DNA of 64,000 nt, from the NCBI GenBank assembly GCA_902506565.1, contig LR732703.1, positions 1,570,525 through 1,634,524 of the forward strand, read 5' to 3'. Each line of letters starts with the position of its first letter. The first letter of the stretch is position 1. Below the pieces are notes generated by a model that saw only the letters and a program-made list of their open reading frames with translations, was not told the DNA's origin and did not search any database. The translations under genes were made by a program, and so were the position numbers. This document shows positions 1 to 64,000 of the stretch, piece by piece. This stretch comes from Burkholderiales bacterium 8X (lineage in GTDB: Bacteria; Pseudomonadota; Gammaproteobacteria; Burkholderiales; Burkholderiaceae_C).

Positions 1-1820
1 AGCTCGATGCCGGCTCGTCGCAGCTTCAGGCGCGCCTGTGCCAGAAGCCGCAGCCAGGGGTCGTGCTGGCTGCGCTCCCACAAGGTCCAGCCGGCGCCCG
101 CGAGACTGACCAGCACCACCAGGGCCAGCAGCACCAATGCCAGGTCCTGCAGGCTCGGCGACTCGAAACCGAGCGACTTCAAGAGGTCGAACTGGCGCTG
201 CTGGGTGTAGTTGAGCACCCATTGGTTCCAGCGGTTGTTCATCGCCTCCCAGGCGTTGCGCAGGTTTTGCGCCAGGGTCGGGCTCATCGCGCCGATGGCG
301 CCTGCGAAAAGGCCGGGCTGCGGCGCGAGCCGGCGAAAGAGCCCGATGCGATCCGGCGAGATCGCACCGGTCGGGTCGACCCGCATCCAGCCGGTGCCCT
401 CTTGCCAGACCTCGGCCCAGGCATGGGCATCGCTTTGCCGCAGGACCCAGAACTTGTCGACATCGTTGGCTTCGCCGCCCTGGTAGCCGGTCACGATGCG
501 GGCCGGCACGCCCGAGGCACGCATCAGCACCACGAAGGCCGAGGCGATGTGCTCGCAGAAGCCGGCCTTCTGGTTGAACCAGAATTCGTCCGCGGTGTCC
601 GCGGCGTACAGGCCCGGTTCGAGCGTGTAGCTGTAGCCACCGGTCCGAAGGCGGGTCAGCGCCGCCTGCACGAAGCCGCGGGTGCCGGCGCTCGCGATCG
701 TTGGGTCGGCGCGCAACTGAGCTGCCAGCTCTGCCGTGCGCGGATTGGTCCCCGGCGGCAGCGCCAGGTAGGCCTGCAGGGCGCCGTTGCGGCGCTGCGG
801 TCCGCTTTCGAATTGCGGATAGCTCACGGCTTCGTAGCGCACCAGGTCGCCGATCGGGCGGTTGGTGATCCACTGCAGTTCGGCCGTGCCATAGACCTCG
901 TAGCCCGGCAGTTCGGGCGCCGCCTGTGCCGCGTCGAGCGCCAGCAGCCATGGACGATTGCTCGGCTCCAGCGTGACCCGGTAACGCACCGGCTCGCCTT
1001 GAACGCGCAAGCCCGGGATGCTTCGGCCGCGCGGAAAGCGGGGCGGCGCGGTCCATTCGCGGCCATCGAATTCCGACAGCACCGGGCCCCGAAAGTACAG
1101 CTGCTCGCGTGGCGGCGGCGGCCGTCCGAGGAAGTCGATGCGTGCCGCGATGCCGTCGTCGAGCGCCAGCTTGGCGATGTTGCCGACGGTCATCGAGTTG
1201 GACAGGCCCGAGCGGCCGGTGACGTTGTCGTTCGGCGTGCCCCAGAGCGGCGCCAGTCTCGGAAAGAGCAGGAAGAGCGCCAGCATGATCGGAAGCCCGA
1301 GCAGCGCCATGAAGCCCGCGGTGCGCCCCGCCTGCATCAGGGGCGGCCGGCCGACCGGCATGTGCGCGTTGACCAGCGCGGTCAGCAGGCCGAGCAGGGC
1401 CAGCAGCATCGCCAATGCGGTGAGCAGCGACTGCGAGAAGAAGAAGTTGGTGAGCATCGTGAAGAAGCCCAGGAAGAACACCACGAAGGCGTCGCGCCTC
1501 GCGCGCAGTTCCAGGGTCTTCAAGGCCAGCAGGATCACCACCAGCGTGACGCCGGCATCCCGGCCGAGCAGCGTCCGATGCGTCGCGAAGGTGGCGGCGA
1601 GGGCCACGCCGAGCAACGCGACCCGCCACCAGCGGCCCGGCAGCGGCCGGCCCTGCATCGCGAGCGCGCCGCGCCAGAGCAGCACGCCGAGCGCGAGCAG
1701 GCTGCACCACCAGGGCAGGTTCGGCGATTGGGGCAGCACGATCAGCGCCACCACGCCGAGCAGGAACAAGGTGTCGCGGCTTTCGCGCGGCAAGGCGTTC
1801 AGGCGGGCCTGCATCAACAT
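1..1820 (-). CDS. tgpA: TgpA-type membrane transglutaminase (C-terminus cut by window edge)
   Basis: The frame is open from an ATG at 1820 to the window edge, about 606 codons. The N-terminal third is a run of hydrophobic segments (DUF3488-type). A periplasmic transglutaminase core follows with a readable triad: Cys422 in G-F-C-E-H, His466 in D-A-H-A-W and Asp482 in V-D-P-T-G. A further hydrophobic helix lies near the end (around residue 565) and a DUF4129-type tail begins after it. TgpA of Pseudomonas is about 670 residues, so roughly 50-60 residues are missing. The start overlaps the end of the DUF58 gene by 7 bp, indicating translational coupling. Together with the DUF58 and MoxR genes it forms a widely conserved trio; the physiological substrate of TgpA is not known. 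Confidence 0.93.
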   Translation of the reverse strand, partial: MLMQARLNALPRESRDTLFLLGVVALIVLPQSPNLPWWCSLLALGVLLWRGALAMQGRPLPGRWWRVALLGVALAATFATHRTLLGRDAGVTLVVILLALKTLELRARRDAFVVFFLGFFTMLTNFFFSQSLLTALAMLLALLGLLTALVNAHMPVGRPPLMQAGRTAGFMALLGLPIMLALFLLFPRLAPLWGTPNDNVTGRSGLSNSMTVGNIAKLALDDGIAARIDFLGRPPPPREQLYFRGPVLSEFDGREWTAPPRFPRGRSIPGLRVQGEPVRYRVTLEPSNRPWLLALDAAQAAPELPGYEVYGTAELQWITNRPIGDLVRYEAVSYPQFESGPQRRNGALQAYLALPPGTNPRTAELAAQLRADPTIASAGTRGFVQAALTRLRTGGYSYTLEPGLYAADTADEFWFNQKAGFCEHIASAFVVLMRASGVPARIVTGYQGGEANDVDKFWVLRQSDAHAWAEVWQEGTGWMRVDPTGAISPDRIGLFRRLAPQPGLFAGAIGAMSPTLAQNLRNAWEAMNNRWNQWVLNYTQQRQFDLLKSLGFESPSLQDLALVLLALVVLVSLAGAGWTLWERSQHDPWLRLLAQARLKLRRAGIE

Positions 1821-2788
1821 AGCGCCAGCGCCTCTAGGCAGCGGCGGCGATGCGCCTCGCCCTTTGCGGGCGCGATCGAGCGGCCGCCTGCGCGCAGGCC
1901 ATAGTCGATGTCGAGCCGGTCGGCCACCAGCACCCAGGCGCAGAGCCGCGACAGCCGTGCCTCGGGATCCGAGAGGCCGCTTGTCTGCGCGTCGAGCCAT
2001 AGCTCTCGATCTTCGGTTTGCTGGGTGTCGCGGCTGACCAGGTCGTCCGAGCCGGTGGCCTGCGAGCGGGCGGCCCGTTTCCAGACCACGAGCTTGAGCG
2101 GATCGCCGCGCTGGTAGGCCCGCACGCCGTCGTACTCGCCGGCGGCGTGGGCGAGGCTGGCCGAAGAAGCGGCCTGGCCCTTCCGCGGTTCGCCGAGCGG
2201 AAGCGGCGGGGGCGAGGGCTCGGGCATCGGGTAGACCAGCACCTGGGAGCCTGGGCGCCACACGGTCCAGACCCGGAAGGTGCCGAGCGGAAAGCGGGTT
2301 TCCGCCGTCAGCGTGGGTGCCGGATGCAGACCGCGGCGCTCGGGCTTGAAAGCCACCTCGACCGTCTCGCTGCCCTGCGCCGGCACGTCGCACCATGACC
2401 ATTGGCCGCTGTGCCGCACCGAGAGCCCGATGCCGTAGCGGGTGCTGCGGCGCTCGTTGTGCAGCACCACCCGGAGCACGGCCGCGGCGCCGGCGAACTG
2501 CGGCTCCGGCGGCAGCAGGTGCAGCGCCAGCCCGCGCAGGGTGCCATGGCAGACATGCATGCCGACCACCACGCTGCCCGCCAGCAGGAAAGTGAGCAGG
2601 TAGCCCAGGTTGAGTTGGTAGTTGATCGATGCGATCAACAGCAGCAGCAACGTGCCGGCCAGCATCCAGCCGGCAGGTGTGGGCAGGATGTAGACGTTGC
2701 GCTGCGTGAGTTCGAGCCGATCGGCAGGTGGCCGCCGGTTCAGGAACCACTGATCGGCGCGTCGGCGCAAAGCGCCCGTCAGTTGCAC
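1814..2788 (-). CDS. DUF58 domain protein
   Basis: A 324-residue protein with two closely spaced hydrophobic helices around residues 35-75, then a soluble part ending in the DUF58 signature G-E-Y-D-G-V-R-A-Y-Q-R-G-D near residues 213-225 and the following V-V-W-K motif. DUF58 proteins are a von Willebrand-like family nearly always encoded next to MoxR ATPases; their exact role is unsettled, with client-protein maturation or envelope stress proposed. It lies 13 bp downstream of the MoxR gene and overlaps the tgpA start, so the three genes are probably one transcript. Nothing looks broken. Confidence 0.92.
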   Translation of the reverse strand: MQLTGALRRRADQWFLNRRPPADRLELTQRNVYILPTPAGWMLAGTLLLLLIASINYQLNLGYLLTFLLAGSVVVGMHVCHGTLRGLALHLLPPEPQFAGAAAVLRVVLHNERRSTRYGIGLSVRHSGQWSWCDVPAQGSETVEVAFKPERRGLHPAPTLTAETRFPLGTFRVWTVWRPGSQVLVYPMPEPSPPPLPLGEPRKGQAASSASLAHAAGEYDGVRAYQRGDPLKLVVWKRAARSQATGSDDLVSRDTQQTEDRELWLDAQTSGLSDPEARLSRLCAWVLVADRLDIDYGLRAGGRSIAPAKGEAHRRRCLEALALC

Positions 2789-2801
2789 GAGCCGCCTCTC
2801 T

Positions 2802-3731
2802 TCATAGCCCGACGGCGTCGATCATGGCGCGCACCTGCTCGACCGCGCCGCGCCCCGCATCGCCCACCGGCGTCATCCGGTGCGCGACGGTCTGCGGCAG
2901 GATCGCCTGCACGTCGTCCGGCGCCACATAGTCGCGCCCTGCCAAAAGTGCCTGCGCCTTGGCCGCCCGAAGCACCGCGATGCCGGCGCGAGGCGACAGG
3001 CCCTGCAGGAACCAGCGACCGGAGCGGGTGGCGGCGATCAGCTCCTGCACGTAGTCCAGCAGCGGCTCGGCCGCATGCACCTGCACCACGCGCTGCTGCA
3101 GCGCGGTGAGTTCGCCAGCGGTGAGCAGGGCGGGCAGCGAGTCGAGCATCTCGCGCCGGTCGGCGCCGGCCAGCAGCAGGCGCTCGGCCGCGCGATCCGG
3201 GTAGCCGAGCGAGATCCGCATCAGGAACCGGTCGAGCTGGGACTCGGGCAGGGCGAAGGTGCCGAGCTGGTCGTGCGGATTCTGCGTGGCGATCACGAAG
3301 AACGGATTCGGCAGCGGCCGGGTCTCGCCTTCGATGGTGACCTGCTTTTCTTCCATGGCCTCGAGCAGCGCGCTCTGGGTCTTGGGGCTGGCCCGGTTGA
3401 TCTCGTCCGCCAGCAGCACCTGCGCGAAGATCGGCCCCGGATGGAAGGCGAAGGCTTGCGTTGCGCGGTCGTAGATCGCGACGCCGGACAGGTCGCCCGG
3501 CATCAGGTCGGCGGTGAATTGAACGCGCGAGAACTCGAGCCCGAAGGTGTGCGAGAGCGCATGCGCCAGAGTCGTCTTGCCGACCCCCGGCACGTCCTCG
3601 ATCAAGAGGTGGCCGCCGGCCAGGAGGCAGGCCACGCAGTCCCGAACCTGGGCCTCTTTGCCCACGATCACCGTGTTAAGCTGACCCAGCAAACTGGCGA
3701 GCTTGGTGGCGACGTCCATTTTTGTATCCAT
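2802..3731 (-). CDS. MoxR-family AAA+ ATPase
   Basis: A 309-residue AAA_3-type ATPase. Walker A (G-V-G-K-T) is near residues 49-53, Walker B reads L-L-A-D-E-I-N-R-A, and the sensor region A-T-Q-N-P is present. MoxR proteins are chaperone-like AAA+ ATPases acting on client proteins, often with DUF58 partners, which is exactly the context here. I chose the ATG at 3731 (M-D-T-K). The reading frame could be extended upstream to 3803, but that would run into the divergent deacetylase gene. A second ATG at 3719 is also possible. The 64-bp divergent gap to the deacetylase gene must hold both promoters; I could not identify convincing -35/-10 pairs there. Confidence 0.93.
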   Translation of the reverse strand: MDTKMDVATKLASLLGQLNTVIVGKEAQVRDCVACLLAGGHLLIEDVPGVGKTTLAHALSHTFGLEFSRVQFTADLMPGDLSGVAIYDRATQAFAFHPGPIFAQVLLADEINRASPKTQSALLEAMEEKQVTIEGETRPLPNPFFVIATQNPHDQLGTFALPESQLDRFLMRISLGYPDRAAERLLLAGADRREMLDSLPALLTAGELTALQQRVVQVHAAEPLLDYVQELIAATRSGRWFLQGLSPRAGIAVLRAAKAQALLAGRDYVAPDDVQAILPQTVAHRMTPVGDAGRGAVEQVRAMIDAVGL

Positions 3732-3795
3732 CTGCAAACCATACCGTAAAGCCCTGCGGCCCCATGCCGCGCCGGCTGCGAGACAAGCGAAATTC

Positions 3796-4749
3796 ATGGG
3801 CAAGACCGGCTATTTCACGCACCAGGACTGTCGCAAGCACGAGATGGCGCCCGGGCATCCCGAATGTCCCGATCGATTGGCCGCCATCCACGACCGGCTG
3901 CTCGCAACCGGCGTGGCCGATGCGCTCGAAGCCGTCGACGTGCCGCTCGCCACGCTTCCCCAGATCATCCGGGCCCATGACGTGGCCCACATCGAACATC
4001 TCGAGGCCTTGAGCCAGCGCCTGGTCGCCGATGCGCCGGCCGGCGGCCCGGATCACGCGCAGCTCGACCCCGACACCACGCTCACCCGGTTCACCATGCT
4101 GGCCGCTCGGCGTGCAGCCGGCGCCGCCATCGCCGCGACCGATGCAGTGGCCACCGGCCGCCTCGAAAACGCCTTCTGCGCCGTGCGCCCGCCCGGTCAC
4201 CATGCCTGCCGCGACAAGGCGATGGGCTTCTGCTTCATCAACAACATCGCAGTCGCGGTGCGGCATGCCATCGAGGTGCATGGCATCGAGCGCGCCGCGG
4301 TGGTCGACTTCGATGTGCATCACGGCAATGGCACCGAGGACATCCTCGGCAACGACGAGCGCGTGCTGATGGTCGGCATCTTCCAGCACCCGTTCTATCC
4401 GTACAGCGGCACCGAGGCGCCGGCCGCCAACATGCTCAACCTGCCCGTGCCCGCGTACACCAAGGGCATGGACGTGCGCGAGTTGATCGAGGCCGCCTGG
4501 ATGCCGCGGCTCGAAGCCTTCAAGCCGCAGATGATCTTCGTCAGCGCCGGCTTCGATGCGCATTGGGCCGACGAGCTCGGCCAGCTGCGCCTCAACGAAA
4601 ACGACTTCGCCTGGATCACCAGCCGCATCGTCGACGTCGCGCGCCGGCATGCGGGCGGCCGCATCGTCTCGATGCTCGAGGGCGGCTACAACCTGGATGC
4701 GCTGGCCACGAGCGTCGAGGCCCACGTTCGCGTGCTCGCCGATCTCTGA
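3796..4749 (+). CDS. Histone deacetylase family protein (class II HDAC/acetylpolyamine amidohydrolase type)
   Basis: A 317-residue Zn-dependent deacetylase. The catalytic His pair is H135-H136 in P-P-G-H-H. Zn ligands are Asp173 and His175 in D-F-D-V-H-H-G-N-G-T, and Asp254 in A-G-F-D-A-H. A C-terminal E-G-G-Y-N carries the usual active-site Tyr region. Bacterial members act on acetylated small molecules (polyamines) or acetyl-lysine; the substrate cannot be read from sequence. The start is the ATG at 3796 (M-G-K-T-G-Y-F); an upstream extension would run antisense into the MoxR 5' end. The MscS gene follows 24 bp later, probably on the same transcript. Confidence 0.92.
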   Translation: MGKTGYFTHQDCRKHEMAPGHPECPDRLAAIHDRLLATGVADALEAVDVPLATLPQIIRAHDVAHIEHLEALSQRLVADAPAGGPDHAQLDPDTTLTRFTMLAARRAAGAAIAATDAVATGRLENAFCAVRPPGHHACRDKAMGFCFINNIAVAVRHAIEVHGIERAAVVDFDVHHGNGTEDILGNDERVLMVGIFQHPFYPYSGTEAPAANMLNLPVPAYTKGMDVRELIEAAWMPRLEAFKPQMIFVSAGFDAHWADELGQLRLNENDFAWITSRIVDVARRHAGGRIVSMLEGGYNLDALATSVEAHVRVLADL

Positions 4750-4773
4750 ACGTCGGCTGGCCGGACACGAGCG

Positions 4774-6072
4774 ATGGATTTCAGCGAGTTCATGGGTCGG
4801 CTCGGCGCCGTCGAGGCGCGCAGCATCGCGATCGAGCTCGCGGCCATGGCCGCCTGCATCCTGCTGGCCTACGGGATCTGCCGGCGCCTGGGGCGCGACC
4901 AACCCAAGGATTCGATCTGGTTCGGCGAACGCACCTTCGACGGCGTGCTGTTCCCTTTGCTGGCGCTGGCCTTCGCCGAACTGGCGCGGCGGGTCGCGCT
5001 CGAATATCAGACCGTGCTGGTATTGCGGGTGGCGGTGTCGGGCTTCTTGTCGCTCGCCGCCATTCGCCTCGTGGCGCGGGTGCTGCGGCGGGTGTTTCCG
5101 GCCTCGTCCCTGGTGCGGCTGGTCGAGCGCACGGTGTCCTGGATCGCGTGGCTCGCGGCCGTGCTTTGGATCGTCGGCCTGCTGCCGGCCGTGCTCGAGC
5201 AGCTCGAGGACATCCACCTGGCCTTCGGCAGTTCGCGGGTCAGCCTGCGCACCATGCTCGAAGGTGCCCTGTCGGCCGCGCTGGTGCTGGTGATCGCGCT
5301 CTGGATCTCGTCGACGATCGAGAAGCGCATCCTTCTCACCTCGGTCACCGACCTCTCGATGCGCAAGGTCGCGTCGAACGCGGTGCGCGCGATCCTGCTC
5401 CTGATCGGCCTCCTGTTCGCGCTGTCCGCGGTGGGCGTCGACCTCACGGCGCTGTCGGTGCTCGGCGGCGCGCTCGGCGTGGGCCTCGGCTTCGGGCTCC
5501 AGAAGCTCGCGGCCAACTACGTGAGCGGCTTCGTGATCCTGCTCGAACGCTCGGTTCGCATCGGCGACAACGTCAAGGTCGACGGCTTCGAGGGCAAGGT
5601 GACCGACATCAAGACCCGCTACACCCTGGTGCGCCAGGGCAACGGCCGCGAGTCGATCGTGCCGAACGAATCGCTCATCACCAGCCGGGTCGAGAACCTC
5701 TCGGTGTCCGATCTCAAGTTCAACATCCAGACCAGCGTCGTGGTCGGCTACGAGAGCTCGGTCCAGCAGGTGCAGCAGATCCTGCAAGAAGCGGCGGTGG
5801 CGCAGGCGCGGGTGCTGGTCGATCCGGCGCCGGTCGCCTTCCTCGTCAACTTCGCGCCGGACGGACTGGAGTTCACGCTCAACTTCTGGATCGCCGATCC
5901 GGACAAGGGCAAGGACAACGTCAAGTCGGCGATCAACATCGCCATCCTCGAAGGGCTGCGCGCGGCCCGGATCGATATTCCTTATCCGCAGCGCGTGCTG
6001 CGGATCGAATCGATGCCTCCAAGCCTCGACGGCGCCGTGGCCGACGAAGCCCCCCGGACGTCGCCTCTATAA
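4774..6072 (+). CDS. MscS-family mechanosensitive ion channel
   Basis: A 432-residue inner-membrane protein. Four or five hydrophobic segments span the first 210 residues. The pore-lining helix and beta domain of MscS follow: L-G-G-A-L-G-V-G-L-G-F-G-L-Q-K around residues 230-245, then S-V-R-I-G-D and V-P-N-E-S. Channels of this family open on membrane tension and release osmolytes during hypo-osmotic shock. It is longer than E. coli MscS (286 residues), matching the YbdG/YnaI-size branch. The preceding deacetylase gene is close enough for co-transcription; a weak hairpin follows the stop codon. Confidence 0.92.
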   Translation: MDFSEFMGRLGAVEARSIAIELAAMAACILLAYGICRRLGRDQPKDSIWFGERTFDGVLFPLLALAFAELARRVALEYQTVLVLRVAVSGFLSLAAIRLVARVLRRVFPASSLVRLVERTVSWIAWLAAVLWIVGLLPAVLEQLEDIHLAFGSSRVSLRTMLEGALSAALVLVIALWISSTIEKRILLTSVTDLSMRKVASNAVRAILLLIGLLFALSAVGVDLTALSVLGGALGVGLGFGLQKLAANYVSGFVILLERSVRIGDNVKVDGFEGKVTDIKTRYTLVRQGNGRESIVPNESLITSRVENLSVSDLKFNIQTSVVVGYESSVQQVQQILQEAAVAQARVLVDPAPVAFLVNFAPDGLEFTLNFWIADPDKGKDNVKSAINIAILEGLRAARIDIPYPQRVLRIESMPPSLDGAVADEAPRTSPL

Positions 6073-6075
6073 TTC

Positions 6076-6105
6076 CATGAAAAAGCACGGTCGTTCTTTT
6101 TCGTG
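6076..6105 (+). terminator. Weak A/T-rich hairpin after the MscS gene
   Basis: Two 10-nt arms (6076-6085 and 6096-6105) pair around a 10-nt loop, with one G-T pair and a core of A5/T5. It sits 4 bp after the MscS stop codon in an otherwise GC-rich region. It may end the MscS transcript, but it lacks a GC-rich stem, so the call is tentative. Confidence 0.35.
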
Positions 6106-6211
6106 TTTCGATGGCTGCGAGGCGGTGCATCGAAGGTCATTCGAAGCGAGGCCTGCCTAGAATCGAAGGCTGGCCCGAACCCCGGTTTCACAATTCAATG
6201 GAGTCCAACCC

Positions 6212-6961
6212 ATGAAGATCCTCGTTCCCGTCAAGCGGGTCGTCGACTACAACGTCAAGGTTCGCGTCAAGAGCGATGGCAGCGGTGTCGAGATCGCCAA
6301 CGTCAAGATGAGCATGAATCCCTTCGACGAGATCGCGGTCGAAGAAGCCGTCCGCCTGAAAGAGAAGGGCGTCGCCACCGAGATCATCGCGGTGTCCTGC
6401 GGCGACGCGAAGTGCCAGGAAACCCTGCGTACCGCGATGGCCATCGGCGCCGACCGCGGCATCCTCGTCGAGACCACCGAAGAGCTGCAGCCGCTGGCGG
6501 TCGCCAAGCTCCTGAAGGCGCTGGTCGACAAGGAGCAGCCGCAGCTCGTCATCCTCGGCAAGCAGGCCATCGACGACGACGCCAACCAGACCGGGCAGAT
6601 GCTCGCCGCACTGGCCGACCTGCCGCAAGCCACCTTCGCGAGCAAGGTCGAAGTCGAGGGCGACAAGGTCAAGGTCACGCGCGAAGTCGACGGCGGCCTC
6701 GAGACCATCCAGCTGAGCCTTCCTGCGGTCGTCACCACCGACCTGCGCCTGAACGAGCCGCGCTACGTGACGCTGCCCAACATCATGAAGGCCAAGAAGA
6801 AGCAGCTCGACAACGTCAAGCCCGAGGATCTCGGCGTCGACGTCAAGCCCCGCCTCAAGACCCTCAAGGTCGCCGAGCCCGCGCAGCGCGGTGCCGGCAT
6901 CAAGGTGCCCGACGTGGCCACCCTCGTGGACAAACTCAAGAACGAAGCAAAGGTGATCTAA
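6212..6961 (+). CDS. etfB: Electron transfer flavoprotein beta subunit
   Basis: A 249-residue ETF small subunit starting [13 protein letters not shown], with the AMP-site segments typical of EtfB ([11 protein letters not shown] near residues 118-130). It pairs with EtfA to carry electrons from acyl-CoA and related dehydrogenases to ETF-ubiquinone oxidoreductase, which is encoded at 38673-40367. A ribosome site (GGAG) lies just before the ATG. etfA follows after 2 bp. A -10-like TAGAAT at 6158-6163 lies upstream, but no matching -35 is visible. Confidence 0.97.
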
Positions 6962-6963
6962 CC

Positions 6964-7899
6964 ATGACCGTCCTCGTCATCGCAGAACACGACCACGCGA
7001 CGGTCAAGCCGTCGACCCTCAACACCGTGACCGCGGCGATTGCCTGCGCGAGCGGCGACGTGCATGTGCTGGTCGCCGGCGCCAATGCGGCCGAGGCCGC
7101 CAAGGCGGCGGCGCAGATCGCGGGCGTCGCCAAGGTCATCGCGGCCGACAGCCCCAGCCTCGCCGACAACCTGGCCGAGAACGTCGCGGCCCAGGTGCTG
7201 TCGATCGCCAAGAACTACAGCCACATCCTGTTCCCGGCCACGGCCAACGGCAAGAACGTCGCCCCGCGGGTCGCTGCCTTGCTCGACGTCGCGCAGATCA
7301 GCGACATCACCAAGGTCGACAGCCCCGACACCTTCGAGCGTCCGATCTACGCCGGCAATGCGATCGCCACGGTCCAGAGCAGCGATTCGATCAAGGTGAT
7401 CACAGTGCGCACCACCGGCTTCGATGCGGCCGCGGCCACCGGCGGCAGCGCCTCGGTCGAGAACGCCGAAGGCGTGGCCGACAGCGGCAAGTCGAGCTTC
7501 GTCGGCCGGGAGGTCACCAAGAGCGAACGGCCCGAACTCACCGCCGCCAAGATCATCGTCTCGGGCGGCCGCGCGCTCGGCAGCGCCGAGAAGTTCAAGG
7601 AAGTCATGGAGCCGCTCGCCGACAAGCTCAACGCCGGTCTCGGCGCGAGCCGCGCAGCGGTCGATGCGGGCTACGCACCGAACGACTGGCAGGTGGGGCA
7701 GACCGGCAAGATCGTCGCGCCGCAGCTCTATATCGCGGCCGGCATCTCGGGCGCGATCCAGCACCTGGCCGGCATGAAGGACTCGAAGGTGATCGTCGCG
7801 ATCAACAAGGACGAAGAGGCGCCGATCTTCTCGGTGGCCGACTACGGCCTGGTGGCCGACCTGTTCACCGCGGTGCCCGAACTGGCCTCGAAGCTCTAG
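6964..7899 (+). CDS. etfA: Electron transfer flavoprotein alpha subunit
   Basis: A 311-residue FAD-binding subunit. The C-terminal FAD domain is intact: S-G-G-R-A-L-G-S near residues 197-204, then G-Q-T-G-K-I-V and G-I-S-G-A-I-Q-H. The start at 6964 lies 2 bp after etfB and gives the expected N-terminus M-T-V-L-V-I-A-E-H. An open frame running upstream through etfB is a shadow. A good intrinsic terminator follows at 7933-7955. That separates etfBA from the acyl-CoA dehydrogenase gene, although the products probably cooperate. Confidence 0.97.
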
Positions 7900-7932
7900 G
7901 CCACCGCACCTCGCTTCACCTGACGACCCCCT

Positions 7933-7955
7933 GGGCATCCTCGCGATGCCCTTTT
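7933..7955 (+). terminator. Intrinsic terminator after etfA
   Basis: A perfect 7-bp stem (GGGCATC at 7933-7939, GATGCCC at 7945-7951) closes a 5-nt loop and is followed by TTTT. It lies 34 bp after the etfA stop and 36 bp before the next start codon, where an etf terminator is expected. Confidence 0.75.
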
Positions 7956-7990
7956 CGTATGCGCTTCCCATCCGGGAACCTGGAGACGCC

Positions 7991-9811
7991 ATGAGCTACA
8001 TCGCCCCCGTCAAAGACATGTTGTTCGACATCGAGCACCTGGCGAACATCGCCGAGATCTCGAAGCTGCCGGGCATGGAAGACGCCGGTCTCGAGACCGC
8101 GCAGGCCGTGCTGGAGGAATGCGCGCGCTTCAACCAGGACGTGATCGCACCGCTGAACGTGGTGGGCGACCGGCAGCCTTCTTCGCTTGCGAACGGCGTG
8201 GTCAGCACGAGCCCTGGCTTCAAGGAAGCCTTCGCGCAGTACGCGTCCGGCGGCTGGCAGGGCTTGCAGCATCCGGCGGAGTTCGGCGGGCAGGGCCTGC
8301 CGAAGACCATCGGCGCGGCCTGCGGCGAGATGCTCAACTCGGCCAACATGAGCTTCGCGCTCTGCCCGCTGCTGTCCGACGGTGCGATCGAGGCGCTGAT
8401 CACCGCGGGCTCGGACGAGCTCAAGGCCACCTATCTCGAGAAGCTGGTCGAAGGCAAGTGGACCGGCACCATGAACCTCACCGAACCCCAGGCGGGCAGT
8501 GACCTCGCGCTGGTGCGCACCCGCGCCGAGCCGCAGGCGGACGGCAGCTACAAGATCTTCGGCACCAAGATCTACATCACCTACGGCGAGCACGACATGG
8601 CCGAGAACATCGTCCACCTGGTGCTGGCCCGGGTGGTCGGCGCGCCGGAGGGCGTCAAGGGCATCAGCCTGTTCGTGGTGCCGAAGTTCCTGGTGGGCGA
8701 GGGCGGCTCGATCGGCCCGCGCAACGACGTGCATTGCGTGAGCATCGAGCACAAGCTCGGCATCAAGGCGAGCCCGACTGCCGTGCTGCAGTACGGCGAC
8801 GGTATCGCCGGCAGCGTGTCCGAGGGCGCCAGCCCCGGCGCGGTCGGCTTCCTGGTGGGGCAGGAGAACCGCGGCCTGGAGTACATGTTCATCATGATGA
8901 ATGCGGCGCGTTATGCCGTCGGCATGCAGGGCATCGCGATCGCCGAGCGCGCCTACCAGCATGCCGTGACCTATGCGCGCGAGCGGGTGCAGAGCCGCCC
9001 GGTCGACGGCTCGATGAAGGGCAGCGCGCCGATCATTCATCACCCCGACGTGAAGCGGATGCTGATGACGATGCGGGCCTACACCGAAGGCTGCCGCGCC
9101 ATGGCCACCGTGGCCGCCGCCGCCTACGACGCCGCGCACCATCATCCTGACGCGGAAACCCGCAAGGAGAACCAGGCCTTCTACGAATTCATGGTGCCGC
9201 TGGTCAAGGGCTACAGCACCGAGATGAGCCTCGAGGTCGCCTCGCTCGGCGTGCAGGTGCATGGCGGCATGGGTTTCATCGAGGAGACCGGCGCGGCGCA
9301 ATACCTGCGCGACGCCAAGATCCTCACCATCTACGAAGGCACCACGGCGATCCAGGCGAACGACCTGGTCGGCCGCAAGACCGCTCGCGATGGCGGCCGC
9401 ACCGCCAAGGCGATCGCGGCACAGATCGAGAAGACCGAGGCCGAACTGGCAGCCCATGGCAGCCCGGCGGCGCTGGTGGTGCTGAAGCGCCTCCGGGCGG
9501 CACGCGAGGCCTTCCTGCAAGTGGTGGCGTTCGTCGCGGGCGAAACGTCGTCATCGCCCAACGCCGTGTTCGCGGGCAGCGTGCCCTACCTGATGCTGGC
9601 CGGCAACCTGGTGGCGGGTTGGCAGCTCGCCCGTTCGCTGCTGGTGGCAGAACGCCTGGCGAAGGCCGGCACCGACGTCGCGTTCATGCAGGCCAAGATC
9701 GCCACCGCGCGCTTCTATGCGGATCACATCCTGGTCAAGGCGCCGGGCATGCGGGACAGCATCGTCGAGGGCGCCGAGAGCGTCACGGCGCTGGCGCTCG
9801 AAGCCTTCTGA
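7991..9811 (+). CDS. Acyl-CoA dehydrogenase of the large (about 600-residue, DmdC-like) class
   Basis: A 606-residue flavoprotein starting at the ATG at 7991, preceded by GGAGA. It carries the acyl-CoA dehydrogenase N-terminal, middle and C-terminal domains: M-N-L-T-E-P-Q-A-G-S-D in the middle domain and I-Y-E-G-T-T-A-I-Q near residues 449-457. An extra C-terminal domain (about residues 480-600) marks the DmdC/FadE-type subgroup. The family oxidises acyl-CoA or 3-methylmercaptopropionyl-CoA and passes electrons to ETF, encoded directly upstream. The substrate cannot be decided here. An alternative in-frame start at 7946 lies inside the terminator region and is unlikely. Confidence 0.92.
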   Translation: MSYIAPVKDMLFDIEHLANIAEISKLPGMEDAGLETAQAVLEECARFNQDVIAPLNVVGDRQPSSLANGVVSTSPGFKEAFAQYASGGWQGLQHPAEFGGQGLPKTIGAACGEMLNSANMSFALCPLLSDGAIEALITAGSDELKATYLEKLVEGKWTGTMNLTEPQAGSDLALVRTRAEPQADGSYKIFGTKIYITYGEHDMAENIVHLVLARVVGAPEGVKGISLFVVPKFLVGEGGSIGPRNDVHCVSIEHKLGIKASPTAVLQYGDGIAGSVSEGASPGAVGFLVGQENRGLEYMFIMMNAARYAVGMQGIAIAERAYQHAVTYARERVQSRPVDGSMKGSAPIIHHPDVKRMLMTMRAYTEGCRAMATVAAAAYDAAHHHPDAETRKENQAFYEFMVPLVKGYSTEMSLEVASLGVQVHGGMGFIEETGAAQYLRDAKILTIYEGTTAIQANDLVGRKTARDGGRTAKAIAAQIEKTEAELAAHGSPAALVVLKRLRAAREAFLQVVAFVAGETSSSPNAVFAGSVPYLMLAGNLVAGWQLARSLLVAERLAKAGTDVAFMQAKIATARFYADHILVKAPGMRDSIVEGAESVTALALEAF

Positions 9812-9870
9812 TCCTCGGCCCCCACCGTTCACCCAAGCCTTTCCGTTCATCCAGCCCTTTCGGAGACCTC

Positions 9871-10836
9871 ATGTCCAGACTGCCAAGCGTGCTCGCCAAC
9901 CTGCCGCTGCCGATCATCGGCTCGCCGCTCTTCATCATCAGCAACCCGAAGCTGGTGATCGCCCAGTGCAAGGCCGGCGTGGTCGGCGCCATGCCGGCGC
10001 TCAATGCGCGGCCGGCCGCGCAGCTGGACGAGTGGCTGGCCGAGATCACCGAGGAACTCGCCGCCCATGACCGGGCCCACCCGGACCGTCCCGCCGCGCC
10101 CTTCGCCATCAACCAGATCGTGCACAAGAGCAACGACCGGCTGGAGCACGACATGGAGATGGTGGTCAAGTACAAGGTGCCGATCGTCATCACCTCGCTC
10201 GGCGCCCGCACCGACGTCAACGACGCGGTACACAGCTACGGCGGCGTGACGCTGCACGACATCATCAACAACGCCTTCGCGCGCAAGGCGATCGAGAAGG
10301 GCGCCGACGGCATCATCGCGGTGGCGGCGGGTGCGGGCGGCCATGCGGGCGTGAAGAGCCCGTTCGCCCTGGTGCAGGAGATCCGCCAATGGTTCGACGG
10401 GCCGATCGCCTTGTCGGGCTCGATTTCCACCGGCGACGGCGTGCTGGCGGCGCAGGCCATGGGCGCCGACTTCGCCTATATCGGCACCGCCTTCATCGCG
10501 ACACACGAGGCACGCGCGAGCGATGCGTACAAGCAGGCGATCGTCGACGGCACCTCGGACGACATCGTGTACTCCAATCTCTTCACCGGCGTCCATGGCA
10601 ACTACCTGGCGCCCAGCATCGTGGCGGCCGGCATGGACCCGGCGAACCTGCCCGAGGGCGATGTCAAGACCATGAACTTCGGCGGCGGCGAGGGCAGCAA
10701 GGCCAAGGCCTGGAAGGACATCTGGGGCTCGGGCCAGGGCATCGGCGCGGTCACCCAGGTCAGCTCGGCGGCCGACTACATCGAGAAGCTCAAGCGCGAA
10801 TACCAGGCGGCACGGCGCCGGCTCTCGCTGGCCTGA
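9871..10836 (+). CDS. Nitronate monooxygenase family protein
   Basis: A 321-residue FMN-dependent TIM barrel. It begins S-R-L-P-S-V-L-A-N-L-P-L-P-I-I-G and contains the class I nitronate monooxygenase motif A-A-G-A-G-G-H-A-G near residues 152-160. The family oxidises alkyl nitronates such as propionate-3-nitronate; related members are 2-nitropropane dioxygenases and FMN-dependent enoyl-ACP reductases. A GGAGA ribosome site precedes the ATG at 9871. The gene is 60 bp downstream of the acyl-CoA dehydrogenase and may share its transcript. The C-terminus is somewhat longer than in compact members. Confidence 0.88.
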   Translation: MSRLPSVLANLPLPIIGSPLFIISNPKLVIAQCKAGVVGAMPALNARPAAQLDEWLAEITEELAAHDRAHPDRPAAPFAINQIVHKSNDRLEHDMEMVVKYKVPIVITSLGARTDVNDAVHSYGGVTLHDIINNAFARKAIEKGADGIIAVAAGAGGHAGVKSPFALVQEIRQWFDGPIALSGSISTGDGVLAAQAMGADFAYIGTAFIATHEARASDAYKQAIVDGTSDDIVYSNLFTGVHGNYLAPSIVAAGMDPANLPEGDVKTMNFGGGEGSKAKAWKDIWGSGQGIGAVTQVSSAADYIEKLKREYQAARRRLSLA

Positions 10837-10860
10837 GCCGGGGCACGCGAGCAAGCGCGG

Positions 10861-10900
10861 CTCAGCGGCTCAGCGACTCAGCGACTCAGCGGCTCAGCGC
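10861..10900. repeat. Five tandem 8-bp repeats (CTCAGCGN)
   Basis: Five head-to-tail octamers, CTCAGCG plus one variable base (G, A, A, G, C), fill this stretch between the nitronate monooxygenase and the glycosyltransferase. The last copy contains the glycosyltransferase stop codon at 10894-10896. Slippage here would alter the end of that gene's reading frame only if it crossed the stop. Confidence 0.85.
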
Positions 10901-12009
10901 CGAAGGCTCGCGACCTTCACCGCGCCTTCGTAGTAGTTCATGAAGGTCTGTGCGACCTCTGCCCAGTCGTAGCGCTTGGCGCGGGCCTGGGCCGCGGCGG
11001 ACATCGAGGCGCAGCGTTCCGCCGAGAGCGACGCGATGGTCCGTATCACGCCCAGGTCGTGCTCGCCCATGTGGAAGTCCGCGAAGAAACCGTTGACGCC
11101 GTGCTCGACGAAACCGTTGATCGGCGTCATGTCCCGGCACACCACGATCTTGCCGGCGGCCATCGCCTCCAGGATGCCCACTCCGAAGCCTTCGTATTCG
11201 CTGCCGGTCACGAAGACCGAGCGCCCGCGCAGCTCGGCCAGGAGCGCATCGTCCTCTATGTAGGGATGCAGCCGGACATGCTCGTCCAGTTGCAGGGCGC
11301 CGATCTGCGCCTGGAGCGATTCGCCGATGTGGTCGAAGTCGGGTCCGGCGATCAAGAGGTCGATCTCGATGCCCTTGTCGCGGGCCGCGGCCACGGTATC
11401 GATGACCGCGTCGATGCGCTTGTTGCGCGACCACCGGCCCCAGTAGATCCAGCGCGTCGGATCGGGCGTGCCTTCGATGCGGCCGGCCTGGAACTTCGAA
11501 TAGGCGATGCCGTTCTCGCAGCGGGCCACGCGGCGGGAGAACTTGCCGAAGTACTCGGCGTCCGATTCGCTGCTGGCCAGGATCTTCTGGTAGTGCGCGA
11601 GCAGGCGCCGCATCGCGAAGCGCTCGTGCAGCTCCTTGAGCACCTGGAACTTGCGGGTGTGGCGAAAGCCGCCGTGGGTGCTGAGGACCGCCGGGATGCC
11701 GCGAGCCTGCATCAGCACGTTGGCCGTGATCATCATCAGCTGCGGATCGTGGACGTGCAGCAGGTCGTAGCCGGCCGCCAGCTTGCCGAAGCCGGCGATC
11801 CAGCCGGCGAGCCGATTGCCGTGCACCGGCAAGCGGAACACCTTGAGGCCGTCGAGGCGCTCTTCGGAGAAGGCCGGATGCTCGGCCGAGACATGCGCCA
11901 CGTCGACCCGGGTGTCGCCGGTGGAAGTCCGAAGGGCGAGTTCCCTGACCACGGATTCGATGCCGCCAATGTGAGGAAAGTAGGTCGGCGTGATGGAAAG
12001 GATTTTCAA
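10894..12009 (-). CDS. GT4-family glycosyltransferase (TTG start)
   Basis: A 371-residue GT-B fold glycosyltransferase. The N-terminus is K-I-L-S-I-T-P-T-Y-F-P-H-I-G-G-I-E, typical of group 1 (GT4) enzymes. The C-terminal donor-binding motif is E-Y-E-G-F-G-V-G-I-L-E with the spaced glutamates. The sugar and acceptor are unknown; exopolysaccharide or LPS-type glycosylation is usual for the family. I chose the TTG at 12009 because AAAGAG lies 4 bp upstream and the protein then begins at the conserved first strand. An ATG 120 bp further upstream would add a low-complexity basic stretch and overlap aroC. No other glycosylation gene is adjacent. Confidence 0.85.
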   Translation of the reverse strand: MKILSITPTYFPHIGGIESVVRELALRTSTGDTRVDVAHVSAEHPAFSEERLDGLKVFRLPVHGNRLAGWIAGFGKLAAGYDLLHVHDPQLMMITANVLMQARGIPAVLSTHGGFRHTRKFQVLKELHERFAMRRLLAHYQKILASSESDAEYFGKFSRRVARCENGIAYSKFQAGRIEGTPDPTRWIYWGRWSRNKRIDAVIDTVAAARDKGIEIDLLIAGPDFDHIGESLQAQIGALQLDEHVRLHPYIEDDALLAELRGRSVFVTGSEYEGFGVGILEAMAAGKIVVCRDMTPINGFVEHGVNGFFADFHMGEHDLGVIRTIASLSAERCASMSAAAQARAKRYDWAEVAQTFMNYYEGAVKVASLRR

Positions 12010-12140
12010 TTTCGCTCTTTGGCGGCGGCGGCGGGAGGCGCAAATGCTAGCACCCGCCCGGGCGCCGGAGCCCTGCGCGAGAGGCCCGGAACCAGAAGCC
12101 CAGCCTTCGCCGCCGAGGCTTTGTTGCAATAATCCGCGGC

Positions 12141-13265
12141 ATGAGCGGCAATACCTTCGGCAACCTCTTCGCGGTCACCAACTTCGGTGAATCCCATGGT
12201 CCCGCGATCGGTTGCGTCATCGACGGCTGCCCGCCCGGCATGGCGCTCGCCGAATCGGATATCCAGGTCGACCTCGATCGGCGCCGACCCGGCACCAGCC
12301 GGCATGTCACGCAGCGCAGCGAGCCCGATGCCGTGCAGATTCTCTCGGGCGTGTACGAGGGCCGCACCACCGGTACCCCGATCGCGCTCCTGATCCAGAA
12401 CACCGACCAGCGCAGCAAGGACTACGGCCAGATCGCGCAGCAGTTCCGGCCCGGCCATGCCGACTTCACCTACTGGAAGAAGTACGGCATTCGCGACCCG
12501 CGCGGCGGCGGCCGATCTTCCGCGCGGCTTACGGCGCCGATGGTGGCCGCCGGCGCAGTCGCCAAGAAGTGGCTGCTGGCGCAATACGGCACGGTGTTCC
12601 GCGGCTGCATGACGCAGATCGGCGAGTTGCCGATCCCGTTCGAAGGTTGGGAACACGTGGCTCGCAACCCGTTCTTCGCGCCGATCGCGGACGTGTCCCG
12701 GCTCGAGGCATACATGGATGCGCTGCGCAAGGCCGGTGACTCCTGCGGTGCCCGGATCCGGGTCATGGCCTCGTCGGTTCCGGTCGGCCTCGGCGAGCCG
12801 CTCTACGACAAGATGGATGCCGACATCGCCTACGCGATGATGGGCATCAACGCGGTCAAGGGCGTGGAAATCGGCGCCGGCTTCGCGAGCGTCGAGCAGC
12901 GCGGCACCACCCATGGCGACTCGATCACGCCGGAGGGCTTCGAAACCAACAACGCCGGCGGCGTGCTGGGCGGCATCACCACCGGGCAGGATCTCGAAGT
13001 GAGCATCGCGATCAAGCCGACCAGCTCGATCATCAGTCCCCGCCAATCGATCGATACCGAAGGCCGGCCGGTCGAGGTGGTCACCAAGGGCCGCCATGAC
13101 CCGTGCGTCGGCATTCGCGCGACGCCGATCGCCGAAGCGATGCTGGCGCTGGTGGTCATGGAGCATGCGCTCCGGCACCGGGCGCAGTGCGGCGACGCGG
13201 CAGGGGGCCCGGCCCGCGATGCAGCCGCCGCGCAGCCCGCGGCGCCAGAGGCGTCTTTCCTGTAG
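12141..13265 (+). CDS. aroC: Chorismate synthase
   Basis: A 374-residue enzyme converting 5-enolpyruvylshikimate-3-phosphate to chorismate with reduced FMN, the last step of the common aromatic pathway. Signatures are N-F-G-E-S-H-G near residues 14-20, G-G-G-R-S-S-A-R near residues 119-126 and the C-terminal H-D-P-C-V-G-I-R. The tail after residue 350 is Ala/Pro-rich, as is common in Burkholderiales. No Shine-Dalgarno is visible. A -10-like AATAAT (12128-12133) ends only 7 bp before the ATG, so a leaderless or nearly leaderless transcript is possible. The MFS gene starts on its stop codon. Confidence 0.97.
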
Positions 13266-14470
13266 TGCGCGGGCCGGCCGAATCCGCCGCCCCGGGCACG
13301 AGCCGCGGCCACCTGGCCGCGTTCGCCGCGCTGTCGGCGTCTTACTTCGCGCACATCGGCTTCTTCAACCCGTACCTGCCGCTGTGGCTGAAGGACCTGG
13401 GGCTGCCGATCTTCACCATCAGCCTGCTGGCCTCGGTGCAGTCGATCACCCGGGTCTTCGCGCCCTATGCCTGGGGCGCCCTGAGCGATCACACCGGCCA
13501 CCGGGTGCTGCTGCTGCGCATCAGCGCGGCGATCGCACTGGTCTCGACCTTCGGCCTCTACGGCGCCGGGGGGCCGTGGTGGCTGGCGCTGGTGCTGCTG
13601 CTCATGTTCACGCACACCAGCTCGATGATGTCGCTCACCGAGGCGGCGATGGCGCACCTGGTGGCGGGCGACTGGGGCCGCTATGGCCGCATCCGCCTGT
13701 GGGGCTCCGCGGGCTTCCTGGTGACGGTGTTCTTCGCCGGCGAATGGTTCGAGCGCTTCGGGATGCGGCAATTTCCGGCCTGGGCCTCGGGCACCCTCGC
13801 GGTGGTGTTGATCGCGACCCTGCGCCTGCCGGACGTTCGCGAGCCGGCGGTGGCGAGCTCGGTGGGCAAGGAGCCGATCGGCCCGGTGCTGCGCGAGCCG
13901 GCGGTGCGCTGGTTCTTCGGCTCGCTGTTCTTCCAGGTGATGGCGCATTTCTCGGTGTACGGGTTCCTCTCGCTCTACCTGGATTCGATCGGCTACGGCA
14001 AGGGCGCCATCGGCCTCTTGTGGGCGCTGTCGGTGGTGGCCGAGATCCTGTGGTTCTTCCTGCAGGGCCGGCTGCTCGGCCGGTTCGCGATGCCGCGCTG
14101 GCTGGTGATCTGCGGCGTGGCCGCGGTGCTGCGGCTCGGCATCACGGCGGGGCTCGGGCAGTGGGTCTGGGCGCTGGTCGCGGCGCAGGCACTTCATGCG
14201 CTTTCGTTCGCGGCGCATCACACCACCTGCATCGCGATGGTGTCGCGCTACTTCCCGGGGCGATTGCGCGGAAGAGGGCAGGCGCTCTTCACCGTCATCG
14301 GGTACGGCTTCGGCGGCGTGCTCGGCGTGCTGGCCGGCGGCGCCATCGCGCAGCGCTTCGGCTTCGTTTCGATGTTCGCCGTGGCGACGGCGGTGGCCGG
14401 CATCGGTACCGGTTGCGCCTGGCGAGCCAAGCGGCTGTCGGCCGCAGCGGCGGCGCCGACGCTCGCCTGA
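13265..14470 (+). CDS. MFS permease (MFS_1-like/HcaT type), GTG start
   Basis: A 401-residue, 12-helix transporter resembling the nucleoside:H+ symporter-like/3-phenylpropionate permease branch: Y-F-A-H-I-G-F-F-N-P-Y-L-P-L-W-L near the start and H-A-L-S-F-A-A-H-H-T near residue 312. The GTG at 13265 shares one base with the aroC stop codon, which implies translational coupling. A longer frame back to 13103 would lie inside aroC. The substrate is unknown. It is convergent with the IclR regulator gene 43 bp away, so it is not part of the shikimate-catabolic cluster. Confidence 0.85.
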   Translation: MRGPAESAAPGTSRGHLAAFAALSASYFAHIGFFNPYLPLWLKDLGLPIFTISLLASVQSITRVFAPYAWGALSDHTGHRVLLLRISAAIALVSTFGLYGAGGPWWLALVLLLMFTHTSSMMSLTEAAMAHLVAGDWGRYGRIRLWGSAGFLVTVFFAGEWFERFGMRQFPAWASGTLAVVLIATLRLPDVREPAVASSVGKEPIGPVLREPAVRWFFGSLFFQVMAHFSVYGFLSLYLDSIGYGKGAIGLLWALSVVAEILWFFLQGRLLGRFAMPRWLVICGVAAVLRLGITAGLGQWVWALVAAQALHALSFAAHHTTCIAMVSRYFPGRLRGRGQALFTVIGYGFGGVLGVLAGGAIAQRFGFVSMFAVATAVAGIGTGCAWRAKRLSAAAAAPTLA

Positions 14471-14513
14471 AGACTGCTCCTCCTGGTAGCGGGCGAGCGG
14501 GCGGCAGGCCGGA

Positions 14514-15290
14514 TCAGATCAGGTTGCGCATCGCCTGCGCCGTCTCCCGCAGCACCGGCAGCACCCGCGCGACTGCGTCTTCGCTGCTTTCATGGCCCAT
14601 CGGCATGGTCACGTTCAGCGCGCCGACCAGCGCGCCGCGCCGGTCCCTGAGCGGCACCGCGATGCCTCGCGAATTGAGGTCGAGCTGCTGCTCCGAGAGC
14701 GACCATCCCTGCGCCCGGATGCGTGCCAGTTCCAGCTTCATCCGTTCCTTGCTCGAGATCGTGTGCGGCGTGAAGACGGTCAGCTCCTGGCCCTGCAGCC
14801 AGGCCGCGAGCGCCGCATGGTCCCGCATCGCCAGCATCAGGAGGCCCGCCGCCGTGACCTGCGCCGGCACCCGGGCGCCGAGCACGTAGCCGGTGCTCAT
14901 GCTGCGGTTGGGTCCGTTGCGGGCGATGTACACCACCTCGTTGCCGTCCATCACGCTCAGGTAGGCGATCTCGTGCGTGCCGGCGGCCACGCGCTGCAGG
15001 AAGGGCTGGACGATCCGCGGCAGCCGGGCCGATTCGAGGTACGACTGCCCGAGCCGCAACACCCGCGGCGTCAGCCAAAACAGCTTGCCGTCGCCTTCGA
15101 CGTAACCCATGTGCCTCAAGGTGAGCAGATAGCGCCTCGCAGCCGTACGGGTCATGCCGCATCGCTGGCCCGCCTCGCTCGCGGTCATGCGCGGGTGCTG
15201 GTCGTCGAAGGCTTCGATGATCGAGATGCCGCGCTCCAGGCCCGCGATCCAGTCGCGCTTTTCGAGCAGGTCGTTCGTATTGCCTTCCAT
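14514..15290 (-). CDS. IclR-family transcriptional regulator (PcaR/PobR type)
   Basis: A 258-residue regulator. The N-terminal winged helix covers residues about 13-75 (R-G-I-S-I-I-E-A-F then M-T-A-S-E-A-G-Q-R-C-G-M-T-R-T-A). The C-terminal IclR effector domain ends R-E-T-A-Q-A-M-R-N. The nearest described types are PcaR, PcaU and PobR, which respond to aromatic acids. It is divergent from the shikimate/pca cluster, with a perfect 15-bp palindrome of the PcaU/PobR type in the gap. By analogy it probably senses protocatechuate, beta-ketoadipate or shikimate and controls the 15486-24852 genes; that is inference. Confidence 0.92.
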   Translation of the reverse strand: MEGNTNDLLEKRDWIAGLERGISIIEAFDDQHPRMTASEAGQRCGMTRTAARRYLLTLRHMGYVEGDGKLFWLTPRVLRLGQSYLESARLPRIVQPFLQRVAAGTHEIAYLSVMDGNEVVYIARNGPNRSMSTGYVLGARVPAQVTAAGLLMLAMRDHAALAAWLQGQELTVFTPHTISSKERMKLELARIRAQGWSLSEQQLDLNSRGIAVPLRDRRGALVGALNVTMPMGHESSEDAVARVLPVLRETAQAMRNLI

Positions 15291-15347
15291 GGGGCCCAGA
15301 TGCTGAAGCCTGCGGCATGACCCGCATTCAGGAGAAACCCGCGATTC

Positions 15348-15422
15348 GTTCGATCATCGAACAGAACGTATCGCCAATCGATCATCGGGCGCGATTTTCG
15401 AGGCCTTGTCGTCTGATCGAAC
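15348..15422. promoter_or_regulatory. Three-copy IclR/PcaU-type operator in the divergent gap
   Basis: A perfect 15-bp palindrome, GTTCGATCATCGAAC, lies at 15348-15362. Degenerate copies follow at 15376-15390 (11 of 15 matches) and 15408-15422 (10 of 15, with an intact right half ATCGAAC). Centres are 28 and 32 bp apart, about three helical turns. The published PcaU/PobR-type half-site is very similar (GTTCGAT/ATCG). All three lie between the IclR gene and the first SDH-like gene, where an autoregulator/activator would bind. Confidence 0.8.
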
Positions 15423-15485
15423 CTTACAGTAGCGCCGCCCATCACCCGGTCTGCGCGATCAACGAACATTCCGAGGCATTCCTCC

Positions 15486-16409
15486 ATGACTTCCACCATC
15501 ACCGGCAGCACCGACCTCTACCTGATCCCAGGCGATCCGGTGACCAATGTGCGCCTTCCGCGCATGTTCAACGCGGCGTTCCAGCGCTTGCAGATCGACG
15601 CCGTGATGGTTCCCGTCCATGTGTCCAAGCGCGACCTGGCCACCTTCGTCAAGTCCGCCTTTCTCGGTCGCAACGTCCGCGGCATGGTGATCGCGCCGCC
15701 GCACAAGCCGCTCCTGGTCGACCTGCTCGACGGCTGCGGATTGTTCGGGCGGGTGGCCGGCTGCGTGAACGTGGTTCGCCGCATCGCCAACGGCGAACTG
15801 GAAGGCGACCTGTTCGATGGCGAGGGCCTGATCTGCGCGCTCGACCGCTGCAGGATCCCGTTCCGCGGCAAGCGGGTGCTGGTGATCGGCGCCGGTGTCA
15901 GCGCGGCGGCCATCGGCGTGGCCTTGGCGGAGGGCGGCGCGGTCGACGGCGCGGCGTTCATCGCGTTTCATGACGTATCGCCGGGCAAGGCCGCCGGGCT
16001 CGCGGCCAAGCTCGATGCGTTCTTCGATGCCACGGTGGCGGCGGCGGACAGTGCCGACCCGAGCAGCTTCGACCTGGTGATCAACGCCACGCCGCTCGGC
16101 GCCGGGCCGGACGACCCGCTGCCGGTCGACGTGGCGCGGATGGAGCCGCATGCGGCGCTCTTCGACATCCTGCTTCGCGGCCAGCCGACACCCCTGGTGC
16201 GGGCGGCCCGGGCGCGCGGCCTCAACGCGCAACCGGGCTTCGAGATGCTGGTGCAGCAGATGCCGCACTACTTCGAATACTTCGGCCTTGCGGATGCGGC
16301 CGACACGCTGCGCGAGGACCTCGACTTCCTGCGTGAGCAGATCTATCCGGAAGCCCTGCAATCGGAGATCCGCACCCCCCTGCGCTACGGCGCCGCCGAC
16401 GCGGGCTGA
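15486..16409 (+). CDS. Shikimate dehydrogenase-family protein 1 (atypical substrate pocket)
   Basis: A 307-residue protein with the AroE fold. The N-terminal domain keeps the catalytic pair Lys74 (P-P-H-K) and Asp111 (L-F-D-G-E-G) plus Asn95. The Rossmann loop is V-I-G-A-G-V-S near residues 137-143, and I-N-A-T-P-L-G follows. The two serines that bind the shikimate carboxylate in AroE (motif H-S-x-S-P) are replaced: the equivalent segment reads V-T-N-V-R-L-P. The cluster (dehydroshikimate dehydratase, TRAP transporter, pca genes) suggests oxidation of shikimate or quinate to 3-dehydro forms. The pocket change leaves the true substrate open. GAGG at 15473-15476 precedes the start; it is first in the presumed operon. 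Confidence 0.85.
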   Translation: MTSTITGSTDLYLIPGDPVTNVRLPRMFNAAFQRLQIDAVMVPVHVSKRDLATFVKSAFLGRNVRGMVIAPPHKPLLVDLLDGCGLFGRVAGCVNVVRRIANGELEGDLFDGEGLICALDRCRIPFRGKRVLVIGAGVSAAAIGVALAEGGAVDGAAFIAFHDVSPGKAAGLAAKLDAFFDATVAAADSADPSSFDLVINATPLGAGPDDPLPVDVARMEPHAALFDILLRGQPTPLVRAARARGLNAQPGFEMLVQQMPHYFEYFGLADAADTLREDLDFLREQIYPEALQSEIRTPLRYGAADAG

Positions 16410-16440
16410 AAGCCTTCTGCGCGACTCGTCACGACCTGCC

Positions 16441-17328
16441 ATGCCCATCGCGATCGATCGATTCGGATTCAACACCGTCACCCTCGGCGGCGGCCTCGGG
16501 CACAAGCTCGACTGCATGAGGGCGGCCGGTTTCTCGGGCATCGAGCTGTGGGCCCGCGACCTGATCGCGTATCCGGGCGGCGTCGAGAAGGCGGCCGAGC
16601 GGGTCAAGGCCAGCGGCCTGCGCGTGACCGACTTCCAGCCGCTGCGCGACTTCGAATGCGCGCCCGATGCGATGCGTCCGCACCGGCTCGAGATGGCCCG
16701 CGAACAGCTGCGCCAGATGGCGCTGGTCGGGGCCGACCTGCTGCTGGTCTGCTCGACCACCTCGCCGCTCGCCATCGACGATGCCGAGCGGGCGGCCGGG
16801 GACCTTCGCACCTTGGCCGACCTGGCGGAGCCGCTCGGCATCCGCATCTGCTACGAGGCGTTGTCCTGGGGCCGACACGTCAACCGTTGGGAGCAGGCCT
16901 GGGACATCGTGCGTCGCTGCGACCATCCGGCGGTGGGTCTCAACCTCGACTCGTTCCACATGTCGGTCAAGGGCGACGACACGCCCGAGACCCTGGCCGC
17001 GCTGGGCGAGGTGCCGACCTCGAAGATCTTCCTGGTGCAGCTGGCCGACTACTTCTTCGAGTACGGCAACCGGCAGGCCGACCTGATCGAGCTCGCCCGC
17101 CACCAGCGGCTTTTTCCGGGCGAGGGCCTGCACGACATGCGCGACATGGTGCGGCTGCTCGAAGAGCGGGGCTATGGCGGCCACTACACCTTCGAGGTGT
17201 TCAACGACGACTACCTCAATTCCGACCCGATGGTGGTGGCCGAGCGCGGCATGAAGAGCGCGCGCTGGATGAGCGACGCCATCGGCCGATCGGATCAAGC
17301 GACGACAACGACAGGAGACAGGCAATGA
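16441..17328 (+). CDS. quiC: 3-dehydroshikimate dehydratase (QuiC/AsbF-like TIM barrel)
   Basis: A 295-residue xylose-isomerase-like TIM barrel. Many segments match QuiC dehydratases: F-Q-P-L-R-D-F-E, L-L-V-C-S, Y-E-A-L-S-W-G-R-H-V-N, L-D-S-F-H, F-L-V-Q-L-A-D, F-P-G-E-G and F-E-V-F-N-D. The divalent-metal ligand set Glu139, Asp170, Gln200 and Glu252 is complete. The enzyme dehydrates 3-dehydroshikimate to protocatechuate and so diverts shikimate or quinate carbon to ring cleavage. Unlike some Pseudomonas QuiC proteins it has no C-terminal dioxygenase-like domain. Its stop overlaps the dctQ start (ATGA). Generic annotation would call it a sugar phosphate isomerase/epimerase. Confidence 0.88.
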   Translation: MPIAIDRFGFNTVTLGGGLGHKLDCMRAAGFSGIELWARDLIAYPGGVEKAAERVKASGLRVTDFQPLRDFECAPDAMRPHRLEMAREQLRQMALVGADLLLVCSTTSPLAIDDAERAAGDLRTLADLAEPLGIRICYEALSWGRHVNRWEQAWDIVRRCDHPAVGLNLDSFHMSVKGDDTPETLAALGEVPTSKIFLVQLADYFFEYGNRQADLIELARHQRLFPGEGLHDMRDMVRLLEERGYGGHYTFEVFNDDYLNSDPMVVAERGMKSARWMSDAIGRSDQATTTTGDRQ

Positions 17329-17897
17329 CGAAGGTGTTCTCGTGGTACTGCCGCGGGCTGGAGGGCCTGATGGCCCTGATGCTCGCGCTGATGGTGGTGA
17401 TGGTGTTCGGCAACGTGGTGCTGCGCTACGGCTTCAATTCCGGGATCAGCGTCTCGGAGGAGGTCTCGCGCTGGCTCTTCGTCTGGATGACCTTCCTCGG
17501 CGCGATCGTCGCGGTGCGGGAGCACGGGCATCTCGGCACCGACATGCTGATCAGCAAGCTGCCGCCCTTGGGGAAGAAGCTGTGCCTGCTGCTTTCGCAC
17601 GGGCTGATGCTGTTCGCCTCGTACCTGCTGCTGTCCGGCAGCTGGCAGCAGACCCTCATCAACTGGGACGTGAGCGCGCCCACCACCGGCGCGTCGGTCG
17701 GCATCTTCTATTTCGTCGGCGTGGTGTTCGGCGTCTCGGCCATCGTCTTCCTGCTGTACGACCTGTGGCGGCTGGTCGCCGGCAAGCTGCGCGACGACGA
17801 ACTGGTGATGGTGCACGAGTCGGAGGAGCAGGGCGACATCGATCGCATCAACGCCGAGCTCGCACGCCGCGACGCCGAAGAACGGAAGGGCCGCTGA
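17325..17897 (+). CDS. dctQ: TRAP transporter small membrane subunit (DctQ)
   Basis: A 190-residue, four-helix membrane protein of the DctQ family. S-E-E-V-S-R-W-L-F-V-W near residues 45-55 and the flanking hydrophobic helices are typical. It forms the small subunit of a Na+-linked TRAP transporter with the DctM protein encoded 1 bp downstream and the binding protein at 19243. An acidic, charged C-terminal tail of about 35 residues is longer than usual. The ATG at 17325 overlaps the dehydratase stop, tying the transporter to shikimate catabolism. The likely substrates are shikimate, quinate or a related hydroxylated ring acid. Confidence 0.92.
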   Translation: MTKVFSWYCRGLEGLMALMLALMVVMVFGNVVLRYGFNSGISVSEEVSRWLFVWMTFLGAIVAVREHGHLGTDMLISKLPPLGKKLCLLLSHGLMLFASYLLLSGSWQQTLINWDVSAPTTGASVGIFYFVGVVFGVSAIVFLLYDLWRLVAGKLRDDELVMVHESEEQGDIDRINAELARRDAEERKGR

Positions 17898-17898
17898 C

Positions 17899-19179
17899 AT
17901 GACCATCGCCATCTTCCTCGGCGCCTTGCTCGGCGCCATGGCCATCGGCGTGCCGATCGCTTATTCCTTGCTGCTCTGCGGCGTCGCGCTGATGTGGCAT
18001 CTCGACCTGTTCGATGCCCAGATCCTGGCGCAGAACGTGATCAACGGCGCCGACAGCTTCCCGCTCCTGGCCGTGCCCTTCTTCATGCTCGCCGGCGAGG
18101 CGATGAACCAGGGCGGCCTGTCGCGCCGCATCGTCAACCTGGCGCTGGCGGTGGTGGGTCATGTGCGGGGCGGGCTCGGCTATGTCGCGATCGTGGCAGC
18201 CTGCATCCTGTCGGCGCTTTCGGGTTCGGCGGTGGCCGACGCGGCCGCGCTGTCGGCGCTGTTGATTCCGATGATGGTCGCGGCCGGCCACGACAAGGCC
18301 CGCTCCGGCGGGCTGATCGCGGCCTCGGGCGTGATCGGGCCGATCATCCCGCCGTCGATCGGCTTCGTGATCTTCGGGGTCGCGGCCAATGTCTCGATCT
18401 CCAAGCTCTTCCTGGCCGGCATCTTCCCGGGCATCCTGATCGGCGCCTCGCTCTGGTTCACCTGGTGGTGGCTGGTGCGCAAGGAAAAGGTGGTGCCGCC
18501 GCCGCGCCAGAGCGCCGGCGAGATGATGAAGGCGCTGCGCGATGCCACCTGGGCCCTGCTGCTGCCCTTCATCATCCTGTTCGGGCTGCGCTTCGGCATC
18601 TTCACGCCGACCGAGGCCGCGGTGGTCGCGGCGGTCTACGCGATCTTCGTGGCGACGGTGGTCTATCGCGAGCTCAAGCCGTCGCAGTTCTACGCGATGT
18701 TCGTCTCGGCCGCCAAGACCAGCGCGATCGTGATGTTCCTGGTGGCGGCCGCGATGGTCTCGGCCTGGCTCATCACCGTGGCCGACCTGCCGGCCAAGCT
18801 GGTCGCGCTGCTCGAGCCGCTGATCGCGAGCCCGATGCTGCTGATGGTGGTGATCATGGTGCTGGTCATCGCGGTCGGCACCGCGATGGACATGACGCCG
18901 ACCATCCTGATCCTCACGCCGGTGCTGATGCCGGTGATCAAGGCAGCCGGCATCGACCCGATCTACTTCGGCGTGCTCTTCATCATCAACAACTCGATCG
19001 GGCTGATCACGCCGCCGGTGGGCACGGTGCTCAACGTGGTCGCAGGCGTCGGCCGCATGAAGATGGACGAGGTGACCCGCGGCGTCTGGCCGTTCGCGAT
19101 CGCCGAGTTCGCCATGATGTTCCTGATGGTGCTGTTCCCGCAGCTGGTGATCTGGCCGGCCCGCTGGCTGAGCGGCTGA
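17899..19179 (+). CDS. dctM: TRAP transporter large membrane subunit (DctM)
   Basis: A 426-residue integral membrane protein with a dozen or so hydrophobic helices. Hallmarks are S-G-S-A-V-A-D near residues 110-116, I-G-P-I-I-P-P-S-I near residues 149-157, F-T-P-T-E-A-A near residues 235-241 and the C-terminal I-T-P-P-V-G-T. It is the Na+-driven transport channel that takes substrate from the periplasmic binding protein. It starts 1 bp after dctQ. The binding-protein gene follows 63 bp later, an order (Q-M-P) different from the second TRAP locus at 34768-37610. Confidence 0.96.
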   Translation: MTIAIFLGALLGAMAIGVPIAYSLLLCGVALMWHLDLFDAQILAQNVINGADSFPLLAVPFFMLAGEAMNQGGLSRRIVNLALAVVGHVRGGLGYVAIVAACILSALSGSAVADAAALSALLIPMMVAAGHDKARSGGLIAASGVIGPIIPPSIGFVIFGVAANVSISKLFLAGIFPGILIGASLWFTWWWLVRKEKVVPPPRQSAGEMMKALRDATWALLLPFIILFGLRFGIFTPTEAAVVAAVYAIFVATVVYRELKPSQFYAMFVSAAKTSAIVMFLVAAAMVSAWLITVADLPAKLVALLEPLIASPMLLMVVIMVLVIAVGTAMDMTPTILILTPVLMPVIKAAGIDPIYFGVLFIINNSIGLITPPVGTVLNVVAGVGRMKMDEVTRGVWPFAIAEFAMMFLMVLFPQLVIWPARWLSG

Positions 19180-19242
19180 CGACCTTTTCGGACCATTTCC
19201 CGTTCCCTGCCATTCGACCCGTCAATCCAAGGAGACTTTTCG

Positions 19243-20256
19243 ATGAAGAACCTGTTCAAGAAGACCACCGTCGCCGCAATCGCCTTCATGGCCTTCGCGG
19301 TGGCCGGCACCGCCGCAGCCGAAGTCAAGGAACGCACGCTCAAGTTCGCGTTCCAGAACCAGACCGGCCATCCGCAGGCGCAGGGCGCACAGAAGTTCGC
19401 CGACCTGGTGGCCGAGAAGTCGGGCAAGAAGATCACCGTGAAGCTGTTCCCCGGCGGCACGCTCGGCGGCGACCTGCAGACGGTGTCGGCGATGCAGGGC
19501 GGCACGGTCGAGATCACGGTGCTCAATGCCGGCATCCTTTCGTCGCAGGTGAAGGAATTCGCGGCCTACGACTTCCCGTTCCTGTTCGCGAATGCGCAGG
19601 AAGCCGACGCGGTGACCGACGGGCCGTTCGGCCAGAAGCTCCTGGCCAAGCTCGACGAGAAGAACCTGCACGGCCTCGGCTATTGGGACCTCGGCTTTCG
19701 GAACGTGACCAACAGCAAGCGCCCGATCGCCAAGGCCGAAGACCTGGCCGGACTCAAGATCCGCGTGATCCAGTCGCCGATCTACATCGACCTCTTCAAT
19801 ACGCTGGGCGCGAACGCGACGCCGATGCCGTTCCCGGAACTCTATTCGGCGCTCGACCAGAAGGCGGTCGACGGACAGGAGAACCCGAACACGGTGATCG
19901 CATCGTCCAAGTTCGCCGAGGTGCAGAAGCACCTGACCCAGACCCGGCACATCTACAACCCGCAGGCGCTAATCGTCAGCAAGAAGGCCTGGGACTCGAT
20001 GAGCGCCGAGGAGAAGAAGATCATCAACGATGCCGCGGCCGAGGCGACCGCCTTCCAGCGCAAGGTCTCGCGCGACGCGGCGGACACCGCACTGGACGCG
20101 CTCAAGAAAGCCGGCATGACCGTGACCGAGCTGCCGCCGGCCGAAGTCGCCAAGCTGCGCGAGAAGGTCAAGCCGGTGATCGACAAGTACTCGGCCGCGG
20201 TCGGCGAGCCGACCGTCAAGGAACTGATGGCCGAGATCGCGAAGGTCCGCAAGTAG
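19243..20256 (+). CDS. dctP: TRAP transporter substrate-binding protein (DctP)
   Basis: A 337-residue periplasmic protein with a Sec signal peptide (K-N-L-F-K-K then a hydrophobic core ending A-G-T-A-A-A-E, cleavage near residue 26). The DctP domain contains the conserved Arg in L-K-I-R-V-I-Q-S-P, which binds substrate carboxylate in the family, and the following A-T-P-M-P-F-P-E-L. The cluster suggests shikimate, quinate or another hydroxy-ring carboxylate as ligand. AAGGAG precedes the start, consistent with high expression of the binding protein. Confidence 0.94.
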   Translation: MKNLFKKTTVAAIAFMAFAVAGTAAAEVKERTLKFAFQNQTGHPQAQGAQKFADLVAEKSGKKITVKLFPGGTLGGDLQTVSAMQGGTVEITVLNAGILSSQVKEFAAYDFPFLFANAQEADAVTDGPFGQKLLAKLDEKNLHGLGYWDLGFRNVTNSKRPIAKAEDLAGLKIRVIQSPIYIDLFNTLGANATPMPFPELYSALDQKAVDGQENPNTVIASSKFAEVQKHLTQTRHIYNPQALIVSKKAWDSMSAEEKKIINDAAAEATAFQRKVSRDAADTALDALKKAGMTVTELPPAEVAKLREKVKPVIDKYSAAVGEPTVKELMAEIAKVRK

Positions 20257-20294
20257 GCGCGGCCGAAGCCATCGAAATCGAGCGGAACCACCCC

Positions 20295-21128
20295 ATGATC
20301 ACCGGCAGGACCACACTCATCGCGCACATCGGTTTTCCGACCGAAAGCTTCAAGGCGCCGATGATCTACAACCCGTGGTTCGAGCACCGCCAGATCGACG
20401 CGGTGGTGGTGCCGATGGGCTGCAGGGCCGAGGACTATCCGGCGTTCCTGCGCTCGCTCTTCAAGCTGAGCAACATCCGGGGCGCGCTGGTGACCATGCC
20501 GCACAAGATCACGACGCTTTCGCTGGTGGACGAAGCCACGCCCACCGCGCGCATCGCCGGCGCCTGCAACGCGGTGCTGAAGCGGGCCGACGGGAGCCTG
20601 CTGGGCGACCAGTTCGATGGTGCCGGCTTCGTGCGCGGCGTCGAGCGAAAGGGTCTGGTTCTGCAAGGTTGCCGTGCGCTGGTCTCCGGCAGCGGCGGCG
20701 TGGGCTCGGCCATCGCGGCTTCGCTTGCCGGCGCCGGTGTCGGCGAAATCGCGTTGTTCGATGCGAACCCGGCTGCGGCGGAGGCGTTGGCCGGAAGGCT
20801 CCGCGCGCACTATCCCGAGCTGCGGGTCGTCACGGGTTCGCGCGATCCGGACGGCTTCGACCTGGTGGTCAACGCGACGCCGCTCGGCATGAACGAAGGC
20901 GATGCGATGCCCTTCGACCTGGATCGCATGGCGCCGACGACCTTCGTCGGCGAGGTGGTGATGAAATCCGAGTACACGCCGTTGTTGCAGGCGGCGCTCG
21001 CCAAGGGCTGCAAGGTGCAGGTCGGTACCGACATGCTGTTCGAGATGATTCCGGCGTACCTGGAGTTCTTCGGCTTCGGCACCGCGACGCCGGAGGCGCT
21101 GCGCGAGGTGGCGACGCTGGCCTACTAG
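20295..21128 (+). CDS. Shikimate dehydrogenase-family protein 2 (atypical substrate pocket)
   Basis: A 277-residue AroE-fold protein, only distantly similar to the copy at 15486. Catalytic Lys71 (T-M-P-H-K) and Asp108 (Q-F-D-G-A-G) are present, as are the Rossmann glycines (S-G-S-G-G-V-G-S) and V-N-A-T-P-L-G-M. The carboxylate-binding serine pair is again missing: the segment reads G-F-P-T-E-S-F-K-A-P, placing Phe and Ala at the serine positions. It lies between dctP and pcaB. It may be the second of two dehydrogenases with different substrates (shikimate versus quinate, or another cyclic acid). Quinate use would also need a 3-dehydroquinate dehydratase, which is not in the window. Confidence 0.85.
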   Translation: MITGRTTLIAHIGFPTESFKAPMIYNPWFEHRQIDAVVVPMGCRAEDYPAFLRSLFKLSNIRGALVTMPHKITTLSLVDEATPTARIAGACNAVLKRADGSLLGDQFDGAGFVRGVERKGLVLQGCRALVSGSGGVGSAIAASLAGAGVGEIALFDANPAAAEALAGRLRAHYPELRVVTGSRDPDGFDLVVNATPLGMNEGDAMPFDLDRMAPTTFVGEVVMKSEYTPLLQAALAKGCKVQVGTDMLFEMIPAYLEFFGFGTATPEALREVATLAY

Positions 21129-21160
21129 GCAATCTGAAAATCAGTGGATCCGATCCGATC

Positions 21161-22381
21161 ATGAGCATCTTCGAAGGTTTTCTCTCCACGCCCGAAACCC
21201 TGGCTGCCTTCGGCGACCGCAATTTCGTCGACGCCATGCTGCGCTTCGAGGCGGCCCTGGCCAAGGCCCAGGCGGCCGAGGGCCTGATCCCCGATGCGGC
21301 CGCCCGTTCGATCGTGGCGAGCTGCAAGGTCGAGCTGTTCGACGTGGCCAACATCGTGCGCGAAAGCGGCCGGGCCGGCAGTGTCGCGATCCCGCTGGTG
21401 AAGAGCTTGAAGGACGCGGTGCGGGTCTTCAATGCCGACGCCGTGGCGCACGTTCATTTCGGCAGCACCAGCCAGGACGTGATCGACAGCGCGATGGCGC
21501 TGGTCACGCAGCAGGCGATGGTTGCCATCGATGTCGATCTGCGCCAGGCCGCCAGGGCCTTGCTGCAGCAGGCCCGGCAGCACGCCGCCACGCCGGTGCT
21601 GGCGCGCACGTTGATGCAGCCGGCATCGGTCACCAGCTTCGGCTTCAAGTGCGTGGGCTGGGCGGCGCCGTTGGTGCGGGCCCGCGCGCGGCTGGCAGAG
21701 GCGTCGCGGCAGGCGCTGCAGCTTCAGCTGGGCGGCGCGGTCGGTACGCTGGCGCAGATGAAGGGGCAGGGGCCGGCGGTTCGCAAGCGGATGGCGGCCG
21801 AGCTCGGCCTCGCCGACCCTGGCGCCACCTGGCACACCCAGCGGGACGAATGGGTGGCGCTCGGCTGCGAGCTGGGCTTGATGGTCGGCAGCCTCGGCAA
21901 GATCGCGACCGACATCGCCTTGATGGGCCAGTACGAAGTCGGCGAAGTTTCCGAGCCGAGCGAGCCGGGGCGCGGCGGATCGTCCGCCATGCCGCACAAG
22001 AAGAATCCGGTGGCGTCGATGGTGGCGTTGGCAGCAGCCCAACGAGCGCCGCAGCGGGTCGCGGCGCTGCTGGCCGCCATGCCGCAGGCGCACGAGCGGG
22101 CGCTCGGCGCCTGGCAAGCCGAGCTGGCCGAATGGCCGCAGCTCCTGATGTCGGCCCACGGCAGCGTGCGCGCCATGGCGGGGGCATTGCCCGGGCTCCA
22201 GGTGGATGCGGAGCGGATGCGTTCCAATATCGATCGGCTGCGCGCAGAGCTGCCGGTCGAAGCCGCCGACGAGTGGTTCGCACCCGGCCTGGCCGATGGG
22301 GCTGCCGCTCTGGCGATGGAGCAGGCGGCAGCGCTCCAGCTGCAGCTCGACCGGCAGGCTGTCGCCGCCGGCGCGAACTAG
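21161..22381 (+). CDS. pcaB: 3-carboxy-cis,cis-muconate cycloisomerase
   Basis: A 406-residue member of the fumarase/argininosuccinate lyase superfamily. It has the signature loop G-G-S-S-A-M-P-H-K-K-N-P near residues 273-284 and the upstream H-F-G-S-T-S-Q-D near residues 98-105. PcaB lactonises 3-carboxy-cis,cis-muconate, the product of protocatechuate 3,4-dioxygenase, to 4-carboxymuconolactone. It follows the second SDH-like gene by 32 bp and precedes pcaC, pathway-ordered. The start at 21161 (M-S-I-F-E-G-F-L) suits the family length; a longer in-frame opening upstream lies inside the previous gene. Confidence 0.94.
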   Translation: MSIFEGFLSTPETLAAFGDRNFVDAMLRFEAALAKAQAAEGLIPDAAARSIVASCKVELFDVANIVRESGRAGSVAIPLVKSLKDAVRVFNADAVAHVHFGSTSQDVIDSAMALVTQQAMVAIDVDLRQAARALLQQARQHAATPVLARTLMQPASVTSFGFKCVGWAAPLVRARARLAEASRQALQLQLGGAVGTLAQMKGQGPAVRKRMAAELGLADPGATWHTQRDEWVALGCELGLMVGSLGKIATDIALMGQYEVGEVSEPSEPGRGGSSAMPHKKNPVASMVALAAAQRAPQRVAALLAAMPQAHERALGAWQAELAEWPQLLMSAHGSVRAMAGALPGLQVDAERMRSNIDRLRAELPVEAADEWFAPGLADGAAALAMEQAAALQLQLDRQAVAAGAN

Positions 22382-22427
22382 CCGGCCCGGGATGCTGGCC
22401 TCCACCCCTACCGCTAACGACATCGAC

Positions 22428-22883
22428 ATGACTTCGCCCGAAACCCCGAACCCCGCTTCGAAACCCGTCGACCCGACCGTCGCCGACAGCTACCGGAACG
22501 GCCTCGTCCAGCGCCGCCGCGTGCTGGGCGACGCCTGGGTCGACAGGTCGCTCGCCAATCGCAACGAGTTCAACGCCGAGTTCCAGGAACTCATCACCCG
22601 GCACGCATGGAACGACATCTGGTCGCGCCCGGCGCTCGGCGACAAGACCCGGCGCTACATGGTGCTGTCGATGATGCTGGGCATCCATGCCTACGAGGAA
22701 TTCGCGATGCACACGCGGGCCGCACTCGACGGCCCCGAGGATTCGCGGTTGACGCCGGACGACATCAAGGAAGTCATCATGATGGCCGCCATCTACTGCG
22801 GCGTGCCGGTCGCCAATCACGCGTTCGGCATCGCGACCGCGATCCTGCGCGAAAAAGGACTGCTCGCGGAATCGGCCAAGTGA
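22428..22883 (+). CDS. pcaC: 4-carboxymuconolactone decarboxylase
   Basis: A 151-residue protein of the carboxymuconolactone decarboxylase family: R-R-R-V-L-G-D near residues 25-31, the core R-Y-M-V-L-S-M-M-L-G, E-E-F-A-M-H-T-R-A-A-L, and the C-terminal I-Y-C-G-V-P-V-A-N. It decarboxylates 4-carboxymuconolactone to 3-oxoadipate enol-lactone. I chose the ATG at 22428; an in-frame ATG at 22392 is also possible and neither has a clear ribosome site. The protein is slightly longer than stand-alone PcaC (about 130 residues) because of a Pro/Thr-rich leader. Its stop overlaps the next start (GTGA). Confidence 0.9.
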   Translation: MTSPETPNPASKPVDPTVADSYRNGLVQRRRVLGDAWVDRSLANRNEFNAEFQELITRHAWNDIWSRPALGDKTRRYMVLSMMLGIHAYEEFAMHTRAALDGPEDSRLTPDDIKEVIMMAAIYCGVPVANHAFGIATAILREKGLLAESAK

Positions 22884-24091
22884 GGCCGGCAGCCGGCAAG
22901 GGCACGAGCTTCGCGCTGCTCCTGCCCTTGCTGCTGGCAGCGCAGCCGGTCGCCACGGATTCGTATCTGCCGGCGCTGCCGGCGATTGCCGCCGACCTCG
23001 GCTCCGCCAGCGCCAGCCTTACGGTGTTCGTGCTGGCCTTCGGCTTCGCGCAGCTGGTCTGCGGCCCACTGGCCGATCGCTTCGGCCGCCGACCGCTCTT
23101 GCTGTGGGGGCTGGCCAGCTATTCGCTCGCGGCGCTCGGCTGCACCCTGGCGGCCGAGGTGCCGCTCCTGGTGGCCTGCCGCGCCCTGCAGGGCATGTCG
23201 ATGGCGGCCATCTTCGTCTGCGCGCGGGCGGCGGTGCGCGACCTCTATCCCGCACACGAAGGTCCGCAGGTGATGGCACGCGGCCTCACCGGCCTCGGCG
23301 TGGTCGCGCTGGCTGCGCCGCTCCTGGGCGCGTTCGCGGTGCAGCATGCAGGCTGGCGCTGGGTGCTCGGCGGCATGGCGGTGTACGGCGCGGTGCTGTG
23401 GATCGTCTGCTGGCGCGGCTTCGCGGAGACCCGTCGCGCCAGCGAGCCCACGAGCGGCGAGCCGACCGGCGGCGTGCGCGAGGTCTTCGCGAGCGCGGGC
23501 TTCCGGGCCTGGTCGTCAGTGGCCATCGCCACCTGGGCGGGCCTCTTCTGCTTCTTGCTGCTCTCGCCGATGGTCTACATCAGCTACCTGGGCCTCTCGC
23601 CGACGCTCTACGGCTGGATTCCGGCCGGCGGGGCGCTGGTGTACATCCTCAGCACCATGCTGTGCCGGCGGCTGCTGCGGCGCCATGGTCCCGTGCGTAC
23701 GGTGCAATGGGCCTCGATGCTCAGCCTGGCCGGGCCGCTCTTGCAGGCGGTCGGCTGCCTGGTGTGGCCCGGCACGCTCTGGCCGCTGTTGCTGGGCCAC
23801 GCGATGTACGCGGTCGGCCACGGCATCCACCAGCCTTGCGGACAGGCCGGCGCGGTCGGCGATCTGCCGCATCTCGCGGGCCGCGCGGTGTCGTGGTCGG
23901 GATTCGGCATGATGCTGGTGGCTTTCGCGACCGGCCAGCTGGCCGCCAGCTTCGTCGACCCGACCTTCAGCAACGGCGCCTGGCCGATGGTGCTGCCGAT
24001 GCTGGCTGCAGGGCTCGTGCTGGTGACGATCGCTTTCGGCTGGCTGCCGCGGCTTGCTTCCACTCATCCATCCAAGGAAAGAACGACATGA
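22880..24091 (+). CDS. MFS transporter of the Bcr/CflA drug-resistance type, GTG start
   Basis: A 403-residue, 12-helix major facilitator of the Bcr/CflA subfamily. It shows the N-terminal D-S-Y-L-P-A-L-P motif (residues about 24-31) and G-P-L-A-D-R-F-G-R-R-P in the loop between helices 2 and 3. Members export small molecules. Placed between pcaC and pcaD with stop/start overlaps on both sides (GTGA upstream, ATGA downstream), it is certainly part of the operon. An efflux or relief role for an aromatic or lactone intermediate is a reasonable inference. The GTG at 22880 is the only start compatible with pcaC. Confidence 0.88.
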   Translation: MRPAAGKGTSFALLLPLLLAAQPVATDSYLPALPAIAADLGSASASLTVFVLAFGFAQLVCGPLADRFGRRPLLLWGLASYSLAALGCTLAAEVPLLVACRALQGMSMAAIFVCARAAVRDLYPAHEGPQVMARGLTGLGVVALAAPLLGAFAVQHAGWRWVLGGMAVYGAVLWIVCWRGFAETRRASEPTSGEPTGGVREVFASAGFRAWSSVAIATWAGLFCFLLLSPMVYISYLGLSPTLYGWIPAGGALVYILSTMLCRRLLRRHGPVRTVQWASMLSLAGPLLQAVGCLVWPGTLWPLLLGHAMYAVGHGIHQPCGQAGAVGDLPHLAGRAVSWSGFGMMLVAFATGQLAASFVDPTFSNGAWPMVLPMLAAGLVLVTIAFGWLPRLASTHPSKERTT

Positions 24092-24852
24092 CCCGTTTGA
24101 ACGTGCTGCGCGAAGGCCGCGGTCCCTTCGTCGTGCTGAGCCACGCGCTCGGCTGCGACCTTCACATGTGGGACGGCGTGGCCGCCGAGCTGTCCCGGGC
24201 GCACACCGTCCTGCGCTACGACCACCGCAATCACGGGCAATCCGAACGGCTGCCCGGCCCGCTCACCATGCAGATGCTGGCGGACGATGCCGCCGAGATG
24301 ATCGAGCGCGAGGCGGCAGGCGAGCCGGTGCATTTCGTCGGCCTGTCGATGGGCGGCATGACCGGGCAGGCCCTGGCGATCTCGAACGAAAAGCTGCTGC
24401 GCAGCCTGGTGATCGCCAACTCGTCCGCCCACTACACCGACACGAGTCCCTGGAAGAGCCGCATCGAGACCGTCCGCGCGCAGGGCGTGAAGGCCATCGC
24501 TGCCGGGGCCGTCGGCCGCTGGCTCACGCCCGATTTCATGGCCACACCCGAAGGCGCGGCAGCCGGCGCGAAGCTGCAGAAAACGCTCGAGCAATGCGAC
24601 TCGGCCGGCTATGCCGCCAGCTGCGAAGCGGTCGCGGCCATCGACTTCCGGGCCAGCAACCGGAACATCGCCGTTCCGACCCTGGTCATTGCCGGCTCGC
24701 GCGACGAGGCCACGCCGCCTTCGATGTCCGAGGAAATGGTCGCGGCCATTCCGAAGGCACGACTCGCGAGCATCGACGCAGCGCATCTGAGCGCGGTCGA
24801 GCAGCCGGTGGCGTTCACGGCGCTCCTGATCGACTTCTGGCGCAGCCTCTGA
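24088..24852 (+). CDS. pcaD: 3-oxoadipate enol-lactonase
   Basis: A 254-residue alpha/beta hydrolase with the triad Ser87 (G-L-S-M-G-G), Asp206 (G-S-R-D-E-A-T) and His233 (D-A-A-H-L-S). PcaD hydrolyses 3-oxoadipate enol-lactone to 3-oxoadipate (beta-ketoadipate). Starting R-L-N-V-L-R-E-G, it matches the family length. It is the last gene of the tight pca block; a 116-bp gap separates it from the DsbA-like gene. AAGGAAAG upstream supports the start at 24088. The next step, CoA transfer, could be done by the pair at 55006-56452. Confidence 0.93.
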   Translation: MTRLNVLREGRGPFVVLSHALGCDLHMWDGVAAELSRAHTVLRYDHRNHGQSERLPGPLTMQMLADDAAEMIEREAAGEPVHFVGLSMGGMTGQALAISNEKLLRSLVIANSSAHYTDTSPWKSRIETVRAQGVKAIAAGAVGRWLTPDFMATPEGAAAGAKLQKTLEQCDSAGYAASCEAVAAIDFRASNRNIAVPTLVIAGSRDEATPPSMSEEMVAAIPKARLASIDAAHLSAVEQPVAFTALLIDFWRSL

Positions 24853-24968
24853 GGCATCGCGCGCTGGGGCGGGGTCGCTGCACCGCCTGTGGGGACAAAG
24901 CCGCCGGGGCGCTGCGTTGCTGGCCGGCGCGGGCATCATGCAGAGTCGCTCATTCAACGGATAGCCGC

Positions 24969-25643
24969 ATGACCAACCGCCTCAAGATCGACTTCGTCTC
25001 CGATGTTTCCTGCCCGTGGTGCGCCGTCGGGCTGGGCGCCCTCGAAACCGCGCTGGCGAACGTCGGGCCGGAGATCGATGCCGAGCTGCACTTCCAGCCC
25101 TTCGAGCTCAACCCGCAGATGCCGCCCGAGGGCCAGGATGCCTTCGAGCACCTCCACCAGAAATACGGCAGCAGCCGGGAGCAACAGGCCCAGGCCCGGG
25201 AGGCCATTCGGCAGCGCGGCGCCCAGGTCGGCTTCGAGTTCCGGCAGGAAGGCCGCTCGCGGGTCTGGAACACCTTCGATGCGCACCGGCTCCTGCACTG
25301 GGCCGAGCTCGAGGGCCTCGCGCAGCAGGCCGCGCTCAAGAAGGCGCTGCTGCGTGCCTGCCATACCGACGGTGAAAACCCGTCCGACCACGAGGTGCTG
25401 GTGCGGCTGGCGGTGGAGGCGGGGCTCGATGCGGAGCGTGCGCGCGCCATCCTGCAGAGCGACGAGTACGCGGCCGAAACCCGCGAGCGCGAGCGGCTCT
25501 ACACCGATGCCGGCATCCACTCGGTGCCGGCGATCATCATCAACGACCGGCACCTGATCTCCGGTGGCCAGCCGGTCGAGGTGTTCGAACGCGCGCTGCG
25601 CCAGATCGCCGGTGCCGCGCCGCAGGCCACGGCATTCGCCTGA
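24969..25643 (+). CDS. DsbA-family oxidoreductase (FrnE-like)
   Basis: A 224-residue cytoplasmic thioredoxin-fold protein with the C-P-W-C active-site motif near residues 16-19 (D-V-S-C-P-W-C) and the cis-Pro segment S-V-P-A-I-I-I near residues 181-187. It belongs to the FrnE/2-hydroxychromene-2-carboxylate isomerase-like branch of DsbA proteins and has no signal peptide. Some members are disulfide isomerases in stress resistance; others act in polyketide or aromatic metabolism. Its position after pcaD may be chance. The ribosome site is poor. Confidence 0.9.
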   Translation: MTNRLKIDFVSDVSCPWCAVGLGALETALANVGPEIDAELHFQPFELNPQMPPEGQDAFEHLHQKYGSSREQQAQAREAIRQRGAQVGFEFRQEGRSRVWNTFDAHRLLHWAELEGLAQQAALKKALLRACHTDGENPSDHEVLVRLAVEAGLDAERARAILQSDEYAAETRERERLYTDAGIHSVPAIIINDRHLISGGQPVEVFERALRQIAGAAPQATAFA

Positions 25644-25662
25644 ACCTGCAGCCGGGGGCCTC

Positions 25663-25704
25663 GCACCTGGCGCCCGGCACCGGACGCCCGGCAGCTGGCA
25701 CCTG
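25663..25704. repeat. Nested GC-rich direct repeats
   Basis: GCACCTG occurs at 25663-25669 and 25698-25704 and encloses two copies of CGCCCGGCA at 25671-25679 and 25685-25693. The block fills much of the non-coding gap (25644-25840) between the FrnE-like and DUF3014 genes. I see no gene in the rest of that gap. Confidence 0.6.
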
Positions 25705-25840
25705 AACGACTCTGCCCTCTGGCCGACTGGCAGGCGGCGAGTCCGCGGTGACATGGCGTTACCGCAGGCTCACCGCCCATGCCTTCCAATGACTCCGCGC
25801 CCTGCAAGACCCCGCCAGACGACGAAAGGATCCGTTGCCC

Positions 25841-26725
25841 ATGCCCGAACGGGAACCCCACCACCGACCTCGCCAGGATTCATCGCCCTGGACCTTCGTG
25901 ATCGTCGTGGTCGCGCTGGTGGCCGCCGGCCTCGGCTGGTGGTACTGGACGCACTACCGCAAACCGCCGCCGGCGACACCGCCGACGGCTTCGGTGCCGC
26001 AACCCGACGCGCCGACACCGCCGCCGGCCGCTCCGCCGGTCGCGACCGGTCCGCAGAATCCGGTCGACGCGCTGGCCTCGCCCGATGCCTCGCTGCCGCC
26101 GCTCGGCGAGGCGGATGCCAGGGTCGCCGCGCTCCTGGCCGAATTGCTCGGCAAGAAGGCGCTCGGCGACTTCCTGCAGACCGACGGCTTCGTGCGACGC
26201 TTCGTAGCCACGGTCGACAACCTGGCGCGGGCGCAGGCGCCCTCGCGGATCTGGCCGGTGCAGTCCGCGCCGGATCGGTTCAAGGTCGAGGGCCAGGGCG
26301 CCGCCCAGGTCATCAGCGCGGACAACGGCGGACGCTACACCCCCTTCGTGCTGTTCGCGGAGTCGGTGGACAGCCGCAAGGCGGTCGCGCTGTACGCCCG
26401 GCTCTATCCGCTCTTCCAGCAAGCCTATGAAGAGCTCGGCTATCCGGGCAAGTACTTCAACGATCGGATGGTCGCGGTGCTCGACCATCTGCTGGCGGCG
26501 CCGGAACCGTCCGGGCCGATCAAGGTCCGCCTCACCGAGGTCAAGGGCGACATGGCGCCCAACCGTCCGTGGCTGCGCTACGAGTTCGAGGATCCGAAGC
26601 TGGAGTCGCTCTCGGCAGGGCAGAAGCTCATGGTGCGGATGGGCCCGGTCAACGAGCGGCGGATGAAGGCTCGGCTGGCCGAGGTTCGCCAGCAGCTCGC
26701 GACCGGAGAGCTGGCGAAAAAGTAG
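25841..26725 (+). CDS. DUF3014 domain protein
   Basis: A 294-residue protein with one N-terminal transmembrane helix (about residues 18-38), a Pro/Ala-rich linker (40-72) and a DUF3014-type periplasmic domain (about 80-290; F-V-R-R-F-V-A-T-V-D-N-L and Y-F-N-D-R-M-V-A-V are conserved-looking). Function is unknown. AGGA at 25827-25830 suits the ATG at 25841 better than a TTG 6 bp earlier. It is convergent with the YciI-like gene. No neighbour gives a functional hint. Confidence 0.85.
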   Translation: MPEREPHHRPRQDSSPWTFVIVVVALVAAGLGWWYWTHYRKPPPATPPTASVPQPDAPTPPPAAPPVATGPQNPVDALASPDASLPPLGEADARVAALLAELLGKKALGDFLQTDGFVRRFVATVDNLARAQAPSRIWPVQSAPDRFKVEGQGAAQVISADNGGRYTPFVLFAESVDSRKAVALYARLYPLFQQAYEELGYPGKYFNDRMVAVLDHLLAAPEPSGPIKVRLTEVKGDMAPNRPWLRYEFEDPKLESLSAGQKLMVRMGPVNERRMKARLAEVRQQLATGELAKK

Positions 26726-26798
26726 GCCTCGGCGTGGCAAGGGCCGTGCTCGACGGCAGCGGCGCGGCCCTGCGAGGCAAGCCCGGGCAGGGCGGAAC

Positions 26799-27221
26799 TC
26801 AGGACTTGCCGGCCGCGACCTGCGCACGCAGGCGCTCTTCCTGCTCGCGCAGTTCGGGCGTCATCTCGGCGCCGAAATCCTCGCTCTCGAACACCTGGCG
26901 CAGCTCGACTTCTTCGCCGTTCTCGAACGGCGCGCGCTGGAGCCATTCGATCGCCTCCTGCTTCGAGCCGACCTTCCACATCCAGTAACCGGCGATCAGT
27001 TCATGGGTCGAGCCGAACGGGCCTTCGGTCACCGTACGGTCGGTCCCCTGGAAGCGCACCCGCGCGCCCTTGGCCGACGGATGCAGGCCGTCGCCGGCGA
27101 GCATGATGCCGGCGTTGACCAGTTCCTCGTTGTACTTGCCCATTGCCGTGAGCAGGGCCTGGCTCGGCATCACGCCGGCCTCGCTGTCCTTGCTGGCCTT
27201 GACGATGACCATGAATCGCAT
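26799..27221 (-). CDS. YciI-like (DGPF/YCII domain) protein
   Basis: A 140-residue protein beginning R-F-M-V-I-V-K-A-S-K-D-S, the pattern of YCII/PhnB-like proteins associated with ECF sigma factor systems. T-V-T-E-G-P-F-G and G-Y-W-M-W-K-V-G-S-K-Q-E-A are typical. Function is unproven; related proteins are dehydrochlorinase-like or stress-associated. No sigma factor gene is adjacent, unlike in many genomes. The ATG at 27221 has GGAG upstream (complement of 27227-27232). A longer open frame to 27287 adds an unlike basic leader. Confidence 0.87.
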   Translation of the reverse strand: MRFMVIVKASKDSEAGVMPSQALLTAMGKYNEELVNAGIMLAGDGLHPSAKGARVRFQGTDRTVTEGPFGSTHELIAGYWMWKVGSKQEAIEWLQRAPFENGEEVELRQVFESEDFGAEMTPELREQEERLRAQVAAGKS

Positions 27222-27345
27222 GAAGTTCTCCTTGGGTTGAGGACGCGGGCGGCACCGGGTGGCGGTGCCTCGTGGCTGAGCCGGCACGCGGTTCCCGCGA
27301 CCGATTCGCCTGGCTGCAATGTAATGAATTGCGTCGCCTGCCGGC

Positions 27346-28302
27346 TCAGCGTCGCCGCGTGCGAGGCCGGGTCTGGATCTGGTGGATCAGGGCAGGCACT
27401 TCGCCCGGCAACTCGCGAGCCAGGTAGCCGAGCGGCCCCATCCGCCGCGCCAGCACCTCGCCGGCGCGGCCATGCACCGTCACGCCCCAGCCGCAAGCCT
27501 CGACCGGCGCCATGCCCCGTGCCAGGAAGCCCCCGATGAGGCCCGCCAGGGTGTCGCCGGAGCCGGAGGTACCGAGCCCCGGCGAGCCGCCGTCGAAACG
27601 CCAGGCCGTGCCGTCCGGGCGGCAGATGAAGGTGACCGTGCCCTTCATCACCACGATCGCGTTCCACCTTGCGGCGGCTTCGCGTGCGACCTCCAGCGGA
27701 TGTTCCTCGATGGCTTCCTTCGGCAGCCCGGTCAGGTGCGCCATCTCGCCCGCGTGCGGCGTCAGGATCACCGGCTGGCGGAAGGGCGCATCGATCACGG
27801 CGGACATCGCATAGGCATCCAGCACCATCGGGCTCTCGCAGAAGAGCGGCAGCATTCGTGCGACGAAGGATTTGCTGCGTTGCTCGTCGACCATGCCTGG
27901 CCCCAGCACCACCGACGAAGCGCGGGCCGCCAGGTGCCCGATCGCTTCGATGCCCCGCGCAGCCAGGCCGCCGCTCGGGGATTCGACCAACGAGATCACG
28001 CGTGCCTCCGGGATCGCGAACGACAGGCCCTGCGCGATGCGCGCCGGCGCGGCGATGGTCAGCTTGCCAGCGCCGGTACGCAGCGCGGCGACGCCCGCCA
28101 GCAGGGCGGCGCCCGGCATCTCGTAGCTGCCGGCGACCAGCAGCACCTGGCCACGCGCCTCCTTGTCGGAATGCTCGCCGAGCTCTGGCGGCGGCCACGC
28201 GGCCAGGGTTTTCTCGGTCAGCGCGGCGGGCGCATCCGCCTTGGCGTTCGCGCGGCCCGAAGACCGGGCGGGCGGCTTACGGGCGGGCAGCGGTCGGGGC
28301 AT
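27346..28302 (-). CDS. nnrD: ADP-dependent NAD(P)H-hydrate dehydratase
   Basis: A 318-residue ribokinase-like protein (YjeF C-terminal domain). Motifs are L-L-V-A-G-S-Y-E-M-P-G-A near residues 53-64, I-L-T-P-H-A-G-E-M near residues 176-184 and the anion-hole/catalytic G-S-G-D-T-L-A-G near residues 246-253. It repairs damaged NADH and NADPH hydrates using ADP. The epimerase domain (NnrE), fused in many bacteria, is absent here. A basic leader of about 35 residues precedes the conserved domain. Its start overlaps the histidine phosphatase gene by 26 bp, so the two are co-transcribed. Confidence 0.93.
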   Translation of the reverse strand: MPRPLPARKPPARSSGRANAKADAPAALTEKTLAAWPPPELGEHSDKEARGQVLLVAGSYEMPGAALLAGVAALRTGAGKLTIAAPARIAQGLSFAIPEARVISLVESPSGGLAARGIEAIGHLAARASSVVLGPGMVDEQRSKSFVARMLPLFCESPMVLDAYAMSAVIDAPFRQPVILTPHAGEMAHLTGLPKEAIEEHPLEVAREAAARWNAIVVMKGTVTFICRPDGTAWRFDGGSPGLGTSGSGDTLAGLIGGFLARGMAPVEACGWGVTVHGRAGEVLARRMGPLGYLARELPGEVPALIHQIQTRPRTRRR

Positions 28303-29044
28303 CGGGCTCGTTGGTGATGGGCGTGCGGGCTTCGCGCAGCGGCGCCAGGAAGTTCACCAGGTCGAGCTGCAGCACGGTGTCTTCTTCGTTGCGGCGCTCG
28401 GCCCGGTACGAGGTGATGGCGCAATTCGGCACGTCGCCCTGGCGATCGATGTCGAGGATGGCCTTCTCGTCCATGTGCTCCAGCAGGTAGCGCATGCAGT
28501 TGACGATGACCTGGTGCGCAACCACCAGCACGCGCTTGTCGGCGTACTCGCGGGTCACCATCTCGAGGAGGCTGCGAAGCCGGAGGATCACGTCGCACCA
28601 GCTCTCGCCGCCGGGCGGCCGAAAGTAGAACTTGCCGACATGCGATCGCTGCTCGTCGAGTTCGGGATGCTTCTGCTGGATGCCGAACTTGGTCAGCCGG
28701 TCGAGGATGCCGAACTCCTTCTCGCGAAGCCGCTCGTCGACCCGGAACCGGCCTCGCTCGTCCGACAAGCCGCCATGCTCGACCACCAGCCGCGCGGTTT
28801 CCATCGCACGCACGTAGGGCGAGCAGAGGATCACCTCGGGCTGCGCTTCCGCCGGCAGCTTGGCGAACCAATCGCCGACCGCCATCGATTGCTCGACGCC
28901 GAGATCCGACAAGGGCACGTCGATATCGCGCCACGAGATATCGATGACCGCCAGGCCCTGCGACTCGGCAGCGTCGCGCGCGACATTGCCGGCGCTTTGG
29001 CCGTGACGAACCAACCACAGGGTGCGGGGCCAGGTACTTTGCAT
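28277..29044 (-). CDS. Histidine phosphatase family protein
   Basis: A 255-residue phosphoglycerate-mutase-like protein with the catalytic R-H-G motif at residues about 13-15 (L-V-R-H-G-Q-S-A-G-N) and the second-half V-V-A-H-Q-V near residues 176-181. C-S-P-Y-V-R-A-M-E-T-A-R is the typical proton-donor region. The substrate is not predictable; the size exceeds simple PGM phosphatases because of inserts around residues 95-140. It is the upstream partner of nnrD and is divergent from the broken gene at 29191. Confidence 0.9.
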   Translation of the reverse strand: MQSTWPRTLWLVRHGQSAGNVARDAAESQGLAVIDISWRDIDVPLSDLGVEQSMAVGDWFAKLPAEAQPEVILCSPYVRAMETARLVVEHGGLSDERGRFRVDERLREKEFGILDRLTKFGIQQKHPELDEQRSHVGKFYFRPPGGESWCDVILRLRSLLEMVTREYADKRVLVVAHQVIVNCMRYLLEHMDEKAILDIDRQGDVPNCAITSYRAERRNEEDTVLQLDLVNFLAPLREARTPITNEPDAPTAARP

Positions 29045-29190
29045 GCGCCCAGTCTGCGAACGCTGCAGCGGGACGAAAAGGATGAAGCGGCCGAGGAGCT
29101 TGTAGGCGGAGACGCGAATCGGGCCTCGGACGGATGGTGCTGCCAGGCCGTGCGGCCTAGTCTGGATGTTCTTGACGACGGGAGCTTCAG

Positions 29191-29808
29191 ATGATCGACG
29201 AAGCCGCGAAATTTCTCCCGCCCGGCCACGTGTTCGCGTTCAGCGACGCGCGGGCCGGCATCCTGATCTTTCATTTCGAGAATGCACGCGAACCGAAGCC
29301 GAGCTACGAGCTGCTGTTGGTCGGCACGCCGGTGCCGCTCGATTAGAACTGGCACGACTACATGAGAGACAGGAAGCTGGGCCTGCACCGGCCGCTCCGG
29401 CCCCGGGCGTCGATCGTCGTCTCGCCGACCGAGGACGACGTGCTGTTCCCGGAAGTCACTCGCGCGATCGGACCGGAACCGATGGCTTGGCAGATCTTCA
29501 ACCGCGGCCCCCTTGCGGTCGAGCGAATCGAGCTCACCCCCTTCGGCGCGGCGAACGAAGCACTTGCCCTGAAAGACTATCCGATACCCCCGAACCGCGG
29601 GCATCTTGCGAGGCGGTCGGATGGACAGCCCGGCCAGGAGGATCTCGACCTGACCTGGCCGGAATTCGCCCTGAAGTTCGGCGGCTTCACGGACTTCTCG
29701 AGCCTGCGCAAGCTGTTCTGGGAGGAAGACGCCTGGTCTTCGGAGTACCCCAACGTCGATGTCGCCGCGCTCGGCAGGGTGACCCGGTTCTCGCAAGAGT
29801 CGGTTTGA
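29191..29808 (+). pseudogene. Unknown gene interrupted by an in-frame amber codon
   Basis: A good ribosome site (GGGAG at 29180-29184) leads to an ATG at 29191. The frame runs 51 codons to TAG at 29344-29346 and then continues open for 154 more codons to 29808, giving a 205-codon frame with one internal stop. The join reads P-V-P-L-D-stop-N-W-H-D-Y. One base change (for example from CAG or TGG) would explain it. The distal part contains an in-frame ATG at 29362 but no ribosome site before it. I recognise no domain; the protein would be soluble, with no signal peptide and an aromatic-rich C-terminal third. Confidence 0.6.
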
Positions 29809-29835
29809 ACGAAGCCGCGCCGATCGACTCGCTCC

Positions 29836-32799
<2,964 letters not shown>

Positions 32800-32847
32800 G
32801 GACGAGGCCTCGGGTTCAGTGGACGGTAGTTGGCGCGAGGGCGAAGG

Positions 32848-33222
32848 TCACTGTTCGTCGGCGAAGGCCTGGTAGGCGGTGGCATCGAGCAGGGCATCGA
32901 GCTGGCTCGCATCCGAGAGCTTCACCTTGAAGAACCAGCCGTCGCCTTCTGGCGCGCTGTTGGCGAGCGACGGGTCGTCCCGCAGCGCCTCGTTGACCGC
33001 GACCACTTCGCCCGACACCGGCATGAAGACATCGGCCGCGGCCTTGACCGACTCGACCACCCCGGCGACTTCGCCTTGCGCGAAGGTCTTGCCGACCTCG
33101 GGCAGGTCGACGAAGACCACGTCGCCGAGCGCGTCCTGCGCATGCAGCGTGATGCCGACAACGGCCTCGCCCTCGTTCTCGGACCGGACCCATTCATGGT
33201 CCTTGGTGTACTTGATGCTCAT
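32848..33222 (-). CDS. gcvH: Glycine cleavage system H protein
   Basis: A 124-residue lipoyl carrier. Lys60 in V-V-E-S-V-K-A-A-A-D is the lipoylation site, and the barrel motifs E-V-V-A-V-N and N-S-A-P-E-G-D-G-W are intact. It shuttles the aminomethyl intermediate between P, T and L proteins. I used the ATG at 33222 (M-S-I-K-Y-T-K-D-H-E-W); a longer frame upstream is non-homologous. It lies 49 bp after gcvT and 48 bp before gcvP. Confidence 0.97.
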   Translation of the reverse strand: MSIKYTKDHEWVRSENEGEAVVGITLHAQDALGDVVFVDLPEVGKTFAQGEVAGVVESVKAAADVFMPVSGEVVAVNEALRDDPSLANSAPEGDGWFFKVKLSDASQLDALLDATAYQAFADEQ

Positions 33223-33271
33223 GAATGCTCCTGTGATGTCGGTTTGAAAAAAGAAAATCGTCGCCCCAGGC

Positions 33272-34468
33272 TCAGCCCCGGAAATAGCGGGCGGGCACGA
33301 AGGGCATCGGGCAGACCTCCATCGGCACTGCCTTGCCGCGCACCATCGCCTGGATCCGCGTGCCGGGCTCGGCGTAGGCGAGGGCGACATACGCCATCGC
33401 GATCGGGCGCTCGACGCTCGGCCCCGGCAAGCCGCTCGTGACCTTGCCGATCGGCATGCCTTCGAAGGACTCGAGCAAGGTGCCGTCGCGCACCGGTATC
33501 TTTTCGAGCGCCACCAGCCCGACCCGTTTGCGGGTCAGCGTGTCGTGGTCGACATGGCCGGCCGCGCCGCTGGCCGCGACCAACTGGGCCAGCACCCTGT
33601 CGGCGCCCGGAAAGCCGCCTGCGCGCTCGCCGCCGGCGCGCCGCACCTTCTGGATCGCCCAAGAAAGCGAGGCCTCGATCGGCGTGGTGCCGGCGTCGAT
33701 GTCGCTGCCATGCAGGCACAGCCCGGCCTCGAGCCGGAGCGAATTGCGTGCGCCGAGGCCGATCGGCGCGACCTCGGGCTGTTCGAGCAACAGCCGTGCG
33801 AGCGGCTCGGCATCGGCCGCGGCCACCGAGATCTCGAAGCCGTCCTCGCCGGTGTAGCCGCTGCGGGTGACGAAGGCCGGGATGGTGCCGATACGCACCG
33901 CGCCGCCGGTCATGAAGACGAAGCGCTCGATGCCGGGCGAGAGCCGCGCCAGCGTGGCGGCCGCCTTGGGGCCCTGCAGCGCCAGGAGCGCGTGGCCGGG
34001 CATCGGCAAGACCTCGCAGCGGTCGCCGATGCGGGCCTGGAGATGCGCGATGTCGGCCGCCTTGCAGGCGCCGTTGACGATGAGGAAGAGCGAGCCGTTG
34101 CCTTCGTTGAAGAACATCAGGTCGTCGAGGATGCCGCCTTCGTCGTTCAGCAGCAGCCCGTAGCGCTGCTTGCCGGGCGCGAGGCCGATCACGTCGACCG
34201 GCATCAAGGTCTCGAGCGCCGCGGCTGCGCCCGGTCCCACCAGGCGAAGCTGTCCCATGTGGGAGATGTCGAAGAGACCCGCGCTGCTGCGGGTGTGGCG
34301 ATGTTCGGCGATGAGGCCCGCCGGGTACTGCACCGGCATCGAGTAGCCCGCGAACGGCACCATGCGCGCGCCGAGCGAGACATGAAGATCGTGGAGCGGT
34401 GTCTTCTGGAGCTCGCCGGAAACTGCGGTGGCAGGGCCCGAGTGGCTGGGGACATCGGCAGGGGACAA
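33272..34468 (-). CDS. gcvT: Aminomethyltransferase (T protein), TTG start
   Basis: A 398-residue folate-dependent enzyme: F-A-G-Y-S-M-P-V-Q-Y near residues 39-48, F-D-I-S-H-M-G near residues 66-72, and the C-terminal beta-barrel domain ending M-P-F-V-P-A-R-Y-F. It releases ammonia and forms methylene-tetrahydrofolate. The start is inferred as TTG at 34468 with GGAG 6 bp upstream; no ATG or GTG precedes the conserved Q-K-T-P-L in frame. The rare start may moderate translation alongside the riboswitch immediately upstream. Confidence 0.95.
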   Translation of the reverse strand: MSPADVPSHSGPATAVSGELQKTPLHDLHVSLGARMVPFAGYSMPVQYPAGLIAEHRHTRSSAGLFDISHMGQLRLVGPGAAAALETLMPVDVIGLAPGKQRYGLLLNDEGGILDDLMFFNEGNGSLFLIVNGACKAADIAHLQARIGDRCEVLPMPGHALLALQGPKAAATLARLSPGIERFVFMTGGAVRIGTIPAFVTRSGYTGEDGFEISVAAADAEPLARLLLEQPEVAPIGLGARNSLRLEAGLCLHGSDIDAGTTPIEASLSWAIQKVRRAGGERAGGFPGADRVLAQLVAASGAAGHVDHDTLTRKRVGLVALEKIPVRDGTLLESFEGMPIGKVTSGLPGPSVERPIAMAYVALAYAEPGTRIQAMVRGKAVPMEVCPMPFVPARYFRG

Positions 34469-34513
34469 GTCGTTCTCCAGGGGCAGTCGCGATCCATGGC
34501 TTTCGCCAAGGGG

Positions 34514-34730
34514 CTACCCCTGCTGTCCCGGGTACCTGAGAGATTCGCCCCGAGATCGGGGTTTGCTCCTTCGGTGGATGGCGAGCCGCGTGCGGCGCCA
34601 CCTCTCTCCAGCAGGGAAACGGCCGCTTGCGGCGGACGCCTCGTCAGTCCTTTTGCCTGAGCGTTCGGACCGCGGCGAACCGCGGCCTGCGCCTTCGGCG
34701 GCCCCGTCTGGCGGGGCTCTCTCCTGACCG
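34514..34730 (-). promoter_or_regulatory. Tandem glycine riboswitch
   Basis: Two glycine aptamers are readable on the minus strand. The first opens with GGAGAGAGC (complement of 34716-34724), passes GCCGAAGGCGCAGG, and closes with CTCAGGCAAAAGGACTGACGAG (complement of 34640-34661). The second opens with CTGGAGAGAGGT (34600-34611) and closes with AATCTCTCAGGTACC (34531-34545), followed by GGGACAGCAGGGGT. A short linker joins them. The tandem sits just upstream of gcvT, where it is normally an ON switch for glycine. A -10-like TACACT (complement of 34736-34741) lies just before it. Confidence 0.95.
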
Positions 34731-34767
34731 GGTCGAGTGTAGTGGATCGAACCGCCCGCGGCGGGTG

Positions 34768-36045
34768 CTACTTGGCGTAGACCAGGTCGCGCAGGGTCAG
34801 CGAAATGGAGGGCACGTAGGTGATCACCAGCAGGCAGGCGAGGATCACCAGCACGAACGGGATCAGGTCCTTCACGATCCGGTCGAGCGAAATCCGCGCC
34901 ACGGTACAGGCCGCGAACAGGTTGACGCCGAAGGGCGGCGTGATCATCCCGAGCGCCAGGTTGACCACCATCACCAGTCCGAAATGCACCGGATCGACGC
35001 CGAAATGCAGCGCCACCGGCGCGAGGATCGGCGCCAGCACGATGATCGCGGCGCTGGTCTCGATGAACATGCCGATCACGAAGAGCGCAGCGTTCACGCC
35101 CAGGAGGAAATAGGCCGGGGACTTGAGTACGTCCTGCAGCCACAGCCCGATGGCCTCGGGTACGCCGGCGCGGGTGATGAGGAAGGCGAACAAGCCGGCG
35201 TTGGCGATGATGAACATAATCACCGAGGACGAGATCACCGACTTCTTGAGCACTTCGTACAGCTGCGATGGCTTGATCTCGCGGTAGATCAGCGTGCCGA
35301 CCAGAAGCGCGTAGAGCACCGCCACCGCCGACGCTTCGGTCGGCGTGAAGATGCCGCCGTAGATGCCGCCGAGGATGATGACCGGCATCAGGAGCGCCCA
35401 GCCGGCGCGCCAGGTCGCGACGCCCACGCCGAGACGGCCGTCGCCGTCGTTCTTGCCGAGACCCTTGAACTTGCACCACAGGTAGACGAACGCCATCAGC
35501 GCGCAGCTGATGAGAATGCCGGGACCGAAGCCGGCGATGAACAGTTCGCCGATCGAGACCTCGGCGCTGACGCCGTAGAGGATCAGCGGGATCGATGGCG
35601 GGATGATGACGCCCAGCTCTGCGCTGGTGGCCTGCAGCGCGGCTGCGTAGCTGGTCGAGTAGCCATGCTTGATCAGGGCCGGGATCAGGATGGCGCCGAT
35701 CGCGAAGGTGGTCGCGACCGACGAGCCGGAGACCGCCGCGAAGATCATGCAGGTGAGCACGCAGGTCATCGGCAGGCCGCCCTGCACGCCGCCCACGAGG
35801 CTTTTCGCGAAATCCACCAGGCGGCGCGAGATGCCGCCGGTTTCCATCAGGTTGCCGGCGAGGATGAAGAAGGGAATGGCCGCCAGCGGAAACTTGTTGA
35901 TCGCGTTGAACATCTCCTTCACCGAGATGAGCATGTTCGCGTTCGATGCCTGGATGCCCAGGATGGCCGAGAGGCCAATCGACACCGCGACCGAGATGGT
36001 GAGTGCGAAGCACAACACCATCGTGCTGATCATGACGGCGGTCAT
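34768..36045 (-). CDS. dctM: TRAP transporter large membrane subunit (DctM), second locus
   Basis: A 425-residue multi-helix protein of the DctM family with A-A-V-S-G-S-S-V-A-T near residues 98-107, I-I-P-P-S-I-P-L near residues 146-153, F-T-P-T-E-A-S near residues 232-238 and I-T-P-P-F-G-V-N near residues 368-375. It is not closely similar to the first locus. Its ATG overlaps the dctQ stop (ATGA). A small hairpin (34752-34764) follows, and the glycine riboswitch begins 38 bp beyond the stop on the same strand, so read-through into the gcv operon is conceivable. Confidence 0.95.
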   Translation of the reverse strand: MTAVMISTMVLCFALTISVAVSIGLSAILGIQASNANMLISVKEMFNAINKFPLAAIPFFILAGNLMETGGISRRLVDFAKSLVGGVQGGLPMTCVLTCMIFAAVSGSSVATTFAIGAILIPALIKHGYSTSYAAALQATSAELGVIIPPSIPLILYGVSAEVSIGELFIAGFGPGILISCALMAFVYLWCKFKGLGKNDGDGRLGVGVATWRAGWALLMPVIILGGIYGGIFTPTEASAVAVLYALLVGTLIYREIKPSQLYEVLKKSVISSSVIMFIIANAGLFAFLITRAGVPEAIGLWLQDVLKSPAYFLLGVNAALFVIGMFIETSAAIIVLAPILAPVALHFGVDPVHFGLVMVVNLALGMITPPFGVNLFAACTVARISLDRIVKDLIPFVLVILACLLVITYVPSISLTLRDLVYAK

Positions 36046-36536
36046 TGGGCGGTTTCCAGTTCGTTGCGCTTCGGATCGAGCAGGTTGGCGATGATGCCGA
36101 CGATGCAGAAGAGGCCGCCCACCGGCATGGCGAGATAGGCCCAGAACATCGAGATCGACTCGAGACCGGCCATCGACTGCACGCCGCCGCGCTTGGCGTA
36201 GTCCCAGCCGTACCAGACGATCACCAGCACCAGGGCCAGCGCAGCCAGGCACACCATCCAGTCCAGCACCCGCCGGATCCTGGGCGGACTCCAGCGATAG
36301 AGCACGTCGACGCTTACCATCGCACCCTGCCGGAACGCCATCGGTATGCCCATGAACACCATCCAGATCAGGCTCACGCGGATCAGGATCTCGGACCATT
36401 CGGCAGGCTGTTCGAGCACGAAGCGCGTGACGATCTGGAACACGCCGAGCGCCGAGGCGATGACCAGCATCGCGCAGGCGATCGCCAGCGCCAGGGAGGT
36501 GGCCCATCGGTCGAACTGGAGAAAGGTGTTCTTCAT
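36042..36536 (-). CDS. dctQ: TRAP transporter small membrane subunit (DctQ), second locus
   Basis: A 164-residue four-helix DctQ protein with E-W-S-E-I-L-I-R near residues 46-53 and hydrophobic segments at about 12-35, 52-72, 90-112 and 130-150. It pairs with the adjacent DctM. An intrinsic terminator lies just upstream, between it and dctP, so less of the membrane subunit than of the binding protein is expected to be made. Confidence 0.92.
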   Translation of the reverse strand: MKNTFLQFDRWATSLALAIACAMLVIASALGVFQIVTRFVLEQPAEWSEILIRVSLIWMVFMGIPMAFRQGAMVSVDVLYRWSPPRIRRVLDWMVCLAALALVLVIVWYGWDYAKRGGVQSMAGLESISMFWAYLAMPVGGLFCIVGIIANLLDPKRNELETAQ

Positions 36537-36547
36537 GTCGGATTCCC

Positions 36548-36582
36548 AAAAAAAACCGCCCGCCAGCCAAGCTGTGCGGGCG
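36548..36582 (-). terminator. Intrinsic terminator between dctP and dctQ
   Basis: Read on the minus strand, a perfect 7-bp stem CGCCCGC/GCGGGCG (arms at 36576-36582 and 36557-36563) with a 12-nt loop is followed by a GG and eight T residues (36548-36555). It lies inside the operon, 12 bp before the dctQ start. It probably attenuates rather than ends transcription, giving excess binding protein. Confidence 0.88.
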
Positions 36583-36638
36583 TTTGCGGCAAGGCCGCGC
36601 GGGGCCGGTGGCGGCCCGCGGCGGCGCGGCCCGGCGGC

Positions 36639-37610
36639 TTACTTGAAGTTGCGGATCTTGTCGATGTTGGCTTTGCCGAACTGCTTCTCGAACTCGGCGT
36701 TGACCGGCGCGAGCTGCGCCACGAACTTGCTCTTGTCGACATCCTCGATCACGGTCATGCCGGCCGCGCGGAGTTCCTTGACGCCGTTGGCGTCGTCCTG
36801 GTCGACGCGGTCGCGGTTGGCCTTGACGGCCACCTTGGCGGCTTCGAGGAAGGCGGTCTTGTCGGCGGCCGAGAGCTTGTCGAAGGCGGCCTTGTTCATC
36901 ACGAAGATGCAGGGCGAGTAGACATGCCCGGTCAGGCTCAGGTGTTTCTGGACCTGCGAGAACTTGGCGGACATGATGACCGACAGCGGGTTTTCCTGGC
37001 CGTCGACCGTGCCCTGCTGCAGCGCGGTGAACACCTCCGGAAACGCCATCGGCGTGGTGACGATGCCGAGGCCCTTGTACGCGGCGATGTGCACCGGGTT
37101 TTCCATGGTGCGCATCTTGAGGCCCTTCAGGTCCTCGGGGCCCTTGACGTCGCGCTTGCTGTTGGTCATGTGCCGGAAGCCGTTCTCGGCCCAGGCCAGC
37201 GCCTTGAAGCCCTTGGCGTCGAACTTGGTGAGCAGGTCCTGGCCGATCGGGCCGTCGAGCACGGCACGGGCATGCGCCTTGTCGCGGAACAGGAAGGGCA
37301 CGTCGAGGATCTTGGTCTCGGGCACGAAATTCGGTACCGGGCCGGTGGACGAGAAGGCCAGCTCCTGGGTGCCGAGCTGTACCGCCTCGATCGATTCGCG
37401 CTCGCCACCCAGTGAGCCGTTGTAGAAGGTCTCGACCTTGTAGCGGCCGTTGGTGCGGGTTGCGACTTCCTTGGCGAAGGTGTCGATGGCGACGCCCTGG
37501 TGCGAGTTCTGCGCGGTGGAGATGCTGATCTTCATCGCGGTCTGCGCGAAGGCGGCGCAGGCCATGCCGAGGCCGAGGACGAGGCCGGCGGCCAGTCGGT
37601 TCAACTTCAT
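36639..37610 (-). CDS. dctP: TRAP transporter substrate-binding protein (DctP), second locus
   Basis: A 323-residue periplasmic protein with a signal peptide (K-L-N-R-L-A-A-G-L-V-L then A-F-A-Q, cleavage near residue 23). The carboxylate-binding Arg is in L-K-M-R-T-M-E-N-P, followed by T-T-P-M-A-F-P-E-V. It probably binds a sugar acid, because the DenD-like dehydrogenase gene lies 27 bp upstream on the same strand and this pairing is seen in four-carbon acid sugar loci. This is inference; no kinase (DenK) or isomerase gene of that pathway is nearby. Confidence 0.93.
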   Translation of the reverse strand: MKLNRLAAGLVLGLGMACAAFAQTAMKISISTAQNSHQGVAIDTFAKEVATRTNGRYKVETFYNGSLGGERESIEAVQLGTQELAFSSTGPVPNFVPETKILDVPFLFRDKAHARAVLDGPIGQDLLTKFDAKGFKALAWAENGFRHMTNSKRDVKGPEDLKGLKMRTMENPVHIAAYKGLGIVTTPMAFPEVFTALQQGTVDGQENPLSVIMSAKFSQVQKHLSLTGHVYSPCIFVMNKAAFDKLSAADKTAFLEAAKVAVKANRDRVDQDDANGVKELRAAGMTVIEDVDKSKFVAQLAPVNAEFEKQFGKANIDKIRNFK

Positions 37611-37637
37611 TGGGAATCTCCGTTGTGAAGCGAAGGA

Positions 37638-38657
37638 CTATGCCTCAACGGCGAGCTTGATCGCGTCGGGATTTTCACGGACGTAGTCGCGAATCACATC
37701 CTCGAAGCTGGCATCGGACCCGAGCCCCAGCCGGGCGGCGCGCGGGGTTTCGAAGCGCCCCGGCCAGCCCTTGACGATGCGCTGGATGACCGGATCGCCG
37801 GTGCGGTCGAGCAACGCCAGCGCCGGTGCGCCGCCGACCCGACCGAGGGCGGCCACCATGTCGGCGATGGTGATGCACAGCGAAGGCAGGTTGAGGGCGG
37901 TGCGCGGCCCCCATTCGGCATCGCTCGCCTCGGCCGCGCGAATCAGCCCCTCGACCGTGCGCGCCGGCGAGGCCACCGCGACCGGCGTCTCGTCGGGCAC
38001 CGGGCAGGCGCCGGTGACGCCCGCCAGGGGCTCGCGGATCATGCCGCTGAAGAAGCTGGACGCGGCGCCGTTGGGCTTGCCCGGCCGCACGCTCACCGTC
38101 ATCAGGCGCACGCTGCGGCCGCGGATGAAGCCCTTGCGGGTGTAGTCGGCCACCAGCTGCTCGCCGATGAACTTCTGGATGCCGTAGCTGGTTTGCGGTG
38201 TCGGCAGCGTGTCGTCGTGGATGACGTCCGGCAGCGGCTGCTCGGGCGAGCCGCCGAACACCGCGAGCGAGCTGCTGAAGACGAAGGTGGGCGAGGTGCC
38301 GAGCTGCCGGCAGGCTTCGAGCAGCGCATGGGTGGCCGCGAAGTTGCTGCGCATGCCGAGGTCGAAGTCGGCTTCGCATTCGCCGCTGACGGCTGCCGCC
38401 AGGTGAAAGACCAGCGAAGTGTTCCAGGTCACCACCTGGTCGGGCGCCTCGGCCAGCAGGTCGTTGAGGTCGCCGACCACCGAGACGATGCGGTCGTCCG
38501 CGGCGAGGTCGGCCGGCGGCTCGACCCGGTCGACCAGCGTGATGCTGGTGATGGGCGTGGCGGCGGTGCCGGTGAGTGCCAGTTCGCCGCGGGCGAGCAG
38601 CGTGCGTGCGAGGCGGGCGCCGACGAATCCGGCGCCGCCGGTGATGATGATGTGCAT
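37638..38657 (-). CDS. denD: NAD-dependent epimerase/dehydratase family protein, D-erythronate dehydrogenase-like
   Basis: A 339-residue extended short-chain dehydrogenase. The N-terminal Rossmann motif is T-G-G-A-G-F-V-G near residues 6-13 and the active site is S-Y-G-I-Q-K (Tyr near residue 162, Lys at +4). The segments S-S-S-L-A-V-F-G and S-V-R-P-G-K-P-N-G-A-A-S-S-F resemble DenD, which oxidises D-erythronate to the 2-keto acid. It lies 15 bp downstream of ETF-QO and upstream of the TRAP binding protein. The exact substrate is unproven, so the symbol is tentative. Confidence 0.82.
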   Translation of the reverse strand: MHIIITGGAGFVGARLARTLLARGELALTGTAATPITSITLVDRVEPPADLAADDRIVSVVGDLNDLLAEAPDQVVTWNTSLVFHLAAAVSGECEADFDLGMRSNFAATHALLEACRQLGTSPTFVFSSSLAVFGGSPEQPLPDVIHDDTLPTPQTSYGIQKFIGEQLVADYTRKGFIRGRSVRLMTVSVRPGKPNGAASSFFSGMIREPLAGVTGACPVPDETPVAVASPARTVEGLIRAAEASDAEWGPRTALNLPSLCITIADMVAALGRVGGAPALALLDRTGDPVIQRIVKGWPGRFETPRAARLGLGSDASFEDVIRDYVRENPDAIKLAVEA

Positions 38658-38672
38658 CGCGTGCTCCTGGTC

Positions 38673-40367
38673 TTACATGCCGACGTAGTTGGGGCCGCCG
38701 CCGCCCTCGGGCGTGACCCAGACGATGTTCTGGGTCGGGTCCTTGATGTCGCAGGTCTTGCAGTGAACGCAGTTCTGCGCGTTGATCTGCAGCCGTTCCT
38801 TGCCTTCGCCGTCGGCGACGTACTCGTAGACGCCGGCCGGGCAATAGCGGCTTTCGGGGCCGGCGTATTCGGGCAGGTTGATCCGGGTCGGCACCGACGG
38901 ATCCTTGAGGGTCAGGTGCGCCGGCTGGTTTTCCTCGTGATTAGTGTTGCTCACGAAGACCGAGGTGAGCCGGTCGAAGGTGAGCTTGCCGTCGGGCTTG
39001 GGGTAGACGATCTTCTTGCTGTCTGCGGCCTTGCGAAGCCGCGCATGGTCGGCCTCGGTGCGGTGGATGGTCCAGGGAATCCTGCCGCGCAGCACCAGTT
39101 GCTCGATGCCGGTCATGACGGTGCCGACCGCCAGGCCCTTCTTGAACCACTGCTTGAAGTTGCGGGCCTTGTGCAGCTCGTCGTGCAGCCAGCTCTTCTC
39201 GAAGGCCTTCGGATAGTCGTTCAGCTCGTCGTGCTGGCGGCCGGCCACGACCGCATCGAAGGCGGCGTCGGCGGCGAGCATGCCGGTCTTGATGGCCGCA
39301 TGGCTGCCCTTGATGCGGCTCGCGTTCAGGTAGCCGGCCTCGCAGCCGACCAGTACGCCGCCGGGGAAGGTGGTCTTGGGCAGCGCCAGCAGGCCGCCGG
39401 CGGTGATCGCGCGGGCGCCGTAGCTCAGGCGTTTGGGCGCCTTCAGGCCCTTGTCCTGGCCTTCGAAGTACCAGCGGATGTTCGGATGGGTCTTGAAGCG
39501 CTGGAATTCCTCGAACGGGCTCAGGTGCGGGTTCTGGTAGTCGAGGCCGACCACGTAGCCGATGATCAGCTGGTTGTTCTCGGCGTGGTACACGAAGGAG
39601 CCGCCGTAGACGTCGGACGAAAGAGGCCAGCCGGCGGTGTGGATCGCGAGGCCGGGCTCGTGGCGGGCCGGGTCGATTTCCCAGAGCTCCTTGATGCCGA
39701 TGCCGTAGCTTTGCGGATCCTTGCCCTCGGCCAGCTTGTACTTGGCGATCAGCTGCCGGCCGAGGTGGCCGCGCGAGCCCTCGGCGAAGACCGTGTACTT
39801 GGCATGCAGTTCCATGCCGAGCTGGAAATTTTCGGTCGGCTCGCCGTCCTTGCCGATGCCCAGGTTGCCGGTGGCGACGCCGCGCACCTTGCCGTCCTCG
39901 GTGTACAGCACTTCGGCAGCCGGGAAGCCCGGGAAGATCTCGACGCCGAGACCCTCGGCCTGCTGCGCCAGCCAGCGCACCACGTTGCCGAGGCTCACGA
40001 TGTAGTTGCCGTCGTTGTGGAAGTTGCTGGGCAGCATGAAATTCGGCGTGCGGGTGGCGCCGGTCTCGCTCAGCATCAGGAAGGTGTCGCGGGTCACCGG
40101 CTGGTTGAGCGGGGCGCCGAGTTCCTTCCAGTTGGGGAGCAGTTCGCTCAGGGCGCCCGGATCCATGATGGCGCCCGAGAGGATGTGGGCGCCGGGCTCG
40201 GATCCCTTCTCGAGCACCACGACCGAGATCTCCTTGTCGTTGGCCGATGCCAGTTGCTTGAGGCGGATCGCGGTCGCGAGGCCGGCGGGGCCGGCGCCGA
40301 CCACGACCACGTCGTACTCCATGGCTTCGCGGGGGCCGAACTGGGCAAGGATTTCGTCGTGGGTCAT
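38673..40367 (-). CDS. Electron transfer flavoprotein-ubiquinone oxidoreductase
   Basis: A 564-residue membrane-associated flavoprotein. The FAD site is V-V-V-V-G-A-G-P-A-G near residues 20-29. The C-terminal [4Fe-4S] cluster cysteines are in R-Y-C-P-A-G-V-Y-E-Y and N-C-V-H-C-K-T-C-D-I, and the protein ends G-G-P-N-Y-V-G-M as in the family. It passes electrons from reduced ETF (6212-7899) to ubiquinone, serving the acyl-CoA dehydrogenases at 7991 and 60688. A short perfect hairpin at 40390-40406 lies in its 5' region and lacks a T run. The 15-bp spacing to denD suggests a shared transcript. Confidence 0.96.
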   Translation of the reverse strand: MTHDEILAQFGPREAMEYDVVVVGAGPAGLATAIRLKQLASANDKEISVVVLEKGSEPGAHILSGAIMDPGALSELLPNWKELGAPLNQPVTRDTFLMLSETGATRTPNFMLPSNFHNDGNYIVSLGNVVRWLAQQAEGLGVEIFPGFPAAEVLYTEDGKVRGVATGNLGIGKDGEPTENFQLGMELHAKYTVFAEGSRGHLGRQLIAKYKLAEGKDPQSYGIGIKELWEIDPARHEPGLAIHTAGWPLSSDVYGGSFVYHAENNQLIIGYVVGLDYQNPHLSPFEEFQRFKTHPNIRWYFEGQDKGLKAPKRLSYGARAITAGGLLALPKTTFPGGVLVGCEAGYLNASRIKGSHAAIKTGMLAADAAFDAVVAGRQHDELNDYPKAFEKSWLHDELHKARNFKQWFKKGLAVGTVMTGIEQLVLRGRIPWTIHRTEADHARLRKAADSKKIVYPKPDGKLTFDRLTSVFVSNTNHEENQPAHLTLKDPSVPTRINLPEYAGPESRYCPAGVYEYVADGEGKERLQINAQNCVHCKTCDIKDPTQNIVWVTPEGGGGPNYVGM

Positions 40368-40497
40368 GAAGGTCTCGTTGATGTTCGCGGGCCCTTCGCA
40401 AGGGCCTCGGGCGAGTGGGTACGGCAGGCTGCGGGCATTTTATGCATCGCTCCCCCGGCTTCCCTGTCATCCACGGGCTTGCCTTGCGGCCGCGGCA

Positions 40498-41868
40498 TCA
40501 GGCCGGCGCGAGCACGATCCGGGCCTCGAAACCCGAGGAGAAACCCGGCGGCGGCGAACGCAGTTCGAGTGCCGCCGAATGCCGGGCCGCGATGGTCGCG
40601 ACGATCGACAACCCCAGGCCGTAGCCGGCCCGGTCGGAGCTGTGGCGCACATGCCGGACCTGCAAGGTGCGCAGCTCGACCTCGCCGACGCCCGGCCCGA
40701 AGTCGCGAACCGCCAGTGTGCAGGGCGCGATCACCTCCAGCACCACCCGGCCGCCGCCATAGCGCAGGGCGTTCTCGACCAGGTTGCGCAGCGCGATCGC
40801 GAGCGCATCCTGGTCGCCCCGGGTCGGCTTCATGGCGCCGTCCGCCACCTTGAGGCTGAGCCGCTCGGCCACCCGCTCGTCCTGCCAGAACTCCTGTGCC
40901 ACCGTGCCGGCCAGCTCCACCAGGTCGATCGGGTCGCGCGCGAGCGAGGCGGCCGATTCGGCCCGGGACAGCTGCAGCAGCTTTTCGGCGCGATGGCCGA
41001 GCAGCTGTAGCGCGTCCAGCGCCGACTGCACGTCTTCGCGCCGCAGCTCGTGTTCGAGCGCGGTCTGCAGGCGAAGCCGGGCCGCGGCGAGCGGCGTGCG
41101 CAGTTCGTGCGCCGCGTTCGCGGCCAGGGCGCGCTCCACGTCGAGCGACTGCGCCAGGCGTTGCAGCAGCAGGTTGACATGGTCGCCGACCGAATGCAGC
41201 TCCCGCGGCAGCTTCGCGAGTCCGATCGGGCGCAGGTCGGCGCCGCTGCGCTGCTCGATCTCGGCGGTGAGTTGCTGCAGCGGACGCAGCTCGGCCCGCG
41301 CGACGTTGCGCAGCACCAGCGCCAGCACCGGCAGCATCGCGCCGAGCGCGACGATCAGGCCGAACAGCGTGCGGTTGAGCGCGGTGCGGCGTTCTTCCAG
41401 CGGATCGGCGACCTGCAGGAACAGAGGCAGCGTCGGATGCCGCACCGTGTAGATCCGGAAGGCCTCGGCATTGGCGAAGCCCTGTGCCAGCGGCACGTCG
41501 AAGGCGTTGGGAGGCGATTCGGCCGAGCGCATCAGGATCTTCTCGTGGACGTCGACCACCTGGTACATCACCGCGTCGCTCGCATAGAGCTGCTTGGGCG
41601 GGGTGAGCGGCAGCGGGGCGCCGGGTCGCTCGAGCCGGAGCTTGTCCATTTCCTGCACGGCGGTCTCGAAGGTGCGGTGCGCGACCTCGGTGAGCTCGTT
41701 GTCGAAGTTGTGGTTGATCTCCCGATCCACATACCAGACCACGCCCAGTACGCAGAGCATCCAGACGCCAGCGACCCAGAGGATCAGGGTGCGGGTCAGC
41801 CGGCCGGCGAGGGTCGGCGGCAGGTTCGGGGCCTCGCGCACCGCTGCGTTTCGGTCGAGGAAGTTCAT
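40498..41868 (-). CDS. Sensor histidine kinase (PmrB/QseC-like)
   Basis: A 456-residue inner-membrane kinase. Two transmembrane helices (about 28-50 and 172-195) flank a periplasmic sensor of about 120 residues. A HAMP-like segment follows, then the H box with His254 (A-A-H-E-L-R-T-P), the N box (N-L-V-E-N-A-L-R-Y-G) and the G boxes (D-F-G-P-G-V-G and G-Y-G-L-G-L-S-I). Its ATG overlaps the response-regulator stop (ATGA). With eptA divergent from the pair, a PmrB-like role in sensing cationic peptides, metals or acid is likely, but the periplasmic domain shows no motif I can assign. Confidence 0.93.
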   Translation of the reverse strand: MNFLDRNAAVREAPNLPPTLAGRLTRTLILWVAGVWMLCVLGVVWYVDREINHNFDNELTEVAHRTFETAVQEMDKLRLERPGAPLPLTPPKQLYASDAVMYQVVDVHEKILMRSAESPPNAFDVPLAQGFANAEAFRIYTVRHPTLPLFLQVADPLEERRTALNRTLFGLIVALGAMLPVLALVLRNVARAELRPLQQLTAEIEQRSGADLRPIGLAKLPRELHSVGDHVNLLLQRLAQSLDVERALAANAAHELRTPLAAARLRLQTALEHELRREDVQSALDALQLLGHRAEKLLQLSRAESAASLARDPIDLVELAGTVAQEFWQDERVAERLSLKVADGAMKPTRGDQDALAIALRNLVENALRYGGGRVVLEVIAPCTLAVRDFGPGVGEVELRTLQVRHVRHSSDRAGYGLGLSIVATIAARHSAALELRSPPPGFSSGFEARIVLAPA

Positions 41869-42542
41869 TCGTCCTCGTCTCCGCCCGAGGCCGCCAGTCG
41901 GTAACCCAGGCCGCGCAGGGTCTGGATGTGACCGCGGCCGAGCTTGCGGCGCAGGCGGCTCACGAACACCTCGAGCGTGTTGCTGTCGGCCTCGTCGCCG
42001 AAGCCGTAGAGCGCGTCGGCCAGTTTCTCGCGGCGGTGGATGCGGTCGGGCCGCGAGGCCATCACCCGCAGCAGCGCCCATTCCTTCTGGGTCAGCGTGA
42101 CCGGCAGGCCGTCCTTGCGCACCAGGTCGCGGCTCAGGTCGATTTCGAGCGTGCCCAGCTGCAGGACCGGCGAATTGCCGGCGCTGCGACGTCGTTCGAC
42201 CGCGCGCAGGCGGGCGAGCAATTCGGCCGGGTCGTAGGGCTTGATCAGGTAGTCGTCGGCGCCGGCATCGAGACCGCGGATGCGGTCGGTGACCTGGTCG
42301 CGGGCGGTGAGGACGATGACGATCGGCCGGTCGCGCAGCGCCCGTACGTCGGGCAGGAGCGACAGGCCGTCACCGTCGCCCAGGTGCAGGTCCAGCAGCA
42401 CGGCCTCGTACTGCGCGGTCAGGAGGGCCGAGCGGGCCTGCGACAAGCCGGGCGCGACATCGACCACGAAGGCCTTGGCGACCAGGTAGCCGCAGACCGC
42501 GTCGGCCAACGCGACGTCATCTTCGACGAGCAATATGCGCAC
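41865..42542 (-). CDS. OmpR-family response regulator (PmrA/QseB-like)
   Basis: A 225-residue regulator. The receiver domain has the acidic pair E7-D8-D9, phospho-acceptor Asp51 (L-L-D-L-H-L-G-D-G-D-G), T-A-R near residues 79-81 and Lys101 in I-K-P-Y. The C-terminal winged helix ends in R-T-L-R-G-L-G-Y, typical of OmpR/PhoB proteins. It is most like the PmrA/QseB/TctD group. Two 11-bp-spaced half-site repeats resembling the PmrA box lie before the divergent PAP2 and eptA genes, its probable targets. Confidence 0.94.
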   Translation of the reverse strand: MRILLVEDDVALADAVCGYLVAKAFVVDVAPGLSQARSALLTAQYEAVLLDLHLGDGDGLSLLPDVRALRDRPIVIVLTARDQVTDRIRGLDAGADDYLIKPYDPAELLARLRAVERRRSAGNSPVLQLGTLEIDLSRDLVRKDGLPVTLTQKEWALLRVMASRPDRIHRREKLADALYGFGDEADSNTLEVFVSRLRRKLGRGHIQTLRGLGYRLAASGGDEDE

Positions 42543-42578
42543 CGGGCACCTTTTGCGAACAGGGGGAACGTAGTGTGC

Positions 42579-42595
42579 CTTCAGGCTGCGTTAAT
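42579..42595. promoter_or_regulatory. PmrA-box-like site upstream of the PAP2 gene
   Basis: The sequence CTTCAG-N5-GTTAAT matches the published PmrA box (YTTAAK-N5-YTTAAK) at ten of twelve defined positions. The half-sites are 11 bp apart, one helical turn, as OmpR-family dimers require. It lies in the 76-bp gap between the response regulator gene and the PAP2 gene, so it could serve both directions. Confidence 0.6.
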
Positions 42596-42618
42596 CGCCG
42601 CCGGCTAGCTTCGCACGG

Positions 42619-43338
42619 ATGACTCGCAACGAAGATGCCGGCCGCATCGCCACCTGGACTTTCGCGATGCTGGCGCTCCTTCTGGCCTGGGATGCGAGCG
42701 GCCTGGACCTGGCGCTGGCACGGCTTGCCGGAACGCCGGCGGGCTTTCCGCTGCGGAGCAACTTCTTCCTGGTGGCGGTCATGCACGAGGCCGCGAGGTT
42801 CGCCAGCTGGGCCTTGCTGCTGATGCTGTTCGCCGGCGCATGCCGGCCGATGGGCTTGCTCCGGCGGCTCGGCACGGGCGACCGGTGGCAGCTTGCGATC
42901 TCGGCGCTGGCATCGATCGCCGTGGTGTCGTCGATCAAGTCGCACAGCGCCACCAGCTGTCCGTGGGACCTCGATCTCTTCGGCGGGGTGGCTCGGCATG
43001 TCTCTCATTGGTCCTGGGGCTTGGACGACGGCGGGTCGGGCCGCTGCTTCCCGGCAGGTCATGCCTCGGCGGCCTTCGCCTACGTGGGCGGTTATTTCGT
43101 GTGGCGTCGACGCTTCCCGACGATCGCAAGGCGATGGCTCGCGACCGCGCTGGCCTTCGGCTTCGCGCTCGGCTTCGCCCAGCAACTGCGAGGCGCGCAT
43201 TACCTGAGCCATACCTTGTGGACCGGATCCATCTGCTGGAGCACGGGATGGGCGATCGACGGGATACGGCACGGCCTCGCGCACCTGGCAGGGCTCGGCT
43301 GGCTTCGCCCGACGGCGAATCGTCGCAGCCGAAGATGA
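42619..43338 (+). CDS. PAP2-superfamily membrane phosphatase (eptA-associated type)
   Basis: A 239-residue membrane protein with about six helices and PAP2 motifs of the divergent kind: K-S-H-S-A-T-S-C-P-W-D near residues 111-121, F-P-A-G-H-A-S-A near residues 144-151, and R-G-A-H-Y-L-S-H-T-L-W near residues 193-203. Cys replaces the usual Arg before the first Pro, and Thr stands where the last motif normally has Asp. This subfamily often accompanies lipid A phosphoethanolamine transferases, as here. It may dephosphorylate undecaprenyl pyrophosphate or lipid A, with periplasmic catalysis. It follows a PmrA-box-like site. Confidence 0.85.
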   Translation: MTRNEDAGRIATWTFAMLALLLAWDASGLDLALARLAGTPAGFPLRSNFFLVAVMHEAARFASWALLLMLFAGACRPMGLLRRLGTGDRWQLAISALASIAVVSSIKSHSATSCPWDLDLFGGVARHVSHWSWGLDDGGSGRCFPAGHASAAFAYVGGYFVWRRRFPTIARRWLATALAFGFALGFAQQLRGAHYLSHTLWTGSICWSTGWAIDGIRHGLAHLAGLGWLRPTANRRSRR

Positions 43339-43356
43339 ACGAAGCCTGACGCCGCG

Positions 43357-43373
43357 GTTCAGTGAGCTTTCAG
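43357..43373. promoter_or_regulatory. PmrA-box-like site upstream of eptA
   Basis: GTTCAG-N5-TTTCAG places two TTCAG half-sites at 11-bp spacing (43358-43362 and 43369-43373) in the 57-bp gap before eptA. The first half-site is identical to that before the PAP2 gene. It matches the PmrA box at nine of twelve defined positions. Binding by the regulator at 41865 is inferred. Confidence 0.6.
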
Positions 43374-43395
43374 TCCTGCTCGGCAGACTGGCTCG

Positions 43396-45138
43396 ATGTC
43401 TTCCGTGCTGCCGCCGTCGCGCGTTTCCATTCGTCCGATCACCCGTTATGCGGAGCAAGTTCGCTCGAGCACACCGTGGGCCGCCTGGCTGTCCCGGCCG
43501 CGCTCCGCCCGCACCATCGTGGCCTGGCTCGGCGTGTACCTGGCCATCGCGGCCAACATCCCGTTGTGGCGAGAGCTGGCGAGCCTCGGCGGCGCGCCGA
43601 GCGTCTACCTGCCGCACATCCTGCTGATGGCGCTGATCACCGCCTGCGGTTCGATCGCGCTGCTGTCTTTCACGGCATGGTCGCGCTGGATGAAGCCCCT
43701 GTGGTGCGGCGTGGTGCTCGTTGCCGCCGTCGCGCAGCACTACATGCTCGGCTACCGCATCGTGATGGACCCGACCATGCTCGCGAATGCGATGCAGACC
43801 GACCTGCATGAGGCCCGCGACCTGATCGGCTGGCAGCTGCTGTGGCACGTATTGATCGTCGCCGCGCTGCCGGGCTGGGTCTTGTGGCACGTCCAAATCG
43901 TGCCGATGAGCGCCCTTCGGCAAGCCTGGCGCAACACGCTCCTGCTGCTGGCCGTGGTCGCGCTGGCGCTGGCGGCGGCGGTGGCGATGAACCGCCAGCT
44001 GGCGCCCTTGATGCGCAACAACGTGCAGCTTCGCTACATGATCAATCCGCTGGCGACCGTCTACTCGGCGACCACCGCCGTGGTGCGGCCGCTCTTCAAG
44101 CGCAGCCGCAAGCTGGTGCCGATCACGGCCGGCGCGACGCTCGGGCCGAGCTATGCGGCCCAGGCCCGGCCGCCGCTCCTGGTGCTGGTGGTCGGCGAGA
44201 CCGCGCGGGCCGATCACTTCGGCCTCAATGGCTATTCGCGCGACACCACGCCGGCGTTGGCCGCGCGCAAGGTCCTGAGCTGGCGCCAGGTGCAGTCCTG
44301 CGGCACCAACACGCTGGCCTCGGTGCCCTGCATGTTCTCCAGCCTCGGCAAGGTGGCTTTCGAGGCGCGCAAGGATGACCACGAGAACCTGCTCGACGTG
44401 CTGCAGGCGGCAGGCCTGGCGGTGCTGTGGATCGACAACCAGCCGGGCGGCTGCAAGGGCGTGTGCGACCGCGTGCCGCATGCCTCGGCGAGCGAAGGCG
44501 TCGACCCGGCGGTGCGGCAGGCGCTGTGCGACGGCGACGAGTGCCTCGACGACATCCTGCTGCAGAAGATCGACGCCAGGCTCGCCGCGATGCCCGAGGC
44601 GCGCAGGAGCAAGGGCGTGGTGCTGGTGATGCACCAGATGGGAAGCCATGGCCCGGCTTACTACAAGCGTTCATCCGCCGACGCCAAGCGCTTCGTGCCC
44701 GAGTGCCGGAGCCATGCGCTGGCCGACTGCAGCCATGCCGAACTCGTGAACGGATTCGACAACTCGATCGCCTACACCGACCGGTTCCTCGGCAAGACCA
44801 TCGATTGGCTCAAGTCGCAATCGAGCGACTTCGACCCGGCCATGCTCTACCTGAGCGATCACGGCGAATCGCTCGGCGAATACGGCTTGTTCCTGCACGG
44901 CATGCCCTATGCGTTCGCGCCCGAGGTGCAGAAGCACGTGCCGATGATCCTGTGGACGAGCGAAGGCATGGCCCGCCGCGAACGGCTTTCGCGGGCTTGC
45001 CTCGAAGGCGAGCTCGACCGACCGCTCACGCACGACAACCTGTTCCATGGCGTGCTCGGATGGATGGATGTGAAATCGCCGGCCTATCGACCGGCGCTGG
45101 ATCAGTTTGCGACCTGCCGCGGCGTGGAAGCCGGCTGA
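43396..45138 (+). CDS. eptA: Lipid A phosphoethanolamine transferase
   Basis: A 580-residue inner-membrane enzyme of the EptA/MCR family. Five N-terminal helices (up to about residue 205) precede a periplasmic sulfatase-like domain. The metal-binding V-V-G-E-T-A-R-A-D-H-F near residues 263-273, nucleophile Thr304 in S-C-G-T-N-T, and Y-L-S-D-H-G-E-S-L-G near residues 484-493 are intact. It moves phosphoethanolamine from phosphatidylethanolamine to lipid A phosphates, lowering surface charge and polymyxin binding, and leaves diacylglycerol. It is chromosomal, next to its own two-component system, not on a mobile element. Confidence 0.95.
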   Translation: MSSVLPPSRVSIRPITRYAEQVRSSTPWAAWLSRPRSARTIVAWLGVYLAIAANIPLWRELASLGGAPSVYLPHILLMALITACGSIALLSFTAWSRWMKPLWCGVVLVAAVAQHYMLGYRIVMDPTMLANAMQTDLHEARDLIGWQLLWHVLIVAALPGWVLWHVQIVPMSALRQAWRNTLLLLAVVALALAAAVAMNRQLAPLMRNNVQLRYMINPLATVYSATTAVVRPLFKRSRKLVPITAGATLGPSYAAQARPPLLVLVVGETARADHFGLNGYSRDTTPALAARKVLSWRQVQSCGTNTLASVPCMFSSLGKVAFEARKDDHENLLDVLQAAGLAVLWIDNQPGGCKGVCDRVPHASASEGVDPAVRQALCDGDECLDDILLQKIDARLAAMPEARRSKGVVLVMHQMGSHGPAYYKRSSADAKRFVPECRSHALADCSHAELVNGFDNSIAYTDRFLGKTIDWLKSQSSDFDPAMLYLSDHGESLGEYGLFLHGMPYAFAPEVQKHVPMILWTSEGMARRERLSRACLEGELDRPLTHDNLFHGVLGWMDVKSPAYRPALDQFATCRGVEAG

Positions 45139-45202
45139 TTGGGCAGCGCCCGGTCGAGCCGAGAAAGCCGACAAAACCGACCAAGCCGGACCTCGGGGCC
45201 GC

Positions 45203-45814
45203 TCAGGCCTTCTTGTCCCGAGGCAGCCGACCCATCAGATAGAACTCCGGATTCGGCTGCATGCCCGCGAAGCTGGCCATCCGGTTCGAGAGGCCGAAGA
45301 ACGCGGTGATGGCGGCGATGTCCCAGATGTCTTCATCGTCGAAGCCTTCGGCGTGCAAGGCAGCGAAGTCGGCCTCTACGACTTCGTGCGACCGCTCGCA
45401 GACCTTCATCGCGAACTCGAGCATCGCGCGCTGGCGAGGCGTGATGTCTGCCTTGCGCCAGTTCACCGCCACCTGGTCGGCCACCAGCGGCTTCTTCTCG
45501 TAGATCCGAAGCAGCGCACCGTGCGCCACCACGCAGTAGAGGCAGCGGTTGGCGGCGCTGGTCACCGTCACGATCATTTCGCGGTCGCCCTTGGTGAGCG
45601 CGCCTTCTTCCTTGAGCATCAAGGCATCGTGGTACGCGAAGAAAGCCCGCCATTCGGCCGGTCGGCGGGCGAGGGCGAGGAACACGTTCGGAACGAAGCC
45701 GGCCTTCTCCTGGACTTCGAGGATCTTGTCCCGGATGTCGGTCGGCAGGTCGCCGAGTTCGGCATGCGGGTAGCGGGTCGAGGGCGTCTTGGGCGTGTCG
45801 GGCGTCTTGATCAT
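45203..45814 (-). CDS. Peroxidase-related (AhpD/carboxymuconolactone decarboxylase-fold) protein
   Basis: A 203-residue helical protein with the AhpD-type redox motif C91-L-Y-C94-V-V-A-H98 and an upstream Glu (D-R-E-M near residue 79), the usual E-x11-C-x2-C-x3-H arrangement. It fits the uncharacterised peroxidase-related enzyme family (N-terminal P-H-A-E-L-G-D-L-P). Its ATG overlaps the eutC stop (ATGA), so it is made together with ethanolamine ammonia-lyase. A role against oxidative by-products of that pathway or of its acetaldehyde product is only an inference. Confidence 0.87.
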   Translation of the reverse strand: MIKTPDTPKTPSTRYPHAELGDLPTDIRDKILEVQEKAGFVPNVFLALARRPAEWRAFFAYHDALMLKEEGALTKGDREMIVTVTSAANRCLYCVVAHGALLRIYEKKPLVADQVAVNWRKADITPRQRAMLEFAMKVCERSHEVVEADFAALHAEGFDDEDIWDIAAITAFFGLSNRMASFAGMQPNPEFYLMGRLPRDKKA

Positions 45815-46641
45815 GGTTCTGTCTCCTGGGAGGGTCGCGAATCGAGGCGTTGGCCGGCATCTTCTTCGCGAAGGTGCAGCACGGCGTCGCTCTCGTCCTT
45901 GAGCGCAACGCCGGTCAGCTGGCGCCGAGCGGCCTCGCGCAACAGCCAGGCGAGCTTGAGGGCTGCTGCGCTCGGCGACAGCCCCTCCGGCCTCACGTTC
46001 GAAATGCAATTGCGTTCGGCATCATGCAGCCCCCGGCGCGGCGCATGGGTGAGATAGATGCCGAGGCTGTCCGGCGAACTGAGCCCCGGGCGCTCGCCGA
46101 TCAGCATGACCAGGAGCTTGGCACCGAGCGCTTCGCCGACCGCATCGCCGAGTGCCACCCGGGCCTGGGTGGCGACGACCACCGGCGCGATCCGGGTGCC
46201 TTCGGCCAGCAGCGGTCGGAGTGCCGAAAGCAGGGGCACCGCATGGCGCGCCACCGCCAGGGAAGAAAGCCCGTCGCCGATGACGATGGCGAGGTCGCAG
46301 GCTTCCGGATGCGGCGACCCATCACCGCGAAACGCTGCCAGCACAACGGCGTCTTCTTCGCGCAGCTGGCGGCCGAGGTCCGGCCGCCGCAGGTAGGTCT
46401 CGCGATCGGCTGCCTGGCTGTGCACGCGTGCCACCTGCCAGCCGTCGGCCTGCAAGTCCGCTTCGAGTGCATCCACGTCGAGCGCCGCATGGATCGCGTC
46501 GCGCGCCTGCGCATGGGCCCAGCCGAATCGGAGCACCTCGTCGGTCGGCATGCCGGAGCCCGCGCGGCCCAGCGCGAGCCGGGCGGGCGTGGCACTGCGC
46601 CAGTCCTGCCAGGGGCTCGGCGTGACGATGTCGCGGCTCAT
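45811..46641 (-). CDS. eutC: Ethanolamine ammonia-lyase small subunit
   Basis: A 276-residue EutC protein. V-I-G-D-G-L-S-S-L-A-V near residues 120-130 and A-K-L-L-V-M-L-I-G-E-R-P-G-L near residues 177-190 are typical of the B12-binding small subunit. With EutB it converts ethanolamine to acetaldehyde and ammonia using adenosylcobalamin. The start ATG at 46641 overlaps the eutB stop. A much longer open frame upstream is a shadow of eutB. Confidence 0.95.
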   Translation of the reverse strand: MSRDIVTPSPWQDWRSATPARLALGRAGSGMPTDEVLRFGWAHAQARDAIHAALDVDALEADLQADGWQVARVHSQAADRETYLRRPDLGRQLREEDAVVLAAFRGDGSPHPEACDLAIVIGDGLSSLAVARHAVPLLSALRPLLAEGTRIAPVVVATQARVALGDAVGEALGAKLLVMLIGERPGLSSPDSLGIYLTHAPRRGLHDAERNCISNVRPEGLSPSAAALKLAWLLREAARRQLTGVALKDESDAVLHLREEDAGQRLDSRPSQETEP

Positions 46642-48032
46642 GTCGCCAGCGCCTGCAGGCCATGCATGTCGGAAAGCAACCGGTTCGATGTCGGCGGTCG
46701 AAGCCGCCCGTCGGCGCCGGCGATGTCCATGCGCGCCAGCCAGGCCTCGAACTCGGGCGCCCGCTTGAGCCCCAGCACGTCGCGCACGAAGAGCGCATCG
46801 TGGAAGGACGTGCTCTGGTAGTTGAGCATCACGTCGTCCGCGCCCGGCACGCCCATGATGAAGTTGATGCCCGCGACGCCGAGCAGCACCAGCAGGTTGT
46901 CCATGTCGTCCTGGTCGGCCTCGGCATGGTTGGTGTAGCAGATGTCGCAGCCGAGCGGCAGGCCCATGAGCTTGCCGCAGAAGTGATCCTCCAGGCCGGC
47001 CCGCACGATCTGCTTGCCGTCGTACAGGTACTCCGGCCCGATGAACCCGACCACGGTGTTGACCAGGAGCGGCCGGTAGCGCCGCGCCAGCGCATAGGCG
47101 CGCGCCTCGCAGGTCTGCTGGTCGACGCCGAAGTTGGCGTTGGCCGAGAGCGCGCTGCCCTGGCCGGTCTCGAAGTACATCAGGTTGTCGCCGACGGTGC
47201 CGCGCTGGAGTGCAGACGCGGCGGCGTAGGCCTCGTCGAGCAGCGCGATGCTCACGCCGAAGGAGCGGTTGGTCTGCTCGGTGCCGCCGATCGACTGGAA
47301 CACCAGGTCGACCGGCGCACCCTGTTCCGCGAGCCGAAGCGTGTTGCTCACATGGGTCAGCACGCAGCTCTGGGTCGGTATCTCGAAGCGCTGGATCACT
47401 TCGTCCAGCATGTGCATGAGGCGGCCGAGCACCGGCAGGCTGTCGGATGCGGGGTTGATGCCGATCACCGCGTCGCCCGAGCCCATCAACAGTCCGTCGA
47501 GCATCGAAGCCGCGATGCCGTGCAGGTCGTCGGTCGGATGATTCGGCTGGAGCCGCACCGAAAGGCGGCCGGGCAGCCCGATGGTGCTTCGGAAGCGGGT
47601 GACGACGCTGCATTTGCGTGCGACGGCGATCAGGTCCTGGTTTCGCATCAGCTTGGACACCGCCGCCACCATTTCGGGCGTGAGTCCCGGCGCGAGCGCC
47701 GCCAACGACTCGGTGGTCGCGAGCTCCGACAGCAGCCAGTCGCGGAAGTCGCCGACGGTCAGGTGCGAGACCGGCGCGAAGGCCGCGGCGTCGTGCGAAT
47801 CGATGATGAGCCGGGTGATGTCGTCCGATTCGTAGGGCACCAGCGCCTCGCTCAGGAAACGCCGCAGCGGCGTCTCGGCGAGCACGTGGCGCGCCGCCAT
47901 CCGCTGCTGCGCGGTGGCGGCGCCGACACCGGCCAGGTAGTCGCCGGAGCGGGCCGGGCTCGCGCAGGCCATGACCTGCTTCAGGTCGTCGAAGGCGAAG
48001 GTCTGCGATGCGATCGTGGTGCTGTAGCTCAT
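46638..48032 (-). CDS. eutB: Ethanolamine ammonia-lyase large subunit
   Basis: A 464-residue EutB TIM barrel, standard length, with N-P-A-S-D-S near residues 191-196, D-L-V-F-Q-S-I-G-G-T-E-Q near residues 240-251 and N-H-A-E-A-D-Q-D-D near residues 366-374. It is the catalytic subunit of the B12-dependent lyase. No microcompartment shell, reactivase (EutA), aldehyde dehydrogenase or ethanolamine permease gene is in the window. This is the compact eutBC type used by many soil bacteria. The 103-bp divergent gap to the FKBP gene shows no cobalamin riboswitch. Confidence 0.96.
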   Translation of the reverse strand: MSYSTTIASQTFAFDDLKQVMACASPARSGDYLAGVGAATAQQRMAARHVLAETPLRRFLSEALVPYESDDITRLIIDSHDAAAFAPVSHLTVGDFRDWLLSELATTESLAALAPGLTPEMVAAVSKLMRNQDLIAVARKCSVVTRFRSTIGLPGRLSVRLQPNHPTDDLHGIAASMLDGLLMGSGDAVIGINPASDSLPVLGRLMHMLDEVIQRFEIPTQSCVLTHVSNTLRLAEQGAPVDLVFQSIGGTEQTNRSFGVSIALLDEAYAAASALQRGTVGDNLMYFETGQGSALSANANFGVDQQTCEARAYALARRYRPLLVNTVVGFIGPEYLYDGKQIVRAGLEDHFCGKLMGLPLGCDICYTNHAEADQDDMDNLLVLLGVAGINFIMGVPGADDVMLNYQSTSFHDALFVRDVLGLKRAPEFEAWLARMDIAGADGRLRPPTSNRLLSDMHGLQALAT

Positions 48033-48135
48033 CGGATGGCAATGTCCTGTGTACCGGATCGGTCATGGCTGCAAGGCCCGTTCCAGGTGCCCGGCTCGCC
48101 ATAATGAGTCATTTCAACTCTCCCAGGGAAACCCC

Positions 48136-48579
48136 GTGCTTACCTCCTCCATTGCAGGCTTCGGCCGGGCCTTCGTCGCCGCGGCATCGGTTCCGCTTTC
48201 GTTCGTCATCGCTTTCGGCGCGATGGCGCAGAGCGCGCCGACCACCACGCCGAGCGGGCTGGTCTACCAGTCGATCAAGGAGGGCAGCGGCGCCTCGCCG
48301 GCGGCGACCGATGTGGTCAAGGTGCATTACCGCGGCACCTTCCCGCAGGGCGGCAAGGAGTTCGACAGCTCCTACAAGCGCGGCGAGCCGACCGAGTTCC
48401 CGCTCAACGCCGTGATCCCGTGCTGGACCGAAGGCGTGCAGAAGATGAAGCCGGGCGGCAAGGCCAAGCTCACCTGTCCGCCCTCGATCGCCTATGGCAC
48501 GCGCGGCGCCGGCGGCGTGATTCCGCCGAATGCGACGCTGAATTTCGAGATCGAGCTGATCTCGGTCGCCAAGCGCTGA
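48136..48579 (+). CDS. FKBP-type peptidyl-prolyl cis-trans isomerase, periplasmic, GTG start
   Basis: A 147-residue protein with a signal peptide (hydrophobic core around residues 8-30, ending A-M-A-Q-S) and one FKBP domain: V-K-V-H-Y-R-G-T-F near residues 60-68, E-F-D-S-S-Y, C-W-T-E-G-V-Q-K-M-K-P-G-G and the C-terminal F-E-I-E-L-I-S-V. It assists proline isomerisation during periplasmic folding. The GTG at 48136 is chosen because AGGGA lies 6 bp upstream and the signal peptide then begins properly; a frame from 48049 would add a leader without homology. Confidence 0.9.
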   Translation: MLTSSIAGFGRAFVAAASVPLSFVIAFGAMAQSAPTTTPSGLVYQSIKEGSGASPAATDVVKVHYRGTFPQGGKEFDSSYKRGEPTEFPLNAVIPCWTEGVQKMKPGGKAKLTCPPSIAYGTRGAGGVIPPNATLNFEIELISVAKR

Positions 48580-48588
48580 ACCCGATCT

Positions 48589-48616
48589 CGCCGCATCATC
48601 GAACGCGGCGTTTCTC
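48589..48616 (+). terminator. Intrinsic terminator after the FKBP gene
   Basis: A 6-bp GC stem (CGCCGC at 48589-48594, GCGGCG at 48605-48610) with a 10-nt loop is followed by TTTCTC. It begins 10 bp after the FKBP stop codon. Confidence 0.6.
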
Positions 48617-48655
48617 AATCATCCTTCCTCGACCATCGTCATCGGCAGCAGCAAC

Positions 48656-49699
48656 ATGCGCAACAAACCCCTCGGCCGCACCGGCCTGTTCGTCTCCGAG
48701 CTTTGCCTTGGCACCATGACCTTCGGCGGTGCCGAGGGCATGTGGAACAAGATCGGATCGCTCCAGCAATCGGAGGCCGACACCCTGATCGGCCAGGCCC
48801 GCGATGCCGGCGTCAACTTCATCGACACGGCGGACATCTATTCGAACGGGCTGTCGGAGCAGATCACCGGGCAGTCGCTCAAGAACCTCAAGGTGCCGCG
48901 CGAGGACATCGTGATCGCAAGCAAGGTCTTCGGTCCGACCGGGCAGGGGCCCAATGCTCGCGGTTCTTCGCGCAGCCACATCCTCGATGGCGTCAAGGCC
49001 AGCCTCCGGCGGCTGCAGCTCGATCACATCGATCTCTACCAGCTGCACGGCTTCGACCCGGTTACACCGATCGACGAAACGCTGCGCGCGCTCGACCAGC
49101 TGGTGCGGCATGGCCACGTGCGCTACATCGGCGTCTCCAACTGGGCAGCCTGGCAGATCGCCAAGGCGCTCGGCATCTCCGAGCGGCTGGGCCTCGCCCG
49201 CTTCGAGACGCTGCAGGCCTACTACACCATCGCCGGCCGCGACCTGGAGCGCGAACTGGTGCCGATGCTTCGCAGCGAAGGGCTGGGCCTGATGGTTTGG
49301 AGCCCGCTGGCGGGCGGTCTCCTGAGCGGCAAGTTCGACCGCGAGGGCAAGCGGGCCGGCGATACGGAGAGCCGCCGGGCGCAGTTCGACTTCCCGCCGG
49401 TCGACAAGGGCCGTGCCTTCGACTGCCTCGACGCGATGCGGCCGATCGCGGAAGCACACGGTGCCACGGTGGCGCAGGTGGCGCTGGCCTGGCTGCTGCA
49501 CCAGAAGCAGGTCATGAGCGTCATCGTCGGCGCCAAGCGGCCGGACCAGCTGGCCGACAACCTGGGAGCGACCGAGCTTCGATTGAGCGAAGCCGAGCTG
49601 GCCAGCCTCGACCAGGTCAGCCGGCTGCCGGCCGAATATCCGGGCTGGATGCTGGAGCGCCAGCGCGATTACCGGAGCGGGCAGATCGCGGGCGAATAG
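48656..49699 (+). CDS. Aldo/keto reductase
   Basis: A 347-residue NADP-dependent TIM barrel. The catalytic set is visible as F-I-D-T-A-D-I-Y-S (Asp and Tyr near residues 55 and 60), a Lys in I-A-S-K-V-F-G and His in Y-Q-L-H-G. The C-terminal cofactor loop is V-I-V-G-A-K-R. It resembles the YajO/YghZ-like broad-specificity aldehyde reductases. It lies 76 bp after the FKBP gene beyond a terminator. A palindromic repeat block separates it from the convergent opgD. Confidence 0.92.
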   Translation: MRNKPLGRTGLFVSELCLGTMTFGGAEGMWNKIGSLQQSEADTLIGQARDAGVNFIDTADIYSNGLSEQITGQSLKNLKVPREDIVIASKVFGPTGQGPNARGSSRSHILDGVKASLRRLQLDHIDLYQLHGFDPVTPIDETLRALDQLVRHGHVRYIGVSNWAAWQIAKALGISERLGLARFETLQAYYTIAGRDLERELVPMLRSEGLGLMVWSPLAGGLLSGKFDREGKRAGDTESRRAQFDFPPVDKGRAFDCLDAMRPIAEAHGATVAQVALAWLLHQKQVMSVIVGAKRPDQLADNLGATELRLSEAELASLDQVSRLPAEYPGWMLERQRDYRSGQIAGE

Positions 49700-49710
49700 A
49701 TGACGACGGC

Positions 49711-49751
49711 GATCGGCTGATCAGCCCGATCGGCTGATCAGCCGATCAGCC
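49711..49751. repeat. Tandem palindromic repeat between convergent genes
   Basis: A 16-bp unit GATCGGCTGATCAGCC is present twice (49711-49726 and 49728-49743) with a partial third copy (49744-49751). Each unit contains the perfect 12-bp palindrome GGCTGATCAGCC. It lies in the 46-bp gap between the convergent aldo/keto reductase and opgD genes and includes the opgD stop codon (49746-49748). The units could fold as a bidirectional terminator-like cruciform. Confidence 0.85.
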
Positions 49752-51341
49752 CGGCTGCAGTTGATACAGCCAGGTCTCGCTCAAGGTCTGGTCGCCGTTC
49801 TTCAGGTAGAGCCGCATGTCCACCGGCTCGTTGCCTTCGGGCGTGAAGTCGAACTGCGCCCGCCAGTGGCCGGGCACGCCGTTCGGTACCGCCTCCGAGA
49901 AGATGTACGAGAACTTGCCGCGCGATGCGGTCAGCACCAGCTCGGGCTTGACGCCGAACGGCAGCGCCACCAGCGGCTGCCCGATGAATTCGACCATGAA
50001 CTTCCTGACGCCCTGCGGCCGCTGCGTGCCCGGCTGGCCGCCGCGCCCGATGCGGGTCGCGATGCAGCGGGCGAGGGGAGATGGATAGGGCTCCTGGTCG
50101 GTCCAGTGCAGGCGGTACTTGAGGTTGTAGCTCGAGCCGGCAGTGGCGGGGGCCTTCGGCACCCAGCAGGCCAGGATGTTGTCGTGGATCTCGTCGTCGG
50201 TCGGAATCTCGATGAGTTGCACCGATCCTTCGCCCCAGTCGCCGATCGGCTCGACCCAGAGGCTCGGCCGCTTCTCGTAGTAGACGCCGTCCTGGTAATG
50301 GTCGAAATTCCGGTCGCGCTGCAGCAGGCCGAAGCCGCGCGGCTTGTTGTCGCTGAAGGCCGAGGCGCGGGTCTGCGACGGGTTGTTGAGCGGGCGCCAG
50401 ATGCGCTCGCCCGAGCCGTTCCAGATGGCGAGGCCGTCGGAGTCGTGTACCTCCGGCCGCCAGTCGATCGCGGTCGGCTTGGTGGTCTCGCCGTACCAGA
50501 ACATCGAGGTGAGCGGCACCAGGCCGAGCCGCGCCACGTCCTTGCGCAGAAAGAGGCGTGCCTCGATGTCCATCAGCACCGCCTTGGTTCGCTGCATCAC
50601 GAACTTGAAGGCGCCGGTGATGCTCGGTCCTTCGAGCAGGGCATGAACCGTGACCGCATTCGAATCCGGCGCCGGCGGCTCGAAGTAGAAGCGGGTGAAG
50701 TTGGGAAACTCCTCCGGCTTCTCCGGTACGGCCGCATCGAGCGCGATGCCGCGCGCGGACAGGCCGTACTGGTACAGCTCGCCGATGGCTCGGAAGTACG
50801 AGGCGCCGAGGAAGGCGACCCAGTCGTTGGTCTGCCAGGGCAGCTTCTGCTGGTCGCCGTTGCGGCTTTCCTGGAGCCGGAAGCCGGCGAATCCGGCGCC
50901 GTCCTTCAGCTGCCGTGCGGGGCTTTCGGGCGGCATCGAGAAGAGCGCGCTGTCGTAGAGGATCTCGCGGGCGAAGCCGTCGCCACTCGCGGATTCCGTC
51001 ACGTACATGTGGACGGGGGTCTGGAAAAAGCGCCCCAGATGGAAGAAGGTGACCGGGAAGGCGCCGGGTCCGTCGCGGAACAGGGCATCGTTCGGGTCGT
51101 ACTTGATCTTGCCGTGCTCTTCGTAGTCGATCCGCTGGAGCACGTCGGCCGGCAGGCTGCTGTCGGCGACGAAGGGCCGGCTCGACAGGGACTTCGCAAG
51201 GCCGACCAGCCGATCGAAGGAGAACGGACGCGGCGACGAGAGCTTGATGCCGCCTGCGGCCAATGCATCGGCGGGGAATCCGAGGGCAGCGAGCGCCATC
51301 GAGGCACCGCCGGCGGTAAGGAGTGAACGGCGTTGGAACAT
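49746..51341 (-). CDS. opgD: Periplasmic glucan biosynthesis protein, OpgD/MdoD type
   Basis: A 531-residue protein of the OpgG/OpgD family. A twin-arginine-type leader (F-Q-R-R-S-L-L-T-A-G-G, then A-L-A-A-G near residue 30) points to Tat export and so to OpgD rather than Sec-exported OpgG. Family segments include F-F-H-L-G-R-F-F, T-S-M-F-W-Y-G-E-T-T and Y-Y-E-K-R-P-S-L-W-V-E-P. OpgD shapes osmoregulated periplasmic glucans. No opgG or opgH is in the window. The ATG at 51341 lacks a Shine-Dalgarno; a TAAGAT element ends about 10 bp upstream, so a short-leader transcript is possible. Confidence 0.92.
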   Translation of the reverse strand: MFQRRSLLTAGGASMALAALGFPADALAAGGIKLSSPRPFSFDRLVGLAKSLSSRPFVADSSLPADVLQRIDYEEHGKIKYDPNDALFRDGPGAFPVTFFHLGRFFQTPVHMYVTESASGDGFAREILYDSALFSMPPESPARQLKDGAGFAGFRLQESRNGDQQKLPWQTNDWVAFLGASYFRAIGELYQYGLSARGIALDAAVPEKPEEFPNFTRFYFEPPAPDSNAVTVHALLEGPSITGAFKFVMQRTKAVLMDIEARLFLRKDVARLGLVPLTSMFWYGETTKPTAIDWRPEVHDSDGLAIWNGSGERIWRPLNNPSQTRASAFSDNKPRGFGLLQRDRNFDHYQDGVYYEKRPSLWVEPIGDWGEGSVQLIEIPTDDEIHDNILACWVPKAPATAGSSYNLKYRLHWTDQEPYPSPLARCIATRIGRGGQPGTQRPQGVRKFMVEFIGQPLVALPFGVKPELVLTASRGKFSYIFSEAVPNGVPGHWRAQFDFTPEGNEPVDMRLYLKNGDQTLSETWLYQLQPG

Positions 51342-51489
51342 TGCGCAGAATCTTAACGACCGGTCGGGGGACGACCCGTAGGCAAAGTGCGGCAATCTGC
51401 GGGGTCGATTCGAACGCCGGGAAACGTCCGGAACCGCCGGGAATCGCGGGGCGCGAGTGGCGAAACGAAACCCGCCATCGAACGGCCAA

Positions 51490-52341
51490 TCAGCTCTCGC
51501 CGAGCTGCGCCTCGCGGCGGCGACGGCGATGACGCCGATAGTGCCGCGAAGCCTCCGCGCCGGCGATGCAGATCGCAAGCCACAGTCCCCCCGAGGTCGC
51601 GCCGGCCAACACGTCGCTCGCGAAGTGAACCTGCAGGAAGACCCGGCTGCAGGCGGTGGTGAAGATCGCCAGCACCGCGGCCGTTGCCACCGGTACCTGC
51701 CAGCGCGGCGGCAAGAGGCGCAGCGCCAGGTACGCCACCATGCCGTAGGCCACCACCGAGCCCGAGGTGTGTCCGCTCGGAAAGCTGTAGCCCTCCGCAT
51801 GCCAAGGCAGCGATTCGTACGGCGGCCGCGCGCGTTCGAAGACGTGCTTGAGGCTCTTGTTGAGGATCGCGTTGCCGCCGATCGCGAGGACCCATGCCAG
51901 CGCCATGGTGCGCCTGCCCACCCGCCAGAGCCAGGCGGCGCCGGCGATGCACAGCACCGCCAGCACCAGCGGATCGCCCAGGTGAGTCGCGACCGAGAAG
52001 AACTGCAGCGCCAGTGCCGGTGTCTGCACGCCGATCGCATCGCTCAAGGCATGGTCGAAGCGCACCAGCCAGCTCTGGTCGGAGATGCGCCGCGCGATCG
52101 CGGCGAAGGCGAGCGCGCCGACTGCGAGCAGCGCGGCGAAGCCGATGCCGAAGACCGCGATCAGCCGGGCGGCAGCGGGCGGCGCATCCGGGTTCGCATC
52201 GACGTGCAGCCGGCCGCGCGTGCTCCGAAACGCAAGCCCGCACAGCACCGCCAGCACCAGAAGCGCCCCCGCGAAGACCGGCAGGCCATGGCGCCCGAGC
52301 GCGTCGCCCCAGGCCAGCGCTTGCTGCGGCTCAGGCGCCAT
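51490..52341 (-). CDS. PAP2-superfamily phosphatase (canonical motifs)
   Basis: A 283-residue membrane protein with about seven helices and complete PAP2 motifs: K-H-V-F-E-R-A-R-P near residues 165-173, S-F-P-S-G-H-T-S near residues 188-195 and S-R-V-F-L-Q-V-H-F-A-S-D near residues 236-247. It is likely a lipid or undecaprenyl phosphate phosphatase acting at the periplasmic face. The N-terminal 80 residues include two helices not found in minimal members. Its start overlaps the metallophosphoesterase gene by 11 bp. With the lipid kinase it suggests a phospholipid-recycling transcript. Confidence 0.92.
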   Translation of the reverse strand: MAPEPQQALAWGDALGRHGLPVFAGALLVLAVLCGLAFRSTRGRLHVDANPDAPPAAARLIAVFGIGFAALLAVGALAFAAIARRISDQSWLVRFDHALSDAIGVQTPALALQFFSVATHLGDPLVLAVLCIAGAAWLWRVGRRTMALAWVLAIGGNAILNKSLKHVFERARPPYESLPWHAEGYSFPSGHTSGSVVAYGMVAYLALRLLPPRWQVPVATAAVLAIFTTACSRVFLQVHFASDVLAGATSGGLWLAICIAGAEASRHYRRHRRRRREAQLGES

Positions 52342-53248
52342 GCATTGCCGCCGCCGGGGCGCGGTCGAGCGTCAGGTCGAGCGCATGGGTGCCGACCCGC
52401 TCGAAGCCGCCGGTGGCGGTGCTGAAATCCCATCGTTCGACCGTGCAGCGCCGAACCGCGGGCCCACCGGCCGGCTGCAGGCCCGGTGAGCCGTCGGCTT
52501 CCGAGCGGGCCGCGAGCGGCATCGGGCGGATCAGGTTCACCGAATTCGGCGCGTCGGCCCGTACCCGCGAAGAGACCGCCGTGCCGGCCTGCACGCACCA
52601 GACCTTGCGCGGCAGGCGGTCGAAGCTGCGCTCCAGCGACAAGACGTAGGGCAGGTGGATGTGGCCGCCGAGGATCAGGTCCGCGCCGGCCTCGGCCCAG
52701 CGCCTGACGGCATGCTCCCGGCCGACCAGGAGGTTCGGGATGTCCTTGGGCCGGGTGACCGCCACCGGCTGGTGCAGCACCACGATGCGAAGCCGATGGC
52801 TCGGCTGCCCGGGCGCGGATCCCTCGATCGGCTGCGCGAGCCGCGCGGCGACCCGCTCGATCTGCTCGCGCGAAACCTCGCCGTTCTCGTGCCGATACCA
52901 GCGGGTGCAGTTGACGCCGATCAGCAGGCAGTCCGGCAGGTCGACCACCGGTTCGAGCTCGTCGCCGAAGGCCTCGCGATAGCGGCTGTACGGGTCGAAC
53001 AACCGGGTGCCCAGGGCGTAGAGCGGAATGTCGTGATTGCCCGGGACCGCCAGCCCCGCCGGCACGCCGAGCCGCTCGACGAAGCGCCGGGCGCTCGCGA
53101 ACTGGTCCCGGGTGGCGCGCTGCGTGATGTCGCCCGAGAGCACCAGCACGTCCGGCCGCTGGGCCTCGGCGAGCCGCTCCAGCGCCGCCACCACCTGCGG
53201 CTGCTCCGTGCCGAAATGCGGATCGGAAACCTGCAGCAGGCACGTCAT
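52331..53248 (-). CDS. Calcineurin-like metallophosphoesterase
   Basis: A 305-residue binuclear metal phosphoesterase. Motifs are D-P-H-F near residues 9-12, L-S-G-D-I-T near residues 37-42, V-P-G-N-H-D-I near residues 68-74, and late L-G-G-H-I-H-L-P. It resembles the CpdA/Icc-type or UDP-diacylglucosamine-hydrolase-like class without a diagnostic feature for either. It is soluble with no signal peptide. It overlaps the PAP2 gene by 11 bp and lies 31 bp after the lipid kinase gene, probably a three-gene transcript. Confidence 0.9.
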   Translation of the reverse strand: MTCLLQVSDPHFGTEQPQVVAALERLAEAQRPDVLVLSGDITQRATRDQFASARRFVERLGVPAGLAVPGNHDIPLYALGTRLFDPYSRYREAFGDELEPVVDLPDCLLIGVNCTRWYRHENGEVSREQIERVAARLAQPIEGSAPGQPSHRLRIVVLHQPVAVTRPKDIPNLLVGREHAVRRWAEAGADLILGGHIHLPYVLSLERSFDRLPRKVWCVQAGTAVSSRVRADAPNSVNLIRPMPLAARSEADGSPGLQPAGGPAVRRCTVERWDFSTATGGFERVGTHALDLTLDRAPAAAMHGA

Positions 53249-53279
53249 GCCGACCGGCCCCCATGGCTTGCAGCCGGCA

Positions 53280-54284
53280 TCACTTGCGCGCCTCGTGAAC
53301 CCGCGATGGCGGCGGCTTGACCAGCATCAAACGTTCTGGCGCGACACGGAAGTGGAGCGGCATCTGCATCCACTGGATCTCGCCGTCCGCAGCGACCTTG
53401 ATGCGCGACCTTCGCGCGCTCACCGGCTTCACCACGATCGACTTGAACGACAGGCTCAGCACGTCGTCGGCGGCGCCCAGCCGGCCGAAGCCGCCGCGCA
53501 CCATCAGCCACAGCATCGCCAGGCGGCCAACCGGCTTGAGCGCGATCGCTGCCAGCTCGCCCTGGTCGAGCGCCTCGGCTTCCTCCATGCCGATCTGCTC
53601 CAGCTGCAGCGAGTTGTTGCCGACGAAGAGCGTCGGCGTGCGCACGTCGCGCTCCTGGCCGCGCCATGAGATCCGAAGGTCGAGCCGGCGGTCGCCTCGC
53701 AGAAGCAGGGTGGCCACGGCGGCCAGCAGCGCGACCGCCCGGCTGCGACCGTAGCGCGACTTGAAGTGCTCGCGTTCCTCCAGCAGCCGCGCATAGAGGC
53801 CGAGGCTCGCATTCACCAGGAAGGCGCGGTCGTTCACCAGCCCGACCTGCACCGGCTGCGGCTTGCAGGTGAGCAGCACCTCGAGCGACTTCTCGGTTTC
53901 GGTGGGAATGCCATGGGTGCGACCGAAGTAGTTGAAGGTGCCCTGCGGCAGCACGCCGAAGTCGCAGCCGCTGCCAAGCACCACCTGGGCCACCGCATTG
54001 ATGGTGCCGTCGCCACCGGCGGCGACCACGATGCCGCCAGCCTCGCGGGCACGGGCGACCGCCTTGCGGGCCTGGTCGTCGGGTGCGTGCGCATGATCGA
54101 CCATGAAGAACTCGTGCCTGCGCCCCGCGGCGTTGCAGGCGTCGGCGATCAGGCGCCGGGTGGCATCCGCATCGCCTCGGCCCGAACGCACGTTGAAGAC
54201 GATGAAGAGCGGCGGCGCGGCGGCGCCCTCGGGCCTGGGCGCTGCCTCGCTCGCGGCTTCCAGGACGGCTTGGGTGTCGGTCAT
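53280..54284 (-). CDS. Diacylglycerol kinase family lipid kinase
   Basis: A 334-residue DAGK_cat/YegS-like kinase with the nucleotide-binding G-G-D-G-T-I-N-A-V near residues 90-98 and P-Q-G-T-F-N-Y-F near residues 114-121. It phosphorylates diacylglycerol or a related lipid in the cytoplasmic leaflet. EptA (43396) yields diacylglycerol as by-product, so recycling is a plausible though unproven link. I chose the ATG at 54284 (M-T-D-T-Q-A-V). An Ala/Glu/Pro-rich leader of about 22 residues precedes the domain. Confidence 0.91.
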   Translation of the reverse strand: MTDTQAVLEAASEAAPRPEGAAAPPLFIVFNVRSGRGDADATRRLIADACNAAGRRHEFFMVDHAHAPDDQARKAVARAREAGGIVVAAGGDGTINAVAQVVLGSGCDFGVLPQGTFNYFGRTHGIPTETEKSLEVLLTCKPQPVQVGLVNDRAFLVNASLGLYARLLEEREHFKSRYGRSRAVALLAAVATLLLRGDRRLDLRISWRGQERDVRTPTLFVGNNSLQLEQIGMEEAEALDQGELAAIALKPVGRLAMLWLMVRGGFGRLGAADDVLSLSFKSIVVKPVSARRSRIKVAADGEIQWMQMPLHFRVAPERLMLVKPPPSRVHEARK

Positions 54285-54346
54285 CGCCAAAGCGTAGCCC
54301 CGGCGGCCAGGCGAACGTGTAGTCGGCGTTCCCGCGCGGCGAGCGG

Positions 54347-54934
54347 TCAACCGGCCATCAGCTTCTGCACCAGTTCGGCAGTGGTCGCGGCGGCGTACTT
54401 GCGCATCAGGCGGGCCCGATGGATCTCCACGGTGCGGTGGCTGATGCCGAGCGTCCGGCCGATCTCCTTCGAGGTCAGGCCGCGCATGACCTGCGCCGCC
54501 ACCTCGCGTTCGCGGGGCGTGAGTTCGGCCTTGGCGCTGCGCCGCGAGCCCAGGTCCTCGAAGGTCCAGATGCCGGCCTCGTGCGGCGCCTCGCGGTTGA
54601 GAGCCTGGCCGCTCACGTGGCACCAGAAGGTTTCGCCGCCGATCGCGCCGTGCAGGCTGCCGAGCCTGCGCATCATCCGGTTGTCGGCATAGCGGCCGCT
54701 CGCGTTCAGGATCGGCTCCATGCGCTTGCCGATCCGCTCGAATTCGACCAGGCTCGGGTAGAGCACCCGGAACGACTGGCCGACCAGCTGGCGCGGGTCG
54801 GCTCCGAACATCTCGCACAGCCGCTCGTTGCAGTGCGCGATGGTGCGGTGGCGCGACAGCACCATGCCGATGGGTGCGGCCTCGAACGCGAGCCGGTAGT
54901 CGATCGGCGCGAGAAGGATCTCGGGTGTCTCCAT
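54347..54934 (-). CDS. PAS-LuxR transcriptional regulator
   Basis: A 195-residue regulator. An N-terminal PAS domain (about residues 10-125; A-F-E-A-A-P-I-G-M then H-C-N-E-R-L-C-E-M-F-G) is joined to a C-terminal LuxR-type helix-turn-helix (L-T-P-R-E-R-E-V-A near residues 138-146, S-H-R-T-V-E-I-H-R-A). It has no receiver domain, so it is probably a single-component sensor. It is divergent from the CoA-transferase pair with a perfect inverted repeat in the 71-bp gap, indicating control of those genes and perhaps of itself. The ligand is unknown. Confidence 0.92.
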   Translation of the reverse strand: METPEILLAPIDYRLAFEAAPIGMVLSRHRTIAHCNERLCEMFGADPRQLVGQSFRVLYPSLVEFERIGKRMEPILNASGRYADNRMMRRLGSLHGAIGGETFWCHVSGQALNREAPHEAGIWTFEDLGSRRSAKAELTPREREVAAQVMRGLTSKEIGRTLGISHRTVEIHRARLMRKYAAATTAELVQKLMAG

Positions 54935-54941
54935 TACGAAT

Positions 54942-54965
54942 TACTACGTATGCCTGTACGTAGTA
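54942..54965. promoter_or_regulatory. Perfect inverted repeat, probable operator of the PAS-LuxR regulator
   Basis: TACTACGTA (54942-54950) and TACGTAGTA (54957-54965) form a perfect 9-bp inverted repeat with a 6-nt spacer, centred between the PAS-LuxR gene and the CoA-transferase genes. It is AT-richer than its surroundings. A -10-like TAGTAT (54961-54966) overlaps its right arm. LuxR-type proteins bind such dyads as dimers; the pairing with this regulator is inferred from position. Confidence 0.72.
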
Positions 54966-55005
54966 TCGTCGGCGTTCCGCATCAACCATCTCCGGACGAG
55001 GACCC

Positions 55006-55812
55006 ATGGCCAACAAGATCTACCCTTCCGCCGACGCCGCGCTCAAGGGCGTGGTGGCCGATGGCCAGACGCTGGCCGTCGGCGGCTTCGGCCTCTGCGG
55101 CATTCCCGAGGCGCTGATCGACGCGCTGCACGACTCGGGCGTCAAGAACCTGACCTGCATCTCGAACAACGCCGGCGTCGACGGCTTCGGCCTCGGCAAG
55201 CTGCTTGGCACCCGCCAGATCAAGAAGATGATCGCGAGCTACGTCGGCGAGAACAAGGAGTTCGAACGCCAGTACCTGGCCGGCGAACTCGAACTCGAAT
55301 TCACGCCGCAAGGCACGCTGGCCGAGAAGCTTCGTGCCGGCGGCGCCGGCATTCCGGCCTTCTTCACCAAGACCGGCGTCGGCACCCAGGTGGCCGAGGG
55401 CAAGGAGCTGCGCGACTTCGGCGGCGAGACCTACGTGATGGAACATGCGCTGGTGCCCGACGTAGCCCTGGTCAAGGCCGACGTGGCCGACAAGTCCGGC
55501 AACCTGCGCTTCCGGCTCACGGCCCGCAACTTCAACCCTGCCGCGGCCATGGCCGGCAAGGTCTGCATCGTCGAGGTCGAGAAGATCGTCGAGGTCGGCG
55601 AACTGGCTCCGGACGACATCCACCTGCCGGGCATCTACGTGCATCGCATCGTGCTCAATGCCGCGCCCGAGAAGCGCATCGAGAAGCGCACCGTGAGCGC
55701 CGCCGCGCCGGTGGATGCAGTGGCCGCCAAGGTCGAGGCGCAGGCGGTCATCGCCCAGGCCGCGGCCGGCAGCGAAGTACCGGCCCCGGTCAAGAACAAC
55801 CAAGGAATTTGA
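55006..55812 (+). CDS. scoA: 3-oxoacid CoA-transferase subunit A
   Basis: A 268-residue alpha subunit of a succinyl-CoA:3-ketoacid-type CoA-transferase, with [10 protein letters not shown] near residues 26-35 and S-N-N-A-G near residues 50-54. It moves CoA from succinyl-CoA to acetoacetate or, in the pca pathway, to 3-oxoadipate; sequence alone does not separate ScoA from PcaI. The C-terminus carries an Ala/Val-rich extension of about 35 residues beyond the usual 230. The B subunit starts 1 bp after its stop. Confidence 0.93.
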
Positions 55813-55813
55813 C

Positions 55814-56452
55814 ATGCCCTGGACGCAAGATCAGATGGCTGCGCGTGCTGCGCAGGAACTCGAAGACGGCTTCTACGTCAACCTCGGCATCGGCATCCCC
55901 ACGCTGGTCGCCAATTTCGTGGGCGACAAGGAGGTCTGGCTGCAAAGCGAGAACGGCATGCTGGGCATCGGCCCCTTTCCGACCGAGGACCAGGTCGACG
56001 CCGACCTGATCAACGCCGGCAAGCAGACCGTGACCACCATCCCCGGCTCGGCCATCTTCGGCAGCCACGACAGCTTCGCGATGATCCGCGGCGGCAAGAT
56101 CAACCTGTCGATCCTCGGCGCGATGCAGGTCAGCGCGAAGGGCGACCTGGCCAACTGGATGATCCCGGGCAAGATGGTCAAGGGCATGGGCGGCGCCATG
56201 GACCTCGTCGCCGGCGTGAAGCGCGTGATCATCCTGATGGAGCATGTCGCCCGCAAGAAGGACGGCACCGAGGACCTGAAGATCCTCGAGGAATGCACGC
56301 TGCCCCTGACCGGCGTGGGCGTGGTCGACCGGATCATCACCGACCTGGCCGTGCTCGATGTCGTGCCCGACGGCCTCAAGGTGGTCGAGCTGGCGGATGG
56401 CGTTGAGTTCGAGGCGCTGCAGGCCAAGACCGGCACCAAGCTGATTCGCTGA
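55814..56452 (+). CDS. scoB: 3-oxoacid CoA-transferase subunit B
   Basis: A 212-residue beta subunit with the catalytic Glu46 in Q-S-E-N-G-M-L-G, which forms the glutamyl-CoA thioester, and N-L-G-I-G-I-P-T near residues 23-30. Its length is standard. It completes the CoA-transferase with the gene just upstream. Acetoacetate and 3-oxoadipate are both possible acceptors; the pcaB-C-D cluster in this window lacks its own pcaIJ. AAGGAA precedes the start. Confidence 0.94.
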
Positions 56453-56469
56453 TCCGAAAGGGCGCCGCC

Positions 56470-57846
56470 GTGCCCATGGACGCGCTGCGATCGATCTGGC
56501 GCGGCACCGGCCTGCCGGACGAGGCCCTGCAACAGGTCGATCTCGCCGGGCGCGACCCGGTGCTGCCATCGTCCTTCGCGGTCGGCGCGGCCGCGCAGGC
56601 GAGCATCGCCGCAGCGGCCCTCGCGGCCTGCGAGCTGGGGCAGGTGCGGGGTACGGGCCGCCAGCAGGTGAGCGTCGACCTGGCGCACGCAGCCGCCGAA
56701 TGCATCGGCTGGTTCAGCATCGACGGCAAGGAGCCGGCGCTGTGGGACCGCTTCTCGGGCCTGTATCGAAGCGCGGACGGCTGGGTCAGGCTGCACGCCA
56801 ACTTTGCGCATCACCGCGACGGCGCTTTGCGGCTTCTGGGGCTCGATCCGCCGACCGCCGAGCGGGCCGATGCAGAAGCTGCCATGCGCCGCTGGACCTC
56901 GCTCGACTTCGAGACCGCTGCCGCCGAGGCAGGGCTGGTCGCCGCGGCGCTGCGCACCTTCGACGAGTGGGATGCGACGCCTCAGGCCGCGGCAATCGCC
57001 GCGCAGCCCTTGTTCCGCATCCGACGCATCGGCGATGCGCCGCCACTGACCCTGCCAAGCCTGTTGCCGTCCACACGACCCCTGGCGGGCGTGAAGGTGC
57101 TGGAGCTGACGCGAATCCTCGCCGGCCCGGTAGGCGGTCGTACGCTGGCCGCCCACGGTGCCGACGTGATGCTGGTGAACTCGCCGCGGCTTCCGAACAT
57201 TGCATCGATCGCGGAGACCAGCCGCGGCAAGCTCTCCGCCCATCTCGACCTGACGCTGGCGCAAGGGCGCGAAGACTTGTGGCGGCTGCTGGAGGATGCG
57301 CACGTCTTCGTGCAGGGCTATCGGCCCGGCGGGTTGGCGGCGCTCGGCTTCGATCCGGCCACGTTGGCGGCGAGGCGACCGGGCATCGTCTGCGTCTCGC
57401 TCTCGGCCTACGGCAGCGAAGGCCCGTGGGCCGGCCGCCGCGGTTTCGATTCGCTGGTGCAGACCGCGATGGGCTTCAACGCGGCAGAGGCCGAAGCCTC
57501 GGGCGCGGAAAAGCCGCGCGCCTTGCCGATGCAGATCCTCGACCAGGCCACCGGCTATCTGATGGCGATGTGCACGGCAGCGGCACTGGTTCGCCAGCAG
57601 CGCGAAGGCGGCAGCTGGCTGGCGGAGGTGTCGCTGGCGCAGACCGGCCACTGGCTGCGCGGACTCGGGCGGGTGCCCGGAGGCGGCGACATCGAGCCGG
57701 CGTCGATCGAGCCGTGGAAAACTTGCGCTACATCCGGTTTCGGCGAGCTCTCTGCGCTCGGCCACAGTGCAACGCTCGACCGGACGCCACCCGGCTGGGA
57801 CCGGCCTTCGATGCCGCCGGGCAGCCATCCGCCGGCCTGGCCCTGA
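56470..57846 (+). CDS. Family III (CaiB/BaiF-type) CoA-transferase with shuffled domain order
   Basis: A 458-residue protein. The sequence that normally opens family III CoA-transferases (L-A-G-V-K-V-L-E-L-T-R-I-L-A-G-P with G-A-D-V) only appears at residues about 205-235. Residues 30-180 instead resemble the later, small-domain part of such enzymes (G-R-Q-Q-V-S-V-D-L, then Y-R-S-A-D-G-W-V). A conserved-looking Asp lies in G-F-D-S-L-V-Q near residue 335. The reaction should be CoA transfer between carboxylates, substrate unknown. The GTG at 56470 has AAAGGG 7 bp upstream; an ATG 6 bp later is the alternative. It follows scoB by 17 bp, probably the same operon. Confidence 0.8.
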   Translation: MPMDALRSIWRGTGLPDEALQQVDLAGRDPVLPSSFAVGAAAQASIAAAALAACELGQVRGTGRQQVSVDLAHAAAECIGWFSIDGKEPALWDRFSGLYRSADGWVRLHANFAHHRDGALRLLGLDPPTAERADAEAAMRRWTSLDFETAAAEAGLVAAALRTFDEWDATPQAAAIAAQPLFRIRRIGDAPPLTLPSLLPSTRPLAGVKVLELTRILAGPVGGRTLAAHGADVMLVNSPRLPNIASIAETSRGKLSAHLDLTLAQGREDLWRLLEDAHVFVQGYRPGGLAALGFDPATLAARRPGIVCVSLSAYGSEGPWAGRRGFDSLVQTAMGFNAAEAEASGAEKPRALPMQILDQATGYLMAMCTAAALVRQQREGGSWLAEVSLAQTGHWLRGLGRVPGGGDIEPASIEPWKTCATSGFGELSALGHSATLDRTPPGWDRPSMPPGSHPPAWP

Positions 57847-58020
57847 TCACGCGTCCTGGATCGCGAACACGATCATCGACATCGCGAAGCTGAAGAGCGA
57901 CAGCGCGAGGGTCGTGAACAGGCGGCGCATGGAAGGCGAGGGCAGCGTGCGGGGCGGTCGGTGCGTGTTGAGCGCCCACCAGGACTGCCAGGAGACCGTT
58001 GGTTGAGACAGTGCGCGCAT
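57847..58020 (-). CDS. Small single-helix membrane protein (57 residues), unknown
   Basis: A 57-residue frame with a strong ribosome site (GGAGGAG, 4 bp before the ATG at 58020). The N-terminal half is polar and Trp-rich (Q-P-T-V-S-W-Q-S-W-W). The C-terminal half is one hydrophobic helix (L-F-T-T-L-A-L-S-L-F-S-F-A-M-S-M-I-V-F) ending in A-I-Q-D-A. Its stop codon abuts that of the convergent CoA-transferase. The good ribosome site and the clean helix argue that it is real. No function can be assigned. A reading from 58149 gives the same C-terminus with an unlike leader. Confidence 0.7.
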   Translation of the reverse strand: MRALSQPTVSWQSWWALNTHRPPRTLPSPSMRRLFTTLALSLFSFAMSMIVFAIQDA

Positions 58021-58149
58021 CTTGCTCCTCCATGGTTGCTCTTTAGTACTCAGAGCCGTCACCTCTGCTGAGACAGTATTACTTCCAAGGTCGCAGTGAC
58101 GAGAACCCTTCGGAGCCAAGTCGTTCAACCACCCGGGCCAAAATTGCAA

Positions 58150-59049
58150 CTATGTGCTCGCGTTGCCCATGAGCGATGGCTGCTGCCCTTCGACCGTCTC
58201 GCAGATGAAGTTCCAGGTGGCCTGCATGCGAGCGAGGTGCCGGGTCTCGGCCGAGACCGACATCCAGAACGTGCGGGTGAAGCTGGCTTGCTCCGGCAGG
58301 ATGCGGACCAGCCGGGCGTCTCCGCCCGCGATGAAGGCCGGCAGCACCGCGATGCCGGCTCCGCTCAGGGTGGCCTGGTGCTGCGCGAGGATGCTGGTGC
58401 TGCGCAGCGCGAACGAATCGGGGCGCAGCAGCTCGTCCAGGTACTGCAGTTCCTTGCTGAAGAGCAGGTCGTCCACGTAGCTGATGAAGGTGTGGCCGCG
58501 CAGGTCTTCGCGGTTCTCGATGGCCGGCTGGCTCGCCAGGTAGTCCTTGGACGCATACAGATGCAGCGAGTAATCGGTGAGCTTTCGAACCACCACCGGC
58601 CCGCGCGCCGGTCGCTCGAGCGAGATCACGATGTCGGCCTCGCGCCGTGACAGGTGCAGGAGGCGAGGCATCGCCAGCAGGTCGATGACCAGGCTCGGAT
58701 GCTGGCGCGCGAAGGCAGCGAGCCGCGGCGCGAGCACCAGGGTGCCGAAGCCTTCCGTGGCGCCGACCCGCACCAGGCCCGACAAGCCTTCTTGCGAAGC
58801 CGGCGCGGTGCTCTCGACCGCCTGGAAGGCCCGCTCCATCGCCTCGACCTGCGGCTGCAGTCGGCGACCGGCTTCGGTCAGGCGGTGGCCGCCGGCTTCG
58901 CGTGCGAAAAGCGTGGTGCCCATCTGCTTTTCGAGGGCCTGGATGCGCCGCGCGACCGTGGTGTGATCCACCGCCAGGCGCCGCGCCGCGGTGACCAGCG
59001 TGCCGGACCGGGCGAGTTCGAGGAAGAAGCGGAGGCCGTCCCAATCCAT
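58150..59049 (-). CDS. LysR-family transcriptional regulator
   Basis: A 299-residue LysR protein. The winged helix at residues about 1-60 includes [20 protein letters not shown]; the effector domain of about 200 residues follows. I chose the ATG at 59049 (M-D-W-D-G-L); a TTG 9 bp upstream is possible. It is divergent from mmsA, with an inverted repeat and a promoter in the 103-bp gap, and so is the likely activator of the valine-catabolic operon. The inducer is unknown. Confidence 0.92.
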
Positions 59050-59050
59050 G

Positions 59051-59068
59051 GTCTGCAATTATGCAGAC
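59051..59068. promoter_or_regulatory. Inverted repeat, probable LysR recognition site
   Basis: GTCTGCA-ATTA-TGCAGAC is a perfect 7-bp inverted repeat with a 4-nt spacer, starting one base before the LysR start codon. Its centre is about 64 bp upstream of the transcription start expected from the mmsA promoter (near 59124). That is the classical position of a LysR recognition site, and it suits autorepression as well. Confidence 0.7.
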
Positions 59069-59088
59069 GGCTCATGCGTATTTGTCTA

Positions 59089-59117
59089 TTGCCATGGCAA
59101 AACTGCAAAGCTAGCAT
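59089..59117 (+). promoter_or_regulatory. Predicted sigma-70 promoter of mmsA
   Basis: TTGCCA (59089-59094) and TAGCAT (59112-59117) are separated by exactly 17 bp and match consensus at five and four of six positions. The -35 lies in a perfect 12-bp palindrome TTGCCATGGCAA (59089-59100), a possible second LysR contact. The mmsA ATG is 36 bp downstream, with AGGAG before it. Confidence 0.6.
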
Positions 59118-59152
59118 CGCTCTGCACTCGCTCAAACGCAGGAGATCAAGAC

Positions 59153-60676
59153 ATGGATGCAACCACCACACCCGCGACCCAGGTCGCTTCCGTCAAATTG
59201 CTGATCGGGGGCGAGTTCGTCGAATCGCGCACCACCGAATGGCGCAACGTCGTCAACCCCGCCACGCAGGAAGTGCTGGCCCGCGTGCCCTTCGCGACGC
59301 CTGAAGAGGTCAATGCCGCGGTGGCTTCCGCCAAGGACGCCTTCAAGACCTGGCGCAAGACCCCGATCGGCGCACGGGCCCGCATCTTCCTCAAGTACCA
59401 GCAGTTGATTCGCGAACACATGAGCGAGCTGGCCGCGATACTCACCGCCGAACAGGGCAAGACCCTGCCGGACGCCGAAGGCGACGTGTTTCGCGGCCTC
59501 GAAGTGGTGGAGCATGCGGCCGGCATCGGCAACCTGCAGCTGGGCGAGCTGGCCAACAACGTGGCCAACGGTGTCGATACCTACACGCTGCTGCAGCCGC
59601 TCGGCGTCTGCGCCGGCATCACGCCCTTCAACTTCCCGGCCATGATCCCGCTCTGGATGTTCCCGATGGCGATCGTCACCGGCAACACCTTCGTGCTCAA
59701 GCCGTCCGAGCAGGACCCGATGGTCACGATGCGCCTCTGCGAGCTCGCGCTCCAGGCCGGCATTCCGCCGGGCGTGCTCAACGTGATCCACGGCGGCGAG
59801 GCGGTGGTCAACGCCATCTGCGATCACGCCGACATCAAGGCGATCTCGTTCGTCGGCTCGACCAAGGTCGGCACCCATGTCTACAACCGCGCGAGCCTCA
59901 CCGGCAAGCGGGTGCAATGCATGATGGGCGCGAAGAACCACGCGATCGTGATGCCCGACGCCAACAAGGAGCAGACCCTCAACGCGCTGGCCGGCGCCGG
60001 CTTCGGCGCTGCCGGGCAGCGCTGCATGGCGGTATCGGTCGCGGTGCTGGTCGGCGAGGCGCAGCAATGGGTTCCGGACCTGGTTGCCAAGGCCAAGACG
60101 CTCAAGGTCGGTGCCGGCACCGAGAAGGGCGTCGACGTGGGGCCGCTGGTGTCCTGCGCCGCGCACGACCGGGTCACCGGCCTGATCGAACGCGGCGAGG
60201 CCGATGGCGCCAAGCTCGAACTCGATGGCCGCAAGCCCACCGTGGCCGGCTACGAAAAGGGCAACTTCGTCGCACCGACCATCTTCTCGGGCGTGAAGCC
60301 CGGCATGTCGATCTACGAGCAGGAAATCTTCGGGCCGGTGCTGTGCCTGGCCGGCGCCGAGTCGCTCGACGAGGCGATCGAGATGATCAACGCCAACCCG
60401 AACGGCAACGGCACCGCGATCTTCACGCAGTCGGGCGCAGCGGCCCGGCGCTTCCAGGAAGAGATCGACGTGGGGCAGGTCGGCATCAACGTGCCGATCC
60501 CGGTGCCGGTGCCGATGTTCTCGTTCACCGGCTCGCGCGCTTCCAAGCTCGGCGACCTCGGCCCGTACGGCAAGCAGGTCATCATGTTCTATACCCAGAC
60601 CAAGACCGTCACGGCGCGCTGGTTCGACGACGACACCATCTCGCACGGCGTCAACACCACGATCAGCCTCAAGTAG
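59153..60676 (+). CDS. mmsA: Methylmalonate-semialdehyde dehydrogenase (CoA-acylating)
   Basis: A 507-residue aldehyde dehydrogenase of the MmsA class. Catalytic Cys291 lies in G-Q-R-C-M-A, with class motifs [12 protein letters not shown] and F-V-G-S-T-K-V-G. It converts methylmalonate semialdehyde to propionyl-CoA with NAD and CoA at the end of valine degradation. The start at 59153 has AGGAG upstream. It is first in a four-gene operon whose later genes supply earlier steps of the same path. Confidence 0.95.
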
Positions 60677-60687
60677 TCCGCGTCCGG

Positions 60688-61842
60688 ATGGACTTCGAAC
60701 TTTCCGAGGAGCAGCACGCCTTCGCCCGGACCGCGCGCGAGTTCGCGAACAGCGAATTCGCGCCGCATGCGGCCCGCTGGGATGCCGAGGGCATCTTCCC
60801 GAAGGCGGAGATCGCCAAGGCCGGCGAACTCGGCTTCTGCGGCCTCTATGCACCCGAGCGGGCCGGCGGGCTCGGCCTGCCGAGGCTCGACGCCACCCTG
60901 GTGTTCGAGGAAATGGCGGCGGTCGATCCGTCGACCACCGCCTTCATCACCATCCACAACATGGCGACCTGGATGCTCGGAACCTGGGGCACCGACGCGG
61001 TCTGCGCCCGCTGGGGCGAGGAGCTGACCAGCGGCCGCAAGCTGGCCTCGTATTGCCTCACCGAGCCGGGTGCCGGCTCGGACGCCGCCGCGCTCAAGAC
61101 CCGGGCCGAGCTGCAAGGCAGCGACTACCTCATCAACGGCGGCAAGGCCTTCATCTCGGGTGCCGGCTCGACCGACGTGCTGGTGCTCATGGCGCGCACC
61201 GGCGCCGCCGGCTCGGGTGGCATCTCGGCCTTCGCGGTGCCGGCCGATGCGCCCGGCGTGAGCTACGGCAAGAAGGAGCACAAGATGGGCTGGAACAGCC
61301 AGCCCACCCGCACCATCGCCTTCGACAACGTGCGCGTGCCGGCGGACCATCTGCTCGGCAGCGAAGGCGAGGGCTTCCGGATCGCCATGAAGGGCCTCGA
61401 CGGCGGCCGCATCAACATCGCCACCTGCTCGGTCGGTGCGGCGCAAGGCGCGATCGACGCTGCCCGCCGCTACCTGCACGAACGCCAGCAGTTCGGCAAG
61501 CCGCTTGCCGGCTTCCAGGCGCTGCAGTTCAAGCTGGCCGACATGGCGACCGAGCTGGTCGCGGCGCGGCAGATGGTGCGGCTCGCTGCCAGCAAGCTCG
61601 ACCGGGCCGACCCGGACGCCAGCACCTATTGCGCCATGGCCAAGCGCTTCGCCACCGATGTCGGCTTCTCGGTCTGCAACCAAGCCCTGCAGCTGCACGG
61701 CGGCTACGGCTACCTGCGCGAATTCCCGCTCGAACGACTGGTGCGCGATACCCGCGTCCACCAGATCCTCGAAGGCACCAACGAAATCATGCGGGTCATC
61801 ATCGCGCGCAAGTTGCTCGAAGGCGACTGCGAGCTGCGCTGA
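60688..61842 (+). CDS. Isobutyryl-CoA dehydrogenase-like acyl-CoA dehydrogenase
   Basis: A 384-residue acyl-CoA dehydrogenase of the short/branched-chain class: Y-C-L-T-E-P-G-A-G-S-D near residues 123-133, R-Q-Q-F-G-K-P near residues 263-269, and the C-terminal Q-I-L-E-G-T-N-E-I-M-R with the catalytic-region Glu. In this valine operon the substrate is probably isobutyryl-CoA, giving methacrylyl-CoA and reducing ETF. It starts 11 bp after mmsA. Length and domains are standard. Confidence 0.93.
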   Translation: MDFELSEEQHAFARTAREFANSEFAPHAARWDAEGIFPKAEIAKAGELGFCGLYAPERAGGLGLPRLDATLVFEEMAAVDPSTTAFITIHNMATWMLGTWGTDAVCARWGEELTSGRKLASYCLTEPGAGSDAAALKTRAELQGSDYLINGGKAFISGAGSTDVLVLMARTGAAGSGGISAFAVPADAPGVSYGKKEHKMGWNSQPTRTIAFDNVRVPADHLLGSEGEGFRIAMKGLDGGRINIATCSVGAAQGAIDAARRYLHERQQFGKPLAGFQALQFKLADMATELVAARQMVRLAASKLDRADPDASTYCAMAKRFATDVGFSVCNQALQLHGGYGYLREFPLERLVRDTRVHQILEGTNEIMRVIIARKLLEGDCELR

Positions 61843-61870
61843 GCCTCGACTTTCCAACGCATCACCCTTC

Positions 61871-63010
61871 ATGACCGAACCTGTCGCCGAACCCCTCGCC
61901 GAACCCGTGGTCCTCTTCGAAGACCTTCCCGTCGCCGACGGCAAGCGCTTCGGCATCGCCACGCTCAACTCGCCGGCCTCGCTGAATTCGCTCTCGGTCG
62001 ACATGGTGCGGCTGCTCACGCCGAAGCTGCGCGCCTGGGCCGAGGATGACGGCGTCGTCGGCGTGATGCTGCAGGCCGCCGGCGAAAAGGCCTTCTGCGC
62101 CGGCGGCGACCTGCGCCAGCTGTACCGGACGCTGCTCGACTGCGGCGCCAACCGAAATGAATACGCCGAGCGCTTCTTCGCCGAAGAGTACGAGCTCGAC
62201 TACCTGATCCACACCTTTCCGAAGCCCTTTCTCTGCTGGGGGCACGGCATCGTGATGGGCGGCGGCGTCGGCCTCATGGCGGGCGCGTCGCACCGCGTGG
62301 TCACGTTGCAGACCCGGCTCGCCATGCCCGAGATCAACATCGGGCTCTATCCGGATGTCGGCGGCAGCTGGTTCCTCCGGCGCATGCCGGGCCGCATCGG
62401 CCTCTTTCTCGCGCTCACGGCGGCCAACCTCGCCGCCTCGGACGCGATCTTCTGCGGCCTGGCCGACCGCCTGGTGCCGCAGGAACGCAAGGCGGATGTG
62501 CTGCAAGCCATCGCGGCGGCCGACTGGCGCCGGGACCCGGCTGCCGATCGCAGCACCCTGTCCCGGCTGCTCGCCCGCGCAGGCGAAGGCTCGGTGGCGC
62601 CGCCATCGAAGCTGCGCGAGCATTTCGACGTCATCAACGGCTTGATGGCAGGAGACGACCTCGCCGACATCGCATCGCGGCTTCGAACCCTGCAAAGCGA
62701 CGACCCCTGGCTGCAGGCCGCGGGCGACACCTTCAGGAAGGGTTCGCCGAGTTCGGCCGCGTTGAGCTTCGCGCTCTGGCAACGCGTACACCGGATGTCG
62801 CTCGCCGAGGTGTTCCGGCTCGAATACTGGGCGTCGCTCGGCTTCTGCGCGAACCAGGATTTCGCGGAAGGCATCCGCGCCGTGCTGGTCGACAAGGATC
62901 GCAAGCCGAAGTGGAACCCGGCGAGCATCGACGACATCACGCCGGCCTTCATCGAGGACCACCTGCGCGAACGCGGCGAGATGGCGCCCGAGTTGGCCGG
63001 GCTGAAGTAG
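61871..63010 (+). CDS. 3-hydroxyisobutyryl-CoA hydrolase-type enoyl-CoA hydratase/isomerase
   Basis: A 379-residue crotonase-fold protein. The oxyanion-hole segments are K-A-F-C-A-G-G-D-L-R near residues 74-83 and the G-G-G-V-G region near residue 136, with P-E-I-N-I-G-L-Y-P-D-V-G-G-S near residues 155-168. The extended C-terminal domain and total length match 3-hydroxyisobutyryl-CoA hydrolase rather than simple hydratases (about 260 residues). It releases free 3-hydroxyisobutyrate for MmsB. A separate methacrylyl-CoA hydratase for the preceding step is not seen in the window. Confidence 0.92.
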   Translation: MTEPVAEPLAEPVVLFEDLPVADGKRFGIATLNSPASLNSLSVDMVRLLTPKLRAWAEDDGVVGVMLQAAGEKAFCAGGDLRQLYRTLLDCGANRNEYAERFFAEEYELDYLIHTFPKPFLCWGHGIVMGGGVGLMAGASHRVVTLQTRLAMPEINIGLYPDVGGSWFLRRMPGRIGLFLALTAANLAASDAIFCGLADRLVPQERKADVLQAIAAADWRRDPAADRSTLSRLLARAGEGSVAPPSKLREHFDVINGLMAGDDLADIASRLRTLQSDDPWLQAAGDTFRKGSPSSAALSFALWQRVHRMSLAEVFRLEYWASLGFCANQDFAEGIRAVLVDKDRKPKWNPASIDDITPAFIEDHLRERGEMAPELAGLK

Positions 63011-63033
63011 CAGCGACAACGACTGGAGACATC

Positions 63034-63930
63034 ATGAAGATTGCATTCATCGGCCTCGGCAACATGGGCGGCCCGATGGCGCTCAACCTCCAGAAGGCGG
63101 GCCATGTGCTCAGCGCCTTCGACCTGTCCGCCGAAGCCTGCCGCAAGTTCGCTGCCGAAGGCCTGGCCATCGCGGCATCCGCCGCGGACACGCTGGAGAC
63201 CGCCGAGGTCGTCGTCAGCATGCTGCCCGCGAGCGCGCACGTCGAAGGCCTCTATCTCGGCAGCGACGGCCAGCCGGGCCTGATGGAGCGGATCGCGCCC
63301 GGAACGCTGGTCATCGACAGCAGCACCATCGCCGCCGCGACCTCGCGCAAGGTGGCCGAGGCGGGTGCGAGGCGCGGCGTCGCGGTGATCGATGCGCCGG
63401 TGTCGGGCGGCACCGGGGGCGCCATCGCCGGCACCCTGACCTTCATGGTGGGCGGGGCAGAAGCAGATCTCGAGCGCGCCCGGCCGGTGCTCGAGAAGAT
63501 GGGCGCCAACATCTTCCATGCCGGCGCGGCCGGTGCCGGACAGACCGCCAAGATCTGCAACAACATGCTGCTCGGCATCCTGATGATCGGCACCTCGGAA
63601 GCGATCGCGCTGGGCGTCGCGAACGGGCTCGATCCCAAGGTGCTGTCCGAGATCATGCGGCGCAGCTCCGGCGGCAACTGGGCACTCGAGAAGTACAACC
63701 CGCTGCCCGGCGTCATGGAAACGTCGCCGGCCTCGAAGAACTACGCGGGCGGCTTCGGCACCGACCTGATGCTGAAGGACCTGGGCCTCGCGCAGGAGAA
63801 CGCGGCCGCGGTGCGCGCCGCCACGCCGCTCGGCGGGCTGGCGCGCAATCTGTATGCGGCGCACAGCCTGGCCGGGCACGGCGGGCTCGATTTCTCGAGC
63901 GTGATCCGAATGGTGATGAAGCCGGCCTGA
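63034..63930 (+). CDS. mmsB: 3-hydroxyisobutyrate dehydrogenase
   Basis: A 298-residue beta-hydroxyacid dehydrogenase. The NAD site is G-L-G-N-M-G-G-P-M near residues 7-15, the substrate loop D-A-P-V-S-G-G-T-G-G near residues 118-127, and the catalytic Lys is in G-Q-T-A-K-I-C-N-N near residue 173. It oxidises 3-hydroxyisobutyrate to methylmalonate semialdehyde, the MmsA substrate. GGAGA precedes the ATG at 63034. It is the last gene in the window; the 70 bases after it show no feature. Confidence 0.95.
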   Translation: MKIAFIGLGNMGGPMALNLQKAGHVLSAFDLSAEACRKFAAEGLAIAASAADTLETAEVVVSMLPASAHVEGLYLGSDGQPGLMERIAPGTLVIDSSTIAAATSRKVAEAGARRGVAVIDAPVSGGTGGAIAGTLTFMVGGAEADLERARPVLEKMGANIFHAGAAGAGQTAKICNNMLLGILMIGTSEAIALGVANGLDPKVLSEIMRRSSGGNWALEKYNPLPGVMETSPASKNYAGGFGTDLMLKDLGLAQENAAAVRAATPLGGLARNLYAAHSLAGHGGLDFSSVIRMVMKPA

Positions 63931-64000
63931 GTCGGCTCGGGCTGGCGGCGCCCGCCCGCGAGAGGCTGCGTGCCCGTCGTCTCGGGGCGTCAGAACCCGA

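Follow-up and report, generated by a model that had tools for sequence, protein, structure and literature searches.

Two shikimate dehydrogenase-fold proteins without the known carboxylate ligands in a TRAP transporter and pca operon of Burkholderiales bacterium 8X

An operon of Burkholderiales bacterium 8X codes for two proteins of the shikimate dehydrogenase (SDH) fold, SDH1 and SDH2, in both of which the residues that hold the substrate carboxylate in AroE are replaced. This raises the question of which compounds the two proteins act on and, if these are acids, how the acid group is bound. The operon lies in a window of 64,000 nucleotides, the whole stretch of DNA that was analysed, and both reading frames placed there by a first-pass annotation exist as stated (Table 1). 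The best reading, in which we have roughly even confidence, is that SDH2 oxidises quinate and SDH1 shikimate with NAD+, with the acid being held by other residues. A literature search showed no paper on this operon type among those listed, most subscription journals being beyond its reach.

The operon and its genomic setting

The two genes share their operon with a 3-dehydroshikimate dehydratase and pca genes, as had been noted before, namely a QuiC-type barrel, pcaB and the pcaC-like and pcaD-like genes. An IclR/HTH gene of the PcaR-like type is present in all 23 loci that carry the SDH1 and SDH2 pair.

Table 1. Genes of the operon and the divergent regulator, in window coordinates
Feature	Position	Strand	Evidence
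IclR-type regulator, PcaR/PcaU/PobR-like, divergent	14514..15290	-	TIGR02431 269.0 bits, cut-off 284.75 narrowly missed
SDH1, SDH-fold dehydrogenase, 307 aa	15486..16409	+	positions 14/16/215 = Val/Leu/Leu
3-dehydroshikimate dehydratase-type TIM barrel, single-domain	16441..17328	+	matches QuiC N-terminal half only; HPPD half absent
DctQ-type small TRAP permease	17325..17897	+	YiaM model NF007374 100 bits, below cut-off 260
DctM-type large TRAP permease	17899..19179	+	TIGR00786 485.9 bits, above cut-off
DctP-type TRAP solute-binding protein	19243..20256	+	TIGR00787 271.4 bits, above cut-off
SDH2, SDH-fold dehydrogenase, 277 aa	20295..21128	+	positions 14/16/215/244 = Phe/Ala/Met/Met
pcaB, 3-carboxy-cis,cis-muconate cycloisomerase	21161..22381	+	TIGR02426 358.3 bits, above cut-off 355.75
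pcaC-like, 4-carboxymuconolactone decarboxylase	22428..22883	+	TIGR02425 138 bits, below cut-off 155.7
Bcr/CflA-type MFS transporter amid pca genes	22880..24091	+	TIGR00710 180.5 bits, below cut-off 200.9
pcaD-like, 3-oxoadipate enol-lactonase	24088..24852	+	TIGR02427 241.3 bits, below cut-off 255.85

The dehydratase aligns with NF042435 through residues 11-279, on profile positions 6-266 of 635 (209 bits); its sequence has no C-terminal HPPD-like half and misses the cut-off of 1200, which applies to the two-domain QuiC protein. Its best solved match is 5HMQ (E 7e-54, aligned to 5HMQ residues 7-268), and in this alignment the motifs YEAL.WGRHVN, LDSFH, VQ.AD and E.FND, which we take to be metal-holding, are retained. 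No other QuiC-type domain was found in the genome, which does code for five further AP_endonuc_2 TIM barrels, any of which might be a dehydratase. The route via dehydroshikimate dehydratase to protocatechuate is the same as in the QuiC1/QsuB quinate clusters, but QuiC1 has an HPPD half, whereas the window combines a single-domain dehydratase with a TRAP importer.

Elsewhere in the genome, an ordinary AroE with Ser14, Ser16 and Tyr215 is encoded at C1:4053928, and pcaGH and pcaIJF are grouped together, away from the operon. A DctP-AroQ pair lies at C1:3896.9k, and in Ramlibacter sp. Leaf400 relatives of both proteins (85% and 81%) are encoded in a single cluster that also includes TRAP, SDH2 and dehydratase genes. 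The genome also encodes a PQQ-dependent membrane dehydrogenase that belongs to the glucose/quinate/shikimate family and shares 46% identity with E. coli Gcd, the one protein with which it was compared; this enzyme could oxidise quinate outside the cell.

Family placement and the replaced carboxylate site

SDH1 and SDH2 are 38% identical over 274 columns and both match Pfam Shikimate_dh_N (39.4 and 55.5 bits, cut-off 27). They have the N-terminal substrate domain, the Rossmann domain, Lys65 and Asp102 of the SDH superfamily, and structure prediction gives both an SDH-family fold at high confidence (mean pLDDT 94.2 and 93.9). The catalytic Lys and Asp, described earlier as kept, are retained together with Asn86 in all 161 SDH1 and SDH2 rows (74 and 87, respectively). 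Public records name genes of this type 'shikimate dehydrogenase', even 'ThiF family adenylyltransferase', and the former label, found in several records, would fit a pair of ordinary, surplus AroE-like copies that take no part in catabolism. This is hardly credible, as both proteins miss the curated AroE model TIGR00507 (120.6 and 124.6 bits vs 200.2), a true AroE exists in the genome and the neighbourhood is catabolic. The remaining listed NCBIfam AroE models are likewise missed, as are the YdiB/QsuD-type models NF009390 (44 and 79.7 bits vs 349) and NF010631 (35.2 and 83.1 bits vs 515).

For both proteins the best solved match, by fold as well as by sequence (E 4.9e-35 for SDH1 and 1.9e-47 for SDH2), is 4K28 of P. 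putida, with 37% identity to SDH2 in the structural match. We take 4K28 to be the RifI2 of the literature (Pseudomonas putida KT2440), an enzyme that reportedly has weak activity on shikimate and only trace activity on quinate, which speaks against the best reading. Judged by 4K28 as their closest relative of known structure, by the loss of Ser14 and Tyr215 and by Asp149, SDH1 and SDH2 are of the RifI2 type, under what we assume to be the name and borders of the RifI class. 4K28 itself is without Ser14 (Val) and Tyr215 (Thr) and has Asp149, but it keeps Ser16 and has Val101, Tyr64, Ser216 and a Leu at Gln244+4, where SDH1 and SDH2 have Phe, His, Arg/Lys and Tyr. It is placed outside the SDH1 and SDH2 clade with a support of 97, in a tree made by FastTree only and with long branches flagged. 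RifI itself has aminoshikimate dehydrogenase activity, according to PMC8788734. An Asp occupies position 149 in 66 of the 74 SDH1 rows and in all 87 SDH2 rows, where E. coli AroE and the AroE of the same genome have Asn149 followed by Arg150; the Asp fits NAD+ and the degradative direction.

E. coli AroE and YdiB share with SDH1 and SDH2 the fold, Lys65, Asn86, Asp102 and, on the activity proposed here, the reaction type, but they keep Ser14, Ser16, Thr101 and Tyr215, none of which is kept in SDH1 or SDH2. Ser14 and Ser16 of E. coli AroE align to Val22 and Leu24 of SDH1 and to Phe19 and Ala21 of SDH2, which bears out the Val/Leu and Phe/Ala replacements of the first-pass annotation. Tyr215 is lost in addition (Leu in SDH1, Met in SDH2), and Thr101 is Phe in both proteins. 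According to PMC4892741, the C1 carboxylate has Tyr215, the equivalent of A. thaliana Tyr550, as its third ligand. All three positions of the AroE carboxylate site are replaced in SDH1 and SDH2.

Ser14 is missing in 74/74 SDH1 and 87/87 SDH2 rows and Tyr215 in all 161, while 17 of the 87 rows of the wider SDH2 clade retain a Ser at position 16. Since the pattern holds in every one of the 161 rows, chance or sequencing error is ruled out. The larger row set excluded loci L010, L034-L038 and L041 and short-locus sequences outside 250-340 aa, and removal of identical rows then reduced it from 172 to 167. Ser14 and Tyr215 are also lost in 21/21 other RifI-like sequences examined, which makes their loss a class trait rather than a peculiarity of the operon; 20 'other' sequences were hand-picked from weaker matches (33-41% identity), in a match list that stopped at E 1e-40, so that ordinary AroE rows could not appear. 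A partial parallel is offered by plant DQD/SDH groups II and V, in which, according to PMC4892741, the second carboxylate serine is replaced, nearly always by Gly, so that a quinate enzyme does not need this serine; group II includes the poplar quinate dehydrogenases. However, the first serine and Tyr550 are kept in these groups (PMC4892741).

The replacement of all three known carboxylate ligands and of Thr101 by Phe in both proteins would suit another substrate: some other cyclic hydroxy acid or a relative modified at C1 (a stereoisomer, ester or amide of quinate) entering at dehydroquinate or dehydroshikimate. A related SDH-fold protein of Gluconobacter, 7COK, which ranks second among the solved structures matched to SDH1 by sequence, is named 5-ketofructose reductase and would act on a sugar without carboxylate. 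It has Thr101 and Pro215 in the stretch compared, which excludes positions 14 and 16. Furthermore, a Gfo/Idh/MocA dehydrogenase, encoded in 20 of 88 loci, could act on another hydroxyl. We nevertheless consider such a substrate unlikely, since AroQ and dehydroshikimate dehydratase use free acids. TRAP binding proteins, too, mostly bind acids via a conserved Arg, and the closest solved structures of the operon's binding protein, 4P47 and 7BBR, are DctP types. The earlier suggestion of 'another cyclic hydroxy compound' thereby loses ground: the genes nearby (AroQ, dehydroshikimate dehydratase, pca) belong to quinate/shikimate catabolism, so that no other compound is needed.

Candidate residues for holding the acid

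If SDH2 takes quinate and SDH1 shikimate, the acid group would have to be held by residues other than Ser14, Ser16 and Tyr215. Serines elsewhere had been named as a possible replacement. In an alignment of 51 of 53 SDH1 and 60 of 60 SDH2 rows, from which two SDH1 pieces with a broken frame (L091) and proteins no longer than 240 aa were excluded, no new Ser conserved in both clades was found; one new Thr is conserved, on the other hand, near AroE residue 1 (SDH1 Thr9 in 50/51 and SDH2 Thr6 in 58/60 rows), and might reach the pocket.

A new Tyr, invariant in the SDH1 and SDH2 clades, stands at Gln244+4 and, judged by the aligned rows, is what distinguishes the two from other RifI-like sequences. 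Lying one helical turn after position 244, it would most likely hold the acid group. His64 is fixed in both clades but is also present in 18/21 other RifI-like rows, as is Phe101 in 14/21. Lys or Arg216 occurs in most SDH1 and SDH2 rows and is missing in 19 of 161, which weakens the case for it as a universal acid-binding residue to the point that it cannot be one. His64, plus Lys/Arg216 in most members, would assist the new Tyr. In the proteins of the operon these candidates are Tyr262 and His73 of SDH1 and Tyr255 and His70 of SDH2, with Arg231 and Lys224, by our count, at position 216.

The pocket is changed further where the two copies occur together. Pair-type SDH1 proteins form one clade with Pro62 and Leu215, in a tree again made by FastTree only and with long branches flagged, and Met244 of SDH2 is found in 19 of 22 pair loci vs 5 of 38 SDH2 rows from the remaining loci. 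A far-reaching interpretation, which we regard as improbable, is that SDH1 and SDH2 constitute an undescribed SDH branch with a rebuilt pocket (the Tyr at Gln244+4, His64, Phe101 and mostly Lys/Arg216), in which the paired copies of Variovorax and relatives have been altered further and serve two substrates, at least one of them a stereoisomer or C1-modified relative of quinate or shikimate.

Gene neighbourhoods and the division of labour

Burkholderiales, Rhizobiales and others have a sizeable number of SDH1- and SDH2-type genes. Among 88 loci, each judged within the stretch retrieved, 29 are SDH1-only, 36 SDH2-only and 23 carry both; seven plasmid loci were hand-picked from 40 matches listed of 442 records. 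A dehydratase, AroQ or pca gene lies near SDH1 or SDH2 in 71 of the 88 loci, and 17 have none of these expected partners. Pair loci have QuiC1-type fused genes in 11/23 cases and the single-domain dehydratase in 10/23. These neighbours suggest that SDH1 and SDH2 feed quinate- or shikimate-like compounds into one shared pathway.

AroQ, the type II dehydroquinate dehydratase, is found in 23/36 SDH2-only vs 5/29 SDH1-only loci (Fisher p = 0.00018), or 18/25 vs 5/20 when counts are collapsed to genus or title (p = 0.0027), in support of the earlier idea of two substrates. By a rough estimate from the 2 AroQ genes in the 4.79 Mb of the 8X genome, about 1% of 20-kb stretches would contain one by chance. 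The gap between SDH2 and the AroQ match is at most 111 bp in 11 of 24 loci having both, whereas SDH1 and AroQ are at least 3.3 kb apart in all six loci that have them. Against the best reading, AroQ is absent from 13/36 SDH2-only loci, and it lies nearby in only 1 of the 23 loci with both copies, the window's own kind.

Two Variovorax operons (L079 and L080) are without SDH2. Loss of the gene is rejected, as SDH2 (76% and 80% identical) is present on a separate contig in both genomes, where it directly precedes AroQ: at L171 AroQ begins 22 bp past the SDH2 stop, and at L199, in the genome of L079, its frame opens 6 bases past it. The two arrangements may go back to one ancestral event, which is conceivable because both genomes share the rare SDH1 variant Val16.

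A different split at the quinate/shikimate level, with each enzyme handling both substrates or with partly redundant copies derived from two once-separate single-enzyme pathways, is possible but rather doubtful. The SDH1-only and SDH2-only loci often share partner kinds, and Acidovorax sp. Leaf160 has an intact SDH2 but a broken SDH1 frame. However, SDH2 is present in all seven genomes with an SDH1 of at least 65% identity (own included) among 200 searched, and in five of five named genomes tested with pair-type SDH1, in two of them outside the operon; the coordinates for one of the five (Acidovorax) coincide with those for a genome among the seven. The extra pocket changes of the pair-type group also argue against redundancy. 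This co-occurrence at genome level would equally agree with one mixed enzyme, in which one copy carries out catalysis and its partner has a structural or regulatory part, but that is very unlikely given the full catalytic set in both proteins, and an obligate mixed dimer is disfavoured by the SDH2-only loci and the two genomes with the genes on different contigs.

Proposed route and its implications

From fold, clades and gene neighbourhoods we infer the following route for quinate oxidation by SDH2 and shikimate oxidation by SDH1. The TRAP transporter would import a polyhydroxy cyclohexane acid. SDH2 would act as an NAD+-dependent quinate dehydrogenase, oxidising the C3 hydroxyl of quinate to give 3-dehydroquinate. 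A type II dehydroquinate dehydratase whose gene lies elsewhere in the genome would convert this product to 3-dehydroshikimate. SDH1, as a putative NAD+-dependent shikimate dehydrogenase, would yield 3-dehydroshikimate directly, with shikimate being suggested as its substrate mainly by the absence of AroQ. In both enzymes, Lys65 and Asp102 would perform the chemistry in an AroE-like manner. The single-domain dehydratase would then form protocatechuate, and the operon would carry this on towards 3-oxoadipate.

If this is true, SDH1 and SDH2 represent a separate NAD+-dependent catabolic branch that is sizeable in Burkholderiales, Rhizobiales and others, and the rule of two serines plus a tyrosine for acid binding would not be general among quinate and shikimate enzymes. 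The parallel pocket changes of SDH1 and SDH2 within one operon make a compact test case for acid-site swapping.

Pocket residues of SDH1 and SDH2

The two SDH-fold dehydrogenases of the operon, SDH1 and SDH2, share 38% identity. Reading frames are present where the first-pass annotation had placed them, and the SDH-family membership it gave them is matched by Pfam; the curated AroE, YdiB and QsuD-type cut-offs are reached by neither protein. Lys65 and Asp102 (E. coli AroE numbering throughout), described there as the retained catalytic residues, are present in both, together with Asn86. The further claim that the carboxylate-binding serines are replaced is correct, although slightly understated. 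Positions 14, 16 and 215 align as Ser/Ser/Tyr in E. coli AroE, YdiB and the genome's own AroE, but as Val/Leu/Leu in SDH1 and Phe/Ala/Met in SDH2, and Thr101 of AroE is Phe in both. The C1 carboxylate is held by Ser336, Ser338 and Tyr550 in A. thaliana (PMC4892741), while in T. thermophilus Ser14 and Ser16 form hydrogen bonds to a carboxyl oxygen (PMC2789096). With E. coli Tyr215 assigned here as the counterpart of A. thaliana Tyr550, all three carboxylate ligands, one more than the two first recognized, are lost in SDH1 and SDH2.

AlphaFold2 models of the two proteins (45 and 42 aligned sequences) have a mean pLDDT of 94.2 and 93.9, and the closest solved structure for both is 4K28, a P. putida structure of the RifI2 type. 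FastTree branch supports are 97 for SDH2, 99 for SDH1 and 97 for the two combined, with other RifI-like rows lying apart and long branches flagged. In a quick tree, SDH1 from loci carrying both genes (Pro62, mostly Leu16) forms a single clade with a support of 100. Asp occupies position 149 in most SDH1/SDH2-type rows and Arg150, the role of which is treated in section 11 of PMC7144000, is lost in most, which points to NAD+ as the predicted cofactor; YdiB was left out of the position-149 comparison, as this residue aligned differently in two runs. Three plasmid records name SDH2-type proteins ThiF family adenylyltransferase, a misleading label; the window SDH2 scores 27.1 bits against ThiF in Pfam, slightly under the cut-off of 28.1.

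Conservation was counted in 161 rows, 74 of SDH1 type and 87 of SDH2 type. Position 14 is Val in all SDH1-type rows, and Phe (84/87) or Val (3/87) in SDH2-type rows. At position 16 the former carry Ala (48), Leu (24) or Val (2) and the latter Ala (70) or Ser (17), and position 215 is Met (47 and 83, respectively) or Leu (27 and 4). His64, Lys65, Asn86, Phe101 and Asp102 are invariant (161/161). A Tyr four residues after position 244 is found in 73/74 SDH1-type rows (the other being Phe) and 86/87 SDH2-type rows (the other being unreadable), Lys or Arg at 216 in 65/74 and 77/87, and Gln244 in 74/74 SDH1-type rows, with Met instead in 35/87 of SDH2 type. The comparison set consisted of 20 other RifI-like relatives, hand-picked from a match list, and 4K28. 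Ser14 and Tyr215 are absent from all 21, Ser16 is present in 15 and the 244+4 Tyr in just two. Loss of Ser14 and Tyr215 is thus a trait of the RifI-like class, while the SDH1 and SDH2 clades are distinguished by the new Tyr and by loss of Ser16 in most members. His64 and Phe101 are not specific to them, since they are frequent in the comparison set (18/21 and 14/21) and His64 is also found in Geobacillus AroE.

The operon and its genomic setting

A divergent PcaR-like regulator is followed by SDH1, a TIM-barrel gene, DctQ, DctM, DctP, SDH2, pcaB, a pcaC-like gene, an MFS gene and a pcaD-like gene. The match of the TIM-barrel gene is confined to the N-terminal, dehydratase half of QuiC, and its protein aligns to P. 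putida 5HMQ with the motifs kept. A whole-genome search with a two-domain QuiC query found no second dehydratase half at E 1e-10 outside the window operon; the genome holds five further AP_endonuc_2 barrels. Genes pcaGH and pcaIJF lie together elsewhere. One of the genome's two type II dehydroquinate dehydratase (AroQ) genes adjoins a DctP gene 49–51% identical to that of the window.

Coordinates of features in the window, elsewhere in the genome (C1) and in loci of relatives (L)
Feature	Location	Strand	Remark
aroC (chorismate synthase)	window 12141-13265		upstream of regulator
SDH1	window 15486-16409	+	
SDH2	window 20295-21128	+	
MFS gene, Bcr/CflA type	window 22880-24091		between pcaC and pcaD
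Second TRAP-type set	window 34804-37610		DctM 38%, DctP 37% to first set
Two CoA-transferase genes	window 55006-56434		45-46% to PcaI/PcaJ
pcaGH and pcaIJF	C1:3577-3596k		
Membrane PQQ dehydrogenase	C1:3751692-3754013		own genome, L192 and L197
SDH2 type, named ThiF family	L066:9001-9834		plasmid
SDH2 type, named ThiF family	L068:9001-9834		plasmid
SDH2 type, named ThiF family	L070:9001-9834		plasmid
Broken SDH1	L091:10001-11092		Acidovorax sp. Leaf160
Reversed split QuiC1	L094:15706-17548		example
Detached SDH2, AroQ	L171: SDH2 end 10329, AroQ start 10352		L080 genome
Detached SDH2, AroQ	L199: SDH2 end 1252, AroQ frame from 1258, match from 1273		L079 genome

Neighbourhoods and predicted substrates

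Neighbourhoods were compared in 88 loci: the best 80 of at least 546 confirmed relatives in named genomes, 7 plasmid loci and the window. Both genes occur in 23, SDH1 only in 29 and SDH2 only in 36, where "only" applies within the locus examined and flank lengths vary. Across these three groups, respectively, the loci with a dehydratase domain number 21, 18 and 17, those with pca genes 18, 13 and 9, and those with TRAP genes 6, 5 and 14. AroQ is nearby in 23/36 SDH2-only and 5/29 SDH1-only loci; after collapse to genus or title, with plasmid records as one label and the window excluded, the contrast is 18/25 versus 5/20 (p = 0.0027). The gap between the SDH2 and AroQ matches is at most 111 bp in 11 of the 24 loci with both, and that between SDH1 and AroQ at least 3.3 kb in all six.

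Several further genes accompany these loci. The aroC cluster occurs in 8/88, including the window. The MFS gene has a relative in 13 of the other loci compared, and in 11 of these it is flanked by pcaC and pcaD; its product may serve for import or as a safety valve that releases an intermediate. A Gfo/Idh/MocA-type gene, possibly encoding a third dehydrogenase of the pathway, is present in 20/88 (e.g. L065, L071, L072, L083, L122, L138, L143). The QuiC1 halves can form two adjacent genes in reversed order, an HPPD-like frame preceding a single-domain dehydratase (16/29 SDH1-only and 4/36 SDH2-only loci). In Leaf160, SDH1 is broken in two pieces beside an intact SDH2; the gene may be decaying, or the assembly may be at fault.

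Two Variovorax operons (L079, L080) continue without SDH2. A close SDH2 is present in 5/5 genomes searched, and in both Variovorax genomes it lies on a separate contig, followed by AroQ (2/2), with SDH1 still beside pca genes. Both carry the rare Val16 form of SDH1, so the two cases may represent one event. Furthermore, a single cluster in Ramlibacter sp. Leaf400 (L140) combines relatives (85% and 81%) of the DctP and AroQ genes that the window's own genome keeps apart from the operon with TRAP genes, SDH2 and a dehydratase. On these grounds SDH2 is assigned quinate as its predicted substrate, and SDH1 would by remainder take shikimate, the weaker half of the assignment.

Against this reading, AroQ is near the pair in just 1 of its 23 loci. 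Of the 88 loci, 71 have one or more of the expected partners (dehydratase, AroQ, pca) and 17 have none. For RifI2, no more than trace activity on quinate is reported. In addition, dehydroquinate could be supplied from outside by the genome's membrane PQQ dehydrogenase, a member of the glucose/quinate/shikimate family that is 46% identical to E. coli Gcd and has no pca or qui neighbours with the query set used.

No published description of this SDH1/SDH2 operon type was found in the literature searched, which covered few subscription journals. Judged by sequence, SDH1 and SDH2 appear to represent a remodelled pocket within a RifI-type branch, and they are still most probably a quinate/shikimate catabolic pair.
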